Shown one piece after another: positions 1-64,000 of a stretch of DNA of 64,000 bases. The translations under genes and the position numbers were made by a program. Positions within the stretch are counted from its first letter, which is position 1. Every line of letters starts with the position of its first letter. Location of the stretch: contig NZ_VTUX01000009.1 of the NCBI RefSeq assembly GCF_008370495.1, positions 124,376 through 188,375 of the forward strand, given 5' to 3'. The notes beneath the pieces are model-generated. The model saw only the letters and a list, made by a program, of their open reading frames with translations. It was not told the DNA's origin and did no database searches. This stretch comes from Pseudohalioglobus sediminis. Lineage in GTDB: Bacteria > Pseudomonadota > Gammaproteobacteria > Pseudomonadales > Halieaceae.

Positions 1-300
1 CAGGTGACGCTGTCGGTGCTGGCGCACGAGGGCGGCGGGCACACGGAAACGGTTTACCAGCTGGGCATGGCCGAGCTGGACCTGGCCGATACACCGCTGC
101 TAGCGCGCGAACAGTGCAGCGTGGCCGCGTTCAGCAAGGCCGTACACACCCTGGCCGACGTCTACCCGCTGCTGAAACCGCGGGTGCTCAAGGCCATGAC
201 CCTGGCCGCCGGTGAAGACGGCCGGCTCAGCCCGGAAGAGAAAGAGATCATCGCTGCCATGGCCGCGGTCATGGACTGCCCTTCACCCGAGCTGCTCTGA
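1..300 (+). CDS. M48-type metalloprotease, C-terminal fragment (partial)
   Basis: The reading frame is open from base 1 to the stop at 298-300, so the gene begins upstream of the window. Only the last 99 codons are visible. The segment has a helical TerB-like tail (KPRVLKAMTLAAGEDGRLSPEE) ending in AAVMDCPSPELL. From memory, this resembles the C-terminus of a gammaproteobacterial membrane M48 peptidase family that carries such a TerB-like extension. The catalytic HExxH part is not in the window, so the protease call rests only on resemblance of the tail. Confidence 0.55.
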   Translation, partial: QVTLSVLAHEGGGHTETVYQLGMAELDLADTPLLAREQCSVAAFSKAVHTLADVYPLLKPRVLKAMTLAAGEDGRLSPEEKEIIAAMAAVMDCPSPELL

Positions 301-421
301 GCCGGCGGCGCATCAATTTCGCCCTGCGACTTTCCAATCACCCCACCTGTGCTAGCCTGAATAATGCGCCGCCGGATTGCGGCGCCAAGCAATTACTTCC
401 GTCAACCACAACAAGGATGTT

Positions 422-823
422 ATGGCCATGGAACAGACACTACCCCTGGGCGCGGGGGCTTCACATGCCTGCGCGCAAACCACTACTTTCCCGCCGGCGG
501 CGCGCTATCGCACCACCGATCGTGTACTGCAGATACTGCTCAATGGTGACCTGTCGCGGCTGCGCGCCGAATCCGTCGCCGAAAGCCTGGGCATGAGTTG
601 CACCACCCTGCGTCGCCGCCTGCGCGCGGACCAGACCCACTACCAGTTCCTGCTGGATCGCGCCCGCCAGTACCGCTGCGAGCAACAGCTGCGCGACCAC
701 TGGCTGCCGGGGAAATGCCTGGCGGACCAGCTTGGCTACCTGGAAGTGAACAGTTTCTACCGCGCCTTCCGGCGCTGGACGGGGCTGAACTACAGTGAGT
801 ACAAAGAGCGCTACCACAACTGA
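422..823 (+). CDS. AraC-family HTH transcriptional regulator (small)
   Basis: A 133-residue protein whose C-terminal 90 residues form an AraC/XylS double helix-turn-helix: ...AESVAESLGMSCTTLRRRL..., then ADQLGYLEVNSFYRAFRRWTG with the family's F-x-R-x-F-[KR]-x-W-x-G signature. The N-terminal 45 residues are short and not recognisable as a ligand-binding domain, so this is a near-minimal DNA-binding protein. ATG 422 was chosen because an AAGGA box ends 4 bases upstream. ATG 428 is an equally good in-frame alternative, and the upstream in-frame ATG at 377 has no ribosome site. The target is unknown. It converges on the diguanylate cyclase gene. Confidence 0.75.
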   Translation: MAMEQTLPLGAGASHACAQTTTFPPAARYRTTDRVLQILLNGDLSRLRAESVAESLGMSCTTLRRRLRADQTHYQFLLDRARQYRCEQQLRDHWLPGKCLADQLGYLEVNSFYRAFRRWTGLNYSEYKERYHN

Positions 824-852
824 CGGCGGGGTGACGCGAGTGCGGACGCACG

Positions 853-2682
853 CTAGTTAACCAGGCTCAGGCCCTTGTAGTTGCCGATCATCACCTTGTT
901 GCGGCCGTTTTCCTTGCCGTGATAAAGCGCGGTGTCGGCGCGGGCGATACAGGCATCGAGGGATTCACCCTTGCGGAAAGCGGCAATGCCGAAGGTCATG
1001 GTGATGCTGAGGCGCTGGTCATCGAAGGCGACCAGGTTCTGCTCTACCGCCTCGCGCAGTTTCTCGGCCACCACGGCGGCGCCCTCGGTGTCGGTCTCGG
1101 GCAGCAGCAGGATGAATTCCTCGCCACCCCAGCGCGCCACCCGGTCCACCTCGCGCAGGCGGTCCTGCAGCAGTGCAGCGGTGCGCTTGAGCACGTGGTC
1201 GCCACAGACGTGACCATACTGGTCGTTGAACTGCTTGAAGTTGTCCACATCGGCCAGTACCACACAGAACGGTTTGCCGGAGCGGAAGGTGCGGCGGATC
1301 TCGCCCTCGGCCTCCTCGGTAAAGCCGCGACGGTTAAGCAGGCCGGTAAGGTGATCCACCCGCGCCACCCGGGCCAGCTGGCGGTTGGCCTCGCTCAGTT
1401 CCGCGGTGCGCTCGGCCACCTCGGTCTCCAGGGCGGTGTACATGGTGGTAAAGCGGTTGGCGAGCGACACCATCATCGACACCAGCACCGCCAGGAAGCC
1501 TAACGGCGCCAGCCGCGGGCTCTCCAGGGGCACCAGGTCGATGAGCATGTCGTTCAGCGCCGTGCACACGAAAATCAGCGTGCCCAGCAGCACGGTGCGC
1601 GCCTCGGCGTTGCCGGCGCGGGTCTCCCGGAACAGCACCCAGGGCGCCAGCACCATGCTGGGCAGGCACAGCAACTGCCACCACTCCAGGGTGAGGTAGT
1701 GCACGGTGTGCCCGGGTATGGCCACCACCAGCAGGGCCGCCAACACGAAGGTCAGCTGGTAGGCGCGCAGCCAGCGCTTGATGGGCAGGCGCAACAGCGA
1801 CCAGATCATCTGGATGGCTACTGCCGGAAACAGGTAAACGGCCCCGAACTCGATCTTCTTCATGGTCAGGAAGGTGAGATCAGTGGCGTACTTCCACTGC
1901 GTCAGCATGACCCCGTAGATCGCGATATTGCAGGCCATCAGCCCGAACCAGAAAAACGTCTCCAGGCTGCGATTGCGCCAGTACAGGTAGAGGTGATAAC
2001 AGCCGAAGAAGAAGGTCAGTACCGCGAGGATAAGCCCCGGCACTTCCGCGAGCACCGCATCGATCAGCAGGTCACGGTGGTAGCCCAGCACATAGCTCCC
2101 GGAAATCGCGCCGGCACCCCAGGCCTCTACCAGTTCCGCCTCGCCGCCCCACACGCGCAGCGCCAGCACCAGGCGGCCATCCGCGGCCACGGCACTCTGG
2201 GGAATCGAAAATACGCGCTCGCGATCGTAATCCACCTCATTGAGCGGCGGCAGGCGGCCCACGCTGCCAATCAGTTCGCCGCCGGCGTAGAGTTCGTAGG
2301 CACTGAGCACCTTGCCCATCTTCACCGCCACTTCCTCCAGCAGGCGGGTGCCGTGCAGGGCCGGGTCCACACCCAGGGTCAGGCGGTACCAGCCCATGTG
2401 CCCGTATTCCGGGTAACCGCTCATGGGCCAGCGCTCCGGCACGCGCAGGGTCTGCCAGTGCTTGTCTTCCAGCGCGGGATCGGCCCAGTTGACGTCGTCA
2501 CCGGGGCGGAAACGCCACTGCCCGCGCAGGGACAGTCCCTCACCGAGATTTTCGGCGGAGACGCGGGGAATTTCCTGGGGTACGGATTGCGCGCGCGCCC
2601 ATTGCCCCGCAGTGAGCAGGCAGACGGCAAATATGAGGGCCAACAGTGGCCATACCGCTCTGTTTGTTGTTGTCGGGTACAT
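853..2682 (-). CDS. Membrane diguanylate cyclase (7TMR-DISM + GGDEF)
   Basis: A 609-residue protein. It begins with a signal peptide (cut near ARAQS), followed by a periplasmic beta-sandwich with jelly-roll features (SLRGQWRFRPGDD, GWYRLTL) typical of 7TMR-DISM sensors. About seven hydrophobic helices follow between residues about 200 and 410, then a short coiled coil and a GGDEF domain. The catalytic loop is RWGGEEF, and an RxxD inhibitory site (REVD) sits five residues before it, so both activity and c-di-GMP feedback inhibition are expected. It would make c-di-GMP in response to a periplasmic ligand. The nearby polysaccharide loci are plausible c-di-GMP outputs, but nothing in the sequence links them directly. 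Confidence 0.9.
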   Translation of the reverse strand: MYPTTTNRAVWPLLALIFAVCLLTAGQWARAQSVPQEIPRVSAENLGEGLSLRGQWRFRPGDDVNWADPALEDKHWQTLRVPERWPMSGYPEYGHMGWYRLTLGVDPALHGTRLLEEVAVKMGKVLSAYELYAGGELIGSVGRLPPLNEVDYDRERVFSIPQSAVAADGRLVLALRVWGGEAELVEAWGAGAISGSYVLGYHRDLLIDAVLAEVPGLILAVLTFFFGCYHLYLYWRNRSLETFFWFGLMACNIAIYGVMLTQWKYATDLTFLTMKKIEFGAVYLFPAVAIQMIWSLLRLPIKRWLRAYQLTFVLAALLVVAIPGHTVHYLTLEWWQLLCLPSMVLAPWVLFRETRAGNAEARTVLLGTLIFVCTALNDMLIDLVPLESPRLAPLGFLAVLVSMMVSLANRFTTMYTALETEVAERTAELSEANRQLARVARVDHLTGLLNRRGFTEEAEGEIRRTFRSGKPFCVVLADVDNFKQFNDQYGHVCGDHVLKRTAALLQDRLREVDRVARWGGEEFILLLPETDTEGAAVVAEKLREAVEQNLVAFDDQRLSITMTFGIAAFRKGESLDACIARADTALYHGKENGRNKVMIGNYKGLSLVN

Positions 2683-2791
2683 GGATCTGTTCGATCACCC
2701 CTGGCGGACGCGGCCTCATTATATGCCGCAGCGCCCGGGCGACCGCGCCACGGTGCCGGAAACATGAATCAGTTCACAGAAAAATGTGCAC

Positions 2792-3583
2792 TTAAATCCA
2801 GCCGCGGTAGCGGTAGTAGAGGTAACCCACGTATTCGCGAATGGCCCAGGTGCTGCGCGCGAGGTCATCCACCGTCGGTAACCAGCGCGGCACGCTGGGC
2901 TCGGCCACCTGGCGCTGGAAGTCAGTGGGCGCGGGGATCACCGTCAGGCCCTGCTGCGCAAACAGTGGCACCGCACGGCGCAGGTGAAATGCGGAGCTCA
3001 CCAGGTGGATGCTGGTGGCGCCCTGTTCTGCCAGCAGTCGCGCCGAATACTGCGCATTCTGCCGGGTGTCGCGGCTCTGGTTTTCCTGCAGCAGCGCCCG
3101 GGGCGGCACGCCCATCAGCACCAGGTGATCCGCCATCTGCTCCGCTTCCGGCCGGCCGCCCTCGGCGGCGCCACCGGACAGCAGCACCCGCGGTGCCTTG
3201 CCGGCGCGATACAGCGCCACCGCGTGCGTCAGCCGATCCGCCTGGGCGTTGAGGTCCGCCATGCTGCCCAGGTGGGTGTCTCCGCGCGAGGCCCCGCCAA
3301 GCACCACGATGGCATCCGCCACCGGCAGCACCGACATCGCCTTCGGCCGGTAGGCATCCTCCAGCGGCCCCAGCAGCGCATCGGCCACCAGCGCGGTACT
3401 GCAGGCGTACAACCAGGCCAGTGCGCACAGCAGCAGGCCGGCAGACAACCGCCGCCAGCGCCAGCACAGCAGCGCCAGCAGACCCAGCAGCAGCCCCTGG
3501 CTGAGCGGGTACACCAGCAGTGAGAGCAGTTTGGTCACGGTAAAGGAAATGCTTACAACTCCTGTATACTTGCGCGCTATCAC
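2792..3583 (-). CDS. ElyC/SanA/YdcF-family (DUF218) membrane protein
   Basis: Two N-terminal hydrophobic helices (LLSLLVYPLSQGLLLGLLALL and AGLLLCALAWLYACSTALVA) precede a DUF218 domain with the family motifs DAIVVLGGASRGDTHLG, VLLSGGAAEGGRPEAEQM and ENQSRDTRQNAQYSA. Relatives such as ElyC and SanA act in envelope or peptidoglycan maintenance; the chemistry is unresolved. The start is uncertain. The ATG at 3583 has no ribosome site, while an AGGAG lies before an ATT codon and a GTG (MTKLLSLLVYP in relatives), so the true protein may be about 10-15 residues shorter. The gene is divergent from the MAPEG gene, 27 bases away. Confidence 0.8.
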   Translation of the reverse strand: MIARKYTGVVSISFTVTKLLSLLVYPLSQGLLLGLLALLCWRWRRLSAGLLLCALAWLYACSTALVADALLGPLEDAYRPKAMSVLPVADAIVVLGGASRGDTHLGSMADLNAQADRLTHAVALYRAGKAPRVLLSGGAAEGGRPEAEQMADHLVLMGVPPRALLQENQSRDTRQNAQYSARLLAEQGATSIHLVSSAFHLRRAVPLFAQQGLTVIPAPTDFQRQVAEPSVPRWLPTVDDLARSTWAIREYVGYLYYRYRGWI

Positions 3584-3610
3584 TATAACAAGCTACCGAG
3601 GATCGCGCCC

Positions 3611-3991
3611 ATGGCCTACGTCGCCCTTGTCACCCTGCTGCTGTTAATCCAGTACACCGTATACACCCTGATGTGCGGCTTCGCCCGCGGCAAGGACACC
3701 GTGGTGGCGCCGGCGACGAGCGGCGACGAGACCTTCGAGCGCGCCTTCCGCGTGCAGATGAACACCCTGGAACAGCTGATGGTCACGCTGCCGGCAATGT
3801 GGGTGTGCGCGTACTTCTATAGCCCCTACTGGGCCGCCGGTTTCGGGGTGATGTTCATGATCGGCCGCCTGGTATATCGCCAGGCCTATATGAAAGACCC
3901 GGCCAGCCGCGGCCCGGGCATGATGATCGGCTTTATCGCCAATGTTGCCCTGATAGCACTGGGCGCCTGGGGCGCCCTGTCACAGCTCTGA
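3611..3991 (+). CDS. MAPEG-family membrane protein
   Basis: A 126-residue protein with four hydrophobic helices and the MAPEG hallmark ERAFRVQMNTLEQL at residues about 43-56, followed by a membrane pair and GRLVYRQAYMKDPASRGPG. MAPEG proteins are trimeric membrane enzymes related to microsomal glutathione transferases. The bacterial members are mostly unassigned and could use glutathione for detoxification. Length and motif order match the family. It is a single gene between divergent and convergent neighbours, so probably monocistronic. Confidence 0.85.
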   Translation: MAYVALVTLLLLIQYTVYTLMCGFARGKDTVVAPATSGDETFERAFRVQMNTLEQLMVTLPAMWVCAYFYSPYWAAGFGVMFMIGRLVYRQAYMKDPASRGPGMMIGFIANVALIALGAWGALSQL

Positions 3992-4040
3992 CCCGGGACC
4001 TTCACCGCCTCGCCCGCGCACAGTAGCGCGACCAACGCGA

Positions 4041-5060
4041 TCAGCTGTTGTAGCCCTGCGGGTTGGCCTCCTGCCAGCGCCAGGTGTCGGCGCACATTTC
4101 TTCCAGCGAGCGCGTGGCCTGCCAGCCCAGCAAAGTTTGCGCCATGGCCGGGTCCGCCCAGCACTCGGCGATGTCTCCGGCGCGGCGCTCCACGATCTCG
4201 TAGGGAATGTCCCGGCCGCTGGCGCGTTCGAAGGCGCGCACCATGTCCAGCACCGAGGCGCCCTTGCCGGTGCCCAGGTTGACGGTCAGCAGGCCCGGTT
4301 GTTCCAGGATGAAGCGCAACGCGGCCACGTGCCCTTCGGCCAGGTCCATCACGTGGATGTAATCGCGCACACCGGTGCCGTCCGGGGTGGGGTAGTCGCC
4401 GCCGAATACCGAGAGCTTGTCACGGCGCCCCACCGCCACCTGGGCGACAAAAGGCATCAGGTTATTGGGCCAGCCCTGCGGGTCCTCGCCGATGCGCCCG
4501 CTGCTGTGCGCGCCCACCGGATTGAAATAGCGCAGCCGGCCGATGCTCCACTCCGGATGCGCCGCATCCCAGTCACCGAGAATCTCTTCCACCATTAACT
4601 TGGAGCGGCCATAGGGATTGGTGGCAGAGGTGGGAAAATCCTCGCGGATCGGCACCGAGGCCGGGTCGCCATACACCGTGGCCGAGGAGGAAAAGATAAT
4701 GCGGCTGACCTGCGCCCGCTGCATTGCCGCGAGCAACACCAGCGTGCCGTTGACGTTGTTGTCGTAGTATTCCAGCGGCTTCTCCACCGATTCACCCACC
4801 GCCTTGAGGCCGGCAAAGTGCATCACCGCGTCGATCGCGTGCTCGGCAAACAGGGCATCGAGGCAGGCGGCATCGCGCACATCACCGCGCACCAGCGGCA
4901 CCTGCGCGCCACTGATCTCTTCCACCCGCCGCACCGCCTCGGCGCTGGCGTTGCACAGGTTGTCGAGCACAACCACGGTAAAGCCGGCGCTGATTAGCGA
5001 GACACAGGCATGGCTGCCGATATAGCCGGCGCCGCCGGTGACCAGTACGGTTGAGGACAT
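4041..5060 (-). CDS. galE: UDP-glucose 4-epimerase
   Basis: A 339-residue extended SDR enzyme that interconverts UDP-glucose and UDP-galactose with bound NAD. The N-terminus has the Rossmann motif TGGAGYIGSH (residues 8-17). The catalytic SSSATVYG and the YxxxK pair (Tyr150, Lys154) are present, and the C-terminal half has YFNPVGAH and RDYIHVMDLAEGH. The start at 5060 gives the canonical MSSTVLVTGG N-terminus; the open frame runs further upstream to 5183 but that part is unlike GalE. It faces away from the SPOR gene. The product would feed galactose into the nearby polysaccharides. Confidence 0.95.
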   Translation of the reverse strand: MSSTVLVTGGAGYIGSHACVSLISAGFTVVVLDNLCNASAEAVRRVEEISGAQVPLVRGDVRDAACLDALFAEHAIDAVMHFAGLKAVGESVEKPLEYYDNNVNGTLVLLAAMQRAQVSRIIFSSSATVYGDPASVPIREDFPTSATNPYGRSKLMVEEILGDWDAAHPEWSIGRLRYFNPVGAHSSGRIGEDPQGWPNNLMPFVAQVAVGRRDKLSVFGGDYPTPDGTGVRDYIHVMDLAEGHVAALRFILEQPGLLTVNLGTGKGASVLDMVRAFERASGRDIPYEIVERRAGDIAECWADPAMAQTLLGWQATRSLEEMCADTWRWQEANPQGYNS

Positions 5061-5181
5061 AGATAGACTCGCTGATGCTTCCCGGTGAATGATGCAGTAA
5101 CGCGCACGATGGTACACCGGGGCGCAGGCCAGACCAAACGTGCGGATGCAGCCGGTGACGCGATCGCGTATTCTCTTGCCC

Positions 5182-6141
5182 ATGTCGACTGTGGCTACTA
5201 CTCATCCCCCCTTGCGGCTCCGCTGCCTACTGGCCCTGTTGGCGCTACTGACCGTGACACCCGCGGCGCTGGCGGCGGGCACCCTGGAAGACGGCTACGA
5301 CGCCTACGAACGCGGCGATATCGCTGCCGCCGTGGGCATCTGGCAGGAACTGGCCATCCAGGGCGATGCCACCGCGCAGCTGAACCTGGGCCAGTTGTAC
5401 CGGCTGGGCCAGGGCGTAAAGCAAAGCGATGAGCAGGCGGTGGAGTGGTATATCCTCGCCGCGCAGAATGGCTCGGAGATCGCCGCTGTCACCCTGGTGC
5501 AGATGGAGCAGGATGGCCGCGCCAGCAAGGCCGATGTCGCCAAGGCGTTTCCGGATAACCAGGGCACCCTGGCCAACAGTCTCGCCGTCATGGCGGGGGG
5601 TACCGCGCCTGTAACGCCACCGGAACCGGAACCGGAACCGGAACCGGTTGCCGCCAGGCCCGCACCCAGGCCGGCAGAGCCCGCCACCGTGGCCGTGGCA
5701 ACGCCTGTCCAGCCAGCACAGCCGGCACCGGCCGCCGCCCCTGCGCCGGCAAAACCGGCGGCTGCAGCACCCGCGCCCCGGGTGGCAGTGAGGCCCACGA
5801 CCAAAGCCTCACCGGCCGCACCGCGCCAGCGCATTACGCCGCTGCCCCGGGGCCAGTACGTGATCCAGCTGCTGGCCTCCGCCAGCCGCGACCCGCTGGC
5901 TAACTATGCTGGCGAGAAGCTGTCCGGCTCGCGCGAGCGACAGCACATCGTCTATACCCGCCGTGGCACCAAAAAGGAGTACCTGCTGTTGCTAGGCCCC
6001 TATCCCAGCCAGGCCGCTGCCAACAGCGCCCTGGGCCGACAACCGCAGGCCGTGCGCCAGGGAATGCCCTGGGTGGGGGGGCAGCCCTGGGTGCGTACCA
6101 CCGACTCGGTGATGAAAATTGCGCACTATGCCACTGAATAA
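5182..6141 (+). CDS. Secreted Sel1-repeat / SPOR-domain protein
   Basis: A 319-residue protein with a signal peptide (hydrophobic LLALLALLTVTPAALA, cut near AAG). Sel1/TPR-type helices follow (DGYDAYERGDIAAAVGIWQELAIQGDATAQLNLGQLYRLGQGV), then a long Pro/Ala/Glu-rich linker (residues about 140-225) and a C-terminal SPOR domain (GQYVIQLLASASRDPLANYAGEKL ... LLLGPYPSQAAANSAL). SPOR domains bind denuded septal peptidoglycan, so a periplasmic role at the division site is likely. The first ATG in frame (5140) would hide the signal peptide behind a charged tail, so 5182 is preferred. Confidence 0.85.
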   Translation: MSTVATTHPPLRLRCLLALLALLTVTPAALAAGTLEDGYDAYERGDIAAAVGIWQELAIQGDATAQLNLGQLYRLGQGVKQSDEQAVEWYILAAQNGSEIAAVTLVQMEQDGRASKADVAKAFPDNQGTLANSLAVMAGGTAPVTPPEPEPEPEPVAARPAPRPAEPATVAVATPVQPAQPAPAAAPAPAKPAAAAPAPRVAVRPTTKASPAAPRQRITPLPRGQYVIQLLASASRDPLANYAGEKLSGSRERQHIVYTRRGTKKEYLLLLGPYPSQAAANSALGRQPQAVRQGMPWVGGQPWVRTTDSVMKIAHYATE

Positions 6142-6271
6142 GTTCAGATTTTGCCTTTATTCGAACGCCTAAACCCTTAAAATACATACTAAATAGAACC
6201 GGACACATCGAAGCAGACAGTGGCGCTGCCGCTCGATACCAGCCCGGCAAAAAAACTGCGCCCAAATTGAT

Positions 6272-6299
6272 TTGACAGCAGAATATCCCTTGCTATTGT
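6272..6299 (+). promoter_or_regulatory. Sigma-70 type promoter of the WecA-like gene
   Basis: A perfect -35 box TTGACA (6272-6277) is followed after 16 bases by TATTGT (6294-6299). Transcription would start near 6306, leaving a leader of about 40 bases with a GGGAAAGG ribosome site before the ATG at 6348. Confidence 0.6.
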
Positions 6300-6347
6300 G
6301 TGGAGACGTGAAGGACGTCACGCACACCAATAGGGAAAGGATTCCGT

Positions 6348-7430
6348 ATGTTACTCAGCACTTTGGCTATCGCCTCATTTATCATCGCACGGCTGTGCAT
6401 TGCCAGCGCGCCGCGCCTGGGCCTCGTTGACCACCCGGATACGCGCAAGCGGCACGTTGGCGCCATACCCCTGAGCGGCGGTATCGGCATTTTCCTCACC
6501 ATACTTTTTGGCACCCTGTTCCTGGGCATCGCCCCCTACACCCTGCCGATGCTGGTGCTTGCCTTCCTGGTATTCCTGGTGGGCGTGGTAGACGACTTCC
6601 GCCACATCCACGCCGGGGCTCGACTGCTTATCCAGTTTGGCGCCGGCGCCCTGCTGGCGAGCTATGGCGGCATCGCCATCTACAATGTGGGTAACCTGCT
6701 CGGCTTTGGCGACATCCACCTGCTCATGCTGAGCGTTCCCCTCAGTGCGCTCGCGGTGGCGGGCCTGTCCAACGCCTACAACATGATTGATGGTATCGAC
6801 GGCCTCGCCGCCTCCACCATCGCCCTGCCCCTGCTGGTGCTGTTTATCCTCGCCACGCTGGCCGGCCACCCCCACGCCAGCTTCCTGCTGCTGATGCTGG
6901 TGCCGCTGGGGGTATTCCTGGTATTCAACCTCGGGCCTGACAACGCCCTGCTGCCGAAAATGTTCCTCGGCGATGGCGGCAGTATCACCCTTGGCTTCCT
7001 GGTGACTGCCTCGCTGGTGTTTTTCTCCCAGGGCGAGCAGGCCCTGATCGAACCGGTCACCGCCCTGTGGCTGGTAGCCGTGCCGCTGATGGATATGCTG
7101 GCTACCATGCTGCGCCGCAAACGGGCCGGCCGGCCGCTGATGGAGGCGGATCGCTCCCACCTGCACCACGCCCTGCTGGACCGCGGCATGGGGCCGCGCC
7201 GGGTACTGCTGGTGATGCTGATCCACGCGGTGGCTGCGGCCATCACCGGCCTGCTGCTGGAAGCCACGCCGGCCTGGTTCAGCCTGTTCTGCTACTTCCT
7301 GCTGTTTTTCGGGCACTGCGTATTCGTGCTGCGCTCGGAGCGCCTGGCAAAGGCCGCGCTTACCGCCTCGAAAGCGGCTGCCAACGACGCACTGCACCTG
7401 GATAGCTGCAGCGAAAAAGCCGCATCGTGA
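6348..7430 (+). CDS. WecA/MraY-family undecaprenyl-phosphate sugar-1-phosphate transferase
   Basis: A 360-residue polytopic protein (about ten helices) of the PNPT family, which loads the first sugar-1-phosphate (usually GlcNAc-1-P) onto undecaprenyl phosphate on the cytoplasmic face. Visible family motifs are DHPDTRKRHVGAIPLSGG near the N-terminus, the acidic Mg site VGVVDDFRHI, NAYNMIDGIDGLA, FLGDGGSITLGFL, and the His-rich loop RSHLHHALLDRGM near the C-terminus. It is the likely first enzyme for one of the lipid-linked polysaccharides here. It has its own promoter. The long hydrophobic C-terminal region after the HLHH loop is normal for WecA-like members. Confidence 0.9.
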   Translation: MLLSTLAIASFIIARLCIASAPRLGLVDHPDTRKRHVGAIPLSGGIGIFLTILFGTLFLGIAPYTLPMLVLAFLVFLVGVVDDFRHIHAGARLLIQFGAGALLASYGGIAIYNVGNLLGFGDIHLLMLSVPLSALAVAGLSNAYNMIDGIDGLAASTIALPLLVLFILATLAGHPHASFLLLMLVPLGVFLVFNLGPDNALLPKMFLGDGGSITLGFLVTASLVFFSQGEQALIEPVTALWLVAVPLMDMLATMLRRKRAGRPLMEADRSHLHHALLDRGMGPRRVLLVMLIHAVAAAITGLLLEATPAWFSLFCYFLLFFGHCVFVLRSERLAKAALTASKAAANDALHLDSCSEKAAS

Positions 7431-7476
7431 TGTGCGGGCACATGACAGCCCCCGCTGTTGAACCCGCCCTGCTGCC

Positions 7477-8778
7477 TCAGTAAATCATCCGCGTAATCTG
7501 CAGGGCGCCATCGGCGCCGCGATCAATCTCAAAGTCGATACTCGCCGCCAGGGTCTGTGCCTGGCCGCGTCGCCTCGGTGCGCCGGTGATATCCATACGC
7601 GCCCAACCGCGGCGCGGCGCGGCCCCCGGTTCCCAGTTGACCTCGGTCACCTGTAGGCCCTGTATACGCACTCCGGCGAATACCCTCTGGAAATACGCAC
7701 GGATAACATCACTGCCCTGCGCGTCAGGGGTTTGCGCATCCGCGGCAAACAACGCGGTGAAGGCCGCCGCATCCATGGCCCGGTAATGGGTGGTGAAGGC
7801 CCGTAGCAATTCACTCAGTTCGGCATCGGTGATGGGGGCAACATCCGATTGCGGTTCCACCAGGGCAACCGCGTTGCTGTCTGTCGCGCTGTCAGCGGCA
7901 CTGGCGAGCCCCACCACCCCATCGATGGCCGCGCTTTCGACCGGGGCGGGTTCATCCAGGGTCAGCACCACCTCTTCCGGTGCCTGCGTTTCTTCGCTGC
8001 TGTCCCCGGTGTCGGCCCGGGTGTCTGGCTCAGGCTCAGGCTCGGGCCCTGGCTCAGGCACGGCCGTGCCAGGCGGGCGCTGCAATTCGGACACCGACGA
8101 CACGGTCAGCTCCGATGTACGATCGAACAGGTACCAGCCGCCTGCCAGAACCAGCACCAGCGCCACCGCGGCGTACGGCAGGGGCCCGCGCGAGCCGTTG
8201 CCGGGGGCATCGGTATCTGTTGCCTGGGCCACAACCGGGGGCGCGGGTGCTGCTGTCACATCGGCTTTGGGCGCTTGCACTGCAGGGGCAGGCGTCGGCT
8301 CGGGGGGTGCTTCATCCGCTGGCTCAGCGGCTGGTTCAGCGGCTGCTTCAACAGGTGGTTCAGCGGGCTCGCCCAGCGCTGCCCAGGCGGTTTCCACCCG
8401 CTGCGCATGCCGTTCCGCCAGCTCCGTGCTGGCCTCACCCCAGTCCAGGGCAAACAGCTGCTGCAGCCGCTGGTAGTGCTGCCGGATCTGCGCGGCATCC
8501 GCATCCGCGGGCACACCGAGCACGCGGTGGTCGTCCCCGAGACCGGTAAACAGCAGTAACTCGATATAACGCACCAGGGCGTTGCGACAATCGTCCGGGT
8601 CGACTGCCAGGTCGGCGGCCGTCTGCTCGATGTTGTCATCACTCAGGCAGTGTGACGGCGCCGCCAGCAGTTCACCCACGCCAGGCGGCAGCGGCGCGGT
8701 GGAGCGGCGCTCGTCGTAGGGGCTGGGATAGCGGTAGTAATCCAGCGCCAGGAACAGGAGTTCAGGTATGTGTCGCAT
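7477..8778 (-). CDS. J-domain-like membrane protein with C-terminal NTF2-like domain
   Basis: A 433-residue paralogue of the protein encoded at 11684-13435. Domains in order: a conserved N-terminal module (PELLFLALDYYR...PLPPGVGELLAAPSHCLSDDNIE), a DnaJ-like helix bundle (DDHRVLGVPADADAAQIRQHYQRLQQLFALDW), a Glu/Pro/Ala-rich linker, one membrane helix (PYAAVALVLVLAGGWYLF), a second acidic linker, and a C-terminal SnoaL/NTF2-like domain (ITDAELSELLRAFTTHYRAMDAAAFTALFAADA). The catalytic HPD of true J-domains is replaced here (QLFALDW), so it should not stimulate Hsp70. It lies at the end of the first polysaccharide operon. The function is unknown; a structural or assembly role in export is a guess. 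Confidence 0.65.
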   Translation of the reverse strand: MRHIPELLFLALDYYRYPSPYDERRSTAPLPPGVGELLAAPSHCLSDDNIEQTAADLAVDPDDCRNALVRYIELLLFTGLGDDHRVLGVPADADAAQIRQHYQRLQQLFALDWGEASTELAERHAQRVETAWAALGEPAEPPVEAAAEPAAEPADEAPPEPTPAPAVQAPKADVTAAPAPPVVAQATDTDAPGNGSRGPLPYAAVALVLVLAGGWYLFDRTSELTVSSVSELQRPPGTAVPEPGPEPEPEPDTRADTGDSSEETQAPEEVVLTLDEPAPVESAAIDGVVGLASAADSATDSNAVALVEPQSDVAPITDAELSELLRAFTTHYRAMDAAAFTALFAADAQTPDAQGSDVIRAYFQRVFAGVRIQGLQVTEVNWEPGAAPRRGWARMDITGAPRRRGQAQTLAASIDFEIDRGADGALQITRMIY

Positions 8779-8901
8779 GCCTATGGGTCCCGATTCATGC
8801 GGGTTATTGGGCTGACACTATCATATTCGGGCCGCGTGCCAGAACCGTAAACCGGCGCTTGTGCAAGATTGCCCGTTGCGCTGATCGCTCGCACCCCGGG
8901 C

Positions 8902-10383
8902 CTACTCGTCGTCCATAAACGGGTTGCGTTGCGTGCTGGCCTCGCCCACCGGGCGCAGCTGCGGTCGGCTGCGCTCGGCTATTACCTCGCCCTTGCGCGC
9001 GCGCACCGGCTTCGGCGGCTCTTCCCAGGGATAGAAAAAGACCCCGGCAAAGAAGGCAAAGTAGGCCAGGTTGGCGGGCACAAACAGATTGAAGTCCACC
9101 AGTTCGTGCAGCAGGGTGAGCAGCATGGCCAGGCCCGCGCCCACCTGGATGTAACGGAACTCACCCCACTCGCCGGTTTTCCACAGGGCAAACCAGCGGC
9201 GCACGTACAGCGCCAGGAAAGCGACAACAAGCACCGCGCCGGGCACCCCGGCGTTGAACAGCCACTCCAGGTAGCTGTTGTGGGCCTGGTTCATGGTCAC
9301 GCTGGCGTGGGCCAGGTCCTGGAACGGCGGGAACACCTGCTCAAAAGTGCCACTGCCCGCCCCCAGTGGCGAGAACTGGGCGATACCCTCGATCACGCCC
9401 TGGAAAGTGGTCCAGCGGCCGTCAGACATGGGGTCGCGCGCGGCAAAGCGCTCCCATACCGGGCCGAGGCCGATAGCAATGGCACAGGCCACGGCGATGG
9501 AAGTGACGGTGCCGGTGAGCCCGTAGGTATTGCTGCCGCCGATGCGCCGCGAAAACAGCACCCCCACCAGCAGCACGCCAACGATGGCCAGGCCGATGCC
9601 GGCGCGGGAGCGGCTGAACACCACCGCCAGCAATAACAGCACCGAGAGCGCACCGTAGAGAAAAGCCTTGTGCCCCTGCAGGGTAGACAGGTACAGCAGG
9701 CGCTCGCGCAGGTTGCGCGCACGCTGCACACGGCGCTGCCGCCCCAGCGTGGCCATGAACAGCGCCAGCGTGAGCATCAGTGTCATGTCGAGGAAATTGG
9801 CGTAGCTGTTGCGCCCGCGCCAGGTGCCCTTGGACAGCCCGCCGGACTGGTCCATGCCCACCATGAACGGCGAGTCCGGCCCGGTGCCGTACTGCAGCAA
9901 CCCCAGCACCGCCTGTGCCGCGGCCATCACGAACACCAGCACCAGCGCCGTGCGCAGCTGTGCGTAGGGCAGCGCGCGCACCAGCAGGAATACCGACACC
10001 GGCAGCAGCAACACCATCCAGCCGAGCAGGGTTTCCCGCGGCAGCAACGTGAGCCGGGTGCTGGCCTCGCTGCCCACCAGTTGCAGGGCACTGAAGTAAT
10101 CCGCCTGGCCGGGCAGGCTCAGCCGGCTGAGGCCTGGCAGCGGCAGCAACTGCAGCAGCGGCAGCGCCAACAGGGCCAGCAACAGCAGTTTTTCCAGCCC
10201 GCTGACGGCGATCACCCGGGGCCGCCACAACAGCAGGGCCAGGGCAAACAGGGCCAGCAGTTCCAGCACCAGCAGCGCCAGCGGCGTCTTGCCGGAGCGG
10301 AACAGGGGCGCCAGCAACAGCATCGCCATCAGGGCATAAAAGCCCAGGCGCGTATACCAGTCCATGACCCCGTCGCGGCTCAT
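8902..10383 (-). CDS. O-antigen ligase / polymerase-like membrane protein
   Basis: A 493-residue protein with about twelve hydrophobic helices and a large loop containing the Wzy_C motif region (PLGAGSGTFEQVFPPFQDL ... MNQAHNSYLEWLFNAG). This is typical of WaaL/Wzy-type enzymes that use undecaprenyl-linked glycans at the periplasmic face. The start ATG at 10383 overlaps the stop of the upstream TPR gene as ATGA, which implies translational coupling. An in-frame upstream ATG at 10488 would run deep into that gene. The soluble C-terminal tail ends at RNPFMDDE. Whether it polymerises or ligates cannot be told from sequence. Confidence 0.8.
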   Translation of the reverse strand: MSRDGVMDWYTRLGFYALMAMLLLAPLFRSGKTPLALLVLELLALFALALLLWRPRVIAVSGLEKLLLLALLALPLLQLLPLPGLSRLSLPGQADYFSALQLVGSEASTRLTLLPRETLLGWMVLLLPVSVFLLVRALPYAQLRTALVLVFVMAAAQAVLGLLQYGTGPDSPFMVGMDQSGGLSKGTWRGRNSYANFLDMTLMLTLALFMATLGRQRRVQRARNLRERLLYLSTLQGHKAFLYGALSVLLLLAVVFSRSRAGIGLAIVGVLLVGVLFSRRIGGSNTYGLTGTVTSIAVACAIAIGLGPVWERFAARDPMSDGRWTTFQGVIEGIAQFSPLGAGSGTFEQVFPPFQDLAHASVTMNQAHNSYLEWLFNAGVPGAVLVVAFLALYVRRWFALWKTGEWGEFRYIQVGAGLAMLLTLLHELVDFNLFVPANLAYFAFFAGVFFYPWEEPPKPVRARKGEVIAERSRPQLRPVGEASTQRNPFMDDE

Positions 10384-11684
10384 CGCAGCAATCCTATTTG
10401 CATATCGTCGAACCAGATGGCGCCGTTGAGTTCGTGGTCCACATCCCGGGAGCCCGCGGAGTAGAGGCGCAGCACCTGGCCGCTGCACTCGGCGGGCACG
10501 CTGACATCAAACTCGAAGGTGCGCCAGTCGCCGGCGCCGCTGAACAGTTCGCTCTCACCCAGCACCCCGCCGCTGCCGCTGCTGCAATACAGTCGCCACT
10601 GCAGGCCGCGGCGGGTTTGCAACTGGTCCGGACGCGCGCGCCCGCTCACCCGGTAGTTACCCGGGCCGAGGAAAATATGCTGGTATACATGACTGAAACG
10701 CACCTGCCGGCCGCGGAATGACAGGCGCAAGGCGCTGTCGTTGGAAGCGCCGTAGGTGTCGCCGCGGGTAATGCGGATGCCGCTCTTCTGCGGCGGGCGG
10801 GCCACCCAGCCGAAACCTGAGTCGTTGGCAAAAGGCTGCTCGAAGCCGCCATCGTAGAGGTAGCCGAGATAGGCAAGCTGCTCCTTGCTGAGGCCATTCA
10901 CCCAGTACAGGTAGGCCTCGGACACCAGCCCCTCGCGGCGCAGGCGGTTGATAAAGCGGTTGCGCTCGTACTCCTGCAGCGGCAGTGCACTGGAGGCGTC
11001 GCGCAAGGCCACCAGCCCGCGCAGGGCATCCAGGTTTTCGGCCTTGTCGGCCACGTGGGCGAAGAAGCCGTTCCACCAGGGGAAGGGCCTCGGGTCGGCG
11101 GCGATGGCCAGCAGCACCTCGCGCGCCTCCGGGTCCGCCGCCACCTCCATCAGCAGGGGGTAGTATTCGCGCACGCTGCTGCGCTGGCCCACCATGGCCC
11201 GGGCGATGTGGCTGACGGCGCGGCCCAGTTCCTGTTCCACCAGGTAGTAGCGCGCCAGGTTGCGTTGCACCCGCGGGTGCACCGGGGCCAGCCGGTCCGC
11301 GAGTTTCGCCGCTTCTGCGCCGCTGCCACCGGCGCGCTGTTCCGTTAATGCCAGCAGGGCCAGGGCATTGCCCCGGGCCGGCTCCACGGCTATGGCGCGC
11401 TGCAGCAGGGCCCGCGCGGCGTCGAGGTCGCCGGGGGCGAGATCTTCATCAGGCTGTTCCAGCAGGGCCTGGGCCCGGGCCTCCAGCGCGCGGGGCTGGC
11501 TCGGGTCCCACCACAGGGCGGTGTCGAGGTAGGAGGCAAAGGCCTCACCCTCGGCATTCAAGGCCAGGCGCGTGGCGTTGTCCGCCAGGTGCAGTTGCAG
11601 AGCCTGCCAGGCGATCAACAAGGCGCCCGTGACCACCGCCAGGCGCCGCAGCCACAGCAGGTTGCCTGTACTTGCGCCAGCCAT
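10380..11684 (-). CDS. Membrane-anchored TPR protein with C-terminal carbohydrate-binding-like domain
   Basis: A 434-residue protein with one N-terminal membrane helix (LAVVTGALLIAWQALQL) and TPR-like helical repeats (residues about 60-270, e.g. ARALLQRAIAVEPARGNALALLALTEQ). The C-terminal beta-rich domain (YDGGFEQPFANDSGFGWVARP ... GNYRVSGRARPDQL ... GAIWFDDMQIGLL) resembles a CBM4/9-like jelly roll. It sits between the J-domain gene (1-base TGATG overlap) and the ligase gene (ATGA overlap), so all three are translated as one unit. This architecture is common beside O-antigen ligase-like genes of exopolysaccharide loci. A glycan-binding assembly factor is the natural inference. Confidence 0.65.
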   Translation of the reverse strand: MAGASTGNLLWLRRLAVVTGALLIAWQALQLHLADNATRLALNAEGEAFASYLDTALWWDPSQPRALEARAQALLEQPDEDLAPGDLDAARALLQRAIAVEPARGNALALLALTEQRAGGSGAEAAKLADRLAPVHPRVQRNLARYYLVEQELGRAVSHIARAMVGQRSSVREYYPLLMEVAADPEAREVLLAIAADPRPFPWWNGFFAHVADKAENLDALRGLVALRDASSALPLQEYERNRFINRLRREGLVSEAYLYWVNGLSKEQLAYLGYLYDGGFEQPFANDSGFGWVARPPQKSGIRITRGDTYGASNDSALRLSFRGRQVRFSHVYQHIFLGPGNYRVSGRARPDQLQTRRGLQWRLYCSSGSGGVLGESELFSGAGDWRTFEFDVSVPAECSGQVLRLYSAGSRDVDHELNGAIWFDDMQIGLLR

Positions 11685-13435
11685 CAGTAGGTCATCCTGG
11701 TGATCAGCAGGTCGCCGGAATCGGCGCGGCCCACGTCAAAATGGATCTGTGCCTCCACCGTGGAGGCATCGCCGCCAGCAATCGGTGCAGTGGTAATGCG
11801 GACCCGCGCCGAACCGCTGCGCAGGAGCTCACCGCTGCGCCAGCGCACCTTGCTGAAGCGCACGCCCTGGACCTCGTTGTCGGCGAAGAAGCCGGCGTAT
11901 AAATCGCGGATGTTAGTGCGCCCGCTGGCATCCGTGGTGCGCGCATCCGGCGCAAACAGCGCGGCAAAGGCTGCCGCATCGCGGAATTCGTAGTGGTATG
12001 TGAAGGCCAGCAGCAGGTCTTCAAGTTCCGCGTCGGTGATAGGGGCGGGGGCCGCTGCGGGCTCGATCGCGGCTGTAGCCGCTCCTACGGGGTCTGGTGC
12101 AGCGTCAGGCTGGGGCGCAGCAGCAGGTTCGGGTGCGGCCTCGGCCACCCCTGTTGGAGCGGCTACTGTGGGAGCGGCTACTGTGGGAGCGGCTACAGCC
12201 GCGATCTGGTCTTGCGCGTCAACCGCCGCAATTTTTTGTGCAGGATTCTTCGCGGCTGTAGCCGCTCCTACGGGGTCTGGTGCAGCGTCAGGCTGGGGCA
12301 CAGCAGCGGGTGCGGGTGCGACCTCGGCCACCCCTGTTGGAGCGGCTTCTGTGGGAGCGGCTACAGCCGCGATCTGGCCTTGCCCAACATCCACCGCAAT
12401 TTCCTGTGCAGAATTCTTCGCGGCTGTAGCCGCTCCTACGGGGTCTGGTTCAGCGTCAGGCTCGAGCACAGCATCGGCGACCGTTTCTGTGGGAGCGGCT
12501 ACAGCCGCGATCTGTCTCGGCGCGCCCAGCACGGCGCGGGTGGCCTGGGCGACGCGGGCCTGGACCCGGGCCTCGATTTCGGCATCGCTCTCGGGGCTGC
12601 CGTATACCGTGCCGCTGCTGCCCGTCGGGGCTGCGTCAAGCCCGGTCTCGGCCGCGGCCGCCGCGACGGCCAGCTCTTCCCCAGCCTCCTGTTCACCGCC
12701 ACCGGTATCGGGACCATCTGCGGTGGCGACAGCCGCGACGGTCAAGCGCGGCGCCTGGCTGGACTGGAACAGGACAACGAACAGCAGCCCAACGAGAAAG
12801 ACCACGAGTGCGGCGTATAGCCAGGGCTTGCGCCAGAGGGCGGTGGTCGTGGGGGCCGGAGTGGGGGGTGAGTGCATCGCGGCTGTGGCCGCTGGTACGG
12901 GTTTGGTGAGCGGGGCCGGTTCTTGCGTGGCTTTGATCGCGGCTGTAGCCGCTCCTACGGGTTGCTGCTCGGGCGGGGCCGGAGGCGCCAGTTGCGCATC
13001 GTAGGCAGCGCGCTTGCCCGCATTGCGCAACACGTTATAGGCCTCGTTGATGCGCGGGGCGTACACATCATCCCAGCCATCGCCCTCGGTGTCGCGGTCC
13101 GGGTGGAACAGGCGCATAAGGTGAAAATAGTGTTCCTTGATCTGTGCCGGCTCGGCGTCCCGGTTCACGCCCAGTACGCGGTAGTGGTCACCGGGCACCT
13201 CGAACAGGACCTGCTTGATGAAGAACAACACCGCCTCGCGACAGTTCTCGGGCGTATCCCCCAGCACGTTCGCTGTGGCCTCGACCTGCTCGTCACTGAG
13301 GCAGCCACCCGGCGCCGCCAGCAACTCACCCATCCCCGGGGGCAGCGGGCCGTAAGGCTGGCGCAGCTGCTCGAAGCGACGCGGGTCGTGGTAAAAATCC
13401 AGCGCCAGGAACAGGGGTTCGGGGACAGGCTGCAT
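11684..13435 (-). CDS. DnaJ-domain membrane protein with REP-derived linker and NTF2-like domain
   Basis: A 583-residue protein. The N-terminal module PEPLFLALDFYHDPRRF is followed by an intact J-domain (residues about 80-150) with the catalytic HPD in LFHPDRD. A linker, one membrane helix (PWLYAALVVFLVGLLFVVLF), a very long Ala/Pro/Val linker (residues about 220-460) and a C-terminal NTF2-like domain (ITDAELEDLLLAFTYHYEFRDAAAFAALFAPDA) follow. The linker contains repeated peptides IAAVAAPT and VGAATAAI. These are the two strands of the genome's REP palindrome translated in frame, and the linker also holds about three imperfect copies of a larger unit. It starts 2 bases after the Wzc stop. 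A co-chaperone role in polysaccharide assembly is possible but unproven. Confidence 0.7.
   Translation of the reverse strand: MQPVPEPLFLALDFYHDPRRFEQLRQPYGPLPPGMGELLAAPGGCLSDEQVEATANVLGDTPENCREAVLFFIKQVLFEVPGDHYRVLGVNRDAEPAQIKEHYFHLMRLFHPDRDTEGDGWDDVYAPRINEAYNVLRNAGKRAAYDAQLAPPAPPEQQPVGAATAAIKATQEPAPLTKPVPAATAAMHSPPTPAPTTTALWRKPWLYAALVVFLVGLLFVVLFQSSQAPRLTVAAVATADGPDTGGGEQEAGEELAVAAAAAETGLDAAPTGSSGTVYGSPESDAEIEARVQARVAQATRAVLGAPRQIAAVAAPTETVADAVLEPDAEPDPVGAATAAKNSAQEIAVDVGQGQIAAVAAPTEAAPTGVAEVAPAPAAVPQPDAAPDPVGAATAAKNPAQKIAAVDAQDQIAAVAAPTVAAPTVAAPTGVAEAAPEPAAAPQPDAAPDPVGAATAAIEPAAAPAPITDAELEDLLLAFTYHYEFRDAAAFAALFAPDARTTDASGRTNIRDLYAGFFADNEVQGVRFSKVRWRSGELLRSGSARVRITTAPIAGGDASTVEAQIHFDVGRADSGDLLITRMTY
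12066..12962. repeat. In-frame REP palindromes inside the J-domain gene
   Basis: At least seven REP copies in both orientations (near 12066, 12193, 12247, 12350, 12419, 12489 and 12938, plus head-only GGGAGCGGCTACTG pieces at 12169-12192 and a degenerate one at 12878) sit in the coding sequence. Their spacing keeps the frame open. The stretch 12085-12510 is also an imperfect tandem repeat of about 170 bases, in roughly two and a half copies, each carrying REPs. Confidence 0.8.
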
Positions 13436-13437
13436 GT

Positions 13438-15702
13438 TCAGGCAGACTTGCGTTCGTCGTTGTCCACGCCGTAGCTATAGCTGTAGGCGTAGCCGTAATC
13501 GCCGCCGTAGCCGTAGCTGGCCTTGTTCAGGTCGTACTTGGTGAGCACCCCGCCAAGCAGGTTGGCGCGGGAGTGACGCAGGCGCTTGAGCCCGGCCTCC
13601 ACGCCACCATTGCGGGCCTCACCCGCGGCCACCACCAGCAGGGTGCCTTTGGCAACGTCCGCCAGCAGCAGGGCATCGGCCAGGCCCAGCAGGGGCGGGC
13701 CGTCGATTACCACGTAGTCGAAGCGCTTGGCGGCCAGGGTGGTGAGGTTGAGCATGCGCGAGCCGTGCAACAGCTCGGCCGGGTTGGGCGGAATGGGGCC
13801 GGAGGTCATCAGGAACAGGTTATCCACGCCGGTGGGCTGGGTCACCCGCGCCGGCTCGATGTCGCCGGTGAGGTAGTTGGTAAGGCCGTTGTCGTTGGGT
13901 TTGGCAAACACCTTGTGCAGTGAGGGGTTGCGCAGGTCGCCGTCGATCAGCAGCACGTTGCTGCCGGTTTGCGCGAAGGTAATGGCGGTGTTCACCGCGG
14001 TGGTGGTCTTGCCCTCGCCGGCCGAGGCGCTGGTGAAATGCATCACCTTGGGCGCGCCCTCGTGGGTGGCAAACATCAGTGCCGTGCGCATGGAACGGTG
14101 CGCCTCGGCCATGGCCGAGGTGGGCTCGAGATAGGACTGCAGGGCAATGCGCTCGCCCTCGGGCACGTTCTTGCCCATCAGCTTGGGAATAATGCCCAGC
14201 ACCGGCTTGCCCAGCAGCTTTTCCAGGCCCTCGGCGGATTTGACCGAGTCGTCCAGCATCTCGAACAGGAAGGCCAGCGCCGCGCCGGCAAAACCGCCCA
14301 GCACCAGGGCCAGCATCAGGTTCATCAGCGGTTTGGGCTTGTGCTTGCCACGCGGCACCTCGGCCTTGTCTACCACCGAGATATTGTTGTTGGCCACGCC
14401 GGCGGCCACGCCCACCTCCTTCATGCGCTGCAGCAGGCCGTCGTAGAGCTCGCGGTTGGTGTCCACCTCGCGCTTAAGGGTCTGGAAATCGGTGGTGCTC
14501 TCATTGAGGCGCAGGATCTCGTCGCGGGTGGCGGCGATGCTCTCCGCGAGCTTCATTTCCTCACGCAGCTTGGCCTGGTAGCGGATCTTGATACCGTTGC
14601 GGATATTGGCGATCTCGCCCTTTACGTCCGCGTCCACCTGGTCGATCTGCTGCTGCAATTGCTGCATCAGCGGGTAGTCCGGCTTGTAGATTTTGAGCGA
14701 CTCCTGGTACTCGGACTGCAGCTCAGTACGACGGGCCTTCAGGCCCTGGATAACCTCGCTGTCCAGCGCCTGCGCCAGGCCGTCTGAATCTGCAGTGAGC
14801 ATTTCCTGGTACTGGGACTCGGCCTCGATGCGCTGGGATTCCACCTGCACCTGGGCGCGGTTCATCTCCTTGAGCTTTTCCATGAGGATGTCCTGCTTGT
14901 CCTCCTGGTTGATGATGCCCCGGGACTGGGTATAGGCCACCAGCGCCTGCTCGGAGTCTTCCAGGTCGGCGCGCACCTGCTTGATGCGGTCCTCGAGGAA
15001 ACTCTTGGCGTAGGTGGAGGCCTCGAAGCGCCGCTCCAGGTTCATGTCCACGTAGGCGCGGGCGATGGTATTGACGATCAGCGCGGCCTGCTCCCGGTCG
15101 GGGCTGTCGTAGTGCAGGCGCACCAGGCGGCTGTTGCTGACCGGCTGCACGGTGAGGTTGGCAAGGAAGGCGCTCTCGAGATTCGGCGGCAGCGCCTCGC
15201 CCTCCTCTTCCTCGCCGAATATGAAGTCTTTGGTTGCGGACACCAACTGCCGGATAGCGCCCGGTTCAGCCTGCTCCGCCGGCGCCTCCTCCAGGCCGAG
15301 CTGGTCGATCACCCGTCGCGCCAGGGTGCGGCTCTGCAACAGTTCGTACTGGGTCTGGTAGAAGTCGCGTGAGCTGGCGGATTCCTCGGCGGTGACGTCC
15401 TGGAACTCCAGTACCTTGCCGGTATCGCGCTCTATCTGCACCACGGTGGTGGCGCGGTAGATGGGCGTCATCATGGCGGTGGCGATGGCGGTGACCACCA
15501 CGATCACGGCCATGGTGATGATGATGGTCCAGCGCCGGCGCAGCAGCATGTTCCACAGCTCGCGCAGGTCAATAAAGTCATCGTCCGGCTCGGCCTGCTG
15601 TTTGGCCATGCCGGCAATGGCATCCTCGTAGCGCGCCAGCTGTTTTTGCATGTCGGCCAGCATCAGCTGCTGGTCGGGGGCGACGGGTTCGTTCTTATCC
15701 AT
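13438..15702 (-). CDS. Wzc-like polysaccharide co-polymerase / tyrosine autokinase
   Basis: A 754-residue BY-kinase. The N-terminal Wzz domain has a first membrane helix at about 55-78 (RRWTIIITMAVIVVVTAIAT) and the proline-rich second membrane region near residue 450 (MNLMLALVLGGFAGAALAFLF). Long coiled coils lie between. The cytoplasmic ATPase has Walker A SASAGEGKTTTA (about 554-565), Walker A' LLIDGDLRNP and Walker B VVIDGPP. The C-terminus has a tyrosine cluster (YGYGGDYGYAYSYSYG) for autophosphorylation. It regulates chain length and export together with the Wza-like protein upstream and, by dephosphorylation, the PHP phosphatase. The intact DxD contrasts with the second Wzc copy at 45062. 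Confidence 0.92.
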   Translation of the reverse strand: MDKNEPVAPDQQLMLADMQKQLARYEDAIAGMAKQQAEPDDDFIDLRELWNMLLRRRWTIIITMAVIVVVTAIATAMMTPIYRATTVVQIERDTGKVLEFQDVTAEESASSRDFYQTQYELLQSRTLARRVIDQLGLEEAPAEQAEPGAIRQLVSATKDFIFGEEEEGEALPPNLESAFLANLTVQPVSNSRLVRLHYDSPDREQAALIVNTIARAYVDMNLERRFEASTYAKSFLEDRIKQVRADLEDSEQALVAYTQSRGIINQEDKQDILMEKLKEMNRAQVQVESQRIEAESQYQEMLTADSDGLAQALDSEVIQGLKARRTELQSEYQESLKIYKPDYPLMQQLQQQIDQVDADVKGEIANIRNGIKIRYQAKLREEMKLAESIAATRDEILRLNESTTDFQTLKREVDTNRELYDGLLQRMKEVGVAAGVANNNISVVDKAEVPRGKHKPKPLMNLMLALVLGGFAGAALAFLFEMLDDSVKSAEGLEKLLGKPVLGIIPKLMGKNVPEGERIALQSYLEPTSAMAEAHRSMRTALMFATHEGAPKVMHFTSASAGEGKTTTAVNTAITFAQTGSNVLLIDGDLRNPSLHKVFAKPNDNGLTNYLTGDIEPARVTQPTGVDNLFLMTSGPIPPNPAELLHGSRMLNLTTLAAKRFDYVVIDGPPLLGLADALLLADVAKGTLLVVAAGEARNGGVEAGLKRLRHSRANLLGGVLTKYDLNKASYGYGGDYGYAYSYSYGVDNDERKSA

Positions 15703-15736
15703 TAATCAAGTCCAGGCCCTGTGTGGAGACGCGGCA

Positions 15737-16498
15737 TCAATACGGCCGGAAGCCGATAAAGCCGCGCAGGGTATCGGTCACGCCTTTGATCACTGACTTG
15801 CTGCCGGACTCCGGCACCACCACACGGTCATTGCCGATCACTTCCGGGTCGCGTTTGTCGCCCGCGGTGATTTCATTGAGGTTAACCAGGTAGCCGATCA
15901 CCTCACCGCTGGCGTTGGTGCGGAATACGACAATTTCCGCTTCATCCGCCAGCCGCTCCATGCCCCCGGCCATGGCCAGTGCCTGCAGCAAGGTGGTCTG
16001 GCCCTTGAGCGGGTAGACACCGGGCCTCTCCACCGCGCCGATTACCGTGACCTGGCGGCTGGCGTAGTCGACGATATCGATATTGACCTGCGGGTCCTGC
16101 AGGTAGCTCTCACCGTACAGTTCGGAGAGCAGATCCTCGGCCTGTTCGCGGGTGAGGCCACCCACCTTGACCGGCCCCAGCAGCGGCATGCGAATGTAGC
16201 CACGGGAATTCACCTTCTCGGTGCCGGACAGTTCTTCCACCTGGAACACATCGATGTGCAGCTCGTCTGCCGGACCGATACGGTAATCGCTCTCGGGCAG
16301 CACAATGGTGCCGCTGCCGGCATCCGGCACCGCGGGCAGGCGGGTCATATCCTTTACGGAGTCATCGCCCACCACCTTGACCGGCTCGCCCTCGGCGGCG
16401 GGCTGCCGTGACGACGCACAGGCAGTAGCCAGGCACACCAGCAGCAGTGGCAACAGTAATTTAGGGAGGGTATCTCGAAAAAAAACAGACTGGACCAT
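15737..16498 (-). CDS. Wza-like outer-membrane polysaccharide export lipoprotein
   Basis: A 253-residue precursor with a signal peptide and lipobox (LATAC, Cys27). The Poly_export domain (YRIGPADELHIDVFQVEELSGTEKVNSRGYIRMPLLG) and a SLBB domain (RQVTVIGAVERPGVYPLKGQTTLLQALAMAGG) follow. It would form the periplasmic/outer-membrane channel that works with the Wzc homologue encoded 34 bases downstream. The C-terminus ends in a short amphipathic stretch (VTDTLRGFIGFRPY), consistent with the Wza transmembrane helix. Confidence 0.9.
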   Translation of the reverse strand: MVQSVFFRDTLPKLLLPLLLVCLATACASSRQPAAEGEPVKVVGDDSVKDMTRLPAVPDAGSGTIVLPESDYRIGPADELHIDVFQVEELSGTEKVNSRGYIRMPLLGPVKVGGLTREQAEDLLSELYGESYLQDPQVNIDIVDYASRQVTVIGAVERPGVYPLKGQTTLLQALAMAGGMERLADEAEIVVFRTNASGEVIGYLVNLNEITAGDKRDPEVIGNDRVVVPESGSKSVIKGVTDTLRGFIGFRPY

Positions 16499-16598
16499 GG
16501 GCTCCTTGCCGGCTCAGCAACAACATACCTTGAGAATACAGAAAAGCCGCGCCAGAAGGAATTGACCCAGCGCAGGTATTGACCCGAACTTGGCCCGC

Positions 16599-17411
16599 CT
16601 AGGAAAACAACCGCGCCAGCCAGGACTTCCTGGCCGGGCGCCGCAGTGCACCGGCCGGGGCGCCGGGGCGCAGGGCCGGCGGTGAGGTCACTGCATCCGG
16701 CGCTGCGTTATCCAGTATCGCCTGTGGCCGCTCGCGCACCAGCCGCCAGGACTCTTCCTCGCCGACAATCGCCGCCGCTGCAGCCCTGGCCTCGGCCAGC
16801 TGCGGCGTGCGGTTCTTAAGGTTGTGGGCGTCCGAGGCCAGCAAATGGGTGACGCCGTCTTCCAGGAAGCGCTCGGTGATGCGCTGGACCCGGGGGCCAA
16901 AAACCCCCAGCAGGCTGCCGCCGGTAAGCTGTATCCAGGCGCCCTGGCGGGCGGCGTTCAGGAACAGCTCGTAGTCGCTTTCGATATAGCTGAGCCGCTC
17001 CGGATGGGTGATAACCGGCACATAGCCGGATAACAGGGCGTTGTGCAGCAAGTCACCCAGGCGCGGCAGGGAAACGTGGTGCGGCGGCTCAAACAGGAAG
17101 TAGCGGCTGGCGGCAAGCGTGGGCAGGGTCGCGTCCTGCAGCTCCTGCACCAGGCCCGGGACCACCTGGATATCGGCGCCGTAGCTGAGCTGCAGGGGGA
17201 TGCCTGCCGCATCCAGCTCTCCCCGAAAGCCTGCCACCGCCTCGCGGATGCCGGCGTGGGTATTCGGGAACAGGCCGGGGTAAATATGCGGGGTACACAC
17301 GGTATGAGTGATGCCATCGGCCACGGCCAGCTCGGCCATGCGCAGGGCGGTGGCGAGGTCCCGCGCGCCGTCGTCAATGGCCGGGAGCATATGGCAGTGC
17401 ACGTCAATCAT
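16599..17411 (-). CDS. CpsB/YwqE-type PHP-domain tyrosine phosphatase
   Basis: A 270-residue PHP-fold enzyme. The metal ligands are visible in MIDVHCHMLPAIDDGA, TPHIYPGLFPN, FEPPHHVSLP, ITHPERLSYIE and LLASDAHNLKNRTP. Relatives dephosphorylate the C-terminal tyrosines of BY-kinases, so the likely substrate is the Wzc homologue at 13438-15702. It is transcribed in the same direction, about 100 bases upstream of the Wza-like gene. The last 35 residues are Pro/Arg-rich and outside the family fold. Mn or Fe dependence is expected from family knowledge. Confidence 0.88.
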   Translation of the reverse strand: MIDVHCHMLPAIDDGARDLATALRMAELAVADGITHTVCTPHIYPGLFPNTHAGIREAVAGFRGELDAAGIPLQLSYGADIQVVPGLVQELQDATLPTLAASRYFLFEPPHHVSLPRLGDLLHNALLSGYVPVITHPERLSYIESDYELFLNAARQGAWIQLTGGSLLGVFGPRVQRITERFLEDGVTHLLASDAHNLKNRTPQLAEARAAAAAIVGEEESWRLVRERPQAILDNAAPDAVTSPPALRPGAPAGALRRPARKSWLARLFS

Positions 17412-17484
17412 GTTACAGCCCTACAGCGAAGCCTCCAGCATAGCAGCAATGGAATAACCCTTGTGAAAATACCGGTATTCGGGT

Positions 17485-17512
17485 TTGTCGATAGCCTGAT
17501 CTGGTGTATTCT
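17485..17512 (+). promoter_or_regulatory. Candidate promoter for the secreted protein gene
   Basis: TTGTCG (17485-17490) and TATTCT (17507-17512) are separated by 16 bases. They lie about 65 bases before the start at 17576, in the divergent gap next to the phosphatase gene. Confidence 0.45.
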
Positions 17513-17575
17513 TAACCAATAGGAACGTGCCCTCAAGCGGCACACGTTGGAATATGACAACACGGAATGTCGATC

Positions 17576-18055
17576 ATGAAGTCAATCAGACCCGTTATTC
17601 TCGCCACCAGCCTGCTGGCCAGCGGCGTGGCCATGGCCGCCGACAAGGAAACCATTCTCAGCTCCATGGAAGGCCAGGTGATGGTCAACCAGGGCCAGGC
17701 CTACGTGGCCGCCAGTGAGAGCATGCTGCTCTACCCCGGTGACCGCCTGATGGTCATGCGTGGCGGCAGCGCCCAGCTGCAGTTCGCCAACGGCTGCATC
17801 CAGACGCTGCAGGGCAATGAAATCGCCACCGTGGGCACCGCGGAATCCTGCAGCAACCTGCAGGCTGCGGGCACCTACAACCAGGTCGGCAAGGGCACCC
17901 CCGCAGCGAAAGGCGGCGGCGTATCCGGCACCGCGGCAGGCGGCACTGCCAGCACCGTAGGTGGCCTGGTCATTGCCGGCACGGCTATCGGCATCGGCGT
18001 CGGCATCGACAAGAACAGCGGCGGCCGCAGCGACCCGCCACCCGCCTCGCCCTGA
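17576..18055 (+). CDS. Small secreted protein of unknown function
   Basis: A 159-residue protein with a signal peptide (MKSIRPVILATSLLASGVAMA, cut before ADKE). A FecR-like beta segment follows (SMEGQVMVNQGQAYVAASESMLLYPGDRLMVMRGGSAQLQFANGCIQTL) with two cysteines (Cys in NGCIQ and ESCSN) that could pair. The C-terminus is a Gly/Ala/Thr-rich hydrophobic stretch ending in polar residues (VGGLVIAGTAIGIGVGIDKNSGG), a possible membrane helix. ATG 17576 is preferred over 17567 because ACGGA then lies 9 bases upstream. The FecR-like resemblance is my inference. It sits next to the capsule export genes, on the opposite strand, and has its own promoter and terminator. Confidence 0.6.
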   Translation: MKSIRPVILATSLLASGVAMAADKETILSSMEGQVMVNQGQAYVAASESMLLYPGDRLMVMRGGSAQLQFANGCIQTLQGNEIATVGTAESCSNLQAAGTYNQVGKGTPAAKGGGVSGTAAGGTASTVGGLVIAGTAIGIGVGIDKNSGGRSDPPPASP

Positions 18056-18080
18056 CAGCGAGGCCCCTGGACCACCCGAC

Positions 18081-18108
18081 AACGCCCGGACACCACCCGG
18101 GCGTTTTT
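18081..18108 (+). terminator. Rho-independent terminator
   Basis: AACGCCCGG and CCGGGCGTT form a 9-bp GC-rich stem with a short loop, followed by a run of T, 25 bases after the stop of the secreted protein gene. Confidence 0.85.
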
Positions 18109-18170
18109 GTATCCGGCTGATGCGCACAAAGTGCTATCGCCCATCCACAGGCCGACGCACTCGTGCCACA

Positions 18171-18785
18171 ATGCTGCCCATGCCGACCACCGCCCCATTA
18201 CTCTCCCGCCCTCGCCGCGCTCGCCGACCGGGCAAACCCACGGCGCATAAAACCCGCTACGTACGCCCCAGGGCCGGGGGCGGCAGGCAAAAATCCAAAA
18301 ACCGCAAGCAGCCGGCGCAGATTCTCCTGGGCATCGTGTTTATCGTTGCCCTGGTTGCGTTTTTCGACCAGGCCAGCATCCAGCCCGCCAAACTGCTCAG
18401 CGTGAGCGATGGCGACACCCTGCGGGTATCACTGGATGGACGGGAAGTGAAAGTGCGCCTGTACGGCATCGATACCCCGGAATACAAGCAGCCCTATGGC
18501 AGCGCAGCCAGCGAAGCCCTGCGCGGGCTGGTTGCGAACCGGGAGATCGAGGTAAAGGAGCGCGACAAGGACCGCTACGGCAGGCTGGTGGCCATTGTGT
18601 ATGCGGACGGGGAAAACGTGAACCGGCAACTGGTGGAGAGCGGCTACGCCTGGTGGTACCGCGACCACGCCACTTTCAACGTGCCACTGGCGTTGGCGGA
18701 ATTCAGCGCCCGGCGCAACGACCGCGGCCTGTGGCAGGATGAGGATCCCACACCACCCTGGGAGTGGCGCAGCAAGCGGCGTTGA
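18171..18785 (+). CDS. Membrane-anchored thermonuclease-family (SNase) protein
   Basis: About 204 residues: a basic Arg/Lys-rich N-terminus, one membrane helix (QILLGIVFIVALVAFF), then a staphylococcal-nuclease OB-fold. Active-site segments are visible: VSDGDTLRVSLDG, VRLYGIDTPEYKQPYG, EVKERDKDRYGRLVAIVYADG and QLVESGYAWWY. It would cleave DNA or RNA outside the cytoplasmic membrane in a Ca-dependent way. The open frame extends upstream to 17961 through the terminator, so the start is taken at ATG 18171; ATG 18180 is a close alternative. No strong ribosome site is visible at either. Confidence 0.8.
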   Translation: MLPMPTTAPLLSRPRRARRPGKPTAHKTRYVRPRAGGGRQKSKNRKQPAQILLGIVFIVALVAFFDQASIQPAKLLSVSDGDTLRVSLDGREVKVRLYGIDTPEYKQPYGSAASEALRGLVANREIEVKERDKDRYGRLVAIVYADGENVNRQLVESGYAWWYRDHATFNVPLALAEFSARRNDRGLWQDEDPTPPWEWRSKRR

Positions 18786-18793
18786 AGGCCGGC

Positions 18794-19123
18794 TCAGGAC
18801 ACCCAGGTCAAAAGGGTCTGCAGCACCGGTATGGCCACCGCCACCAGGATCACGCCGAGCATCACGTTGATGCGCGCAAAACGCACTTCCATCTCGGCAA
18901 AGCGTGCATCCACCTGGGCGAAGCGCCGATCCATCTTTGCCTCTATTCGCGTCTCAAACTCCGTGAAACGCGTGTCCAGGTAGTCCCGGGTAACCAGGGC
19001 ATCCATATTGTGTACAAAGACTTGCGTCATGGCTTTGGCGTGCACCTCCGCCTGCTCTCGCGGCACCCCTGAGGATTCCAGCGCGCGGGCGTATTCCAGC
19101 GGATCAAAAGCTATGGCTGCCAT
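18794..19123 (-). CDS. DUF1640/CCDC90-like coiled-coil membrane protein, copy 1
   Basis: A 109-residue, short-stalk member of a six-copy family in this window. The order is a conserved head (MAAIAFDPLEYARALESSGVPREQAEVHAKAM), a neck (NMDALVTRDYLDTRFTEFETRIEAKM), a short coiled coil of RFAQVDARFAEMEVRF type, and a C-terminal membrane anchor (VMLGVILVAVAIPVLQTLLTWV). This matches the head-neck-stalk-anchor plan of the DUF1640/CCDC90 family, which is trimeric where studied; its bacterial function is unknown. An AGGGGAG ribosome site lies just upstream. The head is nearly identical to copies 2 and 5. Confidence 0.85.
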   Translation of the reverse strand: MAAIAFDPLEYARALESSGVPREQAEVHAKAMTQVFVHNMDALVTRDYLDTRFTEFETRIEAKMDRRFAQVDARFAEMEVRFARINVMLGVILVAVAIPVLQTLLTWVS

Positions 19124-19149
19124 GCTACTCCCCTGATCAGTTCTTGACC

Positions 19150-19184
19150 AGCCTACCCAGGCGCCGCAGCGGGTGGAACATCAA
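19150..19184 (-). promoter_or_regulatory. Shared upstream element of the DUF1640 family (copy 1)
   Basis: On the minus strand, TTGATGTTCC (19184-19175) is followed by TAGGCT (19155-19150), with TAGGCTGGTCA continuing. The offset of 29 bases between the two starts is identical in all five clustered copies. TAGGCT can serve as a -10 box, with TTCCAC as a weak -35 at 17 bases. Confidence 0.6.
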
Positions 19185-19220
19185 AAACCGCCAGCTTCGG
19201 CCTTGCCATTCACTCGCCAC

Positions 19221-20078
19221 TCACCGGCCGGGTTCCGCGGCCGCCGCCGTTACCAGCCACACCGCGCCGCCAAGCGCCAACTTGCCGTCGCGGAGGAACG
19301 GCGCCAGGGCCTCGGCGGCATCGTCGACAACGCGCGCTTTCACCTCGGGCGACTGCTCTGCCAGCAGGCGCGCTACCGGGCCCACCATCATCAGCTCCGT
19401 CACGGTTTCGCGCAGGCCGTTGCCGCTGCCGAAGGTCATCTCCACTGAGTGGGGCGCAATGGCGATATCGCCGAAGCCGCTGGCGGCGAGTATGGACTCC
19501 AGCCACTGCGGGTCGGCAAAGGCAAAGGGGCCGGGGGCGTGCGGGTCGGGCGATTCCGGCGCCGGCACATGGCGCAGTGCGGCCTGCACCGGCAGCAGGG
19601 TCCACTGGTTATCCCGCATGGCCTGCCAGCAGCAGAAGCCCAGGCGCGCATCCGCCTTCAGGGCCCGGCGCATATTGCTGAAGGCGGCGATGGGATCGTC
19701 GAAAAACATCACCCCGAAGCGGGAGAACAGCAGGTCGAAACTGGCCGCATCAAAGGCCCAGGTGGCGGCATCCGCCTGCAGGAACGTCAGTGCCGCCGCA
19801 TCCTCGGGCTGGCCCCTGCCGCGGGCTATCTCCAGCATGGGTGCGGAGATATCCACGCCCAGCACACTGCCACCAGCGCCGATATGTTCCGCCAGCAACA
19901 CGCTCTGGCTGCCGCCGCCGCAGCCGATGTCGATGGTATGGCTGCCCGGCTCGGGCTGCACGTGAGCCAGCAGATCGCGGGCAATCGGGTCCAGCAGCTT
20001 CGCCATGGTGGCGTCTTCCGCCGCCCAGCGAGCGCCTGCTTCACCGTTCCAGTATTCATGTTGCTGTTCGTTGGCCAT
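19221..20078 (-). CDS. Class I SAM-dependent methyltransferase
   Basis: A 285-residue UbiE/COQ5-like methyltransferase. The SAM-binding motif I is HTIDIGCGGGSQSVLLAEHI (residues about 47-66), with GVDISAPMLEIAR as the acidic strand, LQADAATWAFDAASFDLLFSRFGVMFFDDP as motifs II-III, and the post-motif helix FSNMRRALKADARL. The substrate cannot be inferred. The N-terminus HEYWNGEAGARWAAEDATM is common in small-molecule methyltransferases. It lies between two DUF1640 copies and is not obviously part of an operon. The insertion around PESPDPHAPGPFAFADPQWL is normal for this subgroup. Confidence 0.85.
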   Translation of the reverse strand: MANEQQHEYWNGEAGARWAAEDATMAKLLDPIARDLLAHVQPEPGSHTIDIGCGGGSQSVLLAEHIGAGGSVLGVDISAPMLEIARGRGQPEDAAALTFLQADAATWAFDAASFDLLFSRFGVMFFDDPIAAFSNMRRALKADARLGFCCWQAMRDNQWTLLPVQAALRHVPAPESPDPHAPGPFAFADPQWLESILAASGFGDIAIAPHSVEMTFGSGNGLRETVTELMMVGPVARLLAEQSPEVKARVVDDAAEALAPFLRDGKLALGGAVWLVTAAAAEPGR

Positions 20079-20290
20079 GCTGATTCATCCCATTAAAAAG
20101 CCGTTATTCTGGCACACCACGCAGCAACCTGCCCGCAATGCCGGCGGGCAGCCGGCAGAGGTTTACAACCAAGAGGTTCAACGTTGGTGCGAGGGTTATG
20201 AAGCCACGGCAGCCGCCGGCAAAAGGAACCATGATTGCGAGTGAGAAAACAGCGTGGCGGCGAAAGCGCGGACGTACAGGAAAAAACGGC

Positions 20291-20812
20291 TCAGAACATC
20301 CAGGCCAGCAGGGTTTGCAGCATCGGTATGGCCACCGCCACCAGGATAACGCCAAGCAGTACGTTGATGCGGGCAAACTTCACATCCACCCCGGCGAAAC
20401 GCTGGTCCATGCGCGATTGCAGTTCCCTGAACTGCATGTCCACCTGATGAAAGCGCTCATGCACCTGACGAAAGCACTCATCCACATGCTGAAAGCGCTC
20501 TTCCACCTGCTGAAAGCGCTCATCCACCTGCTGAAACCGCTCATCCACCTGATGAAAGCGCTCATCCACCTGGTGAAAGCGCTCATCCACCCGGGCAAAG
20601 CCCTGCTCCATCCTGGCATCCAGCCTGGACTCCAGGCGCGCTTCAAACTCAGCAAGGCGCGTATCCAGGTAGTCCCGGGTGACCAGGGCATCCATATTGT
20701 GTACAAAGACTTGCGTCATGGCTTTGGCGTGTACCTCCGCCTGCTCTCGCGGCACCCCTGAGGACTCCAGCGCGCGGGCGTACTCCAGCGGATCAAATGC
20801 TATCGCTGCCAT
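20291..20812 (-). CDS. DUF1640/CCDC90-like coiled-coil membrane protein, copy 2 (long heptad stalk)
   Basis: A 173-residue paralogue of copy 1. The head and neck are nearly the same, but the stalk is greatly expanded by an array of heptads of the type VDERFHQ/VDERFQQ (about eight in a row), then FRELQSRMDQRFAGVDVKFARI and the anchor VLLGVILVAVAIPMLQTLLAWM. At the DNA level the stalk is a 21-base tandem repeat. The expansion changes only stalk length, keeping the heptad register. It is a single gene with its own copy of the shared upstream element. Confidence 0.85.
   Translation of the reverse strand: MAAIAFDPLEYARALESSGVPREQAEVHAKAMTQVFVHNMDALVTRDYLDTRLAEFEARLESRLDARMEQGFARVDERFHQVDERFHQVDERFQQVDERFQQVEERFQHVDECFRQVHERFHQVDMQFRELQSRMDQRFAGVDVKFARINVLLGVILVAVAIPMLQTLLAWMF
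20443..20600. repeat. 21-bp coding minisatellite (coiled-coil heptads)
   Basis: About seven to eight imperfect copies of a 21-base unit of the form CTGATGAAAGCGCTCATCCA (plus strand). Each encodes one VDERFHQ-type heptad of the copy 2 stalk. Confidence 0.85.
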
Positions 20813-20838
20813 GCTACTCCCCTGATCAGTTCCTGACC

Positions 20839-20873
20839 AGACTACACAGGCACAGCCACCACAGGAACATCAA
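20839..20873 (-). promoter_or_regulatory. Shared upstream element of the DUF1640 family (copy 2)
   Basis: Minus-strand TTGATGTTCC (20873-20864) and TAGTCT (20844-20839), at the same 29-base offset as in copy 1. Confidence 0.6.
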
Positions 20874-20900
20874 AACCCGCCAGGCGATGCCACCCGCCCG

Positions 20901-21986
20901 CTACTTCAGGTTCCAGCCCACCAGGATCGAGTGGCCATCCACATCGGTACCGGTACTGAGCTGGTAGCCGATGCTGATATCTTCAAGGAAGCGATTGTCT
21001 GCAGACAGGTCTACACCAACGGAATAACCAAACTCATAGAAGTGGGTGAAGCCCAGCGCGTCGCGGTTACTGCCGGTGAAGGCGGTGGCGCCCACATGGG
21101 CGATGCCGAACAGGGACCTGCCCAGGAGTTTGGGGGCCCAGGGGTGTTTCATATCCAGCTTCAGCGACGTGGTACCGGTGCTCTCACTGAAACCCTGGAG
21201 ATCACGGGATTCCGAGTAGCTGGCGATGTGGCTGTAGGTATAGCGCCCTTTTATCGACATATCGTAGCGCTCCCGCCACTGCCAGTTGTAATCCAGCCCT
21301 GTTGCGAGGCTGGCTACCCAGGCGTTGGTGTCCCAGTTGAACAGCACGCCATCGAGAATGGGGGCAAGTATCTCCTCGCTAAAGCCCCCGCTGTAATCGG
21401 CGTCGCTTTTCAGCCGACTCACGCCCAGATCAGCACCCGCGAGCAGTGACAGCCGCGGCGACAGATGCCAGCGCAGGCCGGCACCGAAGCCGGCACTCGC
21501 TGCCGTCCATTTCGCGTCAATGTCCTCCCCTTCCGATACAGTGAAGTCCGTTTCTTGCCGCGCGCGGCTGAAGGTGGCACGCAGCAGCACGTCTACATTG
21601 TCGTCAGCGCCAGGGATCTCGTACTGCAGGGGTAGCTTGAAAATATCGTAGTCGGCATCATCGGCTTTCAGGCGCGACGCGCTGATATTTGGCTCGATGA
21701 AAAAACTGAGCATGTGGACATAACCCGCGCCGATATTCGAGTTATTGATCTCTTTCTGCAAGGCGTCACGCAGATCGTCAAGCCAGTCATCGCCCGGGGA
21801 GGTTTGCGCCAGCCCAGCGGGGGTGTGCAACAGGCACATGCCAAGCACCCAGGGCAGGCACAGGCGCCCCGTGGAGCCGCTGCCTCGCCCGCCTGTTACC
21901 ACCGGGCCCTGCCCTGCTGTATGTTGCTTCGCCGCGATGCGCACGGTGGCTCCTGCGTGGTGTCGATGAGTATCCGGACTGATCAT
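20901..21986 (-). CDS. Solitary outer-membrane beta-barrel (autotransporter-barrel-like)
   Basis: A 361-residue frame. After a signal-type segment (LCLPWVLGMCLLHTPAGLAQ) come a short helix (DDWLDDLRDALQKEINNSNIGAGYVHM) and about twelve amphipathic beta strands such as GAGLRWHLSPRLSLLAGADLGV, YDMSIKGRYTYSHIASY and DISIGYQLSTGTDVDGHSILVGWNLK. The C-terminus is a barrel end (ILVGWNLK). There is no passenger domain, which fits the solitary autotransporter-barrel family (PF11557-like). The first ATG gives a 45-residue polar N-terminus before the signal peptide, so the true start is probably an internal GTG near residue 30. The transported substrate is unknown. Confidence 0.7.
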   Translation of the reverse strand: MISPDTHRHHAGATVRIAAKQHTAGQGPVVTGGRGSGSTGRLCLPWVLGMCLLHTPAGLAQTSPGDDWLDDLRDALQKEINNSNIGAGYVHMLSFFIEPNISASRLKADDADYDIFKLPLQYEIPGADDNVDVLLRATFSRARQETDFTVSEGEDIDAKWTAASAGFGAGLRWHLSPRLSLLAGADLGVSRLKSDADYSGGFSEEILAPILDGVLFNWDTNAWVASLATGLDYNWQWRERYDMSIKGRYTYSHIASYSESRDLQGFSESTGTTSLKLDMKHPWAPKLLGRSLFGIAHVGATAFTGSNRDALGFTHFYEFGYSVGVDLSADNRFLEDISIGYQLSTGTDVDGHSILVGWNLK

Positions 21987-22154
21987 ACTAACTGCGCGCT
22001 TGCCGCGGCGCCAGAATCAGCGCGCGCCCGAGTGGTCAAAACTTGCCGCGTGAGAAAAGTGCCGATTGATAGCAGGCCAGCCGGGCAGATATCGCTGCAT
22101 GATTTGCCGACTCTACGGAGACGGCGAACGGAATTGATGCGCAGGGCGGCCGGA

Positions 22155-22682
22155 TCAGCCCAGCAGGCGGTGGATAAGCGGGATGACCACGCACACCAGG
22201 GTGATGCCCTGCATCCAGTAGAGCAGGTTGAAGCGGCCATCCATGCGCTCAAAGCGCACATCGACCTGCGCAAAGCGCCGATCCATCTCCAGTGCCAGAT
22301 CAACAAAGCGCTTATCCGTGCTCGCCTCCATTTCAGCAAAGCGCTTGTCCATGTTTGCCTCCAGCTCAGCAAAGCGCGCGTCTATGCTCGCCTCCATTTC
22401 GGCAAAGCGCGCGTCCACAGCGCCGAAGCGCCTGTCCACATCGCCAAAGCGCTTGTCGATGCTCGATATCAGCTCGGCGAAGCGCCTGTCCATCTCACCC
22501 ACGATCCGCGTTTCAAACTCATTGAAGCGGGAATCCAGATAATCCTTGGTTACCAGGGCATCGAAATTGTGCAGAAACATGGCGGTCATGGCTTTTGCGT
22601 GCACCTCTGCCTGTTCGCGGGGAACCCCCGACGCTTCCAGCTGGTGTGTGTACTCCAGCGGATCGAATGCGATAGCAGCCAT
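22155..22682 (-). CDS. DUF1640/CCDC90-like coiled-coil membrane protein, copy 3
   Basis: A 175-residue paralogue. The head is MAAIAFDPLEYTHQLEASGVPREQAEVHAKAM and the neck LVTKDYLDSRFNEFETRIVGEMDRRF. The stalk mixes 7- and 11-residue repeats (DKRFGDVDRRFGAVDARFAEMEASIDARFAELEANMDKRF). The anchor is different (LLYWMQGITLVCVVIPLIHRLLG). The start at 22682 is supported by a GAGGTG ribosome site 6 bases upstream; an in-frame ATG at 22709 lacks one. It is the most diverged in its anchor, so it may pair with a different membrane partner. Confidence 0.82.
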   Translation of the reverse strand: MAAIAFDPLEYTHQLEASGVPREQAEVHAKAMTAMFLHNFDALVTKDYLDSRFNEFETRIVGEMDRRFAELISSIDKRFGDVDRRFGAVDARFAEMEASIDARFAELEANMDKRFAEMEASTDKRFVDLALEMDRRFAQVDVRFERMDGRFNLLYWMQGITLVCVVIPLIHRLLG

Positions 22683-22708
22683 ATTACACCTCGAATTTAC
22701 GCACACCA

Positions 22709-22743
22709 AGCGTACGCAAACGCGATGCGGGAGCGAACATCAA
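22709..22743 (-). promoter_or_regulatory. Shared upstream element of the DUF1640 family (copy 3)
   Basis: Minus-strand TTGATGTTCG (22743-22734) and TACGCT (22714-22709), at the same offset, although the rest of this leader differs from the other copies. Confidence 0.55.
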
Positions 22744-22818
22744 AAGCGGGCAATGAGCCAGGACAGGCCTCGACAGCAATAGAACCTGTAACCAGGCCCG
22801 GGTGGCATACGCGGTACT

Positions 22819-22966
22819 ATCGCGGCTGTAGCCGCTCCCACAACATAACCAGCCCCCTGCCCCCTGCCCCCTGCCCCCTGCCCAACCCCCGTAGGAGCGG
22901 CTACAGCCGCGATCAACAATACCCTGGCCCATATCTAGTCCCGTAGGAGCGGCTACAGCCGCGATC
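22819..22966. repeat. Three REP palindromes and a 7-bp satellite
   Basis: REP copies lie at 22819-22842 (reverse), 22891-22914 and 22943-22966 (forward), each with the head GTAGGAGCGG and tail CCGCGATC. Between the first two is GCCCCCT repeated four times plus a partial unit (22852-22883). The 22683-23042 gap otherwise holds the copy 3 leader and no gene. Confidence 0.9.
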
Positions 22967-23042
22967 AGAAATAGCCTGCCAATACCCTACCAGTGTAAAC
23001 TTCAACCATTGGGGATTCGGGGGCCGACAGGGAAGCAAGACA

Positions 23043-24005
23043 GTGAGTAAACGCATATTCGTTGCCGGCCATCGCGGCATGGTGGGCGCTGCCCTGGTGC
23101 GGCAGCTGCAACAGCAAAGCGGCAACGAGATCATCACCCGCAGCCGCGCCGAGCTGGACCTCACCAACCAGCAGGCGGTGCAGCAGTTCTTCGCCGGCGA
23201 ACAGATCGACGAGGTGTACCTGGCGGCGGCCAAGGTGGGCGGCATCCACGCCAACGACACCTACCCGGCAGACTTCATCTACGACAACCTCATGCTCGAG
23301 GCTAACGTTATCCACCAGGCCTTCGCCCACGGGGTGAACAAACTGCTGTTTCTGGGCAGCTCCTGCATTTACCCGCGCCTTGCTGAACAACCCATGAGCG
23401 AAGACGCGCTGCTAACCGGCACGCTGGAGCCCACCAACGAACCCTACGCGCTGGCCAAGATCGCCGGCATCAAGCTGTGCGAAAGCTACAACCGCCAGCA
23501 CGACACCGACTACCGCAGCGTGATGCCCACCAACCTCTATGGCCCCGGCGACAACTTTCACCCGGAAAACAGCCACGTGATCCCCGCCCTGCTGCGCCGC
23601 TTTCACGAGGCTGTGCAAAGCGGCGCCAGCAGCATCACCATCTGGGGCACCGGTAAGCCGCTGCGGGAATTCCTGCACGTGGACGACATGGCCCGGGCCT
23701 CGGTGCACGTGATGAACCTGCCGCAGGAAGAATACGCCGCGGTGACCCAACCGCGCCTCAGCCACATCAACGTGGGCAGCGGCGTGGACTGCTCCATTGC
23801 CGAACTGGCGGAAACCATCGGCAAAGTCACTGGTTTTACCGGCACCATCGACTACGACATTAGCAAACCGGACGGCGCGCCGAGAAAGCTGATGGACAAC
23901 AGCAAACTGCGCGCCCTGGGCTGGCAGCCCGAATACAACCTGCAAGCAGGCCTGGCCGACGCCTACCGCTGGTACCTGGAACACCTGGACACAGCCCGCA
24001 CCTGA
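23043..24005 (+). CDS. fcl: GDP-L-fucose synthase
   Basis: A 320-residue epimerase/reductase (also called wcaG) that converts GDP-4-keto-6-deoxymannose to GDP-L-fucose with NADPH. It has the N-terminal Rossmann motif [16 protein letters not shown], the family segment [30 protein letters not shown], the catalytic GSSCIYP and [18 protein letters not shown], and [29 protein letters not shown]. It starts with GTG. The partner gmd lies 3 kb downstream on the same strand, but a DUF1640 gene, an HNH gene and a gmd relic interrupt the usual gmd-fcl pair. Confidence 0.95.
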
Positions 24006-24022
24006 GCGAAGACACTAACCCT

Positions 24023-24046
24023 GTAGGAGCGGCCACAGCCGCGATC
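24023..24046. repeat. REP palindrome
   Basis: One forward REP copy (head GTAGGAGCGG, GGCC variant core) 17 bases after the fcl stop, where it could act as a 3' hairpin. Confidence 0.85.
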
Positions 24047-24083
24047 ACCCAACAACCGCAACCACCACAACCGCCGGCGCAAA

Positions 24084-24104
24084 ACGTCAACTCCGCGGAA
24101 ACGT
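24084..24104. repeat. Degenerate copy of the GTTTCCGCGGAAAC palindrome
   Basis: The right arm CCGCGGAAACGT is intact and the left arm (ACGTCAACTC) is decayed. It is a relative of the perfect copies at 24793, 25439 and 28157. Confidence 0.5.
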
Positions 24105-24138
24105 CGGCCAGAATTGATGTGTAGCTACCGATGCAGCG

Positions 24139-24588
24139 CTAAGCCACCCAAACCAGCACAGCCTGCAAAACCGGCACCGCCAGCGCTGCCAGAATCACGG
24201 CCAGCATTACATTCACTTTGGCAAAGCGGGTTTCCATCTCGGCGAAGCCAAGCTGCATACGCGACTCGAGTTCATTGAAGCGCAACTCGAACCGGGCGTC
24301 CTGCGCAGCGAAGCGGTGGTCAACCTCTGCAAAGCGCGCATCAAACCTGGCCTCAATGTCAGCAAAGCGAGCGTCAACCTGGGCGAAACGATGATCCAAC
24401 TCCCGCCCTATCCGCGACTCAAATTCGGCGAACCGGGTATCCAGGTAATCCTTGGTTACCAGGGCATCAAAATGTTGCACATACATGGCAGCCAATCCCT
24501 CCGCGACAACCTTCGCCTGGGCCGGGGGCATACCTGCCTCTTGCAGTTGCTCCGCGAAACCTGTCGGCGTCAACACTATCGCTGCCAT
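24139..24588 (-). CDS. DUF1640/CCDC90-like coiled-coil membrane protein, copy 4
   Basis: A 149-residue paralogue with the most diverged head (MAAIVLTPTGFAEQLQEAGMPPAQAKVVAEGLAAMYVQHFDALVTKDYLDTRF). The stalk is mostly 11-residue repeats (RFADIEARFDARFAEVDHRFAAQDARFELRFNELESRM) and the anchor is VMLAVILAALAVPVLQAVLVWV. It is convergent with fcl and has its own shared upstream element. Head divergence with a conserved neck suggests partner specificity in the head. Confidence 0.82.
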   Translation of the reverse strand: MAAIVLTPTGFAEQLQEAGMPPAQAKVVAEGLAAMYVQHFDALVTKDYLDTRFAEFESRIGRELDHRFAQVDARFADIEARFDARFAEVDHRFAAQDARFELRFNELESRMQLGFAEMETRFAKVNVMLAVILAALAVPVLQAVLVWVA

Positions 24589-24614
24589 GCTACGCCTCCA
24601 CTTAATGCCTGACC

Positions 24615-24649
24615 AGCCTACCCTGTGGCGTTACGAGCACGAACATCAA
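24615..24649 (-). promoter_or_regulatory. Shared upstream element of the DUF1640 family (copy 4)
   Basis: Minus-strand TTGATGTTCG (24649-24640) and TAGGCT (24620-24615), at the same 29-base offset. It overlaps the end region of the HNH gene leader on the same strand. Confidence 0.6.
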
Positions 24650-24661
24650 AAGTCAGCACCA

Positions 24662-26080
24662 TCAAACGCCCGCCCCACCCCGCCGCAACAAACCGTCGAT
24701 GGCCATGCCGTAATCACAGCGCTCGCCCTGCCAGTGCGGCACGCAGGTGAGGGGCGTGACCTGCGCGCCCTGGTGCAGCGCCAGCTGGGAGGACGTTTCC
24801 GCGGAAACGTTTTGAAACTGCGGGAAGATGCTTTCCTGCAGCACCTGCCCATCCTTGCCGGTGAAAATAAAACGCCGCTCACTCCGCGAACCCTCCGCAC
24901 GAAGGCTGAACTCGCCGTTGTGTAACGCGCGGTGATGATGCCGGCACAGGGTGACCAGGTTATCGAGGCTGGTTTCGCCGCCGTCCACCCAGTGCACGAT
25001 GTGGTGCGCATCTACATATTTGCGCTCACAGCAACCCGGCACCCGGCAGGTCTGGTCGCGCAGTGCCAGCGCGCGGCGTATCGCAGGCGGCACGGTGCGG
25101 CTGCGCCGGCCAATGTTGAGCACCTCACCCTGCTCGCCCTCCAGCACGGTGACCAGGCTGGCGTCGCAGCACAGGCGCCTTGCCGTGGCCGGACTCACGC
25201 CCTGGTTATGCTCAAGGTGGCAAGGCTCACCGAGCGCATCACCCTGCTCCAGCGCCCCGCGCAGGGCCGCCAGACTCACGTGCAACTGCACCTGGCAGCG
25301 CTCCGCCCCTTTCAGGGCCGAGGGGCCTTGCGCCGAGGCGAGGAAATGCTCCGCCAGCGTTTCCATGGCATCCGCACGCAGCTGCCGCAATGAGGGCCGC
25401 TCCGGTTCCCCCGCCAGCGCGGCAGGCCCTGCCTCCGGCGTTTCCGCGGAAACGTTTTCCAGCGGGCCGCCCGCCTCCTGGGCCAATGCCGCCTCGATGG
25501 CCTTCACCACCAGCGTACCCGCCTCGGGGGGAAGTTTGGCGTGCAGCACCCACATACCCTGCTCGTCCTGGTAATACACCAGTTCCCGTGCCGCCTGCTG
25601 CGCCGCCTCATGCTCCTGCTCACGGGCACGCAGCACACGGCGGTATTTATTCACCACCTGCTCCAGATGGCTGGCGGTGCCGTGGCGGGCGATCATCAGC
25701 AGGTAGTCCTCATTCTCCGGCGTGGCGACACGCGTCATGGCGCGCACCTTGGAGTAACTGATTTCCCCAGCGGCAAAGGCCGCGTCGATCAGGGGCAGCG
25801 ATTCCAGGCAGTGCGCCACACGCACCTTCTCCCGCGCTGTGCCCAGGTCGATACCGCAGCGCCAGTTGAGCCAGTGCGCGCAGGAACGCACCGTGCCGCC
25901 GCCACTCCAGCCCTTGCTGTCGTCAAAGCGGGCAATGAGCTTGAGCAAGCGGTGATTGGCAGCGTTGATCTGCCCCGCCAGCAGGGTGATTTCACGGCCG
26001 AGGTCTTCCGGATCATCGCCCGGCACCCCTGAGTAAACGGCTGAGGAGACGGCTGGGGGAACGGCTGTGGCACAGGTCAT
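24662..26080 (-). CDS. DUF222 / HNH endonuclease (13E12-repeat type)
   Basis: A 472-residue protein with an N-terminal DUF222 region (EITLLAGQINAANHRLLKLIARFDDSKGW ... RSCAHWLNWRCGIDLGTAREKVRVAHCLESLPLIDAAFAAGEISYSKVRAMTRVATPENE) and a C-terminal HNH nuclease with zinc cysteines and His pairs (CRVPGCCERKYVDAHHIVHWVDGGETSLDNLVTLCRHHHRALHNGEF). Such genes are dispersed and often multicopy, and their DNA target is generally unknown. The start at 26080 has a GGAGGTG ribosome site. Two copies of an 18-bp palindrome lie in frame inside it, each encoding NVSAET (near residues 209 and 428). The second is in a C-terminal tail beyond the HNH domain. Confidence 0.85.
   Translation of the reverse strand: MTCATAVPPAVSSAVYSGVPGDDPEDLGREITLLAGQINAANHRLLKLIARFDDSKGWSGGGTVRSCAHWLNWRCGIDLGTAREKVRVAHCLESLPLIDAAFAAGEISYSKVRAMTRVATPENEDYLLMIARHGTASHLEQVVNKYRRVLRAREQEHEAAQQAARELVYYQDEQGMWVLHAKLPPEAGTLVVKAIEAALAQEAGGPLENVSAETPEAGPAALAGEPERPSLRQLRADAMETLAEHFLASAQGPSALKGAERCQVQLHVSLAALRGALEQGDALGEPCHLEHNQGVSPATARRLCCDASLVTVLEGEQGEVLNIGRRSRTVPPAIRRALALRDQTCRVPGCCERKYVDAHHIVHWVDGGETSLDNLVTLCRHHHRALHNGEFSLRAEGSRSERRFIFTGKDGQVLQESIFPQFQNVSAETSSQLALHQGAQVTPLTCVPHWQGERCDYGMAIDGLLRRGGAGV
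24793..24810. repeat. Perfect 18-bp palindrome inside the HNH gene
   Basis: ACGTTTCCGCGGAAACGT, self-complementary over all 18 bases and translated as part of QNVSAET. Confidence 0.85.
25439..25454. repeat. Second palindrome copy inside the HNH gene
   Basis: CGTTTCCGCGGAAACG, a 16-base perfect core translated as part of ENVSAET. Confidence 0.8.
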
Positions 26081-26246
26081 GGTCAACACCTCCGATACTG
26101 TACATAAAACCAGTATTCACCAATGCACGGTGCTAACCCAAGCCCTGCAATCCATCAAAACCGGCCAGCGCCGAACCGCGACGGCACAAAAACAGGCACT
26201 GGCACCGGCATGCCACCCCGAACCCATCACCATCAATACAACGCTC

Positions 26247-26359
26247 ACCACACCCTGTAAGAGATGATTGCCGAGGAGGCCAGTAGCGACCTGCAGGCAG
26301 CACGCAAAAACCGGCCACTACAGCGGGAAGGTTATGAAGTGAACCAGGTTCGAGAATAA
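26247..26359 (+). pseudogene. Relic of the 3' end of a second gmd
   Basis: The translation [32 protein letters not shown] followed by TAA matches the C-terminus of the intact gmd ([32 protein letters not shown]). Upstream of the EMI the homology continues to about 26247, then meets a TAA and stops. Only the last 35 or so codons survive. It lies in the 335-base gap between the HNH gene and DUF1640 copy 5, together with a REP at 26380-26402. Confidence 0.8.
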
Positions 26360-26379
26360 CCGGAGAGCCCGGTTAATTT

Positions 26380-26402
26380 GTAGAAGCGGCTACAGCCGCG
26401 AG
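26380..26402. repeat. REP palindrome (variant head)
   Basis: A forward REP with the head GTAGAAGCGG, 20 bases after the gmd relic stop and just before the end of DUF1640 copy 5. Confidence 0.8.
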
Positions 26403-26415
26403 TGGGCGGCCCAAC

Positions 26416-26844
26416 TCAAGACACCCAACCAATCAGCGTCTGCAGCATGGGCACCGCCACGGCCACCAGGATAATACCTAGCGTGACGTTGATGCGCGCG
26501 AAGCGGACATCGACCTCGGCAAAGCGGACATCAAACCTGGCATCCATCTCAGCAAAGCGAGCGTCAAACCTGGCATCTATCTCAGCAAAGCGGGCGTCAA
26601 ACCGGGCTTCCATCTCAGCAAAGCGAGCGTCCACCTGGCCGAACCGCTGATCCAACTCCCGCCCAATGCGAGACTCGAACTCGTTGAAACGCGTGTCGAG
26701 ATAATCCCTGGTTACCAGGGCATCCATGTTGTGTACAAACATCTGCGTCATGACTTTGGCGTGCACCTCCGCCTGCTCTCGCGGCACCCCAGAGGATTCC
26801 AGCGCGCGTGCGTACTCCAGTGGATCAAATGCTATGGCTGCCAT
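26416..26844 (-). CDS. DUF1640/CCDC90-like coiled-coil membrane protein, copy 5 (hendecad stalk)
   Basis: A 142-residue paralogue. The head is almost identical to copies 1 and 2 (AFDPLEYARALESSGVPREQAEVHAK). The stalk consists of repeated 11-residue units (RFDARFAEIDA, RFDARFAEMDA, RFDVRFAEVDV), so it is a 33-base repeat at DNA level. The anchor is VTLGIILVAVAVPMLQTLIGWV. The same head on a differently built stalk indicates recombination or slippage within repeats after duplication. Confidence 0.85.
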   Translation of the reverse strand: MAAIAFDPLEYARALESSGVPREQAEVHAKVMTQMFVHNMDALVTRDYLDTRFNEFESRIGRELDQRFGQVDARFAEMEARFDARFAEIDARFDARFAEMDARFDVRFAEVDVRFARINVTLGIILVAVAVPMLQTLIGWVS

Positions 26845-26870
26845 GCTACGCCCCCGGTCAAGTTTTGACC

Positions 26871-26905
26871 AGCCTACCTACCCACCCGCACAACAGGAAC
26901 ACCAA
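26871..26905 (-). promoter_or_regulatory. Shared upstream element of the DUF1640 family (copy 5)
   Basis: Minus-strand TTGGTGTTCC (26905-26896, one base different from the consensus) and TAGGCT (26876-26871), at the same offset, with TAGGCTGGTCA conserved. Confidence 0.6.
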
Positions 26906-27012
26906 AACCGGCCCGCGATGTGAACCCGTAGGAACAGCACCAGCACCCTGACCCCACCGAACACATGTGGTATCTTCTACGCACCCTGAAAACACACAGA
27001 AAAAAACCCAAC

Positions 27013-28143
27013 ATGGAACGAAAAACAGCCCTGATTACAGGCATCACCGGCCAGGACGGCTCCTACCTCGCGGAATTCCTGCTGGAAAAAGGCTACGAAG
27101 TGCACGGCATCAAGCGCCGCGCCAGCTCCTTCAACACCGAGCGCATAGACCACATCTACCAGGACCCGCACACCGAGAACCAGCGCTTCAAACTGCACTA
27201 CGGCGACCTCACCGACACCTCCAACATCACCCGCATCATCCAGCAGGTGCAGCCGGACGAGATCTACAACCTGGCCGCCCAGAGCCACGTGGCGGTGAGC
27301 TTTGAAGAACCCGAATACACGGCAGACGTGGATGGCATCGGCACCCTGCGGGTGCTGGAAGCCGTGCGCCTGCTGGGGCTGGCCGACAAGACCCGCATCT
27401 ACCAGGCCAGCACCTCGGAACTCTACGGTCTGGTGCAGGAAACACCGCAAACCGAAAAAACCCCGTTCTACCCGCGCTCACCCTACGGCGTGGCCAAGCT
27501 CTACGCTTACTGGATTACCGTGAACTACCGCGAGGCCTACGGCATGTATGCCTGCAACGGCATCCTCTTCAATCACGAGAGCCCGCGGCGCGGCGAAACC
27601 TTCGTCAGCCGCAAGATCACCCGCGGCCTGGCCAACGTCAGCCAGGGCCTGGAAGACTGCCTGTACATGGGCAACCTGGATTCCCTGCGCGACTGGGGCC
27701 ACGCCCGCGACTACGTGGAAATGCAGTGGCTGATGCTGCAGCAGGACACCGCCGAGGACTTCGTGATCGCCACCGGCCAGCAGATCTCAGTGCGGGAATT
27801 CATCACCCGCGCCGCCGCCGAACTGGGCATTACCCTGGAATTCAGCGGCAAGGAACTGGATGAAGTGGGCACCGTTGCCGCCATCGACACCGCAAAAGCG
27901 GATGCCGAAATCAACGTGAAGCCCGGCGACGTGATGGTGAGAGTGGACGCGCGCTACTACCGGCCCGCCGAGGTGGAAACCCTGCTGGGCGACCCCACCA
28001 AAGCCCGCGAAAAGCTGGGCTGGCAGCCCACCACCACCCTGGATGAGATGATTACCGAGATGGCGAATAACGACTTGCAAGCGGCGCGGAAAAACCGGCT
28101 GCTGGAGCGGGAAGGTTATGAAGTTACTCAGGCTCGGGAGTAA
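27013..28143 (+). CDS. gmd: GDP-mannose 4,6-dehydratase
   Basis: A 376-residue SDR enzyme making GDP-4-keto-6-deoxymannose, the precursor for fucose and related sugars. It has the nucleotide motif [50 protein letters not shown], the catalytic STSELYG and YxxxK in [10 protein letters not shown], then [18 protein letters not shown]. The start at 27013 gives [10 protein letters not shown]; the ATG at 26965 adds a non-homologous N-terminus. It pairs with fcl, 3 kb upstream. A perfect palindrome follows 13 bases after the stop. Confidence 0.95.
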
Positions 28144-28156
28144 CAGGTGGTGAAAA

Positions 28157-28174
28157 ACGTTTCCGCGGAAACGT
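28157..28174. repeat. Perfect 18-bp palindrome after gmd
   Basis: ACGTTTCCGCGGAAACGT, the same sequence as inside the HNH gene, placed between the gmd stop and the next start. Confidence 0.85.
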
Positions 28175-28183
28175 AACCAGGTG

Positions 28184-29311
28184 ATGGCCCGCAACGAAGA
28201 CCGACACGCCTTTCACCGCGCGGCACTGAAACCCTTCGTGCCGGGAACGCCAACGCCACGCGTAGAGGAACTTGTAGCTGGGCTAGGGCCTGGCGCACAA
28301 ACCCCCTTCACCGACTTCCTGCTGCAACAGGGCATGGGCCCGCTGTGGGATAAGCTGCTCGAAACACAGCAAGCCGGGGAGGTTTTCAGCACGGAAGATC
28401 GCCAGCGCCTGCACCACAGCCGTTTGCAAGCCACCGGTGATTACCTGCTGCAACACCACAACCTGAAAGCCGTTCGCAGCGCGCTGGACGCCGCCGGCGT
28501 GGAGCACATCACCTTCAAGGGTTGCCACACCCGCGAGGCCTACTACCCCGAGCCCGCGCTGCGCCCGGCAGTGGACCTGGACATACTGGTGCCCCCGGAG
28601 GAAAAGCTAAAGGCGATCCGCACGCTGCAGGGCGAGGGCTACCACTTCCACGGCAAGCCGGAAAACATTTCCCACGAGTGCGACCTGGTTAAGGGCAAAA
28701 TAGCGATAGACCTGCACTGGGATATACTGCGCCCCGGCCGCACCCGCGTGCCGATGGCCGACGAACTGATCAATGACAAAGTTGACTACCGCAGCCACTG
28801 GGGGCCAAGCCCCGCCGGCACACTGCTGCTGATACTGGTACACCCCGTGTTCAACAAGTACTGCAATGGCCCTCGCAGTTCATTGGTGCGTCTGGTCGAT
28901 ACACTGCAACTACTGGAGCGGTACCCAAACTGCTTGGAGGAAGCGATCCAGTTGCTACACCGCGCCGGCCTGGTAACTGCGGGCTGGATTACAGCCAACT
29001 GGCTGCAGCAGCTCACCGGCCATGAGCAAGCAGACCATATGGCGGCCTTATTGCAACCCGGCTACGTGCGCAGGCACTACCTTGAATGGTGGCTCAGAAC
29101 GGATCTATCCTCACGCTGGCAAGAAAGCGCTGCAATCATACACCTGGGTTTCACACTGCCCGCTCACGACAACTTGCAAGATGCCCTGCGCGCAACCCAA
29201 ACCGCTCGCGAGGCACGAAAACACGGCAAGGCAACGCTCAAGGCGCTAGAGCAAGCGCTGGAAGCTGGTTATCATAAACAGCAGCACACCATCGCTGGCC
29301 AGAACCCATAA
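28184..29311 (+). CDS. NTP_transf_5-family nucleotidyltransferase-like protein
   Basis: A 375-residue protein resembling the uncharacterised nucleotidyltransferase family PF14907. It has a pol-beta-like core in the middle: FKGCHTREAYYPEPALRPAVDLDILVPPEEKLKAI (metal-binding DxD in DLDIL) and CDLVKGKIAIDLHWDIL (third acidic strand). Members are common in capsule and RiPP loci; their reaction is not known. The start may be GTG 28181 or ATG 28184. It sits directly after gmd and one base before the glycosyltransferase ATG, so it belongs to the same transcript and to sugar-polymer assembly by context. Confidence 0.7.
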   Translation: MARNEDRHAFHRAALKPFVPGTPTPRVEELVAGLGPGAQTPFTDFLLQQGMGPLWDKLLETQQAGEVFSTEDRQRLHHSRLQATGDYLLQHHNLKAVRSALDAAGVEHITFKGCHTREAYYPEPALRPAVDLDILVPPEEKLKAIRTLQGEGYHFHGKPENISHECDLVKGKIAIDLHWDILRPGRTRVPMADELINDKVDYRSHWGPSPAGTLLLILVHPVFNKYCNGPRSSLVRLVDTLQLLERYPNCLEEAIQLLHRAGLVTAGWITANWLQQLTGHEQADHMAALLQPGYVRRHYLEWWLRTDLSSRWQESAAIIHLGFTLPAHDNLQDALRATQTAREARKHGKATLKALEQALEAGYHKQQHTIAGQNP

Positions 29312-29312
29312 C

Positions 29313-30065
29313 ATGTCCATCACCGTCATCACCCCCGTCTGGAACAACGCCGACACCATTGCCGACTGCATCCAGTCCATCAACAGGCAAACGCTGAAGT
29401 GCCAGCACATCATCGTGGATGGTGGTTCAACGGATGGCACGCTGGACGTTATCGAGCAACACCGCGCTGAGGACGCGATCCTCATCAGCGAATCCGACCA
29501 AGGCATGTACGATGCCATCAATAAGGGGCTGAAACTTGCTACCGGTGAGATCGTTGGCGTGCTCAACTCAGATGATTTCTACGCAACTGATACAGCGCTA
29601 ACAAAAGTGGCGCAGGCTTTCCAGAACGCCACCGTAGATGCCTGCTACGGTGACCTGCATTACGTAGATAAAGTAGACACGGGAAAAGTGGTTCGTAATT
29701 GGAAATCCGGTGACTATAAGCGTGAAAATTTCTTCATGGGCTGGATGCCACCCCACCCAACTTTCTTTTTACGCCGCCGCCTCTACGAGAAATATGGCGA
29801 ATATCGATTAGACATGGGAACAGCGGCTGACTATGAATTGATGCTAAGAATGTTATTCAAGCATAAGGTGAACGCGGCATATATACCGCAGGTGATGGTG
29901 CATATGCGCAATGACGGCATGAGCAATGCGAGTTTGAAGAATCGAATCCGGGCAAATCGCAATGATCGGCTAGCCTGGCGAGTCAATGAAATCACCCCGC
30001 GACCCTGGACGCTAATTGCGAAGCCTTTGGGAAAACTCGGTCAGTGGTTTTCTGGGGCGAGATGA
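29313..30065 (+). CDS. Family 2 glycosyltransferase
   Basis: A 250-residue GT-A enzyme. It begins with ITVITPVWNNADTIADCIQSI, has the nucleotide-sugar site VDGGSTDGT, DQGMYDAINKGLKLATGEIVGVLNSDDFY (the DxD-like NSDD), and the acceptor region FFMGWMPPHPTFFLRRRLYEKYGEY. It resembles WcaA/colanic-acid type transferases. Base composition changes inside the gene: the first 170 or so bases are GC-rich like the upstream genes, the rest is clearly AT-richer like the island that follows. It marks the left edge of the island. Confidence 0.85.
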   Translation: MSITVITPVWNNADTIADCIQSINRQTLKCQHIIVDGGSTDGTLDVIEQHRAEDAILISESDQGMYDAINKGLKLATGEIVGVLNSDDFYATDTALTKVAQAFQNATVDACYGDLHYVDKVDTGKVVRNWKSGDYKRENFFMGWMPPHPTFFLRRRLYEKYGEYRLDMGTAADYELMLRMLFKHKVNAAYIPQVMVHMRNDGMSNASLKNRIRANRNDRLAWRVNEITPRPWTLIAKPLGKLGQWFSGAR

Positions 30066-30254
30066 TTTAATTGTTGTGGTAAATATTTCATCTGGCAGTT
30101 GCCTGATTGATGTTGGCATTTTCGTTCAGGTCAGTTTCAGTTCAAGAACCGAGGCCTCCGGCCCACAGAAAGTAATCGATGATTTTGACCAGAGATTTTT
30201 TTAATGATCGCACAAGGGGTTTGGAATTAGATCTCTATAGGCGCCAAAACTCAC

Positions 30255-31082
30255 CTAAATTGGCTTATGTTTCTCCCGCCGCTTAAGCTCCATGACTTTC
30301 AAATCAATCATGGTTTCATAGCTTTTTCGCATGGTGGCATAAGCTAGCCCAGGACGCCCATCAAGAAACCCCAGTCTAAAAAACAATAGGTATGCAAACA
30401 CCAACCACGGGCGACAGGGGAGCCTATAGGCTAGCTGCTTCAGAGCTTTACGCCGAGCAGTTGGGTCTCCCGAAAATACATCTCTCCAAGGTATGCTCTC
30501 CCGGGCCTCGTCGACTAGTGCCTTTGCCTCCATGCTTGAGTAGCGATTATGCCGTTCGAACCAGTAAGTAATGCCTTTACTAAAAGGATAATGAATCAGG
30601 TGTTCTTGTAGCTGGGCTACCTGTCCATCCGTCACATACTCTTCATTGATTTCACGCTCAACCTTCACTTCATCGGGCCTGACCAGTCGTCCAAACCAAG
30701 TTGGATAACCACTACTACGCTTGATCCACTTACCAAGAAAGTGGTCTTTTCGGCGCATTCGATAAAGCGTCGTGGCTCTATCTGCCTGAGCAATCGCACT
30801 TCTCATTTCTCCTAGTAACTCCGAGGGTACCACTTCATCGGCGTCCACCATCAGAACCCAAGGATGCTTATAGGAAATTTCCTTTAGGCCGTAATTTCTC
30901 TGAGCCGCGTAATTGTCAAAGGAGCGCTCGAAGACTCGTGCGCCTCCATCTATTGCAATGTCTTGAGTACCGTCTGAACTTAGTGAATCAAGAACGACAA
31001 CATCATCACACCAACCCAAAGATGCAAGACACCTTGGAAGATTTAGCTCCTCATTTAGTGTGAGAATGAGCACGGAAATCAC
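30255..31082 (-). CDS. Family 2 glycosyltransferase (WaaE/KdtX-like)
   Basis: A 275-residue GT-A protein starting ISVLILTLNEELNLPRCLASLGWCDDVVVLDSLSSDGTQDIA, with FERSFDNYAAQRNYGL, VLMVDADEVVP (catalytic DAD) and RRKDHFLGKWIKRSSGYPTWFGRLVRP. This arrangement is typical of the lipopolysaccharide-core glucosyltransferase subgroup. It is the last gene of the minus-strand island operon and overlaps the kinase-like gene by 4 bases. It converges on the plus-strand GT; the 190 bases between them show nothing recognisable. Confidence 0.85.
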   Translation of the reverse strand: MISVLILTLNEELNLPRCLASLGWCDDVVVLDSLSSDGTQDIAIDGGARVFERSFDNYAAQRNYGLKEISYKHPWVLMVDADEVVPSELLGEMRSAIAQADRATTLYRMRRKDHFLGKWIKRSSGYPTWFGRLVRPDEVKVEREINEEYVTDGQVAQLQEHLIHYPFSKGITYWFERHNRYSSMEAKALVDEARESIPWRDVFSGDPTARRKALKQLAYRLPCRPWLVFAYLLFFRLGFLDGRPGLAYATMRKSYETMIDLKVMELKRREKHKPI

Positions 31083-31747
31083 GCTAATCGCCTGTCAAAA
31101 TCGTCTAGTTGGTCCAGTAAAGTATTAACCGCCTGTTCAATACTCCCATCGTTAGACAAGACAATTAGGTTAGGCGAACTTTCTTGTAGCTGCCTATACG
31201 CTCTCTGCCGAAACTCAAAGTCCGGATCATCTCTACATTCTGGCCGACAACCTAAAACGTCTTCAACATGACGTGTTATCAGGAAGCTCTGCGCGTTATC
31301 AGGAAGGATCCTTTGAAACCAATCCCGCCAACGGCTTTCCAAAAATTTGTCACGCCTTGAATCCACAGCCAAGTCAATAAGGATATCGTTCACCCAGCGA
31401 TCGCAAATAACCACATCTACGTTAATCCCTCTTAACCGCCAAGTGATCTTGAATCTGCCTAACCAAGTGTCCAACCAGGTGAGAAATATATAGATCGAGC
31501 AGAACGATTGCGATTTGTAGAACTCGTGGCGCCAAACCTTACCCTGTATGGAGTCGTATCTTTTTGACAAGCCGACCAAGCGACACAATGCGTGTACAGG
31601 TTTGATAATAATGTGGTTGTACCGCAGCCATATGTACTGAGATTGCACCCCTTTATCTTCCAACCTATCCTTGACGGCATCAATAATGGTGGTCTTCCCT
31701 GACCCATCAATACCACTAATGATTATGAACTTCGGCTTGGCCTTCAT
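31079..31747 (-). CDS. Thymidylate-kinase-like P-loop protein
   Basis: A 222-residue NMP-kinase-fold protein. The P-loop is IISGIDGSGKTTIIDAVKDRL; the DRW strand (DVVICDRWVNDILIDLAVD) corresponds to the DR[YF] motif of thymidylate kinases; a lid-like acidic/basic segment follows (CRPECRDDPDFEFRQRAYRQL). The basic LID and substrate residues of true Tmk are not evident, so another phospho-acceptor is likely. ATG 31747 overlaps the previous stop as ATGA; the upstream in-frame ATG at 31774 is less plausible. Its place among glycosyltransferases suggests a role in modifying the glycan. Confidence 0.7.
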   Translation of the reverse strand: MKAKPKFIIISGIDGSGKTTIIDAVKDRLEDKGVQSQYIWLRYNHIIIKPVHALCRLVGLSKRYDSIQGKVWRHEFYKSQSFCSIYIFLTWLDTWLGRFKITWRLRGINVDVVICDRWVNDILIDLAVDSRRDKFLESRWRDWFQRILPDNAQSFLITRHVEDVLGCRPECRDDPDFEFRQRAYRQLQESSPNLIVLSNDGSIEQAVNTLLDQLDDFDRRLA

Positions 31748-32952
31748 GTTTGTAACTGCGTAGCTTTTAGCCATCTGTTAGCCACTTCATCCCAGGTTGG
31801 GTGGCCTTCATATACGTGCTTGGCCGCGCGACACTTTTCACTATAGAGTTCTTTATTTGAAAGCAATTCCAACATTGCCTGAGCAAGCTTCTTCGGGCTA
31901 GCAAAGGGCACCGTCAGACCAAAATCGCCGATAAATTTACCCGTTCCATCTGGACCAGTCCCAATGACCGGCTTACCGTATTCAGCTGTCTCGATAACGG
32001 CCAGTGGTATTTCTGAAGGCACCAGCAAGAAAGGCTTCAGGACCGCGAAACAATTTCTTAGAAAGTAATCAAGGTCAGCTGGCCCCACCGATGTCCAAAT
32101 ACAATGGATTCTATCCTTGCAATCCATTCGTTCAATCATTCGTTTCCAATGCGATGCATCGAGGCCAGGGTCAGATCTGAACAAGCAAACAAGCTTGATA
32201 TCCGGGTGTTGGCGTGCGACCGTCTTGAACGCTGATAGCATTTCTGCAACTCCGCGAATCTTTTGCGGCGGACCAAAAAACAGGAAATAGGGCTTGCCTT
32301 GCAAATCGTTTCGAAACTCGTTGAAGACAACGGGGGGTTCGTCCAGGATGAGCAGTTTTTCCTTACCAGGTGGTATGGAATGACAGGCCGAAGGCGGATA
32401 ACCGTTCTCAACAAGCTTATTGCGTGAATAATCTGTCATGACAATTAGTGGTCGAACGCCACCTGCGGTCAATTTTTTCACAAATTGCCTTCTCGAACCT
32501 AAAACTTGTGCAACATATGGTAGAACGGCCTTCGAGCGCATATGAGCGGCGGCCTTAAAAACTTGGCCATGACCATACCAGGCACCGGGAATGTACCAAG
32601 TTACCCGAAGCCCTGTTATTTCAAGCTGTAGCAAATCTGTTCGTGGGCTCCGCCAATCAAGAGGCCAGTACAGAATATCGATATCCTCCTCTTTAAGAAC
32701 GTGCGCCAGCTTCTTTAACGCCGAGTCACTTTTTGGTTTTAAAACATCCCTGACACGAACGTGACCTATTGCCCACTCATTCTTTACTTCTCGTTGCTTA
32801 CCAGACAGAATTATTGACGTGTGATCGGCTAGGCAAAAACATCTACACACCTCGTAAATAGTACGCCAGGGCATCAGGTGACTATTCTCTTGTCGAAAGT
32901 CGTTACTATAGATAGCTATCCTCAATGTCCGGCCCCTGATCTCAATCCACAC
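31744..32952 (-). CDS. GT4-type glycosyltransferase
   Basis: A 402-residue GT-B protein. The C-terminal half has the recognisable pattern PYFLFFGPPQKIRGVAEMLSAFKTVARQHPDIKLVCL, then AVLKPFLLVPSEIPLAVIETAEYGKPVIGTGPDGTGKFIGDFGLTVPFASPKKLAQAMLELL, where the ExxxxxxE-like nucleotide-sugar site is variant (SEIPLAVIETAEYG). The N-terminal domain is not conserved enough to identify the acceptor. The annotated start overlaps the upstream gene by 11 bases, and an internal start near residue 9 (LRIAIYSNDF) would remove the overlap. Confidence 0.75.
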   Translation of the reverse strand: MWIEIRGRTLRIAIYSNDFRQENSHLMPWRTIYEVCRCFCLADHTSIILSGKQREVKNEWAIGHVRVRDVLKPKSDSALKKLAHVLKEEDIDILYWPLDWRSPRTDLLQLEITGLRVTWYIPGAWYGHGQVFKAAAHMRSKAVLPYVAQVLGSRRQFVKKLTAGGVRPLIVMTDYSRNKLVENGYPPSACHSIPPGKEKLLILDEPPVVFNEFRNDLQGKPYFLFFGPPQKIRGVAEMLSAFKTVARQHPDIKLVCLFRSDPGLDASHWKRMIERMDCKDRIHCIWTSVGPADLDYFLRNCFAVLKPFLLVPSEIPLAVIETAEYGKPVIGTGPDGTGKFIGDFGLTVPFASPKKLAQAMLELLSNKELYSEKCRAAKHVYEGHPTWDEVANRWLKATQLQT

Positions 32953-34066
32953 ATCTCAATAACCAGTCGGCAGTGCGGTGAAGGTGCTTATCGAAAGTGA
33001 ACTCCTCCTCAAAACGAAGCCTCGCATTTTTAGCCAGGCTTTCCCTCAAATCTCTATCTAGAGCACAATCAATAATCGCTGAAGCTAAAGCCTCCGGGTC
33101 TTTTGGTGGGACGATACGCCCCGATATACCATCAACGATTGACTCGGGATTTCCGCCTACGTCGGTCGCGACAATCGGCAACTTGGCACGCATGGCTTCC
33201 AATAGCCCGATTGAGTGGAACTCTGCTAACGACGGCAGCGCAAATAGATCGAGCGCGTTCATAAACTCCGGAATATTTTCTCGGTACCCTGCGAAATGAA
33301 TGGCATGTGAGACTTTTAGTTGATTGCATTGACTTGCCAGTTGCGACTCGCAGACACCAGTTCCAAAAATTACCAGTTTCGCGCTGGGCACAGCGGAGAT
33401 GACAGAAGGAAACGCATCAATGAGGTACTTTACACCTTTCACAGGATCCAAGCGTGAAGCTACTCCAACTACAAAGTCCGTTTCAGAAAAGCCGAGTTCG
33501 CTTCGTAATTCCGAGCTGTTACCAGAGATGGCATCTGGCGCAATTCCATTATGTATGGCCGTTACTTTTTCCGGTGGCACACCCTTTTCCAACAGGTAAA
33601 TTCGTGAATGTTCGCAAACGGAAAGGATAGCTTTGGTTCTTCTCCTATACAGCCATTCTTGAATATAGTTAAACAACGGCACCATCAATTTTCGAGAAGG
33701 CTTAGGTGCGCTGTAGAGACCGTGGTAAGTCGCAACATAGTCACGCCATCGACCTGCACGCAGATTACAGATTTCTACGACAACTGGGCCATTGAAGCCG
33801 TGCACCAAGATTAAATCGGGGTTTAGCTTATCGATAAGCTCATTAGTTCGTTGAACCCAAGAAAAGTCCGCGCGATTGCGAATTGGAATCAGATGGGCAT
33901 CAATTCGAAACAAATCCGTGATATCACATCCCCAGCTTTCTCCATAAATGCAGGCAGTTTCCACTGTAAGATCAATACCCTCAATCTTATTAATATCTTG
34001 GAGACCTAAAGCATATTTAGAAATCCCGCCAAGAGAGAAGCCCCACAGTAAACTAAGTACATGCAT
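32942..34066 (-). CDS. GT4-type glycosyltransferase
   Basis: A 374-residue GT-B enzyme. The N-terminus is MHVLSLLWGFSLGGISKYALGL (acceptor domain with the G-G-hydrophobic loop). The donor domain has VVGVASRLDPVKGVKYLIDAFPSVISAVPSAKLVIFGTG, HFAGYRENIPEFMNALDLFALPS and the catalytic LAEFHSIGLLEAMRAKLPIVATDVGGNPESI. The ExxxxxxE motif is EFHSIGLLE. The sugar is not predictable. It lies 3 bases after the membrane nucleotidyltransferase gene and is certainly co-transcribed with it. Confidence 0.88.
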   Translation of the reverse strand: MHVLSLLWGFSLGGISKYALGLQDINKIEGIDLTVETACIYGESWGCDITDLFRIDAHLIPIRNRADFSWVQRTNELIDKLNPDLILVHGFNGPVVVEICNLRAGRWRDYVATYHGLYSAPKPSRKLMVPLFNYIQEWLYRRRTKAILSVCEHSRIYLLEKGVPPEKVTAIHNGIAPDAISGNSSELRSELGFSETDFVVGVASRLDPVKGVKYLIDAFPSVISAVPSAKLVIFGTGVCESQLASQCNQLKVSHAIHFAGYRENIPEFMNALDLFALPSLAEFHSIGLLEAMRAKLPIVATDVGGNPESIVDGISGRIVPPKDPEALASAIIDCALDRDLRESLAKNARLRFEEEFTFDKHLHRTADWLLRCVD

Positions 34067-34069
34067 AAA

Positions 34070-34768
34070 CTATTTTTCTGGCCAAGTATCTACAATCATT
34101 ACTTCATCGTTGGCAAAATAATTGGCCGCAGTCCGCCCGCGTTTCAGAAGGATGATTGGTTCCTCATCGCCTCTCATTTTCTTCAAAAACGCTGGTGAGT
34201 CTGCGAGAAATAGATCAATCGGCTGTCCATATAGGAATGCAATTGCTCTTTCTCTCATAGTTATTGCAGCAGCAATCAGTCCATTAACAAAACCTTCTTT
34301 CCGCAAAATTCTTAGATCAAGATCACTCTTATCATGCCACGCCCCGCGAGTGGGACTTCCATAAATTGCTAGCGCTGCAATAGAATCTGTCGCTCTGAGG
34401 CGCACAGCCATTCTTGAAAGATACTCACAACTAGCTCGTTCACCAGAATTACGAATTCCTGGAAAGGTGAACAACATTAATGCCCACCAATTACTGTTTA
34501 GAATCCAAAACGTAGAATGTACAAGTAAAAAGCTGAGAATAAGTGTACCCCGATCAAAGAGCATGGTTTGAAGTAGCATCGAGATAGGCAAAAGAAGGAT
34601 CGAGAAAGCAAGACACTCGACGGTAATTCGAACAAGAAATTCGGTTCTATCCATATAGAACAATGCTTGATGCAACCAGTTTCTTGGAATGTTTCGCAGC
34701 TTGGGCTTCTCTCCAGCAGAGCTCTTGCGTCCGCGCTTTTTGGTTTCGGAATTTTCTTGGCTTGCCAT
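34070..34768 (-). CDS. Membrane-anchored minimal nucleotidyltransferase
   Basis: A 232-residue protein. A basic, Lys/Arg-rich N-terminus (residues 1-30) is followed by hydrophobic helices (residues about 44-70 and 73-100, e.g. VECLAFSILLLPISMLLQTMLF and LILSFLLVHSTFWILNSNWWALMLF). The cytosolic domain carries a pol-beta nucleotidyltransferase signature: IAALAIYGSPTRGAWHDKSDLDLRIL (GS...RG...DxD). A third acidic strand is PIDLFLADS. Minimal nucleotidyltransferases are usually soluble antitoxin-like proteins; a membrane-anchored one in a polysaccharide operon is unusual. The function is unknown; adenylation or nucleotidyl transfer at the membrane is an inference. Confidence 0.65.
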   Translation of the reverse strand: MASQENSETKKRGRKSSAGEKPKLRNIPRNWLHQALFYMDRTEFLVRITVECLAFSILLLPISMLLQTMLFDRGTLILSFLLVHSTFWILNSNWWALMLFTFPGIRNSGERASCEYLSRMAVRLRATDSIAALAIYGSPTRGAWHDKSDLDLRILRKEGFVNGLIAAAITMRERAIAFLYGQPIDLFLADSPAFLKKMRGDEEPIILLKRGRTAANYFANDEVMIVDTWPEK

Positions 34769-34841
34769 TCAGTACAACCTAGTAATGTGGGGAAGTAGTA
34801 GAACTCAACTAGAATACGGTGGTTGGGTTTATCGCTAAGCA

Positions 34842-35003
34842 CTAATTACCAACTGCCACCTTGAGCATCATACCTCGCAATTTGTGAAACAAAAAATCCG
34901 TCATGGCCTGCTCATGATTCGTATTGTCAATCCAGTCAAGCCATATATTTCTAAAAGCACGCCATCGACTAGTCTTTCCAAATGTATCATTCCTAGAGTA
35001 TTC
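34842..35003 (-). pseudogene. Orphan C-terminal coding remnant beside the IS3 relic
   Basis: An open frame of 53 codons ending in TAG at 34842, with protein-like composition (FGKTSRWRAFRNIWLDWI ... MTDFLFHKLRGMMLKVAVGN) but no start codon context. It abuts the IS3 relic, so it looks like the tail of a gene cut by the insertion. I do not recognise the family. Confidence 0.35.
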
Positions 35004-35059
35004 TCAGTGAACTTTAGATTGCTGTGAAATCGATGTGTAAATATCCCCTGAATAGCTCA

Positions 35060-36129
35060 ACGCACTACTAGAGTTTCCAGTCGATTTCGTGGCCACCAGA
35101 TACTCCACTGGAGTCAGGTCCCCTATGGATTCATGAGGCCGCTGCTAGTTCTATTTCCTCATCCATTAGTTGGTCAGATCCCGCACTTCAGACAGTGAAC
35201 TTAACAGATATAGGTCCAGGATTTCGTCTTTGTATGTCCCGTTGAATCGAGCCACATACGAGCTCTGTGTGGGCTTGCCTAGCTTCATAAAGTCCAGATG
35301 AACGCCTTGGTCATCTGCCCAGCCTGCCAACGCGATTTGCACAAAGTCTGGGCCGTTATCTCACCGCATTCTTCCGATTAGTCCTTTGTTCAGCAATTCG
35401 ATCCAGCACTCGGATGACTCTGGCGGCTGGCAAGCTCAGATCTATCTCTATCGCGAGCATTTCCCTATTGAAGTCCCGCAGACGGACATCGCGCAGCGTG
35501 TCACTCATAAAGTCCATCGACCGGCGCTGATTAGGCATTCTCGACATCGCCAACGGCTACGGATTTCAGGTCGTTAGACTGCGCGTGCTTTGGCGATGCT
35601 TGTTTAGCCGCAGAAGGCAGTAAACGCGGTGCACACGCTCATGGTTCCAGCCGTATCCGTGACGCCCCAGCGTCTTGTACACCTTGCCGGGGAATTCCTC
35701 AGCGATCGCCTGTATCTCTTCTATCACTGGCGTGGACTTGTCGGTGTCCGACCGCAGCGGTAGACAGAACGACTGTGGTTTAGGATCTGGCATGCTGCAC
35801 TGAGGCTTAGCCGAGCATCTGCTTGGCGAATCCACGAGCTAGCGCTTCGCTTCCGGCCTTAGAGTTTTGTTCAACCATATCCTTTAGGGCTTCATGCTTG
35901 AGGCTGACATCGAAGAACATGCGTTCGAGCCGTCCGTTCTCTTCCTCAAGCTCCTTCAATCGCCGGATATCAGATACCTCCATGCCGCCGTAGTTGGCTT
36001 TCCAGTTGCAACACAAAAGATTGCATTTGAGATGCCATACTCGCGACAGGCCTCCATCACCTGCCTGCCGCCCTAGACCTCCTTCAGCACCTTCACAATA
36101 TGGGATGCAGTGAATCGGTATTTGAGCAT
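35060..36129 (-). mobile_element. Decayed IS3-family element (orfA and orfB relics)
   Basis: OrfA starts at 36129 (MLKYRFTASHIVKVLKEV) but meets a stop at once. Further on, in other frames, come GGRQVMEACREYG and YGGMEVSDIRRLKELEEENGRLERM, the classic orfA leucine-zipper tail. OrfB pieces include VYKTLGRHGYGWNHERVHRVYCLLRLN, PNQRRSMDFMSDTLRDVRLRDFNREMLAIEIDLSLPAARVIRVLDR, and near 35210 FNGTYKDEILDLYLLSSLSEVRDLTN, then RPHESIGDLTPVEYL. Stops and frameshifts are frequent, so the transposase is dead. Clear terminal repeats were not found. It interrupts the island operon. Confidence 0.85.
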
Positions 36130-36319
36130 TGTCGTATTCCTTGCCTGAATGATTATGGATAAGAACTCCAGATTTGCCCGGGACTATTGGATGGAATGCT
36201 TACACCTGCTCGACAAGTAAGCTATTACGCATATCAACTGCTCAGTTAATGGTTAAGCATCTAATGGCATTAGTTTCTAAACTTAACTTCCGAGCTTATC
36301 CAAGGTAAGCACACCGCGG

Positions 36320-37471
36320 TCACAAACCTAGTGCGAATTCGGAGAAGTAACTCTTAGAGGACTCAATTGTTTGGGTATCGAAACGAGGTTGATGGCCGCC
36401 GCTAAAGCGATTGAAATGGTCTTGGATGAACGCCTTTTTCTTGGAAGAACTTGAAAAGATATGGTTAAGATAATGACCATCCAGACCGCTATCAGTATAG
36501 AATCTTGCAAGTTTTGGTGCACTTCCGATACAAATGGCGTAACAACCCAAGGCGAGTGCCGCCACACCAGCGTGCAACTTAGTTGTTACTAGAAAATCAA
36601 TACTATTCAGAACCTCTAAGACTGACTGGACACCAGTATACATTTCTAGCTCAACCACATATCCAGCAGCCACTAGCTGGTCGACGAACCTAATACAACT
36701 TTCGGAGGTTTTCGGCGTTGTAAAAGAGTCAGTAAAACAAATTATTTTCGATGGCTCGAACTGACATATTTCTACTCGTAGCAAATCCGCAAAGTTTCGC
36801 GCTAGAAAACTGTCGCCAACAACATAACTAGCCAAATGTATTCCGAGCACCCTTTCGCGAGAAGGGGGCTCACTATAACGCCCCTCTATTGAATATTCGG
36901 GATTCATTATCGACAGATTCCCGATTACCACGTCTGCCTTAACTCTAACTCCATCTGCGCCATATCTCCTTGCGTAGGAAGAAGAGGCTGAATTTCGAAC
37001 GACCACTGACTCAGCACTACCAAGAATATCTCTGACTACAGCTCCTGCTAAAGGATACAAGCCAGGCCCGACCTCTACACCATCTACATAGTATGGAATT
37101 TGCGAGGCTCTGCACTTCCGAGCAATGCATTGATAGGGGTTGTTCTTAATATACTTAAGCTGCCAAGTTGGCACGGCAAAATCAGGCCATCCCATGTAAC
37201 CCCCGCCCAAGAACAAACAAGCAGATAACTCGCTTGATATTTGATCGACCGCAATTGACTCTATTTCAACACCACATGCATGCAACCTTTCCAGAAACCA
37301 CTTATCTGCGCCTATGGCGATACATTGGTGACCCTTGGAACTTATGTACTTTGAGTACATGGCGTACATTAGCAAGTCACCAAAATTATCCCCGGAACAA
37401 AACCCGGCAAGTCCTATCTTCAAACGTTTTTCTCCTTGCGCTGCTATTGAGTCGCCGATCTTTCCCGTCAC
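36320..37471 (-). CDS. Polysaccharide pyruvyl transferase family protein
   Basis: A 383-residue CsaB-like protein: KIGLAGFCSGDNFGDLLMYAMYSKYISSKGHQC at the start, ACLFLGGGYMGWP, VVRNSASSSYARRYGADGVRVKADVVIGN in the middle, and the C-terminal donor site LEVLNSIDFLVTTKLHAGVAALALGCYAICIGSAPKLARFY. Such enzymes add a pyruvate ketal from phosphoenolpyruvate to a sugar of the repeat unit, giving the polymer a negative charge. It lies 16 bases after the polymerase gene. The IS3 relic follows it, so expression of the genes beyond depends on reading through the relic. Confidence 0.8.
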   Translation of the reverse strand: MTGKIGDSIAAQGEKRLKIGLAGFCSGDNFGDLLMYAMYSKYISSKGHQCIAIGADKWFLERLHACGVEIESIAVDQISSELSACLFLGGGYMGWPDFAVPTWQLKYIKNNPYQCIARKCRASQIPYYVDGVEVGPGLYPLAGAVVRDILGSAESVVVRNSASSSYARRYGADGVRVKADVVIGNLSIMNPEYSIEGRYSEPPSRERVLGIHLASYVVGDSFLARNFADLLRVEICQFEPSKIICFTDSFTTPKTSESCIRFVDQLVAAGYVVELEMYTGVQSVLEVLNSIDFLVTTKLHAGVAALALGCYAICIGSAPKLARFYTDSGLDGHYLNHIFSSSSKKKAFIQDHFNRFSGGHQPRFDTQTIESSKSYFSEFALGL

Positions 37472-37486
37472 GAACGCTCAATCTAA

Positions 37487-38881
37487 TTAACGTGAATTCG
37501 AGTAACTCGGTTGGGGAATCGAAGGAACAAACTTCCTCTTTTCAGAAGCAAAGTTAATGTAAGCTGCTAAAAATATTAGGAGAGCCCACTGGTGGGTGAC
37601 CAGTACCTGCCCTGTCATAGTTCTAATTAGAATAAGCGTTATCACAGTCCATGTTTCAACTGCAAATCCGCTGCTTTCGTCTACAGCCGGAACACCACTC
37701 TTGAAACCCTTAAAAATCGTCTTGAGAGAAACTGTAAAGAAGACCAACCAAAAAACGAATCCTAATAAACCGCTATTGACCAATATTTGCACATATGTGT
37801 TATGCATATGGGTCTGTTCGATACCAAAAACGGTCACCCCATAACGCACTCCCGCGTCATAGCCGTGACCCAGAATTGGAGACTCGATTATCATTGATCC
37901 CCCAACCTCAACCCATCTTGCCAATCGATCGTACATCGAAGAAAGTCCACCTTGCTGCTGCCCACGCTCAACGTATTCGACAACGCTAGTCGACGCATCC
38001 CAAGAGAAATAAAATGATGCGCTAATAAGGATCGGGCTTAATACAACAAAAAGAGAAGCAACTCGACTCATTCTCGGAATCGATATCGACATTATAACGA
38101 GGCCGAGAAGTACTCCTACCAATCCTGTCCTAGACTGGGCTAAAAACAAAACCGAAGCTCCTAGAATTGCCAAACCAGCCCAACCGAGCCTCTCTCCAAG
38201 GGACCGAGAAAAGAAGCTTCTACGAACTCCAACTAGGGTCAAAACTCCACTAATAAAGCCCAATTCATTTGGATTCATGTAAGGAATGGTGCCCTGAAGG
38301 ATATAGCCCAGAGCTCCATTGCTTTTTTTAAGAGCCAACTCCGGGTAAACAAAAGGGCCTATTAGGGCCCCTGCACAAAATACAGCGATAAAAAAATAGC
38401 ACAGTTCTAGATATACTCGAGCAGAGCCATATCGAAGCGCTTGCCGGAAGCAAACTAGGACAAGCAGACAGTCCAGTAGAATGAGCAACCCTTTGTAGCC
38501 AGAGACAAATGGCGCTGGGGAATATACTGCAGACGCGACACCCAACAAACCATACATCGCCAAGAACATCACACTGTTTGATCGAGGGAATTTGAGTGAT
38601 CTTTCAGATAATAAAACAGCGAGCAAAAGAAAGCCCGCGAAGCCGATGCAAACAAGCTGGAAAATACCTGATGCATCCATTGAACCGACCGACGTTACGT
38701 TAGCTCTCCGCGTGAAATATACGCCCAGACCAAAAAAGACCAGGGACCACGCGAATCCTGTTGCGACAAATGGGGCAGGCAGGGTCGCAATTTTCTTGAA
38801 TACAAAACGGGCTCTAAATATAAAACCGAAAAAGAAACCAGCCAATCCCAAAGCAGAAACGGTGTGTATTAGGGCAATCAT
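37487..38881 (-). CDS. wzy: O-antigen polymerase-like membrane protein (Wzy)
   Basis: A 464-residue protein with about twelve hydrophobic helices. The large periplasmic loop holds RGQQQGGLSSMYDRLARWVEVGGSMIIESPILGHGYDAGVRYGV and QTHMHNTYVQILVNSGLLGFVFWLVFF, the Wzy_C/O-antigen ligase signature (H-N-x-Y/F-[VL]-x-x-[LV]). Adjacent to Wzx and within a transferase cluster, it is the expected repeat-unit polymerase. Sequence alone cannot separate polymerase from ligase; the symbol is by context. It starts 7 bases after the wzx stop. Confidence 0.8.
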   Translation of the reverse strand: MIALIHTVSALGLAGFFFGFIFRARFVFKKIATLPAPFVATGFAWSLVFFGLGVYFTRRANVTSVGSMDASGIFQLVCIGFAGFLLLAVLLSERSLKFPRSNSVMFLAMYGLLGVASAVYSPAPFVSGYKGLLILLDCLLVLVCFRQALRYGSARVYLELCYFFIAVFCAGALIGPFVYPELALKKSNGALGYILQGTIPYMNPNELGFISGVLTLVGVRRSFFSRSLGERLGWAGLAILGASVLFLAQSRTGLVGVLLGLVIMSISIPRMSRVASLFVVLSPILISASFYFSWDASTSVVEYVERGQQQGGLSSMYDRLARWVEVGGSMIIESPILGHGYDAGVRYGVTVFGIEQTHMHNTYVQILVNSGLLGFVFWLVFFTVSLKTIFKGFKSGVPAVDESSGFAVETWTVITLILIRTMTGQVLVTHQWALLIFLAAYINFASEKRKFVPSIPQPSYSNSR

Positions 38882-38888
38882 GGCAGGA

Positions 38889-40154
38889 TTACTGCAGCTC
38901 CTCTTGTTTTGATTTTTCTCTCCCTAAATCAGCAGACAACGTCCTATATAGCGAAGACGTCTGCAGACCAACGCACACAAAAAAGATCATGGCACTCAAA
39001 ATCGACCCAACAGCGGCACCAAGAATTCCATATTTCGGAACCAGCAGTATTAGCAGTATCGTCGCAGAGACAAGCTTCACGAACGCCGCTAGTAAAATAT
39101 CGAAATTCCTCCGCGCGCTCTGGAGGAGCGAAACCAAAGGAGTTGATAATGCCAGCAGCATAGATTGAAAAATAACCAATGCTGCCAAAGTAGCTACTTC
39201 GTTAGGATATGGCCCAAACAAGATACTAACGAGCAAAGGCGTGCTCATAATCACAATTAGGGATATGGAAGTCTGAAGACAAACTAGAAATAGAAATTTC
39301 TTCAAGTACTGACGAAACTCGAACTTTGAGAGTAAAGCAAATGGAGCACTTGGAAGAGTAATTGTCACTAGAACGCCGTTGAATATAGCGGCAATAATGG
39401 AAACTCTAACGGCGATGCCGTAGTAACCTATTTCAGAAGTTGTAACAAACTCACTGGCCAAAAGTACATCAAGTCGATTTCCAGTCAAGCTTATTGCTGC
39501 ATAAATAATAAGGGGGGTAGCTGCATGCAACAGACGCAACGCCCTTTTTAATGCTCTGGTAACTTCCTCCGTAGAATCTTTAAGAACACTAAAGATTGGT
39601 ATAGATGAAAGAATAATCGCACTGGCCATGTATACAACTATGACCGAATCTTTTTCATAGTGATTTAGCCTCCATAAAAACACTAAAGCAATGACGAAAA
39701 CTACGAGGTTTGGTAGCGGTTGACGCAGCGCCACACCTCGAAAATCTAAGCGAGCACGAAAAGCTGCAATCTTGGTGTTGTAAAGCGAGGATATCGCGCC
39801 CAGCGCAACACCCATACAAGAAGCTTGAAAAAGCATAGAGTCAATAGCGAACGATAAAGAGGCCAAGACAAGGAATGCAGTCACTATCAGTAGTTTCGCA
39901 ACCACCGCTGGCAGTATGTATTCATTTACCCCTTTCGCATTGCCCGGCGAATTGGCAGAGATTATCATCGCGTTGTCCAACTGATCGACAACAGTAGCGG
40001 ATATCACATAGACAGTGAAGAATACTGTATAGACACCAAAAACTTCCGCCGTGCTATTTCTAGCAATGATTACTGATGTCGCAAAGCCTGTTATCTTCGC
40101 CATCACTAGACCCACGGAAACAAAGGTATAGCTTCTGAGTGATTCTTTAAACAT
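38889..40154 (-). CDS. wzx: Polysaccharide flippase (Wzx)
   Basis: A 421-residue polytopic protein of the MOP/PST family with about twelve membrane helices. Typical features are the N-terminal SLRSYTFVSVGLVMAKITGFATSVIIARNSTAEVFGVYTVFF, an early basic loop (AAFRARLDFRGVALRQPLPN), and the C-terminal half with VSLLQSARRNFDILLAAFVKLVSATILLILLVPKYGILGAAVGSI. It would flip the undecaprenyl-linked repeat unit to the periplasm. Upstream there are 297 bases without a gene, then the ugd relic. No promoter is evident there, consistent with one long transcript. Confidence 0.88.
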   Translation of the reverse strand: MFKESLRSYTFVSVGLVMAKITGFATSVIIARNSTAEVFGVYTVFFTVYVISATVVDQLDNAMIISANSPGNAKGVNEYILPAVVAKLLIVTAFLVLASLSFAIDSMLFQASCMGVALGAISSLYNTKIAAFRARLDFRGVALRQPLPNLVVFVIALVFLWRLNHYEKDSVIVVYMASAIILSSIPIFSVLKDSTEEVTRALKRALRLLHAATPLIIYAAISLTGNRLDVLLASEFVTTSEIGYYGIAVRVSIIAAIFNGVLVTITLPSAPFALLSKFEFRQYLKKFLFLVCLQTSISLIVIMSTPLLVSILFGPYPNEVATLAALVIFQSMLLALSTPLVSLLQSARRNFDILLAAFVKLVSATILLILLVPKYGILGAAVGSILSAMIFFVCVGLQTSSLYRTLSADLGREKSKQEELQ

Positions 40155-40451
40155 TGAAATGTTATAGTTTATATCGCGTTTTAAAGATGCTGTTCACCAT
40201 CTTCTTTTAACTCAATGGAAGTCTTTATCGAAATTAGCGCCGTGAGATTGGTGTAGTTTTATCGCAACGAGGATCACAAATAGTGTCGATGGATTATGCC
40301 TGTAACGCCCTATATAGATAGGCGATGATATGTATTGAATAGATCTCACCGAGCACATTATTTGCAGATTGGCGATAGCCAGGAGAAGCACACATACTTT
40401 AGCCTCCTGAGTAGAAAGAGAGTCTATATCACACGGCAATAGGACGTTAAT

Positions 40452-40952
40452 CACCCATCTCCATCAAATAAATCCCGCGTGTGCACCTTTTTGCGACATC
40501 ATTGATCTCGGCTGATTACAGCTACCTATTATCACACCACCCCGACGCTTGAAATCTTTGAGATTACGTATTGCTTTTGAACTGGAGAATTCTTTAATTT
40601 TGAGCGTGGGCTCGTACACCACCACTTCTCCACCCTTTGCTTAAACCGCTTCATCATTCCCTGCGCGGAACTAACCCATATATTCTCCGCCACCCTTTAA
40701 TGACCAGGCGGTAGATCCCAACCACTTTTGGCTTCGCCTTTAGCACTTCGTTGACGATAAAGCCCTTGTGGCTTGATTTGCATCCACAATGGTCTAAATG
40801 ATGTGGCTGATCACTTCCGCATAGTTAGCAGGTAGTTGCATGGAGTTCTTCGACAACCATCAGCCACCGTAGCCAAATCAATGATTGCTGCAGTGGGCGC
40901 CGATGCGCGAGTCCATGCCCACGAATCCGGTGCCCACGACGGTTATCTTCAT
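40452..40952 (-). pseudogene. Decayed, internally deleted copy of ugd
   Basis: The start reads MKITVVGTGFVG, which matches the N-terminus of the intact ugd ([13 protein letters not shown]). It then jumps to MDSRIGAHCSNH and FGYGG, which correspond to [19 protein letters not shown] about 220 residues further on, and continues with frameshifts and stops to VAKKVHTRDLF-like residues at the end. It is thus a relic of a second UDP-glucose dehydrogenase with a large internal deletion. The bases between it and wzx (40155-40451) hold nothing I can recognise. Confidence 0.85.
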
Positions 40953-40985
40953 GTTGTTTCACGCAACATATCTTAGGCCAGCACA

Positions 40986-42299
40986 TCAAGCTTTAATGAC
41001 CTTTTCAGAACCACCCCGGAAACGACCTCGCGTATCAACAATAACCGGCGCGTGCTCCAGTATCATGTCGTAATCGAAGGCCTCGTGATCGGTGGCCAGC
41101 ACCACGCAGTCGTAGGCCGCCACTGAGGCGGGCGTAAGTTCCACGCTGGCCAGGTGAATATCGTAATCCCGCATGCTGGGAAACTGCGGCACGAAGGGGT
41201 CGGCGTAATCCACGTTGGCACCCAGGTCCGCCAGCCGTTGCAGGATTTCTGCGGAGGGGGATTCGCGCATGTCATTGATATTGGGTTTATAGGCCACGCC
41301 CAGCACCAGTATGGCGCTGCCGCGCACGGCTTTGCTGTGGTCGTTCAGCGCTGCGGCCACCTTGCCCACCACGTACTCGGGCATGGCGCGGTTCACTTCG
41401 CCGGCCAGTTCGATAAAGCGGGTATTCACCCCCACTTCCTTGGCTTTCCAGGTCAGGTAGAACGGGTCGATGGGTATGCAGTGCCCGCCGAGGCCGGGGC
41501 CGGGGTAGTAAGGCACGAAGCCGAAGGGTTTGGTGGCGGCGGCATCGATCACCTCGAAAATGTCGATGCCCATTTTGTCGGCCACCACTTTCATCTCGTT
41601 TACCAGGCCGATGTTCACCGCCCGGTGAATGTTCTCCAGCAGCTTGGTCATTTCCGCCACCTGAGTGGAGGAAACGGGCACTACCTGGTCGATCACCTGC
41701 TCGTAAAGCGCCTCACCCACCTCAAGGCAGGCGGGGCAGCTGCCGCCCACTACCTTGGGAATGCTGCGGGTGCTGAAGTTGGGGTTGCCCGGGTCTTCGC
41801 GCTCCGGGGAGTACACCAGGAACAGGGTCTGGCCAATCACTTGCCCGGTGGATTCAATGCGCGGCCGCAGTTCTTCCTCGGTGGTGCCGGGGTAGGTGGT
41901 GCTCTCCAGTGATACCACCTGGCCGGGGCGCAGATAAGGCAGCAGGCTGTCCATGGTGCGGGTCACGTAGCTGAGGTCCGGGTCGCGGTGCTCATCGAGT
42001 GGCGTGGGCACACAGAGGATCAGGGCATCGGCCTCGCTGGCGCGGGCAAAGTCGGTGGTTGCGCTGAAGCCCTGTTCACGGGCAGCGGTTACCCGCTCGT
42101 GGCCGTAATGGCTGAAGTAGCTGCGGCCGCTGTTGAGCGTCTCGATCTTTGATGGGTCAATATCAAAGCCCAGCACGGTATAGCCCACCTCTGCGTAGCG
42201 CAGGCACAGGGGCAGCCCCACGTAGCCCAGGCCCACCACGCCGATGGTGGCGGTTTTGTCATTGAGCTTTTTGATTAATTCAAGCTGGGTATCACTCAT
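40986..42299 (-). CDS. wbpA: UDP-N-acetyl-hexosamine 6-dehydrogenase (WbpA/TviB-like)
   Basis: A 437-residue nucleotide-sugar dehydrogenase: the NAD motif [30 protein letters not shown], then [58 protein letters not shown], and the catalytic Cys in [20 protein letters not shown]. The HCIPIDP form and SPERxDPGN are typical of the WbpA/TviB/Wbp class acting on UDP-GlcNAc or UDP-GalNAc to make the uronic acid. GC content returns to the genome average here, marking the right edge of the AT-rich island. Confidence 0.88.
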
Positions 42300-42387
42300 A
42301 GCTTTCGGGTCACGTTGTTGAATTGTTTATGACTGGTTTTTGACGATAACTTGGCGGCACTCACTCAGAAAGAACTCTCATCGCCCG

Positions 42388-43560
42388 TTAACCGTCCACA
42401 CCAAACAAGTCGCGGGTGTAAACCTTGTCTGCCACATCATCAAGTTCAGCATGATTGCGGTTACTGATAATCACATCACTGCGATGCTTGAACGCATCAA
42501 GATCGCGCATCACTTCTGAACCGAAGAATTCCTGGTTCTCAAGCGTCGGTTCATACACCACCACCTCAACCCCCTTCGCCTTAATCCGCTTCATCACCCC
42601 CTGCATTGAAGAGGCCCGAATATTGTCAGAGCCTTCCTTCATCACCAGCCGGTAGATGCCAACCACTTTTGGTTTTAGCTTCAGCACTTCATTGGCGATA
42701 AAATCCTTGCGGGTGGAGTTGGCATCCACAATGGCCTGGATAATGTTGCTGGGCACGTCCGCGTAGTTGGCCAACAGTTGCTTGGTGTCTTTGGGCAGGC
42801 AGTAGCCGCCGTAACCAAATGAGGGATTGTTGTAGTGGGTGCCGATGCGCGGGTCCAGGCCCACGCCTTCGATGATGTTGCGGGTGTCCAGGCCGTGGGT
42901 AGCGGCGTAGCTGTCCAGTTCATTGAAGTAGGCCACGCGCATGGCCAGGTAGGTGTTGGCGAACAGCTTGATGGCCTCGGCCTCGGTGCTGCCGGTGTGG
43001 AGTACAGGGATGTCTTCTTTCTCTGCGCCTTGTACCAGCAGTTCGGCAAAGCGTTTGCCGCGCTCACTGCTGTCGCCCACCACGATGCGCGAGGGGTGCA
43101 GGTTATCGTAAAGGGCTTTGCCCTCGCGCAGGAACTCGGGGCTGAAGATGATGTTGCTCAGGCCGGTTTGTTCACGCAGTTGCCGGGTAAAGCCTACCGG
43201 GATGGTGGATTTGATCACGATGGTTGCCTGCGGGTTTATGCGGGCGGCTTCGCCCACCACCGCTTCCACCGTGGAGGTGTCGAAGTAGTTGGTATCCGGG
43301 TCGTAGTTGGTGGGTGTGGCGACTAATACGTAGTCCGCGCCCTGGTAGGCCCGTTCGGGCTCGGTGGTGGCGCACAGGTTAAGCGGTTTTTCTTTCAGGT
43401 AGTGGGCCAGTTCGGCGTCTTCGAAGGTGGTCTCGCCGCGGTTGACCAGGGCCACGCGCTCGGCGTCGATGTCCAGCGCCACCACTTCGTTGTGCTGGGC
43501 CAGTAATACGGCATTGGCCAGGCCCACGTAACCGGTACCTACCACGGCGATCTTGGTCAT
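42388..43560 (-). CDS. ugd: UDP-glucose 6-dehydrogenase
   Basis: A 390-residue short-form enzyme making UDP-glucuronate with two NAD reductions. N-terminal [91 protein letters not shown] and the catalytic Cys in [21 protein letters not shown] are all present. It lies 29 bases after the MarR-type regulator in the same direction. The decayed copy at 40452-40952 is clearly its homologue. Confidence 0.94.
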
Positions 43561-43589
43561 GCGCTCAATAAGCCCCGCTTGTGTAGTGT

Positions 43590-43922
43590 TCAGGTTTCAT
43601 CGGCTGTGCGCCCCAGTTCTGCACGCAGGCTGGCGATCTCGCTTTCCAGCTGTTCGTACTCGGCGACCTTCTGGTTCAGGTAGCTGAGGGATATCTTGGT
43701 TTTGGCTTTTACGCCGCGCGGTGTCAGCAAATAGAGATAGGCGGCCTTGTTGCGCGAATTTTTGAAATTCCTGGCTTTGATGAGGCCCTTCTTGATAAGC
43801 GCCTGCAGGCAGTAGTTGACCTTGCCCAGGCTGACGCCCAGTTCACCGGCGATCTCGCGCTGGGTGGCATGCGGGTTGTGTTCCAGCAGGCGCAGCAGTT
43901 TGTATTGGGCTTCTTCGGTCAT
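43590..43922 (-). CDS. MarR-family EPS-associated transcriptional regulator
   Basis: A 110-residue winged-helix protein of the family found at the head of exopolysaccharide operons. The HTH is [60 protein letters not shown], followed by a coiled-coil C-terminus ([24 protein letters not shown]) that likely dimerises. It is the first gene of the island transcript, after a 240-base leader that contains the ops site and a hairpin-repeat array. It may autoregulate, but no operator is recognisable. Confidence 0.85.
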
Positions 43923-43928
43923 ATTTTT

Positions 43929-44160
43929 TGCTGGATTCCCGCTTGTTACTGGATTCCGCTTCTTACTGGATCCCGCATCTTACTGGATCCCCGCCTTCGC
44001 GGGGATGACAAAACAAACCGCGGGGATGACAGGTAAAACCCACGGGGGTGACGAAACAAACCGCGGGGATGACGGGTAAAAACCGCGGGATGGCGAAACA
44101 AGCCGCGGGGTGACGAAACAATCCGCGGGGATAACAAAACAAACCGCGGGGATGACAGAG
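43929..44160. repeat. dRS3-like hairpin-arm array
   Basis: Four left half-arms of the form CTGGATTCCCGC in series (43929-43985) lead into one full hairpin (CCCCGCCTTCGCGGGG), then about eight right half-arms of the form CCGCGGGGATGAC separated by AAACAAA or GGTAAAA spacers. It fills the space between the ops site and the first gene. No coding frame in it looks real. Confidence 0.85.
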
Positions 44161-44171
44161 ACGCTACCGCC
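44161..44171 (-). promoter_or_regulatory. ops element (RfaH recruitment site)
   Basis: The minus strand reads GGCGGTAGCGT, identical to the 11-base ops core that pauses RNA polymerase and loads RfaH in enterobacteria. It is preceded by CAGGGTAGG, similar to the JUMPstart context. It lies 239 bases upstream of the first gene of the minus-strand island operon. Confidence 0.8.
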
Positions 44172-44301
44172 CTACCCTGTTGTAGCGGGCATGGCGGGGT
44201 TGGGCTTGTTTGTTATTGGTTTGTTCAGTAGTTGAACATAGTGGTGTAGGAATGGGAAGTGGGGTGTGTAAATTTACCGGATTGGGGTGGGTGATGGCGT
44301 T

Positions 44302-44372
44302 GTAGGAGCGGCTATAGCCGCGATGGGGTTGGGTTTGTGGGGGTGGTTGATCGCGGCTGTGGCCGCTCCTAC
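44302..44372. repeat. Pair of opposed REP palindromes
   Basis: A forward REP at 44302-44324 and a reverse one at 44349-44372 form an inverted pair between the rfaH stop and the ops leader. Confidence 0.85.
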
Positions 44373-44384
44373 GGGGGCGGCGTG

Positions 44385-44885
44385 TCAGGCGGAGAGGGCG
44401 TCGAGTTCCACGGTGACGGGGTTAGAGCGGCCGAGGAGTTCTACCAGCAGCAGGGCGCGGTGGTCGCTGTCCTGCATCTGGTACACGCCGCTGAGGCCGG
44501 CGAAGGGGCCTTCGAGGATCTCTACGCGGTCGCCGGGCTGGTAGCGGGGGCTGTGGTCTTCGCGCGCGCCGGTATCAGCGGTTTCCATCGCGCGCAGGTA
44601 GTCGATCACCGCGTCTGGCACCGGGCGCAGCAGTTGGCCAAAGCGCACCAGCTGGCTTACCCCCAGGGTGGAGCGCACGGGGGCCAGGCTTTGTTGGGAT
44701 GGGTCAACGTGGATGAACAGGTATCTTGGGAACAGGGGTTCGGTTACCTGCGTCCACTGGTTGCGGCGGCGTTTGCGCTGGGTGATGAGGGGCAGGTAGG
44801 TGGTAAAACCCTGGCGGTCGAGGTTTTGCCTGGCGAGGTTTTCCTGCCGGGGTTTGGATTGAACCGTGTACCAGTGGCTGGGCAT
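44385..44885 (-). CDS. rfaH: RfaH-type transcription antiterminator
   Basis: A 166-residue NusG paralogue. The NGN domain begins SHWYTVQSKPRQENLARQNLDRQGFTTYLPLITQRKRRRNQWTQVTEPLFPRYLFIHVD, typical of RfaH rather than NusG, and the C-terminal KOW domain is YQPGDRVEILEGPFAGLSGVYQMQDSDHRALLLVELLGR. It would join RNA polymerase at ops sites, suppress pausing and Rho, and couple ribosomes. The start at 44885 gives the canonical MPSHWYTVQ; the ATG at 44942 is less likely. An ops site lies 214 bases after its stop. Confidence 0.92.
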   Translation of the reverse strand: MPSHWYTVQSKPRQENLARQNLDRQGFTTYLPLITQRKRRRNQWTQVTEPLFPRYLFIHVDPSQQSLAPVRSTLGVSQLVRFGQLLRPVPDAVIDYLRAMETADTGAREDHSPRYQPGDRVEILEGPFAGLSGVYQMQDSDHRALLLVELLGRSNPVTVELDALSA

Positions 44886-44956
44886 TTTGAGAATCCGTTC
44901 TCGAGTTTGCATAAGAGTATGTGTTGTTGGGGATGGGTGCAATGGGTTTGGGGGGC

Positions 44957-44993
44957 TGGATTCCCGCCTGCGCGGGAATGACGGGGGGGGGGG
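44957..44993. repeat. dRS3-like hairpin and 11-base G tract
   Basis: CTGGATTCCCGCCTGCGCGGGAATGAC (44957-44983, a single full hairpin) runs into eleven G on the plus strand (44983-44993), about 70-110 bases upstream of the rfaH start. Confidence 0.8.
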
Positions 44994-45029
44994 TTATTGG
45001 TGATTGTGGGGGGTGATCGCGGGTGGGGT

Positions 45030-45053
45030 GATCGCGGCTGTAGCCGCTCCTAC
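45030..45053. repeat. REP palindrome
   Basis: A reverse REP copy 8 bases beyond the stop of the second Wzc gene. Confidence 0.85.
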
Positions 45054-45061
45054 AGGCGTGG

Positions 45062-47326
45062 TTACGAGGGTTCTTCGGCGGTGTAGTAGTGGCTGTATTG
45101 GTAATGGGCCTTGCCGACTGCCTTGATGTCGAACTGGTTCAGCACCACGCCGGCCAGGGGTTCGTTGTTGGCGAGGATGGCGTCTATGCCTTTTTGCACC
45201 TGGGTGGCGGGGGTGGCGTCGGCTTTCACCACGTAGATCACAATGTCTGAAAGCGCCGCCAGCACCAGGGCGTCGCTCACCGGCTGCATGGGGGCGGAGT
45301 CGATCACGATGCGGTCGTAGCGCTGGCGCAGTTCTTCCAGGGCGTAGGCGAATTTGCGTGAGCTCAGCATTTCCAGCGGGTTGGGCGGAATCAGGCCGGA
45401 GGTCATCACGTCCACGCCCATGTCTTCCATGTGCACGATGCACTCTTCCAGGCTGGCGGTCTCGGAAACAAAGTGGCTGAGGCCGGGGCGCTTCGGGTCC
45501 AGGCCGCACTTGGAAGCCAGGCCGGGCTGGCGCAGGTCACCGCCCACCACCAGCACCTGCTCCATCTGCCCCAGGGCCACGCCGAGGTTCAGCGCCAGGG
45601 TGGATTTGCCCTCCCCCGGCACGGTGGAGGTCACCACGATCACCCGCGCCGGGTTATCCAGCTGGTTCAGCAGCAGGCTGGTGCGGATGCTGCGGATGGA
45701 TTCGGCAAACACGCCGCGCGGTTTCTCCCAGATGTGCTGGATGTAGCCGTGGGCAGCGGGCTTCTCCCGCGGGATCGCCCCCAGCAGCGGCGCGTGCAGT
45801 TTCTCGCCCACGTCTTCCGGCTTCTTGATGGTGTTGTCCAGCATGTCCAGCAGGATGGCCACGCCGCAGCCGAGCATGGTGCCCAGCACAAAGGCCAGCA
45901 CCAGGCTCATTTTCATATTGGGCTTGTAGGGGCGCTCGGGCGGCAGGGCCCGGTCTACCAGGCGCGCGTGCGGGCTTTCGAAACCGCCGGTCTCGGTGAG
46001 CGCGCGGATGCGCGAGAAGAAGGCGTCGTAGAGTTCGCGGTTGGTGTTCACCTCGCGCTGCAGTTCGCGCAGCTGGAACTCCACGCGGTTGAAGTTCTGC
46101 ATTTCGCTTTTGCGCGCTTCCCAGTTTTCCTGCAGCTGCTGTTCGTTGCGCAGGGCCACCTCGTACTCGCGGCTGATGCCGGAAACCACCTTGCGCACTT
46201 CCCGCTCCAGGGAATCGTTGGCGGCGGCGAGGTCGGATTGCGCGGCAATCATTTTCGGGTGTTTGGGGCCGTAGCGCTTGCCGAGTTCGGCCACGGTGCG
46301 CTCGGCGGAGGCCTGCTCGCGCTTGATGTCGCGGATCACGTCGTGCTGCAGCACCGCGGGAATGGTCATCAGCTCGTCCACGCTGGCGCCGCGCATGTTC
46401 TGCACATTCTCCATGATGGTTTGCGCCTCGATGCGGGCGCGGCGCGCCTCGTCCAGGCGCTGGGAGAGCACGTAAAGCTCACTGCCGCCGAGGCTGGTCT
46501 CGCCGTCCACGTCTACCAGGCCTTCCTGCTCGCGGAAGTCCTGCAGCGCCTGCTCGCTCTCGCGCAGGTCGCTTGTCAGCTCTTGCAGGCGGGTGGTCAT
46601 CCAGTCGGTGGCCTGGATGGAGCCGGAGGTGCGGGTTTCCAGGTCCTGGGCGATAAACTCTTCCGCCAGGGTGTTGACGATGGTGGCGGCGAGCCTGGCG
46701 TCGGTGGAATCAAAGCTCAGGTAGGCCACGTGGCTGTATTCCACCGGCTGCACGCTGAGGCCGCCGGTGATGTAAGCGGCGGCGGCCTGTATCTCCAGCT
46801 CTTCCTTTTGCTCCGGGGTCAGCTGCACCGGGGGTTCCTGCTCCCGCGCCGGCAGCAGGCTCTTCAGGCTGAAGCTGAAGCCGGGCTCATCGCCCTCGCC
46901 GTCTTTGGGCTGGAAGATGGCGTGCTTGTGCAGCTGCAGTTTGCGCGCCACCCGCTCCGCCAGGCTGCGGCTCTTGAGGATTTCAAACTGGGTCTGGAAG
47001 TAGTCGTACTCGCGGTAGGTGCTGTAGGCGTACTGCTGGTCCTGCGGCACCAGCGGGTTGCCCTGCTTGGCCTCGATCACCACCGAGGCGGAGGCGCGGT
47101 AAGTGGGCTCCTGGGTGTTCACCCACAGGCCGGTGATCAGGGTGATGGCAAAGGCCAGGGCGAGGATCGCCCACTTGTGCTGCAGCACCGCGTTGATCAG
47201 GCGGCTGAGGTCGATGAAGTCGTCGTCCTGCGGGTGCTGCGGGCCCGCGCCTGGCTGCGGCATCGCCGCGGCGTGCCTGGGCAGGTTGGAAGCGGGCGTG
47301 GCGGGCATGTCGGGTGGCTGGTTCAT
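45062..47326 (-). CDS. Wzc-like polysaccharide co-polymerase / BY-kinase, second copy
   Basis: A 754-residue protein with a Wzz domain (first membrane helix HKWAILALAFAITLITGLWV, second near residue 475, LVLAFVLGTMLGCGVAILL), long coiled coils, and an ATPase with Walker A TSTVPGEGKSTLALNLG (about 562-570) and Walker B IVIDSAP. The Walker A' reads VVGGDLRQP: the first Asp of the usual DxD is Gly, so kinase activity may be weak. The C-terminal Tyr cluster is short (YQYSHYYTAEEPS). It is VpsO-like by neighbourhood. Its start overlaps the Wza-like stop by one base. Confidence 0.9.
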   Translation of the reverse strand: MNQPPDMPATPASNLPRHAAAMPQPGAGPQHPQDDDFIDLSRLINAVLQHKWAILALAFAITLITGLWVNTQEPTYRASASVVIEAKQGNPLVPQDQQYAYSTYREYDYFQTQFEILKSRSLAERVARKLQLHKHAIFQPKDGEGDEPGFSFSLKSLLPAREQEPPVQLTPEQKEELEIQAAAAYITGGLSVQPVEYSHVAYLSFDSTDARLAATIVNTLAEEFIAQDLETRTSGSIQATDWMTTRLQELTSDLRESEQALQDFREQEGLVDVDGETSLGGSELYVLSQRLDEARRARIEAQTIMENVQNMRGASVDELMTIPAVLQHDVIRDIKREQASAERTVAELGKRYGPKHPKMIAAQSDLAAANDSLEREVRKVVSGISREYEVALRNEQQLQENWEARKSEMQNFNRVEFQLRELQREVNTNRELYDAFFSRIRALTETGGFESPHARLVDRALPPERPYKPNMKMSLVLAFVLGTMLGCGVAILLDMLDNTIKKPEDVGEKLHAPLLGAIPREKPAAHGYIQHIWEKPRGVFAESIRSIRTSLLLNQLDNPARVIVVTSTVPGEGKSTLALNLGVALGQMEQVLVVGGDLRQPGLASKCGLDPKRPGLSHFVSETASLEECIVHMEDMGVDVMTSGLIPPNPLEMLSSRKFAYALEELRQRYDRIVIDSAPMQPVSDALVLAALSDIVIYVVKADATPATQVQKGIDAILANNEPLAGVVLNQFDIKAVGKAHYQYSHYYTAEEPS

Positions 47327-47865
47327 CAGAAGAAGGTGTCCTGCACGGTGAAGATGTCGCCCGGTTGTACCTGGTATTCCAGGCCCACTTTCTTTTCCCT
47401 GCGCTCGGGGTCGCTGTCGGCGATAACGAGTATCTCCTTGCGGTTGGCGCGCTCGGTAAAGCCGCCGGCCAGGGCCACGGCCTTGCGCAGGGTGAGCCCG
47501 GGCTGGAAGTCTACCCCGCCGGGACTCTTGACCTCGCCGTTCACGAAGAAGGGCCGGTATTTGACGATGCTCACGGAGATGCGCGGGTCTACCAGGTAAT
47601 CGGGCTTGAGGCCGTTGGTGATCTGGTCCTGCACCTCGGAGGCGGTTTTGCCGGAGACCTTCAGTTCACCGAGAAAGGGGTAGGAGATGCGCCCGTTCTG
47701 GCCAATCAGCAGGGACTGGAAGGTGAGGTCCGGCTCGCCGTACACGTAGATGCGGATGGTGTCGCCGGCATTCAGGGTGTAGTTGGATTCCTGGGCGTGG
47801 CTGAGGGTGGCGGCCAGCAGCAGGGTGAGAATGGCAAAAAGGCGATGGGTGGCGGTGGTTGGCAT
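47326..47865 (-). CDS. Wza-like polysaccharide export protein, short form
   Basis: A 179-residue precursor with a cleavable signal peptide (FAILTLLLAATLSHAQ), no lipobox Cys. It has Poly_export (YTLNAGDTIRIYVYGEPDLTFQSLLIGQNGRISYPFLGELKVSGKT) and one SLBB-like domain (FFVNGEVKSPGGVDFQPGLTLRKAVALAGGFTERA). It is VpsN-like: much shorter than E. coli Wza and without its C-terminal barrel-forming helix, so it needs a separate outer-membrane partner. The OM-barrel gene two genes upstream (48495) is the natural candidate. Confidence 0.87.
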   Translation of the reverse strand: MPTTATHRLFAILTLLLAATLSHAQESNYTLNAGDTIRIYVYGEPDLTFQSLLIGQNGRISYPFLGELKVSGKTASEVQDQITNGLKPDYLVDPRISVSIVKYRPFFVNGEVKSPGGVDFQPGLTLRKAVALAGGFTERANRKEILVIADSDPERREKKVGLEYQVQPGDIFTVQDTFF

Positions 47866-47899
47866 GGTGTCGGGCTTGTTGGGCGGTTCCTGGTTGCTT

Positions 47900-48093
47900 G
47901 TTGGAGCGGCTACAGCCGCGATTTGGTTTTGGTTTTTTCAAATACCGTTTGTTTTTCTGGGTTTATCGCGGCTGTGGCCGCTCCTACAGGGTTTGGGTCG
48001 GACCGTAGGAGCGGCTATAGCCGCGATGTCCTTTTGCCTTAACCCAACCTTGGTGTATTGCACCGACCTTATCGCGGCTGTGGCCGCTCCTAC
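47900..48093. repeat. Four REP palindromes in alternating orientation
   Basis: Forward copies lie at 47900-47922 and 48005-48027, reverse copies at 47965-47987 and 48071-48093. The last overlaps the stop codon of the VpsP-like gene. No gene is visible in 47866-48089. Confidence 0.9.
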
Positions 48094-48476
48094 ATGGCCT
48101 TGTTTCTGGATTGGTACTCTACCATCAAACGCTGGTCCTGCGGGTGCGCGGGGCGCCAGTCCAGGGCCTGTTTCTGGGCTTTTATGGCTTCTTTTGCCAG
48201 CGCGCCGCTCTGCTGCCAGTAGCTTTCCCAGGCCAGCTGGCTGGCCTGCAGGGCGTGGGCGCGGGCATCCTTCGGGGTGGCGGCCACCAGTTGCTCGATG
48301 CCGGCGCCGGTGCGTTCGCGGGTGCGCTCGGTGGGCAGGTATGCGCCGCGGCCCCAGAAGCTCACTTCGGTTTCCAATTGGGTGAAGGCCAGGTGCTGGC
48401 GCATCTTGGCCTGCGCCTGCCAGGCCAGTGCCAGCAGCAGGGCCAGGGGAATCAGGGCAAGCGGGCGCATGGCCAT
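48090..48476 (-). CDS. VpsP-like polysaccharide biosynthesis protein
   Basis: A 128-residue protein with one N-terminal hydrophobic segment (LALIPLALLLALAWQAQA) that could be a signal anchor, then a helical domain: FTQLETEVSFWGRGAYLPTERTRERTGAGIEQLVAATPKDARAHALQASQLAWESYWQQ and ALDWRPAHPQDQRLMVEYQSR. The family is known only by association with Vps-type export loci. The stop TAG is formed by the GTAG head of a REP element. It lies between the OM-barrel and Wza-like genes in the same direction. Confidence 0.6.
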   Translation of the reverse strand: MAMRPLALIPLALLLALAWQAQAKMRQHLAFTQLETEVSFWGRGAYLPTERTRERTGAGIEQLVAATPKDARAHALQASQLAWESYWQQSGALAKEAIKAQKQALDWRPAHPQDQRLMVEYQSRNKAM

Positions 48477-48494
48477 AAGCGGGCAGGCCTGCGC

Positions 48495-49688
48495 TTACAG
48501 GCTCAGCTCGGCCTCGATGAAGTACACGTTGCGGGAGTAGTCGAAGCTTGGCCGGTCGGAATCCCTGTCTTCGTAGCGGTAGCCGCCGCCGATGTCGAAC
48601 CAGCGGTCCACGTTGTAGAGGTACTTCGCTTCCAGCTGCCAGCGTTCGTCTTCGCGGGTGTAGCCGGTGTAGTCGTCGTCACCCCACAGGCTGCGGACCT
48701 CGGTGCGCGAGCGGCCACTCCAGTCGTGGTCCCAGCGGATCTGGTACTCCTCCACGTCGATGGCGTCGCCGAGGCCGTTGGTCTCCTCGCTGAAACGGCG
48801 GGTGCCAAAGTTGAAGTTGGAGTAGCTGCGCGGCTTGTAGTCCACGTCCACTTCCCAGGAGAAGCCGTCGTCATCCGAGCGCCGGCGCGAGTCGTAGCTG
48901 CGGTCGTACCAACCCAGGCGCACGCTGCCGGAGGTCTTGGCGGTGGCCTGCCATTCCACACCCGCGAAGTAATTCCACTCCTCGCTGTCGTAGGAGCCGC
49001 CGGGGTCAGCCGGGTTGATTCTGTCGTATTCGTTGTCGATGTAGCGCACTTCCACCAGCGCGTCGGTGCGCGGCGCCACTTTCCAGAAGAAGGTGCCCTT
49101 GAGGGTGTCCTGCTCGCGGTCGCGGTACCGGGTGACGTCGCGGAAGTTCTGGTAGTCCAGGTCGAGGTAGTCGTAGGCCACGGTCAGGCGGCCGTCGGCA
49201 CTACGGCTGCCGTAGGTGTAATCGCCGCCCCAGCGCCATTGCTCGTATTCCACCGGTTTGTCGATGAGCTGCGCAAGGCCGCCCTCGGCCAGGCCGGTAC
49301 CGCGCTCTTCGTGGGCGTCAAAATATTCGGCGTAGGCGTTCAGGGTGTTGCGGGCGTTGAACTCGTGGTGGATGTCCAGGTTGACGCGGTGGTCGGTGTA
49401 GTCGTCGTCGTGGCTGGAGAAGTAGCGGTAGTCGGCCAGCTCATAGGCCAGGGAATAGGTGTTGTTGCCGTTTTTCAGCCAGGCCTGCACGCGGGGGCGT
49501 ACGTCGGAAACCCAGGAGCTTTTTTCATCGCGGGCGCTGCGGAAGATGTTGTCCACGTAGCGCGCTTCGGCTTTCACGGTGGGCACGATGTAGACCGGGC
49601 CCGCCTTGATCGGCGCCGGTTCCACCGCCAGTGCGCCCTGGGCACACAGGTTCCCTACGGTGACCACTGCTAAAGTATAACGTTTCAC
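48495..49688 (-). CDS. Outer-membrane beta-barrel polysaccharide export protein (VpsM-like)
   Basis: A 397-residue precursor. The GTG at 49688 gives a signal peptide (VKRYTLAVVTVGNLCAQGALA) and is favoured because the promoter's predicted start lies only a few bases before the alternative ATG at 49727. The mature protein begins with VYIVPTVKAEARYVDNIFRSARDEKSSWVSDVRPRVQAWLKNG and continues as alternating amphipathic strands ending VYFIEAELSL, a terminal barrel strand. The composition (many Asp, Tyr, Arg) and the position next to Wza-like, Wzc-like and VpsP-like genes mark it as the outer-membrane pore of a Vps-type exporter. Confidence 0.75.
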   Translation of the reverse strand: MKRYTLAVVTVGNLCAQGALAVEPAPIKAGPVYIVPTVKAEARYVDNIFRSARDEKSSWVSDVRPRVQAWLKNGNNTYSLAYELADYRYFSSHDDDYTDHRVNLDIHHEFNARNTLNAYAEYFDAHEERGTGLAEGGLAQLIDKPVEYEQWRWGGDYTYGSRSADGRLTVAYDYLDLDYQNFRDVTRYRDREQDTLKGTFFWKVAPRTDALVEVRYIDNEYDRINPADPGGSYDSEEWNYFAGVEWQATAKTSGSVRLGWYDRSYDSRRRSDDDGFSWEVDVDYKPRSYSNFNFGTRRFSEETNGLGDAIDVEEYQIRWDHDWSGRSRTEVRSLWGDDDYTGYTREDERWQLEAKYLYNVDRWFDIGGGYRYEDRDSDRPSFDYSRNVYFIEAELSL

Positions 49689-49736
49689 GTCCTGGTCCCA
49701 GTGGGGGCCGCCACGTGCCCCTCTCATGTTTTGTCA

Positions 49737-49765
49737 ATTATAAAGTTGATTTTACGGGAATTGAA
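49737..49765 (-). promoter_or_regulatory. Promoter of the OM-barrel gene
   Basis: A perfect TATAAT (minus strand, 49742-49737) lies 17 bases after TTCAAT (49765-49760), a weak -35. The predicted start is about 5 bases before ATG 49727, so translation most likely begins at GTG 49688. Confidence 0.55.
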
Positions 49766-49798
49766 CGGTGATAGGTCACAATTTGCCTAAGTTTTCGC

Positions 49799-51241
49799 CT
49801 ATAAAGCCTTGTTTCGCGGCAAGTTTCCGGAAATATACGCTAGCGCGAGCAAACTTACGAAGGTGAGCGCGTTGGCGGGGATCTGCAGGTTGAAATCCAC
49901 CGTGGAGTGAATCGCGGCCCAGATCACCGCCATGGTCACCGCAAAACCGGCCCCGCGGTACAGCGGGTGGTGCCGTTTGCGCTGCACCTGCACCGCCTGC
50001 CACAGGCACAGCGCCACAAAGGCCACCAGCGCCAGCGCCGCCGGCAGGCCCAGCTCCGCGCTGAACTCCAGGTAGTCGTTGTGGCTGTGCAGGTAGAAGC
50101 CGCGCAGCTGCTCGCCCTGGAAGTTGGGGAAAATACCGTAAAAGGAGCCGCCCCCGGAGCCGGTGAAAGGAAACGCGCGGATGTAATCCAGGGTGTAGAA
50201 GTCCATCCAGTAGCGGGAGAACTCCTCCGCGGCCTTGCCTTCCAGGCCTTCCAGCCGCTCTACCAGTTTATCCAGCCCGAACCAGCGCCCGAGGATGATC
50301 ATGTCCACCACGAACAGGCTGGCGAGAAAGCCCACCATGCGCCAGGAGAAGCGGCGCCCGCTGTACAGGGCCACGCAGCCGGCCAGGGCCAGGGCGCTGA
50401 AAAAGGCCACGTTGCCCATGCGCGAGCGCGTCAGCACCAGCGCCACCACCATCACCGCCAGGTAGAGGCGCAGGCGGAACTTGGGGCTGAGCAGCAGCCG
50501 CAGCCAGCTGCGCAGGCGCTCTTTCCAGCCGTGAATACGCTGGCGCGACAGCTGCGACAGCAGCAGCCCGGTGCCCGCCGCCAGGCACATCACCAGGTAG
50601 CCGGCGAGGTGGTTGCGGTTGACGAAGGTGCCGGTGGCCACGCCGCGGCCGGCGTACTTCTCCACGAAGAAGCCCAGTTCCAGGCCGCTGAGCACCATGA
50701 AGGCGCCATAGGCCGCCTGCGCGGTGCCGCTGAACACCAGCACCTGCAGGAACAGCCGCACCCGGCGCTCGCTGTTGACCAGGGCCAGCATCAGGAAAAA
50801 CCCGAGGGTGATGCCGCAGCCGCGCAGCAGGTAGTAGTGGGTGGCGGCCCAGTCCAGTGACAGCGTGAGCCAGCCCTCGCGCACATGCCAGGCCGCCGCC
50901 CGGGGCGAGAGCGCCTCGATGACCGCCGGGGGCAAGGGGGTAATCTGCAGCAGCACCCAGGCCTGCACTGCCAGCAGGATGTACAGCGGCACTTTGGCGC
51001 GGCGCCAGATGCGCGGGTGGACCTGCGCCCTGCCGGCCAGCCACAGGGCCACCCAGGCGGCGGCCACGGCGGCCAGCAGCAGGGTGAGCAGGGAGCCGGC
51101 CCATTCACGGTTGGAGGCAAAGGGCAGCGGCGCCCACACCAGGATCGCCATGAAGGCGGCGAACAGTGCGCCCTCTAAAGCGCTGTGCTTCGTAGGAGCG
51201 GCTACAGCCGCGATATTTTTAGTGCCCTGGCCCGAAATCAT
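49799..51241 (-). CDS. O-antigen ligase/polymerase-like membrane protein with REP-coded N-terminus
   Basis: A 480-residue protein with about eleven membrane helices and the Wzy_C region DYIRAFPFTGSGGGSFYGIFPNFQGEQLRGFYLHSHNDYLEFSAELGLP. It is the expected polymerase or ligase of the second locus. The start is uncertain: from ATG 51241 the first 17 residues include IAAVAAPT, which is a translated REP palindrome (51192-51214), whereas the next Met (51151) falls inside the first membrane helix. No good ribosome site is visible for either. It ends 72 bases before the upstream edge of the OM-barrel gene. Confidence 0.75.
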   Translation of the reverse strand: MISGQGTKNIAAVAAPTKHSALEGALFAAFMAILVWAPLPFASNREWAGSLLTLLLAAVAAAWVALWLAGRAQVHPRIWRRAKVPLYILLAVQAWVLLQITPLPPAVIEALSPRAAAWHVREGWLTLSLDWAATHYYLLRGCGITLGFFLMLALVNSERRVRLFLQVLVFSGTAQAAYGAFMVLSGLELGFFVEKYAGRGVATGTFVNRNHLAGYLVMCLAAGTGLLLSQLSRQRIHGWKERLRSWLRLLLSPKFRLRLYLAVMVVALVLTRSRMGNVAFFSALALAGCVALYSGRRFSWRMVGFLASLFVVDMIILGRWFGLDKLVERLEGLEGKAAEEFSRYWMDFYTLDYIRAFPFTGSGGGSFYGIFPNFQGEQLRGFYLHSHNDYLEFSAELGLPAALALVAFVALCLWQAVQVQRKRHHPLYRGAGFAVTMAVIWAAIHSTVDFNLQIPANALTFVSLLALAYISGNLPRNKAL

Positions 51242-51286
51242 GGTTTGGTTTTTGCGGGGGGTGATCGCGGCTGCAGCCGCTCCTAC
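51192..51286. repeat. Opposed REP pair at the 5' end of the polymerase gene
   Basis: A forward REP (51192-51214) lies inside the predicted coding region and a reverse REP (51263-51286) just upstream of the predicted ATG. Confidence 0.85.
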
Positions 51287-51330
51287 AGGGGGAGCGGCGA
51301 CGGGGTGTTTGGGGGTTGGGTGCTGCGGGA

Positions 51331-51804
51331 TCAGGACGCAGGGCTACCGGGCGGTAACAGGCCGCCGCCGGGGCGCGTGCCGCCACCGTGGCTGGTATCG
51401 GTGGGCGCGTAAGACGGCGGTGGGCGCAGGTCCTCGTCGTCATCGTCACAGCCGCCGGTGTCGTAGCTCGCAACCAGTGACTCTACCGTGTCGACCATGT
51501 CACCGCTGAGTTCGGTCAACAGGTCGGCGGCGATCCGCTCGGCCTCGGTGCTGTCCGTGGCGGCGCAGATACCGGCCTTGGCCAGTGCGGGCTGGTTCTC
51601 CACAGAAGCGGCGGCAACGGCCAGCATAGTGGCGGCGTCGAGTGTGCGCCCGTCATCGCGCAGCATCTGGATGATGCTGTCGGCAGATTGCCCACCGGCC
51701 AGTGCGTCCTGCACGGCCCGGGTGGCCTCGCCATCGGACATCGCGGCCACGGCGGCCAGCGGCGCAAGGGCCAGTGCGGCGATGAGGTTACGAGCGTTGA
51801 TCAT
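51331..51804 (-). CDS. Secreted protein of unknown function
   Basis: A 157-residue precursor. The start at 51804 is set by a GGAGAG ribosome site and yields a signal peptide (MINARNLIAALALAPLAAVAA). A small helical domain follows, with ATRAVQDALAGGQSADSIIQMLRDDGRTLDAATMLAVAAASVENQPALAKAGICAATDS, then an acidic/Pro/Gly-rich tail (GGCDDDDEDLRPPP ... GGGTRPGGGLLPPGSPAS). Two Cys could form a disulphide. No family is recognised. It lies just upstream of the polymerase gene of the second export locus and could be co-transcribed with it. Confidence 0.65.
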   Translation of the reverse strand: MINARNLIAALALAPLAAVAAMSDGEATRAVQDALAGGQSADSIIQMLRDDGRTLDAATMLAVAAASVENQPALAKAGICAATDSTEAERIAADLLTELSGDMVDTVESLVASYDTGGCDDDDEDLRPPPSYAPTDTSHGGGTRPGGGLLPPGSPAS

Positions 51805-51986
51805 GACGGCTCTCCGTAGCGGCATTGATAGTCCTCGCCATGATAGGGGGCAAGGCCGGGAGGGTAAAGCGGCACAATTCACGGTGCCGGCGCGGCATCC
51901 TGCACAGTTTTGATCGCAAGCGAACGGGTTTGATGTGGCGTGAGCCCAGGGCCTGCATGATCATACGGGTAACATGAGATTATGGT

Positions 51987-52310
51987 ATGGCCGCAATCGC
52001 GTTTGATACACTGAAGTTCGTCCGCCGGCTGAAAGAGGCGGGCGTACCCGAGACACAGGCGGAAGCGCAGGCGGAACTGATGGCGGAAGCGTTCGTATAC
52101 AACATGGATTCGCTGGTAACAAAGGATCACCTCGAAGGGGCCCTGGATGCCCGATTTGCAGCGCAGGATCTCAGGTTCGAGAACCGTGTTTCCGATCTGT
52201 ACCTGCGCATGGCAGACATTCGCGGAGAACTGAAACTGCAGCGCTGGATTCTTGCCGCCATCGCCGCCAGTACCGTCATTCCGGCCCTGATGACCCTGTT
52301 TGCCCCCTGA
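51987..52310 (+). CDS. DUF1640/CCDC90-like coiled-coil membrane protein, copy 6
   Basis: A 107-residue member, distant from the other five in place and sequence. The head is MAAIAFDTLKFVRRLKEAGVPETQAEAQAELMAEAF, the neck NMDSLVTKDHLEGALDARF, a very short stalk, and the anchor LQRWILAAIAASTVIPALMTLF. It is on the plus strand and lacks the full shared upstream element: a TTTGATG is present at 51929-51935, but the -10-like box is not at the same offset. Its last 35 bases overlap the end of the kinase-like gene of the lasso cluster on the other strand. Confidence 0.8.
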   Translation: MAAIAFDTLKFVRRLKEAGVPETQAEAQAELMAEAFVYNMDSLVTKDHLEGALDARFAAQDLRFENRVSDLYLRMADIRGELKLQRWILAAIAASTVIPALMTLFAP

Positions 52311-53229
52311 GCGGGCCACTGGCGCAGCCCTCTCCCACCCCGGCGGCGTGATCGCGCAGGGCCCGGTATACGGCGTCCATGCGCTCCAGGTTCCAGGGGC
52401 GGTGCACGCGGTACACGGGAATGCTGTCGGCCAGTTGCGCCAGCCAGCGCATGCGCTGCTCCTGCAGGAAGCGGAAGCTGTACAGGTAGTTGGGGATCAG
52501 TTCCTCGAACTTGCGAAAGCCGGTGACCTCGGTGATGGCTATCTCCGCGTCCGGCTCGCCCTGCTCAAGCAGGTAAACCGCGTGAATCGGCCTGGCGCGG
52601 GTGGCGAAGTTCTGCACCCGGTCGCCCAACACCTCGTATTCCCGCCAGGGGCGATGGTGCGGGTGCGAGGGCACCGCGTAGTACTGCCCCCCGTGCATCA
52701 CGGTGGCGACCTTGTCATCGGAGAGCAGCGGGTGGCCCTGTTGCAGGAAATAATCCGCCAGTGTCGATTTGCCGCCGGTAGAGGGGGCCACAAACAGCAC
52801 AGGCCGCGACGCCACTTCCACCGCCGCCGCATGCAGGAAATCGTGCCCCCGCTCCAGGGTGAGATACAGCGGCAGGAAGATGTGCACAAACCAGAACACC
52901 AGCCGCTCCTGCGTGCCCAGTGCATGGCACTGGTAATGGACCAGGTTGTCGCCACCACGCCAGTGAAAACTCACCACGTCGTTGACATCCATGCGCCATG
53001 ACTGGCCCGCCACACTGTGCGCCAGCGCACGATCGCTTTGCAGGGACAGGTCGCGATTGTGGGCGTGGTAAAGCGAGAAGGTTTCCGGCAGTGTCGGCAG
53101 GGGCTGTTGCGCAGGCAACTCGCGCAGTTGCAGCGGCGCCTGCTCGGTAAAACCGGCCATCGCAGATGCTGCCGCGAACAACTCGAAGCCCGTGCGCACC
53201 GGCACGCCGTACAGCACCTGCTCAGCCAT
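52276..53229 (-). CDS. HPr-kinase-like protein of the lasso cluster
   Basis: A 317-residue protein with an HprK-type C-terminal kinase fold: HDFLHAAAVEV before the P-loop APSTGGKST (148-156), then ADYFLQQGHPLLSDDKVATV. In some Bacillales lasso clusters homologues phosphorylate the C-terminal Ser of the precursor; that is family knowledge. Here the precursor ends in Met, so the target would have to be different. It overlaps the B2 gene by 8 bases and is the last gene of the operon. Confidence 0.8.
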   Translation of the reverse strand: MAEQVLYGVPVRTGFELFAAASAMAGFTEQAPLQLRELPAQQPLPTLPETFSLYHAHNRDLSLQSDRALAHSVAGQSWRMDVNDVVSFHWRGGDNLVHYQCHALGTQERLVFWFVHIFLPLYLTLERGHDFLHAAAVEVASRPVLFVAPSTGGKSTLADYFLQQGHPLLSDDKVATVMHGGQYYAVPSHPHHRPWREYEVLGDRVQNFATRARPIHAVYLLEQGEPDAEIAITEVTGFRKFEELIPNYLYSFRFLQEQRMRWLAQLADSIPVYRVHRPWNLERMDAVYRALRDHAAGVGEGCASGPLRGQTGSSGPE

Positions 53230-53695
53230 GTGAAGCGCCCCAGCGGAACGTGGACACCACGGTGAAAGCCTCGTGCCCTGCCCCGCCGTTCACAATCTGC
53301 GCCCCGCACTGCAGCCAGGCATGGGCCGAAAGCCCGGTGGGGTCGGCGCTGCGCTCGCAGCCGCGGCGTACGCCCAGGTAAAACTGGCCGGGTATGCCCT
53401 GCGCCGCCAGCAGCCGCTGCAGCACCAGCACCTGGGCCAGGCAGGTGCTCTGCCACGGCGTGTGGTTGGCGGCCACCGCTACCAGGTAACCCATGCGGCT
53501 GGCGGCCTGCAGTTGCTCTGCGCTGGGTTCAGCAGCAGGGACCGGCTGCGGCAGGTGTTCCAGTGAGGCCACCAGGCGCTTGAACGGGCGGGTGAGAATG
53601 GCAAGGCGGGCACAGCCGAGCAGCCACGTGGCGCGCAGCAGGAACCACTTGTCGGCAGCGTCGAGAGACTGAAACCTGCTGAGTTTACCGGGCAC
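53222..53695 (-). CDS. Lasso peptide leader protease (B2, transglutaminase-like)
   Basis: A 157-residue protein of the McjB C-terminal/B2 family. It cleaves the leader from the lasso precursor once the RRE presents it. Helical N-terminus DKWFLLRATWLLGCARLAILTRPFKRL; nucleophile Cys85 in NHTPWQSTCLAQVLVLQRLLAAQGIPGQFYLGVRRG; catalytic His125 in GLSAHAWLQCGAQIVNGGAG. The usual N-terminal RRE is absent, so leader binding must be provided in trans. It starts with GTG three bases after the methyltransferase stop. Confidence 0.88.
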   Translation of the reverse strand: MPGKLSRFQSLDAADKWFLLRATWLLGCARLAILTRPFKRLVASLEHLPQPVPAAEPSAEQLQAASRMGYLVAVAANHTPWQSTCLAQVLVLQRLLAAQGIPGQFYLGVRRGCERSADPTGLSAHAWLQCGAQIVNGGAGHEAFTVVSTFRWGASHG

Positions 53696-53698
53696 GGT

Positions 53699-54844
53699 TC
53701 AGCCAAACTGCTGCGCCAGGGCGCGCATAAACTGCAGGGCCTCGCGCTCGGTGGCGAAAGCGCCCGGGTACTGGCGGGTGATGGCCTGCGCCAGCTCGGC
53801 GCTGCTGCGGCTGCCGTCCATGTGCTGCAGGGCCCAGGCGACCGCCCTGCCCTTTTCGCCCAGCCGCGGCTGGTAGGCTTCGGCGCGCTTCATCAGGTCT
53901 GCCGGTTTCAGTGGCAGTGACAGGAAGCTGCTCTGGCGCTGGCTGCTGCCCTGGTGGCTTGTGATCCAGCTCCACTCGCCGTATTCCGGGCGGCTGAGGG
54001 TGAAATCGATGGTGTCGCCCTGTTGCAGTGACAGGGGCTCGGCCAGGGGCAGGAACACCTCGCTCCAGTGGGTGGGGCCGGCGGCGCGGCTGGTGTCGTA
54101 CCACTCGTCGAGCAGGCGCATGGCGAACCAGCCCTGCCAGCCGTGCTGGGTGCCGGACTGCCCGGCCTGCACGCTGACGCTGGCCTTGCCGCCGGCGCGG
54201 TCTGCGCGGGCGAGGTCGAGGACCATCAGTTCTGCCGCCGGCGCCAGCGGTGTGACGGGCTGCTTGTCGCCACCCACGTCATACAGCAGGGTGTTGGCGG
54301 CATAGGGGCGCGCTGCGCTGTAGTCGATTGCGGGCAACTGGTTGTCGGCGCAAAAGTCACCGTAGCGCGCCCAGGTCTCCACCTTGTCCTGGTACACCGC
54401 CGGCGCCGAGGCCGGGCGCACCAGGATGCGCGCGGTATCCGGCAGCAGGGTGCCGCCGGGCTTGAGGAAACGGTCGCGCGCGTAAAACAGGGAGGGCAGC
54501 AGGTCTTCACCGAACAGCAGGTTGCCGGTGAACACCGAGATCAGCACATCCGCCTGGATGTCCTCCTGCACCTCTTCCACGCGGGCGCGCAGGCAGGTCA
54601 CGTTATCCAGCCCGGAATCCCTGGCCGCCTGGCGCGCCACCTCGATGACCGGTTCCGGCTCCACCAGGTACACGTGCTTCGCACCCAGCCGCGCGGCAAA
54701 CAGGCCCAGCACGCCGAGGCCGGCGCCGATGTCCAGCACCACGGTATCCGGGGTGACCAGCTGTTCCAGCGCGCGCACGTAGGCGGCGTTGCGCCGGGCG
54801 TCGTAAACCATACTCTGGTGGGAGGTAACTTCTGCGTAACTCAT
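53699..54844 (-). CDS. PRMT-like methyltransferase fused to a PqqD-like RRE domain
   Basis: A 381-residue protein. Residues 1-300 follow the protein arginine methyltransferase plan: an N-terminal helix (HQSMVYDARRNAAYVRAL), SAM motif I VLDIGAGLG (36-44), the acidic strand LVEPE, the loop ISVFTGNLLFGED, LFYARDRFLKPGGTLLPD and the barrel loop GPTHWSEVFLPLAEPL (THW at 258-260). The first Glu of the PRMT double-E loop is Val104; the second (Glu113) is kept. Residues about 322-381 (GRAVAWALQHMDGSRSSAELAQAITRQYP ... LQFMRALAQQF) look like the helical half of a PqqD-type RRE. As no other RRE is encoded here, this domain probably binds the leader. Start 54844 gives the PRMT-like N-terminus; the frame extends to 54901. 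Confidence 0.75.
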   Translation of the reverse strand: MSYAEVTSHQSMVYDARRNAAYVRALEQLVTPDTVVLDIGAGLGVLGLFAARLGAKHVYLVEPEPVIEVARQAARDSGLDNVTCLRARVEEVQEDIQADVLISVFTGNLLFGEDLLPSLFYARDRFLKPGGTLLPDTARILVRPASAPAVYQDKVETWARYGDFCADNQLPAIDYSAARPYAANTLLYDVGGDKQPVTPLAPAAELMVLDLARADRAGGKASVSVQAGQSGTQHGWQGWFAMRLLDEWYDTSRAAGPTHWSEVFLPLAEPLSLQQGDTIDFTLSRPEYGEWSWITSHQGSSQRQSSFLSLPLKPADLMKRAEAYQPRLGEKGRAVAWALQHMDGSRSSAELAQAITRQYPGAFATEREALQFMRALAQQFG

Positions 54845-54990
54845 GGTCGCCCGATGCGGTTGCCAGTGGCGATTATTCGCGAGGCAAGGGGGGCAATGCA
54901 AATGCCGGGCGTGAGATCCACCACGGCGGTGCTGGCGCTGGGGCGCTGGCTTTGTGTAGGCTTGCGCTTTGCATACACCTTCGGCCCGCC

Positions 54991-56661
54991 ATGAGAGAAC
55001 TGCTGCGCCACATCACCCCGCCGCCCCGGGCGCTCGCCCTGAGCGTGCTGCTGATGCTGGCCGGCACGGTGCTGACCCTGCTGATCCCGCTGTTTGCCGG
55101 CCAGCTGACGCGCAGCATCCTCGCCGAGCCGGGGGTGGAGGTGTACCCGCTGCTGTGGATCGTGGTGGCCTGGGGCGCGGTGATGGTGTTGCGCACCGGG
55201 GTCAACCTGGCCGAAACCTACTACCTGGGCATGGTGGGGGAAAAGGTCGCCACCGGCCTGCGCGACCGGGTGTACGCGCACATGCAGGCCCTGCCCCTGC
55301 CCTGGCACCAGGCGCGCAAACGCGGCCAGGTGCTGAGCCTGCTCACCAGCGATGCCGATGAAGTCAGCGGCTTTGTCACCGGCACCCTGCTGCCGCTGTT
55401 GCCCACACTGCTCACCCTGCTCGGTGCCTTCGTGATGATGGCGCGGCTGGACACGACCCTGGCGCTGGCGGTGATCATCGGCCTGCCGGCCTACTTCCTG
55501 GCCATGAAAATCATCGGCCGCGAGATCCGCCCGCTGGCCCGCGCGTGGATGGACCAGTACAGCCAGCTGGTGGCCCGCGCGGAGGAAAACCTGGCCGTGC
55601 TGCCGGCGCTGAAGGCCTTCGGCCGCGAGCGTTTGGAGCAGCAGCATTTCCAGGGCGACAACCAGCAACTGCTGGCCATTGCCCAAAGGCAACTGCGCAG
55701 GCAGGCGCTGCTGTCGCCGGCGGTGAACCTGCTCGCAGGACTGGGGATACTGTTGCTGTTGTGGCTGGGCAGCCAGCGTATTGCCGCAGGCAGCCTGGAA
55801 CCGGCGGACCTGGTCAGCCTGCTGCTGTATGCCGGTTTGCTGATGTCGCCGCTCAGCTCCCTGGCCGGGGTGTACGGGCAGGTACAGCGCGTGCGCGGTT
55901 CGGCAGAACGGTTGATCGGCTTTTTCCGCGAGCAGGGGGAAGATCTCGATGCGGGCGAAGCCCTGGGCGAGGTGCGCGGTGAAGTGCGCTTTGACAAGGT
56001 CAGCTTCGCCTACCCGGAGCGCGAGCCGATACTGCGCGGCCTCAACCTGCATATTGCCGCCGGGGAGACAGTGGCCATTACCGGGGTCAACGGTGCCGGC
56101 AAATCCACCGCCGCCCACCTGCTGCTGCGTTTTATTGCCCCCAGCGCCGGGGCCGTGTATCTCGACGGCATCGATATCGCCGGGGCCTCCATCGCCAGCG
56201 TGCGCCAACAGGTGGGACTGGTCGCCCAGCACGTGCAATTGCTGAACGGCACGGTGATGGAGAACATCGCCTACGGCCGCCCGGAGGCCTCGGCGGAGGA
56301 CATCGAGCGCGCGGCGCGTGCCGCCCATGCCGATGAATTCATTGAGGCGTTGCCGCAGGGCTACCAGACCCTGATCGGCGACGAAGGCATCAAGTTGTCC
56401 GGCGGCCAGCGCCAGCGGCTGTCACTGGCGCGCACCCTGCTGCGCGACCCGGCGGTGCTGATTCTCGATGAGGCCACCGCCATGTTCGACCCGGCGGGGG
56501 AAGCGCGGTTTATTGAGGAGTGTCACCAGGTATTGCACAGCAAGACGGTGATTCTGATTACGCACAGACCGGCGAGCCTGGCGCTGGCGGATCGGGTGTT
56601 GGAGATGCGAGAGGGTGTGTTGGTGGAAGGTTCCGGTCAGGAAAAACCCGTTCAGGCGTGA
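54991..56661 (+). CDS. Lasso peptide ABC exporter (McjD-like)
   Basis: A 556-residue half-transporter: six membrane helices (residues about 10-290) and an NBD with Walker A GVNGAGKST (about 365-373), signature LSGGQRQRLSLAR, Walker B AVLILDEATAMFD and H-loop ILITHRPASL. It would export the mature lasso peptide and give self-immunity. Start ATG 54991; the TTG at 54952 is in frame but lacks support. It is the only cluster gene on the plus strand and converges on the precursor gene, ending 28 bases from it. Confidence 0.85.
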   Translation: MRELLRHITPPPRALALSVLLMLAGTVLTLLIPLFAGQLTRSILAEPGVEVYPLLWIVVAWGAVMVLRTGVNLAETYYLGMVGEKVATGLRDRVYAHMQALPLPWHQARKRGQVLSLLTSDADEVSGFVTGTLLPLLPTLLTLLGAFVMMARLDTTLALAVIIGLPAYFLAMKIIGREIRPLARAWMDQYSQLVARAEENLAVLPALKAFGRERLEQQHFQGDNQQLLAIAQRQLRRQALLSPAVNLLAGLGILLLLWLGSQRIAAGSLEPADLVSLLLYAGLLMSPLSSLAGVYGQVQRVRGSAERLIGFFREQGEDLDAGEALGEVRGEVRFDKVSFAYPEREPILRGLNLHIAAGETVAITGVNGAGKSTAAHLLLRFIAPSAGAVYLDGIDIAGASIASVRQQVGLVAQHVQLLNGTVMENIAYGRPEASAEDIERAARAAHADEFIEALPQGYQTLIGDEGIKLSGGQRQRLSLARTLLRDPAVLILDEATAMFDPAGEARFIEECHQVLHSKTVILITHRPASLALADRVLEMREGVLVEGSGQEKPVQA

Positions 56662-56688
56662 AGCCGGCCGGGCATCAAACCAGGGCTG

Positions 56689-56868
56689 TCACATCATCAT
56701 CTGCATGTCCGCCCGATTCATATTCACGCCGCCGTCGCCCAGGCTGCCACCCGAGCCCAGGGTCAGGCCCTGTACCGGGCCGAAGCGGGTCAAACGCGGG
56801 CTGGAATAGGTGGCCCTGGTCTTATCGACCGGCTGTCGCGGTGCCTGGCTGTCTGTTTTCTTGCTCAT
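56689..56868 (-). CDS. Lasso peptide precursor (59 residues)
   Basis: A leader with the RRE-binding pattern YSSPRL (Tyr21, Pro24, Leu26), Gly30, then LT (Leu35, Thr36), the canonical Thr at -2 of the cleavage site. The predicted core starts at Gly38 and reads GSGGSLGD..., so Gly1 can form an isopeptide with Asp8, an eight-residue ring. The loop/tail is GGVNMNR and the end is ADMQMMM, unusually Met-rich. Start ATG 56868 is preceded by a GGGG stretch. It lies directly after the cyclase gene on the same strand. It was found by reading the pattern; the ring register is an inference. Confidence 0.8.
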   Translation of the reverse strand: MSKKTDSQAPRQPVDKTRATYSSPRLTRFGPVQGLTLGSGGSLGDGGVNMNRADMQMMM

Positions 56869-56917
56869 AGTGCCCCGTGGCGTAGCGCCACCTTTTCGTC
56901 TTGTCCTGGGGCGCAAT

Positions 56918-58807
56918 CTAACGCAATACTGCTTGCTTGACAATTGGCGCAGCGGCGCGTTGCTGCGCGGCCATACAGCTGAACAGGAACCACAGGGCCC
57001 AGTCAGCTGTACCCGCCGGGCCGGCAAGGGCTGCCTGTAAACGGGCATCGAAGGCCTCTGGCTGCACCCAGCGCGCGCCGGTGGGCAAGCCTGAGGTTTT
57101 GACCAGGCCGGCCAGCTCCGCCGTCAGGCCGCGAAACGTGAAGGAGAATTCGGCCTTGTCTTCGCGCTGCAGAATCTCCGTCGGCAGCAACGTTGCCATG
57201 GCGTCGCGGTGCAGGCTGCGATTGTACCCGGGGCGATTCAGTACCCCGCGCGGCAGGCTGATCGAAAAATCGACCGCACGCCTGGACCAGTAGGGTCGGC
57301 GCATGTCGAGCCCGGACTCAGCTGCCAGCGCCTCCATGGTTTCGTGGGCCAGCAGGGCATAGGCGTTATTGGCCTGGTGCCACAGGGGGCGCTGCCAATG
57401 CACCCGCGTTGGCGCCTGGTTGAATGCGGCCCGCTGTGTTGCCTGCAGGCTGCGCAGGTGCTGAATGATCTCCGGCGCGAGGTGCTCCTCGTCCTCATCG
57501 GCGGCAGTGAGCAAATCACGCAGCGCGTGCCTGAATGCCGGGGGCAGGTTGCCACCCAGGCCGCCGCGCGCGAGGCGACTTAGCGCGTAGGGCCAGCCGT
57601 CGCGCCCCGCATGATCGCGCAACAAACGCCACAGCATCGTGACCCGCCCCCGTCCGAGCGCCTCGGCGTAGGCGGCGTCGCCGCCATCCAGCCATTCATC
57701 GCCACCGGTGCCATTCAACAGCACGCGGCTGCCATTGCGCGCGGCCTGCGCAAACAGCCCCATAGTCATCACCCCGTTGGGCGCGTTGCAGAATTCGCCC
57801 CGGGTTTTGCCACGCTGCAGGTACCAGTCCAGCGACTGGTATGTCGGCGCCACCAACTCGATGCTGCGCCCGCAGTGCCGCCCCACCGCCTGCGCATAGG
57901 CCACCTCGTCGGCATCGCCGCAGCCGCGGAAGTCCAGGGTATAGCCGGCGATATCCGGCGCCTGCAGCCGGCCGTGCCGGTGCAGGTCATCGGCCACCGC
58001 AAACAGCGCCGAGGAGTCCAAGCCGCCGCTGACTTCGAAGGCCACCGGGTAATCGCTGCGCGTTTGCCGGCGCACGATGTCGGTGATCAGCTCCAGGTAG
58101 TGTTCGCGGTAGTCGCTGTCATTGGGATAGTGCAAGGTATGCTGGAAATCCGGCTGCCAGTAGCGCTGCAGTGCAATACGGCCCTGCTCCACCAGCAGCG
58201 TGTGCGCCGGCGGCAGGCGCTTGCAGCCCTGCCAGAAGGTGTCCTCATTGCTCACCCAGCACTGGGCCAGGAACTGGGTGACCATGTCCTGGTTGGGCTG
58301 CAGCGCGCCCTCGGCCAGGTCCAGCAGTGGCGGCAGTTCGGTCGCGAAGGCGAAAAAGTGCTTGCCCAGGTGGTAGTAGAACGGCCGCGTGCCGGTGTGG
58401 TCACGTGCGCACAGCAGGCGCTCGCGTCCCGCATCCCAGATGGCAAAGGCAAAATCGCCGTCCAGTTGCGCGGCGCAGCTATCACCCCAGCGCAGGTAGG
58501 CCGCGGCCAGTAATTCGGGGTCCGGCGTGTCCGCAGCCAGGCCCAGGCTTTGTGCCAGTTCGGGGGCGTTGTCCAGGCGGCCGTCGAACACCAGGTGCAG
58601 GTTGGCGCCGGGTACGGAATACGGCAGCGGGGTGCGCGCGGCGGTGCGGGTTATATGAAAGCGGGCCTGGCCCAGTGCAACGGGGCCAATACAGGCGTGG
58701 TGCAGGCCGTCCGGCCCGCGGTAGTCCATGGCATCGAGCATGGCGCGAACCGGGGCTGGCTGCGCCGGGCGGCCATCAAGGTACAGCAGGCCACAGACCC
58801 CGCTCAC
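56918..58807 (-). CDS. Lasso cyclase (asparagine synthetase B-like)
   Basis: A 629-residue protein. The N-terminal glutaminase-like domain begins MSGVCGLLYLDG, with RGPDG and AIWDAGRERLLCARDHTGTRPFYYHLG. The C-terminal synthetase domain has the PP-loop FEVSGGLDSSALFAVAD (260-266) and NGTGGDEWLDGGDAAY. Lasso cyclases activate the side-chain carboxylate of the ring Asp with ATP for attack by the core N-terminus. It starts with GTG. The Cys is at position 5 rather than directly after the Met, so glutaminase activity is doubtful. The gene lies 15 bases after the small membrane protein gene. Confidence 0.9.
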   Translation of the reverse strand: MSGVCGLLYLDGRPAQPAPVRAMLDAMDYRGPDGLHHACIGPVALGQARFHITRTAARTPLPYSVPGANLHLVFDGRLDNAPELAQSLGLAADTPDPELLAAAYLRWGDSCAAQLDGDFAFAIWDAGRERLLCARDHTGTRPFYYHLGKHFFAFATELPPLLDLAEGALQPNQDMVTQFLAQCWVSNEDTFWQGCKRLPPAHTLLVEQGRIALQRYWQPDFQHTLHYPNDSDYREHYLELITDIVRRQTRSDYPVAFEVSGGLDSSALFAVADDLHRHGRLQAPDIAGYTLDFRGCGDADEVAYAQAVGRHCGRSIELVAPTYQSLDWYLQRGKTRGEFCNAPNGVMTMGLFAQAARNGSRVLLNGTGGDEWLDGGDAAYAEALGRGRVTMLWRLLRDHAGRDGWPYALSRLARGGLGGNLPPAFRHALRDLLTAADEDEEHLAPEIIQHLRSLQATQRAAFNQAPTRVHWQRPLWHQANNAYALLAHETMEALAAESGLDMRRPYWSRRAVDFSISLPRGVLNRPGYNRSLHRDAMATLLPTEILQREDKAEFSFTFRGLTAELAGLVKTSGLPTGARWVQPEAFDARLQAALAGPAGTADWALWFLFSCMAAQQRAAAPIVKQAVLR

Positions 58808-58822
58808 GGGGCAGCCACCGGC

Positions 58823-59317
58823 CTAGGACATCTTGCTCCACTCGTCGATGCTCGCCCAGCCGACATCGGTCTTGCGGCGGCCGCGGGACGTCTTGCGCCG
58901 CTCTTCGTTGCCCACCAGCACGTATTGCTCCTCGGCGAGGCGGCCAAGAGCCCGGCGGTCGCCCTTGGGCTTGCGGCGGTCAGAGTGGTGGGTGTAGTGG
59001 CAGTTACAGCGTGCGGCAGTGCAGTCCGGGACCGGCAGTGGCGGCGCGTTGCTGGCGAGAAAACGCTTGTTCTTGTAGGACTTGAGCGCCGGGCAATCGC
59101 CCACCAGCGTAACGCAGTGGTAGGGTTCGGTTTGGGTGTCGGCATCCTTGCGCTGGTGCCGTTTGCCTTTGGCCCTGGTCTTGCTGTTGCTCCTGGAGTC
59201 AAGCGCACCGGCGCCCGCAGGCTTGCGCGATTTCTCCGTCTGCCACGACTGGTAAACGCGAAAGACCACCATCGCGAGCACCACGAGCACGGCAAAGAGC
59301 ATGATGTTCTGGTACAT
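58823..59317 (-). CDS. Small membrane protein with Cys-rich segment, unknown function
   Basis: A 164-residue protein with one N-terminal membrane helix (NIMLFAVLVVLAMVVFRVY), a basic linker, and a compact segment with five Cys and His: PYHCVTLVGDCPALKSYKNKRFLASNAPPLPVPDCTAARCNCHYTHHSDRRKP. The end is basic (EERRKTSRGRRKTDVGW). I recall similar uncharacterised proteins in gammaproteobacteria, but no function is known. A GGGAGG ribosome site precedes the start by 7 bases. It is 15 bases upstream of the lasso cyclase on the same strand, so co-transcription with the lasso cluster is possible. Confidence 0.65.
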   Translation of the reverse strand: MYQNIMLFAVLVVLAMVVFRVYQSWQTEKSRKPAGAGALDSRSNSKTRAKGKRHQRKDADTQTEPYHCVTLVGDCPALKSYKNKRFLASNAPPLPVPDCTAARCNCHYTHHSDRRKPKGDRRALGRLAEEQYVLVGNEERRKTSRGRRKTDVGWASIDEWSKMS

Positions 59318-59475
59318 CCTGTACCCTCCCCTTGGAGACTATCCCTCTCCAGTATAGCCAAAAACCGCGGCCGTAAAGGGGAAATTGCAGCGGCTGCGAG
59401 CCGGTGCTGGGGGACGTTGCCCGGCGGTGACGGCCGCGGGTTAGCGCGGCGGGGAATCACCGGGCCATCGGGCAT

Positions 59476-60774
<1,299 letters not shown>

Positions 60775-60905
60775 TTAGCTCTGTTCCATTCCGCCGGCGG
60801 CGGGCTTCTATGTTTCCGGTTCTGGCGGATAATCGTTGCCTGTGGTGGCAATGGCTATCCGGCGTGTGTTCTCTATTCCAGCCTGTTTCAGCGCAGCGAG
60901 CTGAT

Positions 60906-61384
60906 CGCGGCTGCGGCCGCTCCTACAATGACTCGCTCACGAACGGCCTTGTGGGAGCGGCTATAGCCGCGATGGCCATGCCTGTTTACCGGGCACGGCC
61001 TTGCTTACCCAACCTTTTCGCGGCTGTGGCCGCTCCTACAATGACTCGCGCACGGACGGCCTTGTGGGAGCGGCTATAGCCGCGATGGCCATGCCTGTTT
61101 ACCGGGCACGGCCCTGCTTACCCAACCCTTTCGCGGCTGTGGCCGCTCCTACAATGACTCGCGCACGAACGGCCTTGTGGGAGCGGCTATAGCCGCGATG
61201 GCCATGCCTGTTTACCGGGCATGGCCTTGCTTACCCAACCCTTTCGCGGCTGTGGCCGCTCCTACAATGACTCGCGCACGAACGGCCTTGTGGGAGCGGC
61301 TATAGCCGCGATGGCCATGCCTGTTTACCGGGCACGGCCTTGCTTACCCAACCTTTTCGCGGCTGTGGCCGCTCCTACAGGGGC
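60906..61384. repeat. Tandem array of a 113-bp REP-dimer unit (4 copies plus a terminal REP)
   Basis: Units start at 60906, 61019, 61132 and 61245, all spaced exactly 113 bases, with a last lone REP at 61358. Each unit has a reverse REP, a spacer with ACAATGACTCGCGCACG, a forward REP with a TATAGCC core, and a second spacer with CATGCCTGTTTACCGGGCA. The copies differ at only a few bases. The frames they leave open (repeated GLVGAAIAAM) are not genes. The gap between purA and hisZ (60772-61374) holds nothing else. Confidence 0.95.
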
Positions 61385-62541
61385 CGGGTTTGCCATTCAC
61401 CCTCTATTTCAACCAACTCGCGATCGCAGCGCGGGTCGCGTCCTGCGCCGAGACTGTTTATCACGATCTCGCCGCTGGCGCGCAGGGCCTCTGCCTTTGC
61501 CAGCAGCTCCAGGTCATCCGAATCGGGCATGCTGATGGCACCCTGGCCGGACGCGCTCGCCGGCAGCAGGTTCATCAACGCTTTCAGGTCGGTGGCGAAG
61601 CCGGTGGCCGGGCGGGACCGACCGTACACTTCACCCACGCCGTTGTAGCGACCGCCATTGGCCAGCGCCTGGCCGTGGCCGGGCACGTAGGCGGCGAACA
61701 CGATGCCGGTGTGATAGTGATAGCCGCGCAGTTCGGCCAGGTCAAAATAGATCGGCAGGTCGGGACGCTGGTGGCGCAGGTCGGTGGCGACGTCCTGCAG
61801 CGCATCCACGGCGGCCAGGGCCCGGGGGGCGCGGTCTGCAAACAGTTCGCGGGCGGCCAGTAGCACGTTGTCATCGCCGTGCAGGTCCACCAGCCCGATG
61901 ATCAGGGTGGCAATGTCCTCGGGCACGTCATCCAGCGCCTGCATCAGATCCGGTACGGATTTGCGCTGCAGGCAGTCGAAGATGCGCGCTTCCTGTTCGT
62001 CATCCAGTTCCGCCGCGTCCAGCACCGCCTCGTAAATGCCCACGTGACCCAGGTCCAGGGTGTACCGGGCCGGCAGTTCGGCGGCGTCGAGCGTCGCCAG
62101 CATCAGGCGAATAATTTCCACGTCGGCGGCGACACTGTCATCGCCATAGAGCTCGGCGCCCAGCTGGATGGGCGACCGCGAGGCCATCAGTGACTTGGGC
62201 CGGGTGTGCAGGGTGGAGCCGGCATAGCACAGGCGCGAGACCCCGTCCGGCGCCAGGCTGTGGGCATCGATGCGCGCCACCTGCGGGGTGATGTCGGCGC
62301 GCACGCCCATGCTGCGGCCGGAAAGCTGGTCGGTAAGCTTGAAGGTCAGCAGGTCCAGGTCCTGGCCCAGGCCGGTGAGCAGGGAGTCGGTAAATTCCAC
62401 CAGCGGCGGGATCACCAGTTCGTAGCCCCAGCTGCGGAACAGGTCCAGCAGGCGGCGGCGCAGCGCTTCCACGGTAGCGGCCTGCGCGGGAAGGACTTCC
62501 TCTATGCCGTCGGGCAGCTGCCAGCGATCAACCGATGTCAT
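61375..62541 (-). CDS. hisZ: ATP phosphoribosyltransferase regulatory subunit
   Basis: A 388-residue class II aminoacyl-tRNA-synthetase-like protein that pairs with the short HisG of histidine biosynthesis. The N-terminus DRWQLPDGIEEVLPAQAATVEALRRRLLDLFRSWGYELVIPPLVEFTDSLLTG is typical; motif regions RADITPQVARIDAHSL and LCYAGSTLHT and the C-terminal YHTGIVFAAYVPGHGQALANGGRYNGVGEVYGRSRPATGFATDL follow. The last residues (EGEWQTRPL) lead into a stop, TAG, that is part of the GTAG head of the array's last REP. It lies 9 bases after the DUF2065 gene. Confidence 0.95.
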   Translation of the reverse strand: MTSVDRWQLPDGIEEVLPAQAATVEALRRRLLDLFRSWGYELVIPPLVEFTDSLLTGLGQDLDLLTFKLTDQLSGRSMGVRADITPQVARIDAHSLAPDGVSRLCYAGSTLHTRPKSLMASRSPIQLGAELYGDDSVAADVEIIRLMLATLDAAELPARYTLDLGHVGIYEAVLDAAELDDEQEARIFDCLQRKSVPDLMQALDDVPEDIATLIIGLVDLHGDDNVLLAARELFADRAPRALAAVDALQDVATDLRHQRPDLPIYFDLAELRGYHYHTGIVFAAYVPGHGQALANGGRYNGVGEVYGRSRPATGFATDLKALMNLLPASASGQGAISMPDSDDLELLAKAEALRASGEIVINSLGAGRDPRCDRELVEIEGEWQTRPL

Positions 62542-62550
62542 GCGGGGCCT

Positions 62551-62742
62551 TTAATTCACCAGGTAAAGCAGGATCACGCCCAGCATCATACTGCCGAAAC
62601 CGATCCTGCGAATCACGCGATCATCCATCTGCGCCACCAGTGCCAGCATATTGCGCCAGTGGTTGGGGCTGATAAAGGGCATCAGCCCCTCGATGATCAA
62701 CACCAGTGCCAGGGCTGCGGGGAATACCTGCCAAAAATCCAA
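62551..62742 (-). CDS. DUF2065 (YjeT-like) small membrane protein
   Basis: A 63-residue protein with two membrane helices: FPAALALVLIIEGLMPFISP and GFGSMMLGVILLYLV, separated by NHWRNMLALVAQMDDRVIRRI. The start is a TTG at 62742 preceded by GGGGAG at 5 bases; the upstream ATG at 62787 would add non-family residues. Family members are found between hflC and hisZ or purA in many gammaproteobacteria, as here. The function is unknown. Confidence 0.85.
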   Translation of the reverse strand: MDFWQVFPAALALVLIIEGLMPFISPNHWRNMLALVAQMDDRVIRRIGFGSMMLGVILLYLVN

Positions 62743-62883
62743 AATTGCTCCCCAGAATCTGCCGGACACAAAAAACCGCGGGCCCATTGTCTGCAGCGCA
62801 AACGACGAGTCCCACGGTTGCGGAATGCTACCACAATGTATCGTGGTATTACCCGTGATTTTTTCCGGTTTGGGATGGGGGTT

Positions 62884-62950
62884 ATCGCGGCTGTGGCCGC
62901 TCCTACGGGGTTGGTGCGCTGCACCTTGTAGGAGCGGCTACAGCCGCGAG
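62884..62950. repeat. Opposed REP pair downstream of hflC
   Basis: A reverse REP at 62884-62906 and a forward one at 62928-62950 form an inverted pair 24 bases after the hflC stop. Confidence 0.9.
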
Positions 62951-62974
62951 CATGGCAGGTAACCCGCCCGGGGC

Positions 62975-63850
62975 TTATTTACCGCCCTGCGGGTCTTTCA
63001 GGTAACGGAAGAACTCGCTGTCAGGCTGCAGCAACAACACATCGCCCTGGCCGCTGAACGACTCCTGGTAAGCCTTGAGGCTGCGCGTGAAGGAGTAGAA
63101 CTCCGGGTCCTGGTTGAAGGCATCGGCGTAGATGCGCGTGGCCTCGGCATCGCCCTGACCACGGATCTGCTCAGATTCCTTGTAGGCGTTGGCGCTGATC
63201 ACCGTGACCTCGCGGTCGGCGGCGGCGCGGATACCCTCGGCCAGCTCCTGGCCCTGGGAGCGCAGCTCGCGCGCTTCCTTCTCACGCTCGGCGTTCATGC
63301 GCCGATACACCGACTCGGAAACATCCGGCGGCAGGTCGATCTTCTTCACCCGCACGTCTACCACCTGCACCCCCAGTTCCTTCAGGGCTACCTCGTTGAG
63401 TTCGGTGGTGATGTCTTCCATCAGTTGGTCACGTTCACCGGAAACCACTTCCTGCACCGTGCGCACGGCCACCTGGTTACGCAGGCCGTCGTTGATACGC
63501 TGGGCCAGCAGGCCCGCGGCACGCGCCTCTTCACCGTTGGTCGCGGTGTAGAACTTGGCAGTATCGGCCACCTGGAACTTGGCGTAGGAGTCCACGATCA
63601 GCGCTTTTTTCTCCTGGGTGAAGAAACGCTCGGGCTGTGAATCCACCGTCAGCACCCGGCCGTCGAACTTGCGTACGTTGTTGACGAAGGGAATCTTCAC
63701 ATGCAGGCCCGGCTTGATATCCGGGTTTACCACCTCACCGAAACGCAGCAGCACGCCGCGTTCCGTTTCCTTGATCACGTACAGGGCATTGCTGGCGATG
63801 AACACCACCAGGGCCAACCCAATCAAAAGTGTCATATTACGGCTGGACAT
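62975..63850 (-). CDS. hflC: Protease modulator HflC
   Basis: A 291-residue SPFH-domain protein anchored by an N-terminal helix (MTLLIGLALVVFIASNALYVI). The SPFH domain runs from ETERGVLLRFGEVVNPDIKPGLHVKIPFVNNVRKFDGRVLTVDSQPERFFTQEKKALIVDSYAKF to VRVKKIDLPPDVSESVYRRMNAEREKEARELRSQGQELAEGIRAAADREVTVISANAYKESEQIRGQGDAEATRIYADAF. It forms the HflKC cage around FtsH at the inner membrane and limits proteolysis of membrane substrates. The start follows the hflK stop by two bases. Confidence 0.97.
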   Translation of the reverse strand: MSSRNMTLLIGLALVVFIASNALYVIKETERGVLLRFGEVVNPDIKPGLHVKIPFVNNVRKFDGRVLTVDSQPERFFTQEKKALIVDSYAKFQVADTAKFYTATNGEEARAAGLLAQRINDGLRNQVAVRTVQEVVSGERDQLMEDITTELNEVALKELGVQVVDVRVKKIDLPPDVSESVYRRMNAEREKEARELRSQGQELAEGIRAAADREVTVISANAYKESEQIRGQGDAEATRIYADAFNQDPEFYSFTRSLKAYQESFSGQGDVLLLQPDSEFFRYLKDPQGGK

Positions 63851-63852
63851 GA

Positions 63853-64000
63853 TCAGCGACCTCCCCTGCGTGCGGTGCTGCCGTTCGCGGCATCGCGACG
63901 CAGCTGTTCAGTTACGGCGTTGGTGATTTCGCGCAGCGAATTGGTATCCAGGCCCGGTGCGCGCATGGCGCGTGACTGGCTCTGCTCGGCGAGCTTGTCC
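63853..64000 (-). CDS. hflK: HflK, C-terminal fragment (partial)
   Basis: Only the last 48 codons are inside the window (DKLAEQSQSRAMRAPGLDTNSL ... EQLRRDAANGSTARRGGR). The stop is at 63855-63853. Position directly upstream of hflC and the polar, basic C-terminal tail fit HflK, the partner SPFH protein in the FtsH complex. The body of the gene lies beyond the window edge. Confidence 0.9.
   Translation of the reverse strand, partial: DKLAEQSQSRAMRAPGLDTNSLREITNAVTEQLRRDAANGSTARRGGR

Follow-up and report, generated by a model that had tools for sequence, protein, structure and literature searches.

The Bsf cluster of Bradymonas sediminis combines an HprK-like kinase with split B1 and B2 proteins and a precursor with a G1-D8 ring. 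Its kinase, BsfK, phosphorylates the ring residue Ser3 rather than the C-terminus, BsfB1 accelerates the reaction, and the available text of the report names no methyltransferase gene (PMC10368454). The paeninodin-type/LPP clusters of Bacillota contain an RRE, an HprK-like kinase and an MsbA-like transporter inside capsular polysaccharide loci, and the word "methyltransferase" occurs 0 times in the available text describing them (PMC13381572). Two tailoring genes for one lasso peptide are described for pseudomycoidin, in which the kinase is accompanied by a nucleotidyltransferase-type enzyme (PMC9266682, PMC8498205), tied to hexose addition in the accessible accounts. In addition, the accessible part of a 2026 review cites lasso examples with multiple unique PTMs (PMC13352647). 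SAM-dependent methyltransferases are found in the lassomycin/StspM and lihuanodin/LihM systems.

The locus reported here lies in a window of 64,000 nucleotides from the marine bacterium Pseudohalioglobus sediminis, the whole stretch of DNA that was analysed. It resembles the Bsf cluster, as far as the latter is described, in its HprK-like kinase, split B1/B2 and predicted G1-D8 ring, and its kinase is likewise expected to target a ring serine. It differs in carrying a methyltransferase gene, in having Thr instead of Ile at leader position -2, and in encoding B1 elsewhere rather than in the cluster (PMC10368454). With the paeninodin-type/LPP clusters it shares an RRE protein, an HprK-like kinase, an MsbA-like transporter and a setting by polysaccharide genes; unlike them, it belongs to Pseudomonadota, contains B2 and a cyclase, and adds an enzyme related to protein-arginine methyltransferases (PRMTs) (PMC13381572). 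The second tailoring enzyme is a methyltransferase, whereas that of pseudomycoidin is not, and it comes from a different family than StspM and LihM, whose targets are carboxylates in the accounts available. The first-pass annotation considered two tailoring enzymes on one lasso peptide unusual, for which pseudomycoidin and the examples of the review provide precedents. The newer element is the PRMT fold of the methyltransferase: the accessible open-licence PubMed Central literature yielded no lasso or RiPP cluster with a PRMT-type enzyme, and one report there mentions an arginine methyltransferase in connection with a different antibiotic and has "lasso peptide" in a reference only (PMC12637814).

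The lasso-peptide cluster is real. Cyclase, precursor, exporter, methyltransferase, B2 and kinase are all present in the unusual order given by the first-pass annotation, including the two added enzymes, and the same gene set is seen again in relatives. The asparagine-synthase-like lasso cyclase C (629 aa, 56918..58807, minus strand) exceeds the Pfam cut-offs for Asn_synthase (2.5e-35) and GATase_7 (4.4e-21); against NF033535, the model for lasso cyclases, it scores 1.3e-99, under the curated cut-off, and it has a counterpart in Pseudohalioglobus lutimaris (locus L002, 9.1e-256). The exporter D (556 aa, 54991..56661) is an MsbA-like ABC transporter on the opposed, plus strand (ABC_membrane 2.9e-45, ABC_tran 8.7e-32). 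The leader peptidase B2 (157 aa, 53222..53695, minus strand) matches Transglut_core3 (1.5e-21) and NF033537 lasso_biosyn_B2 (7.7e-25; 87.8 bits against a cut-off of 33), and is the sole PF13471 match in the whole genome at E up to 0.001. A threaded product is predicted from these genes.

The precursor A (59 aa, 56689..56868, minus strand) has a YSSPRL leader of the YxxPxL type, Thr at -2 and a ring acceptor within positions 7-9, as expected of a lasso precursor. Its predicted core is GSGGSLGDGGVNMNRADMQMMM with a ring from G1 to D8; the boundary is placed here because of Thr at -2 and of the Asp/Glu at +8 that is common to 12/12 precursors linked to the methyltransferase. The core has Ser at positions 2 and 5, a single Arg (Arg15) and a tail ending in MMM. 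Matches to the lasso leader models NF033521 (0.015) and NF033528 (0.013) are both under cut-off, and a homologue is present in P. lutimaris L002 (1.5e-15). A 119-aa ORF from 57048 was replaced by the 59-aa form starting at ATG 56868. Precursors were not found in 5/17 methyltransferase loci, of which L063, L065 and L140 are at contig ends, L141 is decayed and L143 was searched. Several YxxPxL matches were discarded as chance (L017 13306, L064 13150, L134 3630, L140 665, plus looser ones).

The HprK-like peptide kinase K (317 aa, 52276..53229, minus strand) matches HprK-type models weakly, from 9e-4 to 4e-8 (ScmC 3.8e-8, HprK_rel_A 2.6e-5, Hpr_kinase_C 9e-4), every one under its curated cut-off. 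It contains the H, GK[ST] and acidic motifs of this family as H133, GGKS and SDD; H133, G153-K154 and D172 are invariant across 11 aligned kinases, and the acidic motif is ED in relatives from the other class. The precursor of a paeninodin-type kinase has a C-terminal serine, where this core ends in MMM, and the Bsf-type position 3 of the ring holds no Ser/Thr, with Ser at 2 and 5 instead.

The first-pass annotation took the C-terminus of the methyltransferase for an apparent RRE that makes up for the missing B1. An RRE, or PqqD-like domain, consists of a three-stranded sheet followed by three helices. The domain concerned (residues 306-381, 53702..53929, minus strand) forms four helices with zero beta strands in two structure models, hhalign gives a probability of 0.9% against a profile of true B1 proteins, and hmmsearch with the domain profile retrieves no RRE chain among 8 matches at E up to 5. 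It is therefore rejected as an RRE. That it nevertheless stands in for B1 across the whole pathway is most improbable. Weak PqqD profile matches point that way (14.3 bits at E 0.05 against a Pfam cut-off of 23.4, and 15.8 bits; 14.0 and 16.3 bits in genomes G1122 and G1132), but these begin at PqqD positions 15 to 24 and omit most or all of the sheet. The weak Foldseek list for the isolated domain likewise has PqqD 3g2b first (E 1.3) and the B1-leader complex 6jx3 third, together with a lysine methyltransferase (8hkr, E 1.4). Seven Halieaceae genomes, including P. sediminis, showed no B1 within the cluster, several of them on short contigs, and G1109 (93% complete) contains an 18th, truncated methyltransferase copy at a contig end, left out of the 17 loci, with no PqqD at E up to 1e-7 and no B2 at E up to 1e-5. 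Against this, the same domain is retained beside a separate in-locus B1 in L017, L068-L070, L134, L140, L142 and L143, and the P. sediminis genome itself encodes a B1.

This free-standing B1 is located at C23:119154-119456, about 5 kb before the window start at C23:124376 and 58.6 kb from the methyltransferase gene. The earlier observation of no standalone RRE in 51-59 kb holds for the window and not for the genome, which encodes this one just beyond the window edge. The protein is of the lasso type (NF033536 1.6e-16, under cut-off; family profile versus TbiB1 2.5e-24), and it would supply the RRE function for this precursor. A free-standing B1 is present in 16/17 genomes with a methyltransferase locus, the 16 being all those examined, and its orthologue occurs in 11/13 B2-bearing genomes of the family, the exceptions being the incomplete G1124 (71%) and G1139 (87% complete); in G1145 and G1132 it adjoins B2. 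In the 100-genome set, 11 genomes without detectable B2 have the trans B1 as well, which may therefore serve another peptide; its assignment to this cluster is putative. Relatives with B1 and kinase and without B2 resemble the LPPs, as described, in gene content (PMC13381572). Since B1 is absent from the cluster yet encoded elsewhere, caution is needed when clusters are annotated by window.

The methyltransferase (381 aa, 53699..54844, minus strand, start set by aligning relatives) is, judged by its sequence, related to the protein-arginine methyltransferases of humans, and its active site is altered. It matches PRMT chains at about 1e-26 (PRMT8 1.2e-26), and the solved structures nearest to it are those of type I PRMTs. 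Its model superposes on PRMT1 (3q7e) with a TMt of 0.85, identity being 22-27% among the 50 Foldseek matches listed, and it shares with PRMT1, PRMT8 and CARM1 the catalytic fold including the barrel. The SAM-site residues D38, G40, G42 and G44 are invariant in 12 aligned methyltransferases. In PRMTs, a double Glu forms the arginine clamp. The corresponding loop in P. sediminis is SVFTGNLLFGEDLL, in which Val, Phe and Thr occupy positions where PRMTs carry Glu, Trp and Met. The first clamp Glu is absent in 17/17 cluster copies (13 Val, as in P. sediminis, and 4 Asp), whereas it is kept in 38/38 other homologues fetched. The lasso setting and the extra, all-helical C-terminal domain further distinguish the enzyme from type I PRMTs. 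As a side observation, the padloc model mad2 matches its SAM domain (6.2e-17).

A true arginine N-methyltransferase acting on core Arg15 would agree with type I PRMTs as closest solved relatives and with the single Arg of the core. Moreover, the second clamp Glu E113 and H259-W260 are invariant in the four sequences of alignment A2, and the nine Val-type copies in alignment A3 retain this Glu together with the HW part of the THW loop, so that arginine chemistry is still conceivable. This reading is rather improbable given the loss of the first Glu in all cluster copies and of the THW motif in three other-class copies of A3, and Arg is present in 6/12 linked cores and absent from 6/12, for which reason core Arg is rejected as a general target. 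The lost clamp residue and the near-constant pairing with the kinase could also mean that the protein assists the kinase or the cyclase without catalysis or in the manner of a chaperone, a doubtful proposal in view of the invariant SAM site. Described lasso methyltransferases target carboxylates in the accessible accounts (PMC9266682, PMC13352647), and a ring Asp/Glu is present in all 12 cores. A carboxyl O-methyltransferase that esterifies the C-terminus or a side chain, as for lassomycin or the aspartimide lasso peptides, is nonetheless unlikely: the linked cores vary in their C-terminal residues, and the carboxylate enzymes, as described, come from other families (StspM was modelled after a mitomycin O-methyltransferase, and the enzymes of the aspartimide peptides are homologous to PIMT).

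The Met-rich tail would be the most likely target. Core Met is found in 12/12 methyltransferase-linked precursors and in 0/5 from cassettes without the methyltransferase, a comparison of 12 versus 5 sequences that are not independent by descent and in which one control, the second L016 precursor, is from a locus that also carries a methyltransferase. The controls also include L147, whose leader carries W instead of Y and whose E is at position 9, not 8, and L121, whose core is read from Ser. At least two Met are present in 11/12 linked cores; the exception, L066, has one Met only, was found by eye outside the first motif and is read with Thr at -3, and the L068 core was cut ahead of a Peptidase_S74 domain. 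The rule was drawn from nine precursors, and L134 and L142, fetched later, both conform. Taken further, the clamp-less PRMT might now tailor Met-rich lasso tails, for example by S-methylating peptidyl methionine, which would yield a ring-phosphorylated lasso peptide with a sulfonium group, made inside an exopolysaccharide locus; the apolar pocket left by Val/Phe/Thr would then suit a thioether. We regard this specific proposal as highly speculative and improbable. The PRMT scaffold, rebuilt clamp, kinase partner and Met-rich substrates together offer a small, self-contained case for studying how a fold that modifies proteins acquires a new target.

Together, these features are best explained, with a probability of about two in three (0.66), by a phospho-lasso cluster set against an exopolysaccharide locus, using a trans B1, a ring kinase, PRMT-derived methylation, B2, C and ABC export. 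Sequence shows the gene content, the genomic B1 and the missing first clamp Glu, while the chemical steps are all inferred. The free-standing B1 would bind the YSSPRL leader and present the precursor, as in its family, and the kinase would phosphorylate S2 or S5 of the ring by analogy with BsfK. The PRMT-derived enzyme would methylate the core, most likely in the Met-rich tail and probably not on arginine. B2 would cut after the T-L of the leader, C would join G1 to D8 in a ring that encloses the tail, and export of the lasso peptide would fall to the ABC transporter. The product is thus likely a ring-phosphorylated lasso peptide, perhaps with an additional methyl group, probably not on arginine.

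The combination of methyltransferase and kinase, for which the first-pass annotation proposed a neighbourhood search, is paired in 16/17 loci spanning two classes of Pseudomonadota. A class-wide search of 369 genomes gave no further cluster-type copy among 9 matches; of the plasmid searches, two were without match and one gave four distant cyclases. In P. sediminis, the cassette adjoins the end of a polysaccharide locus with a Wzy_C/O-antigen-ligase-like protein (49799..51241, minus strand, Wzy_C 1e-17). Polysaccharide markers are present in 10/17 loci, the P. sediminis window and nine others. The loci L062 (at the site of L002), L063, L064, L065, L140, L141 and L143 yielded none, L065 and L140 being shorter than 7 kb. 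What had been described for Bacillota, a link between phospho-RiPPs and polysaccharide loci, is thereby extended to Pseudomonadota. The trans B1 is present in 20/23 genomes with this Wzy_C-type neighbour, orthology being checked in the 30 best PqqD genomes and 20 further PqqD-positive genomes staying unclassified; with all PqqD matches counted, they occur in 20/23 genomes with the neighbour versus 21/77 (p = 4e-7).

The lasso-peptide cluster is composed of six genes, located where the first-pass annotation had placed them. The cyclase (56918-58807), the precursor (56689-56868), the PRMT-fold methyltransferase (53699-54844), the leader peptidase B2 (53222-53695) and the HprK-like kinase (52276-53229) lie on the minus strand, and the ABC exporter (54991-56661) is opposed to them. 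B2 scores over the cut-off of the lasso B2 model, and the cyclase matches the lasso cyclase model at 1.3e-99, under the curated cut-off. The 59-residue precursor carries YSSPRL in its leader, followed by T-L directly before the core GSGGSLGDGGVNMNRADMQMMM. Sequence comparison with its homologue from Pseudohalioglobus lutimaris (Halieaceae, Gammaproteobacteria) reveals a conserved leader and a diverged tail, the pattern expected of a genuine precursor.

Residues 2-285 of the methyltransferase align with PRMT8, and its fold matches PRMT1 (3q7e; Foldseek TMt 0.85). In PRMTs, the loop homologous to SVFTGN...EDLL bears the arginine clamp. In the cluster enzyme this loop reads SVFTGN...EDLL, with Val replacing the first Glu. 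Of the 17 loci holding a cluster-type methyltransferase, 13 have Val and four have Asp at this first clamp position. It is Glu in all 38 other homologues fetched, including PRMT paralogues of the host's family (20 scored by pattern and 18 by alignment), which are classed as other from wider neighbourhoods for seven (L018-L022, L071, L072) and from short flanks for the remainder.

The kinase occurs together with the methyltransferase in 16 of the 17 loci, the exception (L067) lying on a 6.8-kb contig. Precursors were located in 12 loci, and position 8 of the predicted core is D or E in every one. All 12 predicted cores contain Met, 11 of them at least two, for a total of 50 Met in 286 residues; Arg occurs in six. 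None of the five precursors from cassettes that lack the methyltransferase (L120, L121, L125, L147 and the second L016 precursor) contains Met. The difference in carrying at least two Met between the 12 linked and five unlinked precursors gives a Fisher p of 0.001, which is only indicative because the loci share ancestry. Locus L016 (2801-15460) holds two adjoining lasso cassettes with three cyclase-like and two kinase-like genes, and one of its two precursors is Met-rich while the other lacks Met. In L068 (8928-9287), the core of a lasso-type precursor precedes a Peptidase_S74 (endosialidase chaperone) domain (E 4.3e-8).

The C-terminal domain of the methyltransferase had been taken for an RRE, and the leader-binding sheet of such a domain is not seen. 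AlphaFold applied to 12 relatives predicts the PRMT fold (mean pLDDT 87.9) and, after it, four helices and zero strands, and the isolated domain is likewise predicted as helices without strands. Profile-profile comparison of this domain with the B1 family gives 0.9%. Foldseek of the isolated domain returns no match at E up to 0.001; the weak matches that come first are PqqD 3g2b (E 1.3), the lysine methyltransferase 8hkr (E 1.4, 47 columns aligned with an rmsd of 1.5) and, at E 1.6, the B1-leader complex 6jx3. The domain possibly has a helical core distantly resembling that of PqqD.

The proposed lack of a free-standing B1 holds for the window and fails for the genome, since the host encodes B1 outside the window. 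A PqqD search of the host genome gives a single strong match (66.5 bits) at C23:119213-119413, ahead of the window, which starts at C23:124376; 58.6 kb separate it from the methyltransferase gene. Among NCBI models this protein scores best with the lasso PqqD NF033536 (1.6e-16, below cut-off), and a profile built from ten proteins of this type retrieves TbiB1 at 2.5e-24. B2 has one match in the host genome, and the B1 orthologue adjoins B2 in two genomes (G1145 and G1132). Nine of the 17 loci contain a separate B1-like protein (L016, L017, L068, L069, L070, L134, L140, L142, L143), and seven further loci have B1 elsewhere in the genome (G000, G1121, G1122, G1145, G1140, G1136, G1132), a tally leaving out one genome, G1441. 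The L016 locus has a divergent B1-like protein next to a radical-SAM-like gene, and the same genome also has the off-cluster orthologue. No PqqD match was found in the genome of G1109, which carries a truncated 18th methyltransferase copy. Among 100 family genomes with a completeness of 85% or more, with orthology checked in the 30 best PqqD genomes, the B1 orthologue occurs in 20 of the 23 with the Wzy_C protein that neighbours the cassette versus two of the 77 without (p = 7e-16). Nine genomes have B1 and Wzy_C without B2, so B1 may be part of another peptide system or serve both. That the trans-encoded B1 works with this lasso cluster is the most economical reading.

In the pathway we propose, the trans-encoded B1 would present the precursor, and the PRMT-derived enzyme would methylate some part of the core. 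The kinase would phosphorylate a ring serine by analogy with BsfK, which is described as doing so with the aid of BsfB1 (PMC10368454). B2 would then cut, the cyclase close a G1-D8 ring and the exporter release the product. The demonstrated part of this scheme is gene content and residue changes only, as read from sequence. Phospho-lasso clusters, two tailoring genes on one lasso peptide and capsule-locus settings are already known. Searches of an open-licence library, which leaves out most subscription papers and bioRxiv preprints, yielded no report of a PRMT-type enzyme that has lost the clamp and is partnered by Met-rich precursors.

Cluster-type methyltransferases are present, whole or nearly whole, in eight of 140 genomes of the host's family, in addition to the G1109 fragment. 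They also occur in five of 110 genomes of the G220 family, one copy having an in-frame stop, and in four of 199 genomes of the G859 family, which is placed in the same phylum as the host and a different class; its gene content might tentatively be compared with that of sphingomonads. Locus L141 (9684-10805) contains a decayed copy with an in-frame TAA together with a kinase, and nothing matching B2, B1, a cyclase or an exporter was found near it.

The cassette is flanked on one side by purA (named by eye) and on the other by a polysaccharide locus encoding Wzz/tyrosine kinase (45062-47326), Poly_export (47326-47865), a beta-barrel protein (48495-49727) and Wzy_C (49799-51241). Polysaccharide markers are found near 10 of the 17 methyltransferase loci. 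A kinase homologue is present in all seven Wzy_C neighbourhoods fetched from the nine genomes with B1 and without B2 (L128, L144, L146-L150), the L128 match being weak (4e-4), and none was found in those of three Wzy_C genomes without B1 (L151-L153). This setting agrees with the Bacillota phospho-RiPPs, described as frequently located in capsule loci (PMC13381572). In L144, L148, L149 and L150, the HprK-like kinase adjoins Wza/Wzz-type genes, with a B1-type PqqD in the genome and B2 not found, an arrangement resembling the LPPs proposed in Bacillota. In G280 (L128, 5829-12465), a B2-less cassette is found at the same position next to the polysaccharide genes, containing PqqD, an ABC transporter, the weak kinase match and a radical SAM-like protein (by eye).

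Five small genes, alike by eye, occur at scattered places in the polysaccharide locus and next to the kinase (18794-19123, 22155-22709, 24139-24588, 26416-26844, 51987-52310); the last, the sole one scanned, is CCDC90-like (4.2e-7, below cut-off). The gene block at 30255-40154 has a third-position GC of 0.38-0.52 versus about 0.7-0.9 in most surrounding genes, and perhaps represents acquired glycan genes. At about 60800-61500, peptide strings recur by eye in ORFs that separate the purA-like gene from the gene after it, which suggests a repeated DNA stretch.
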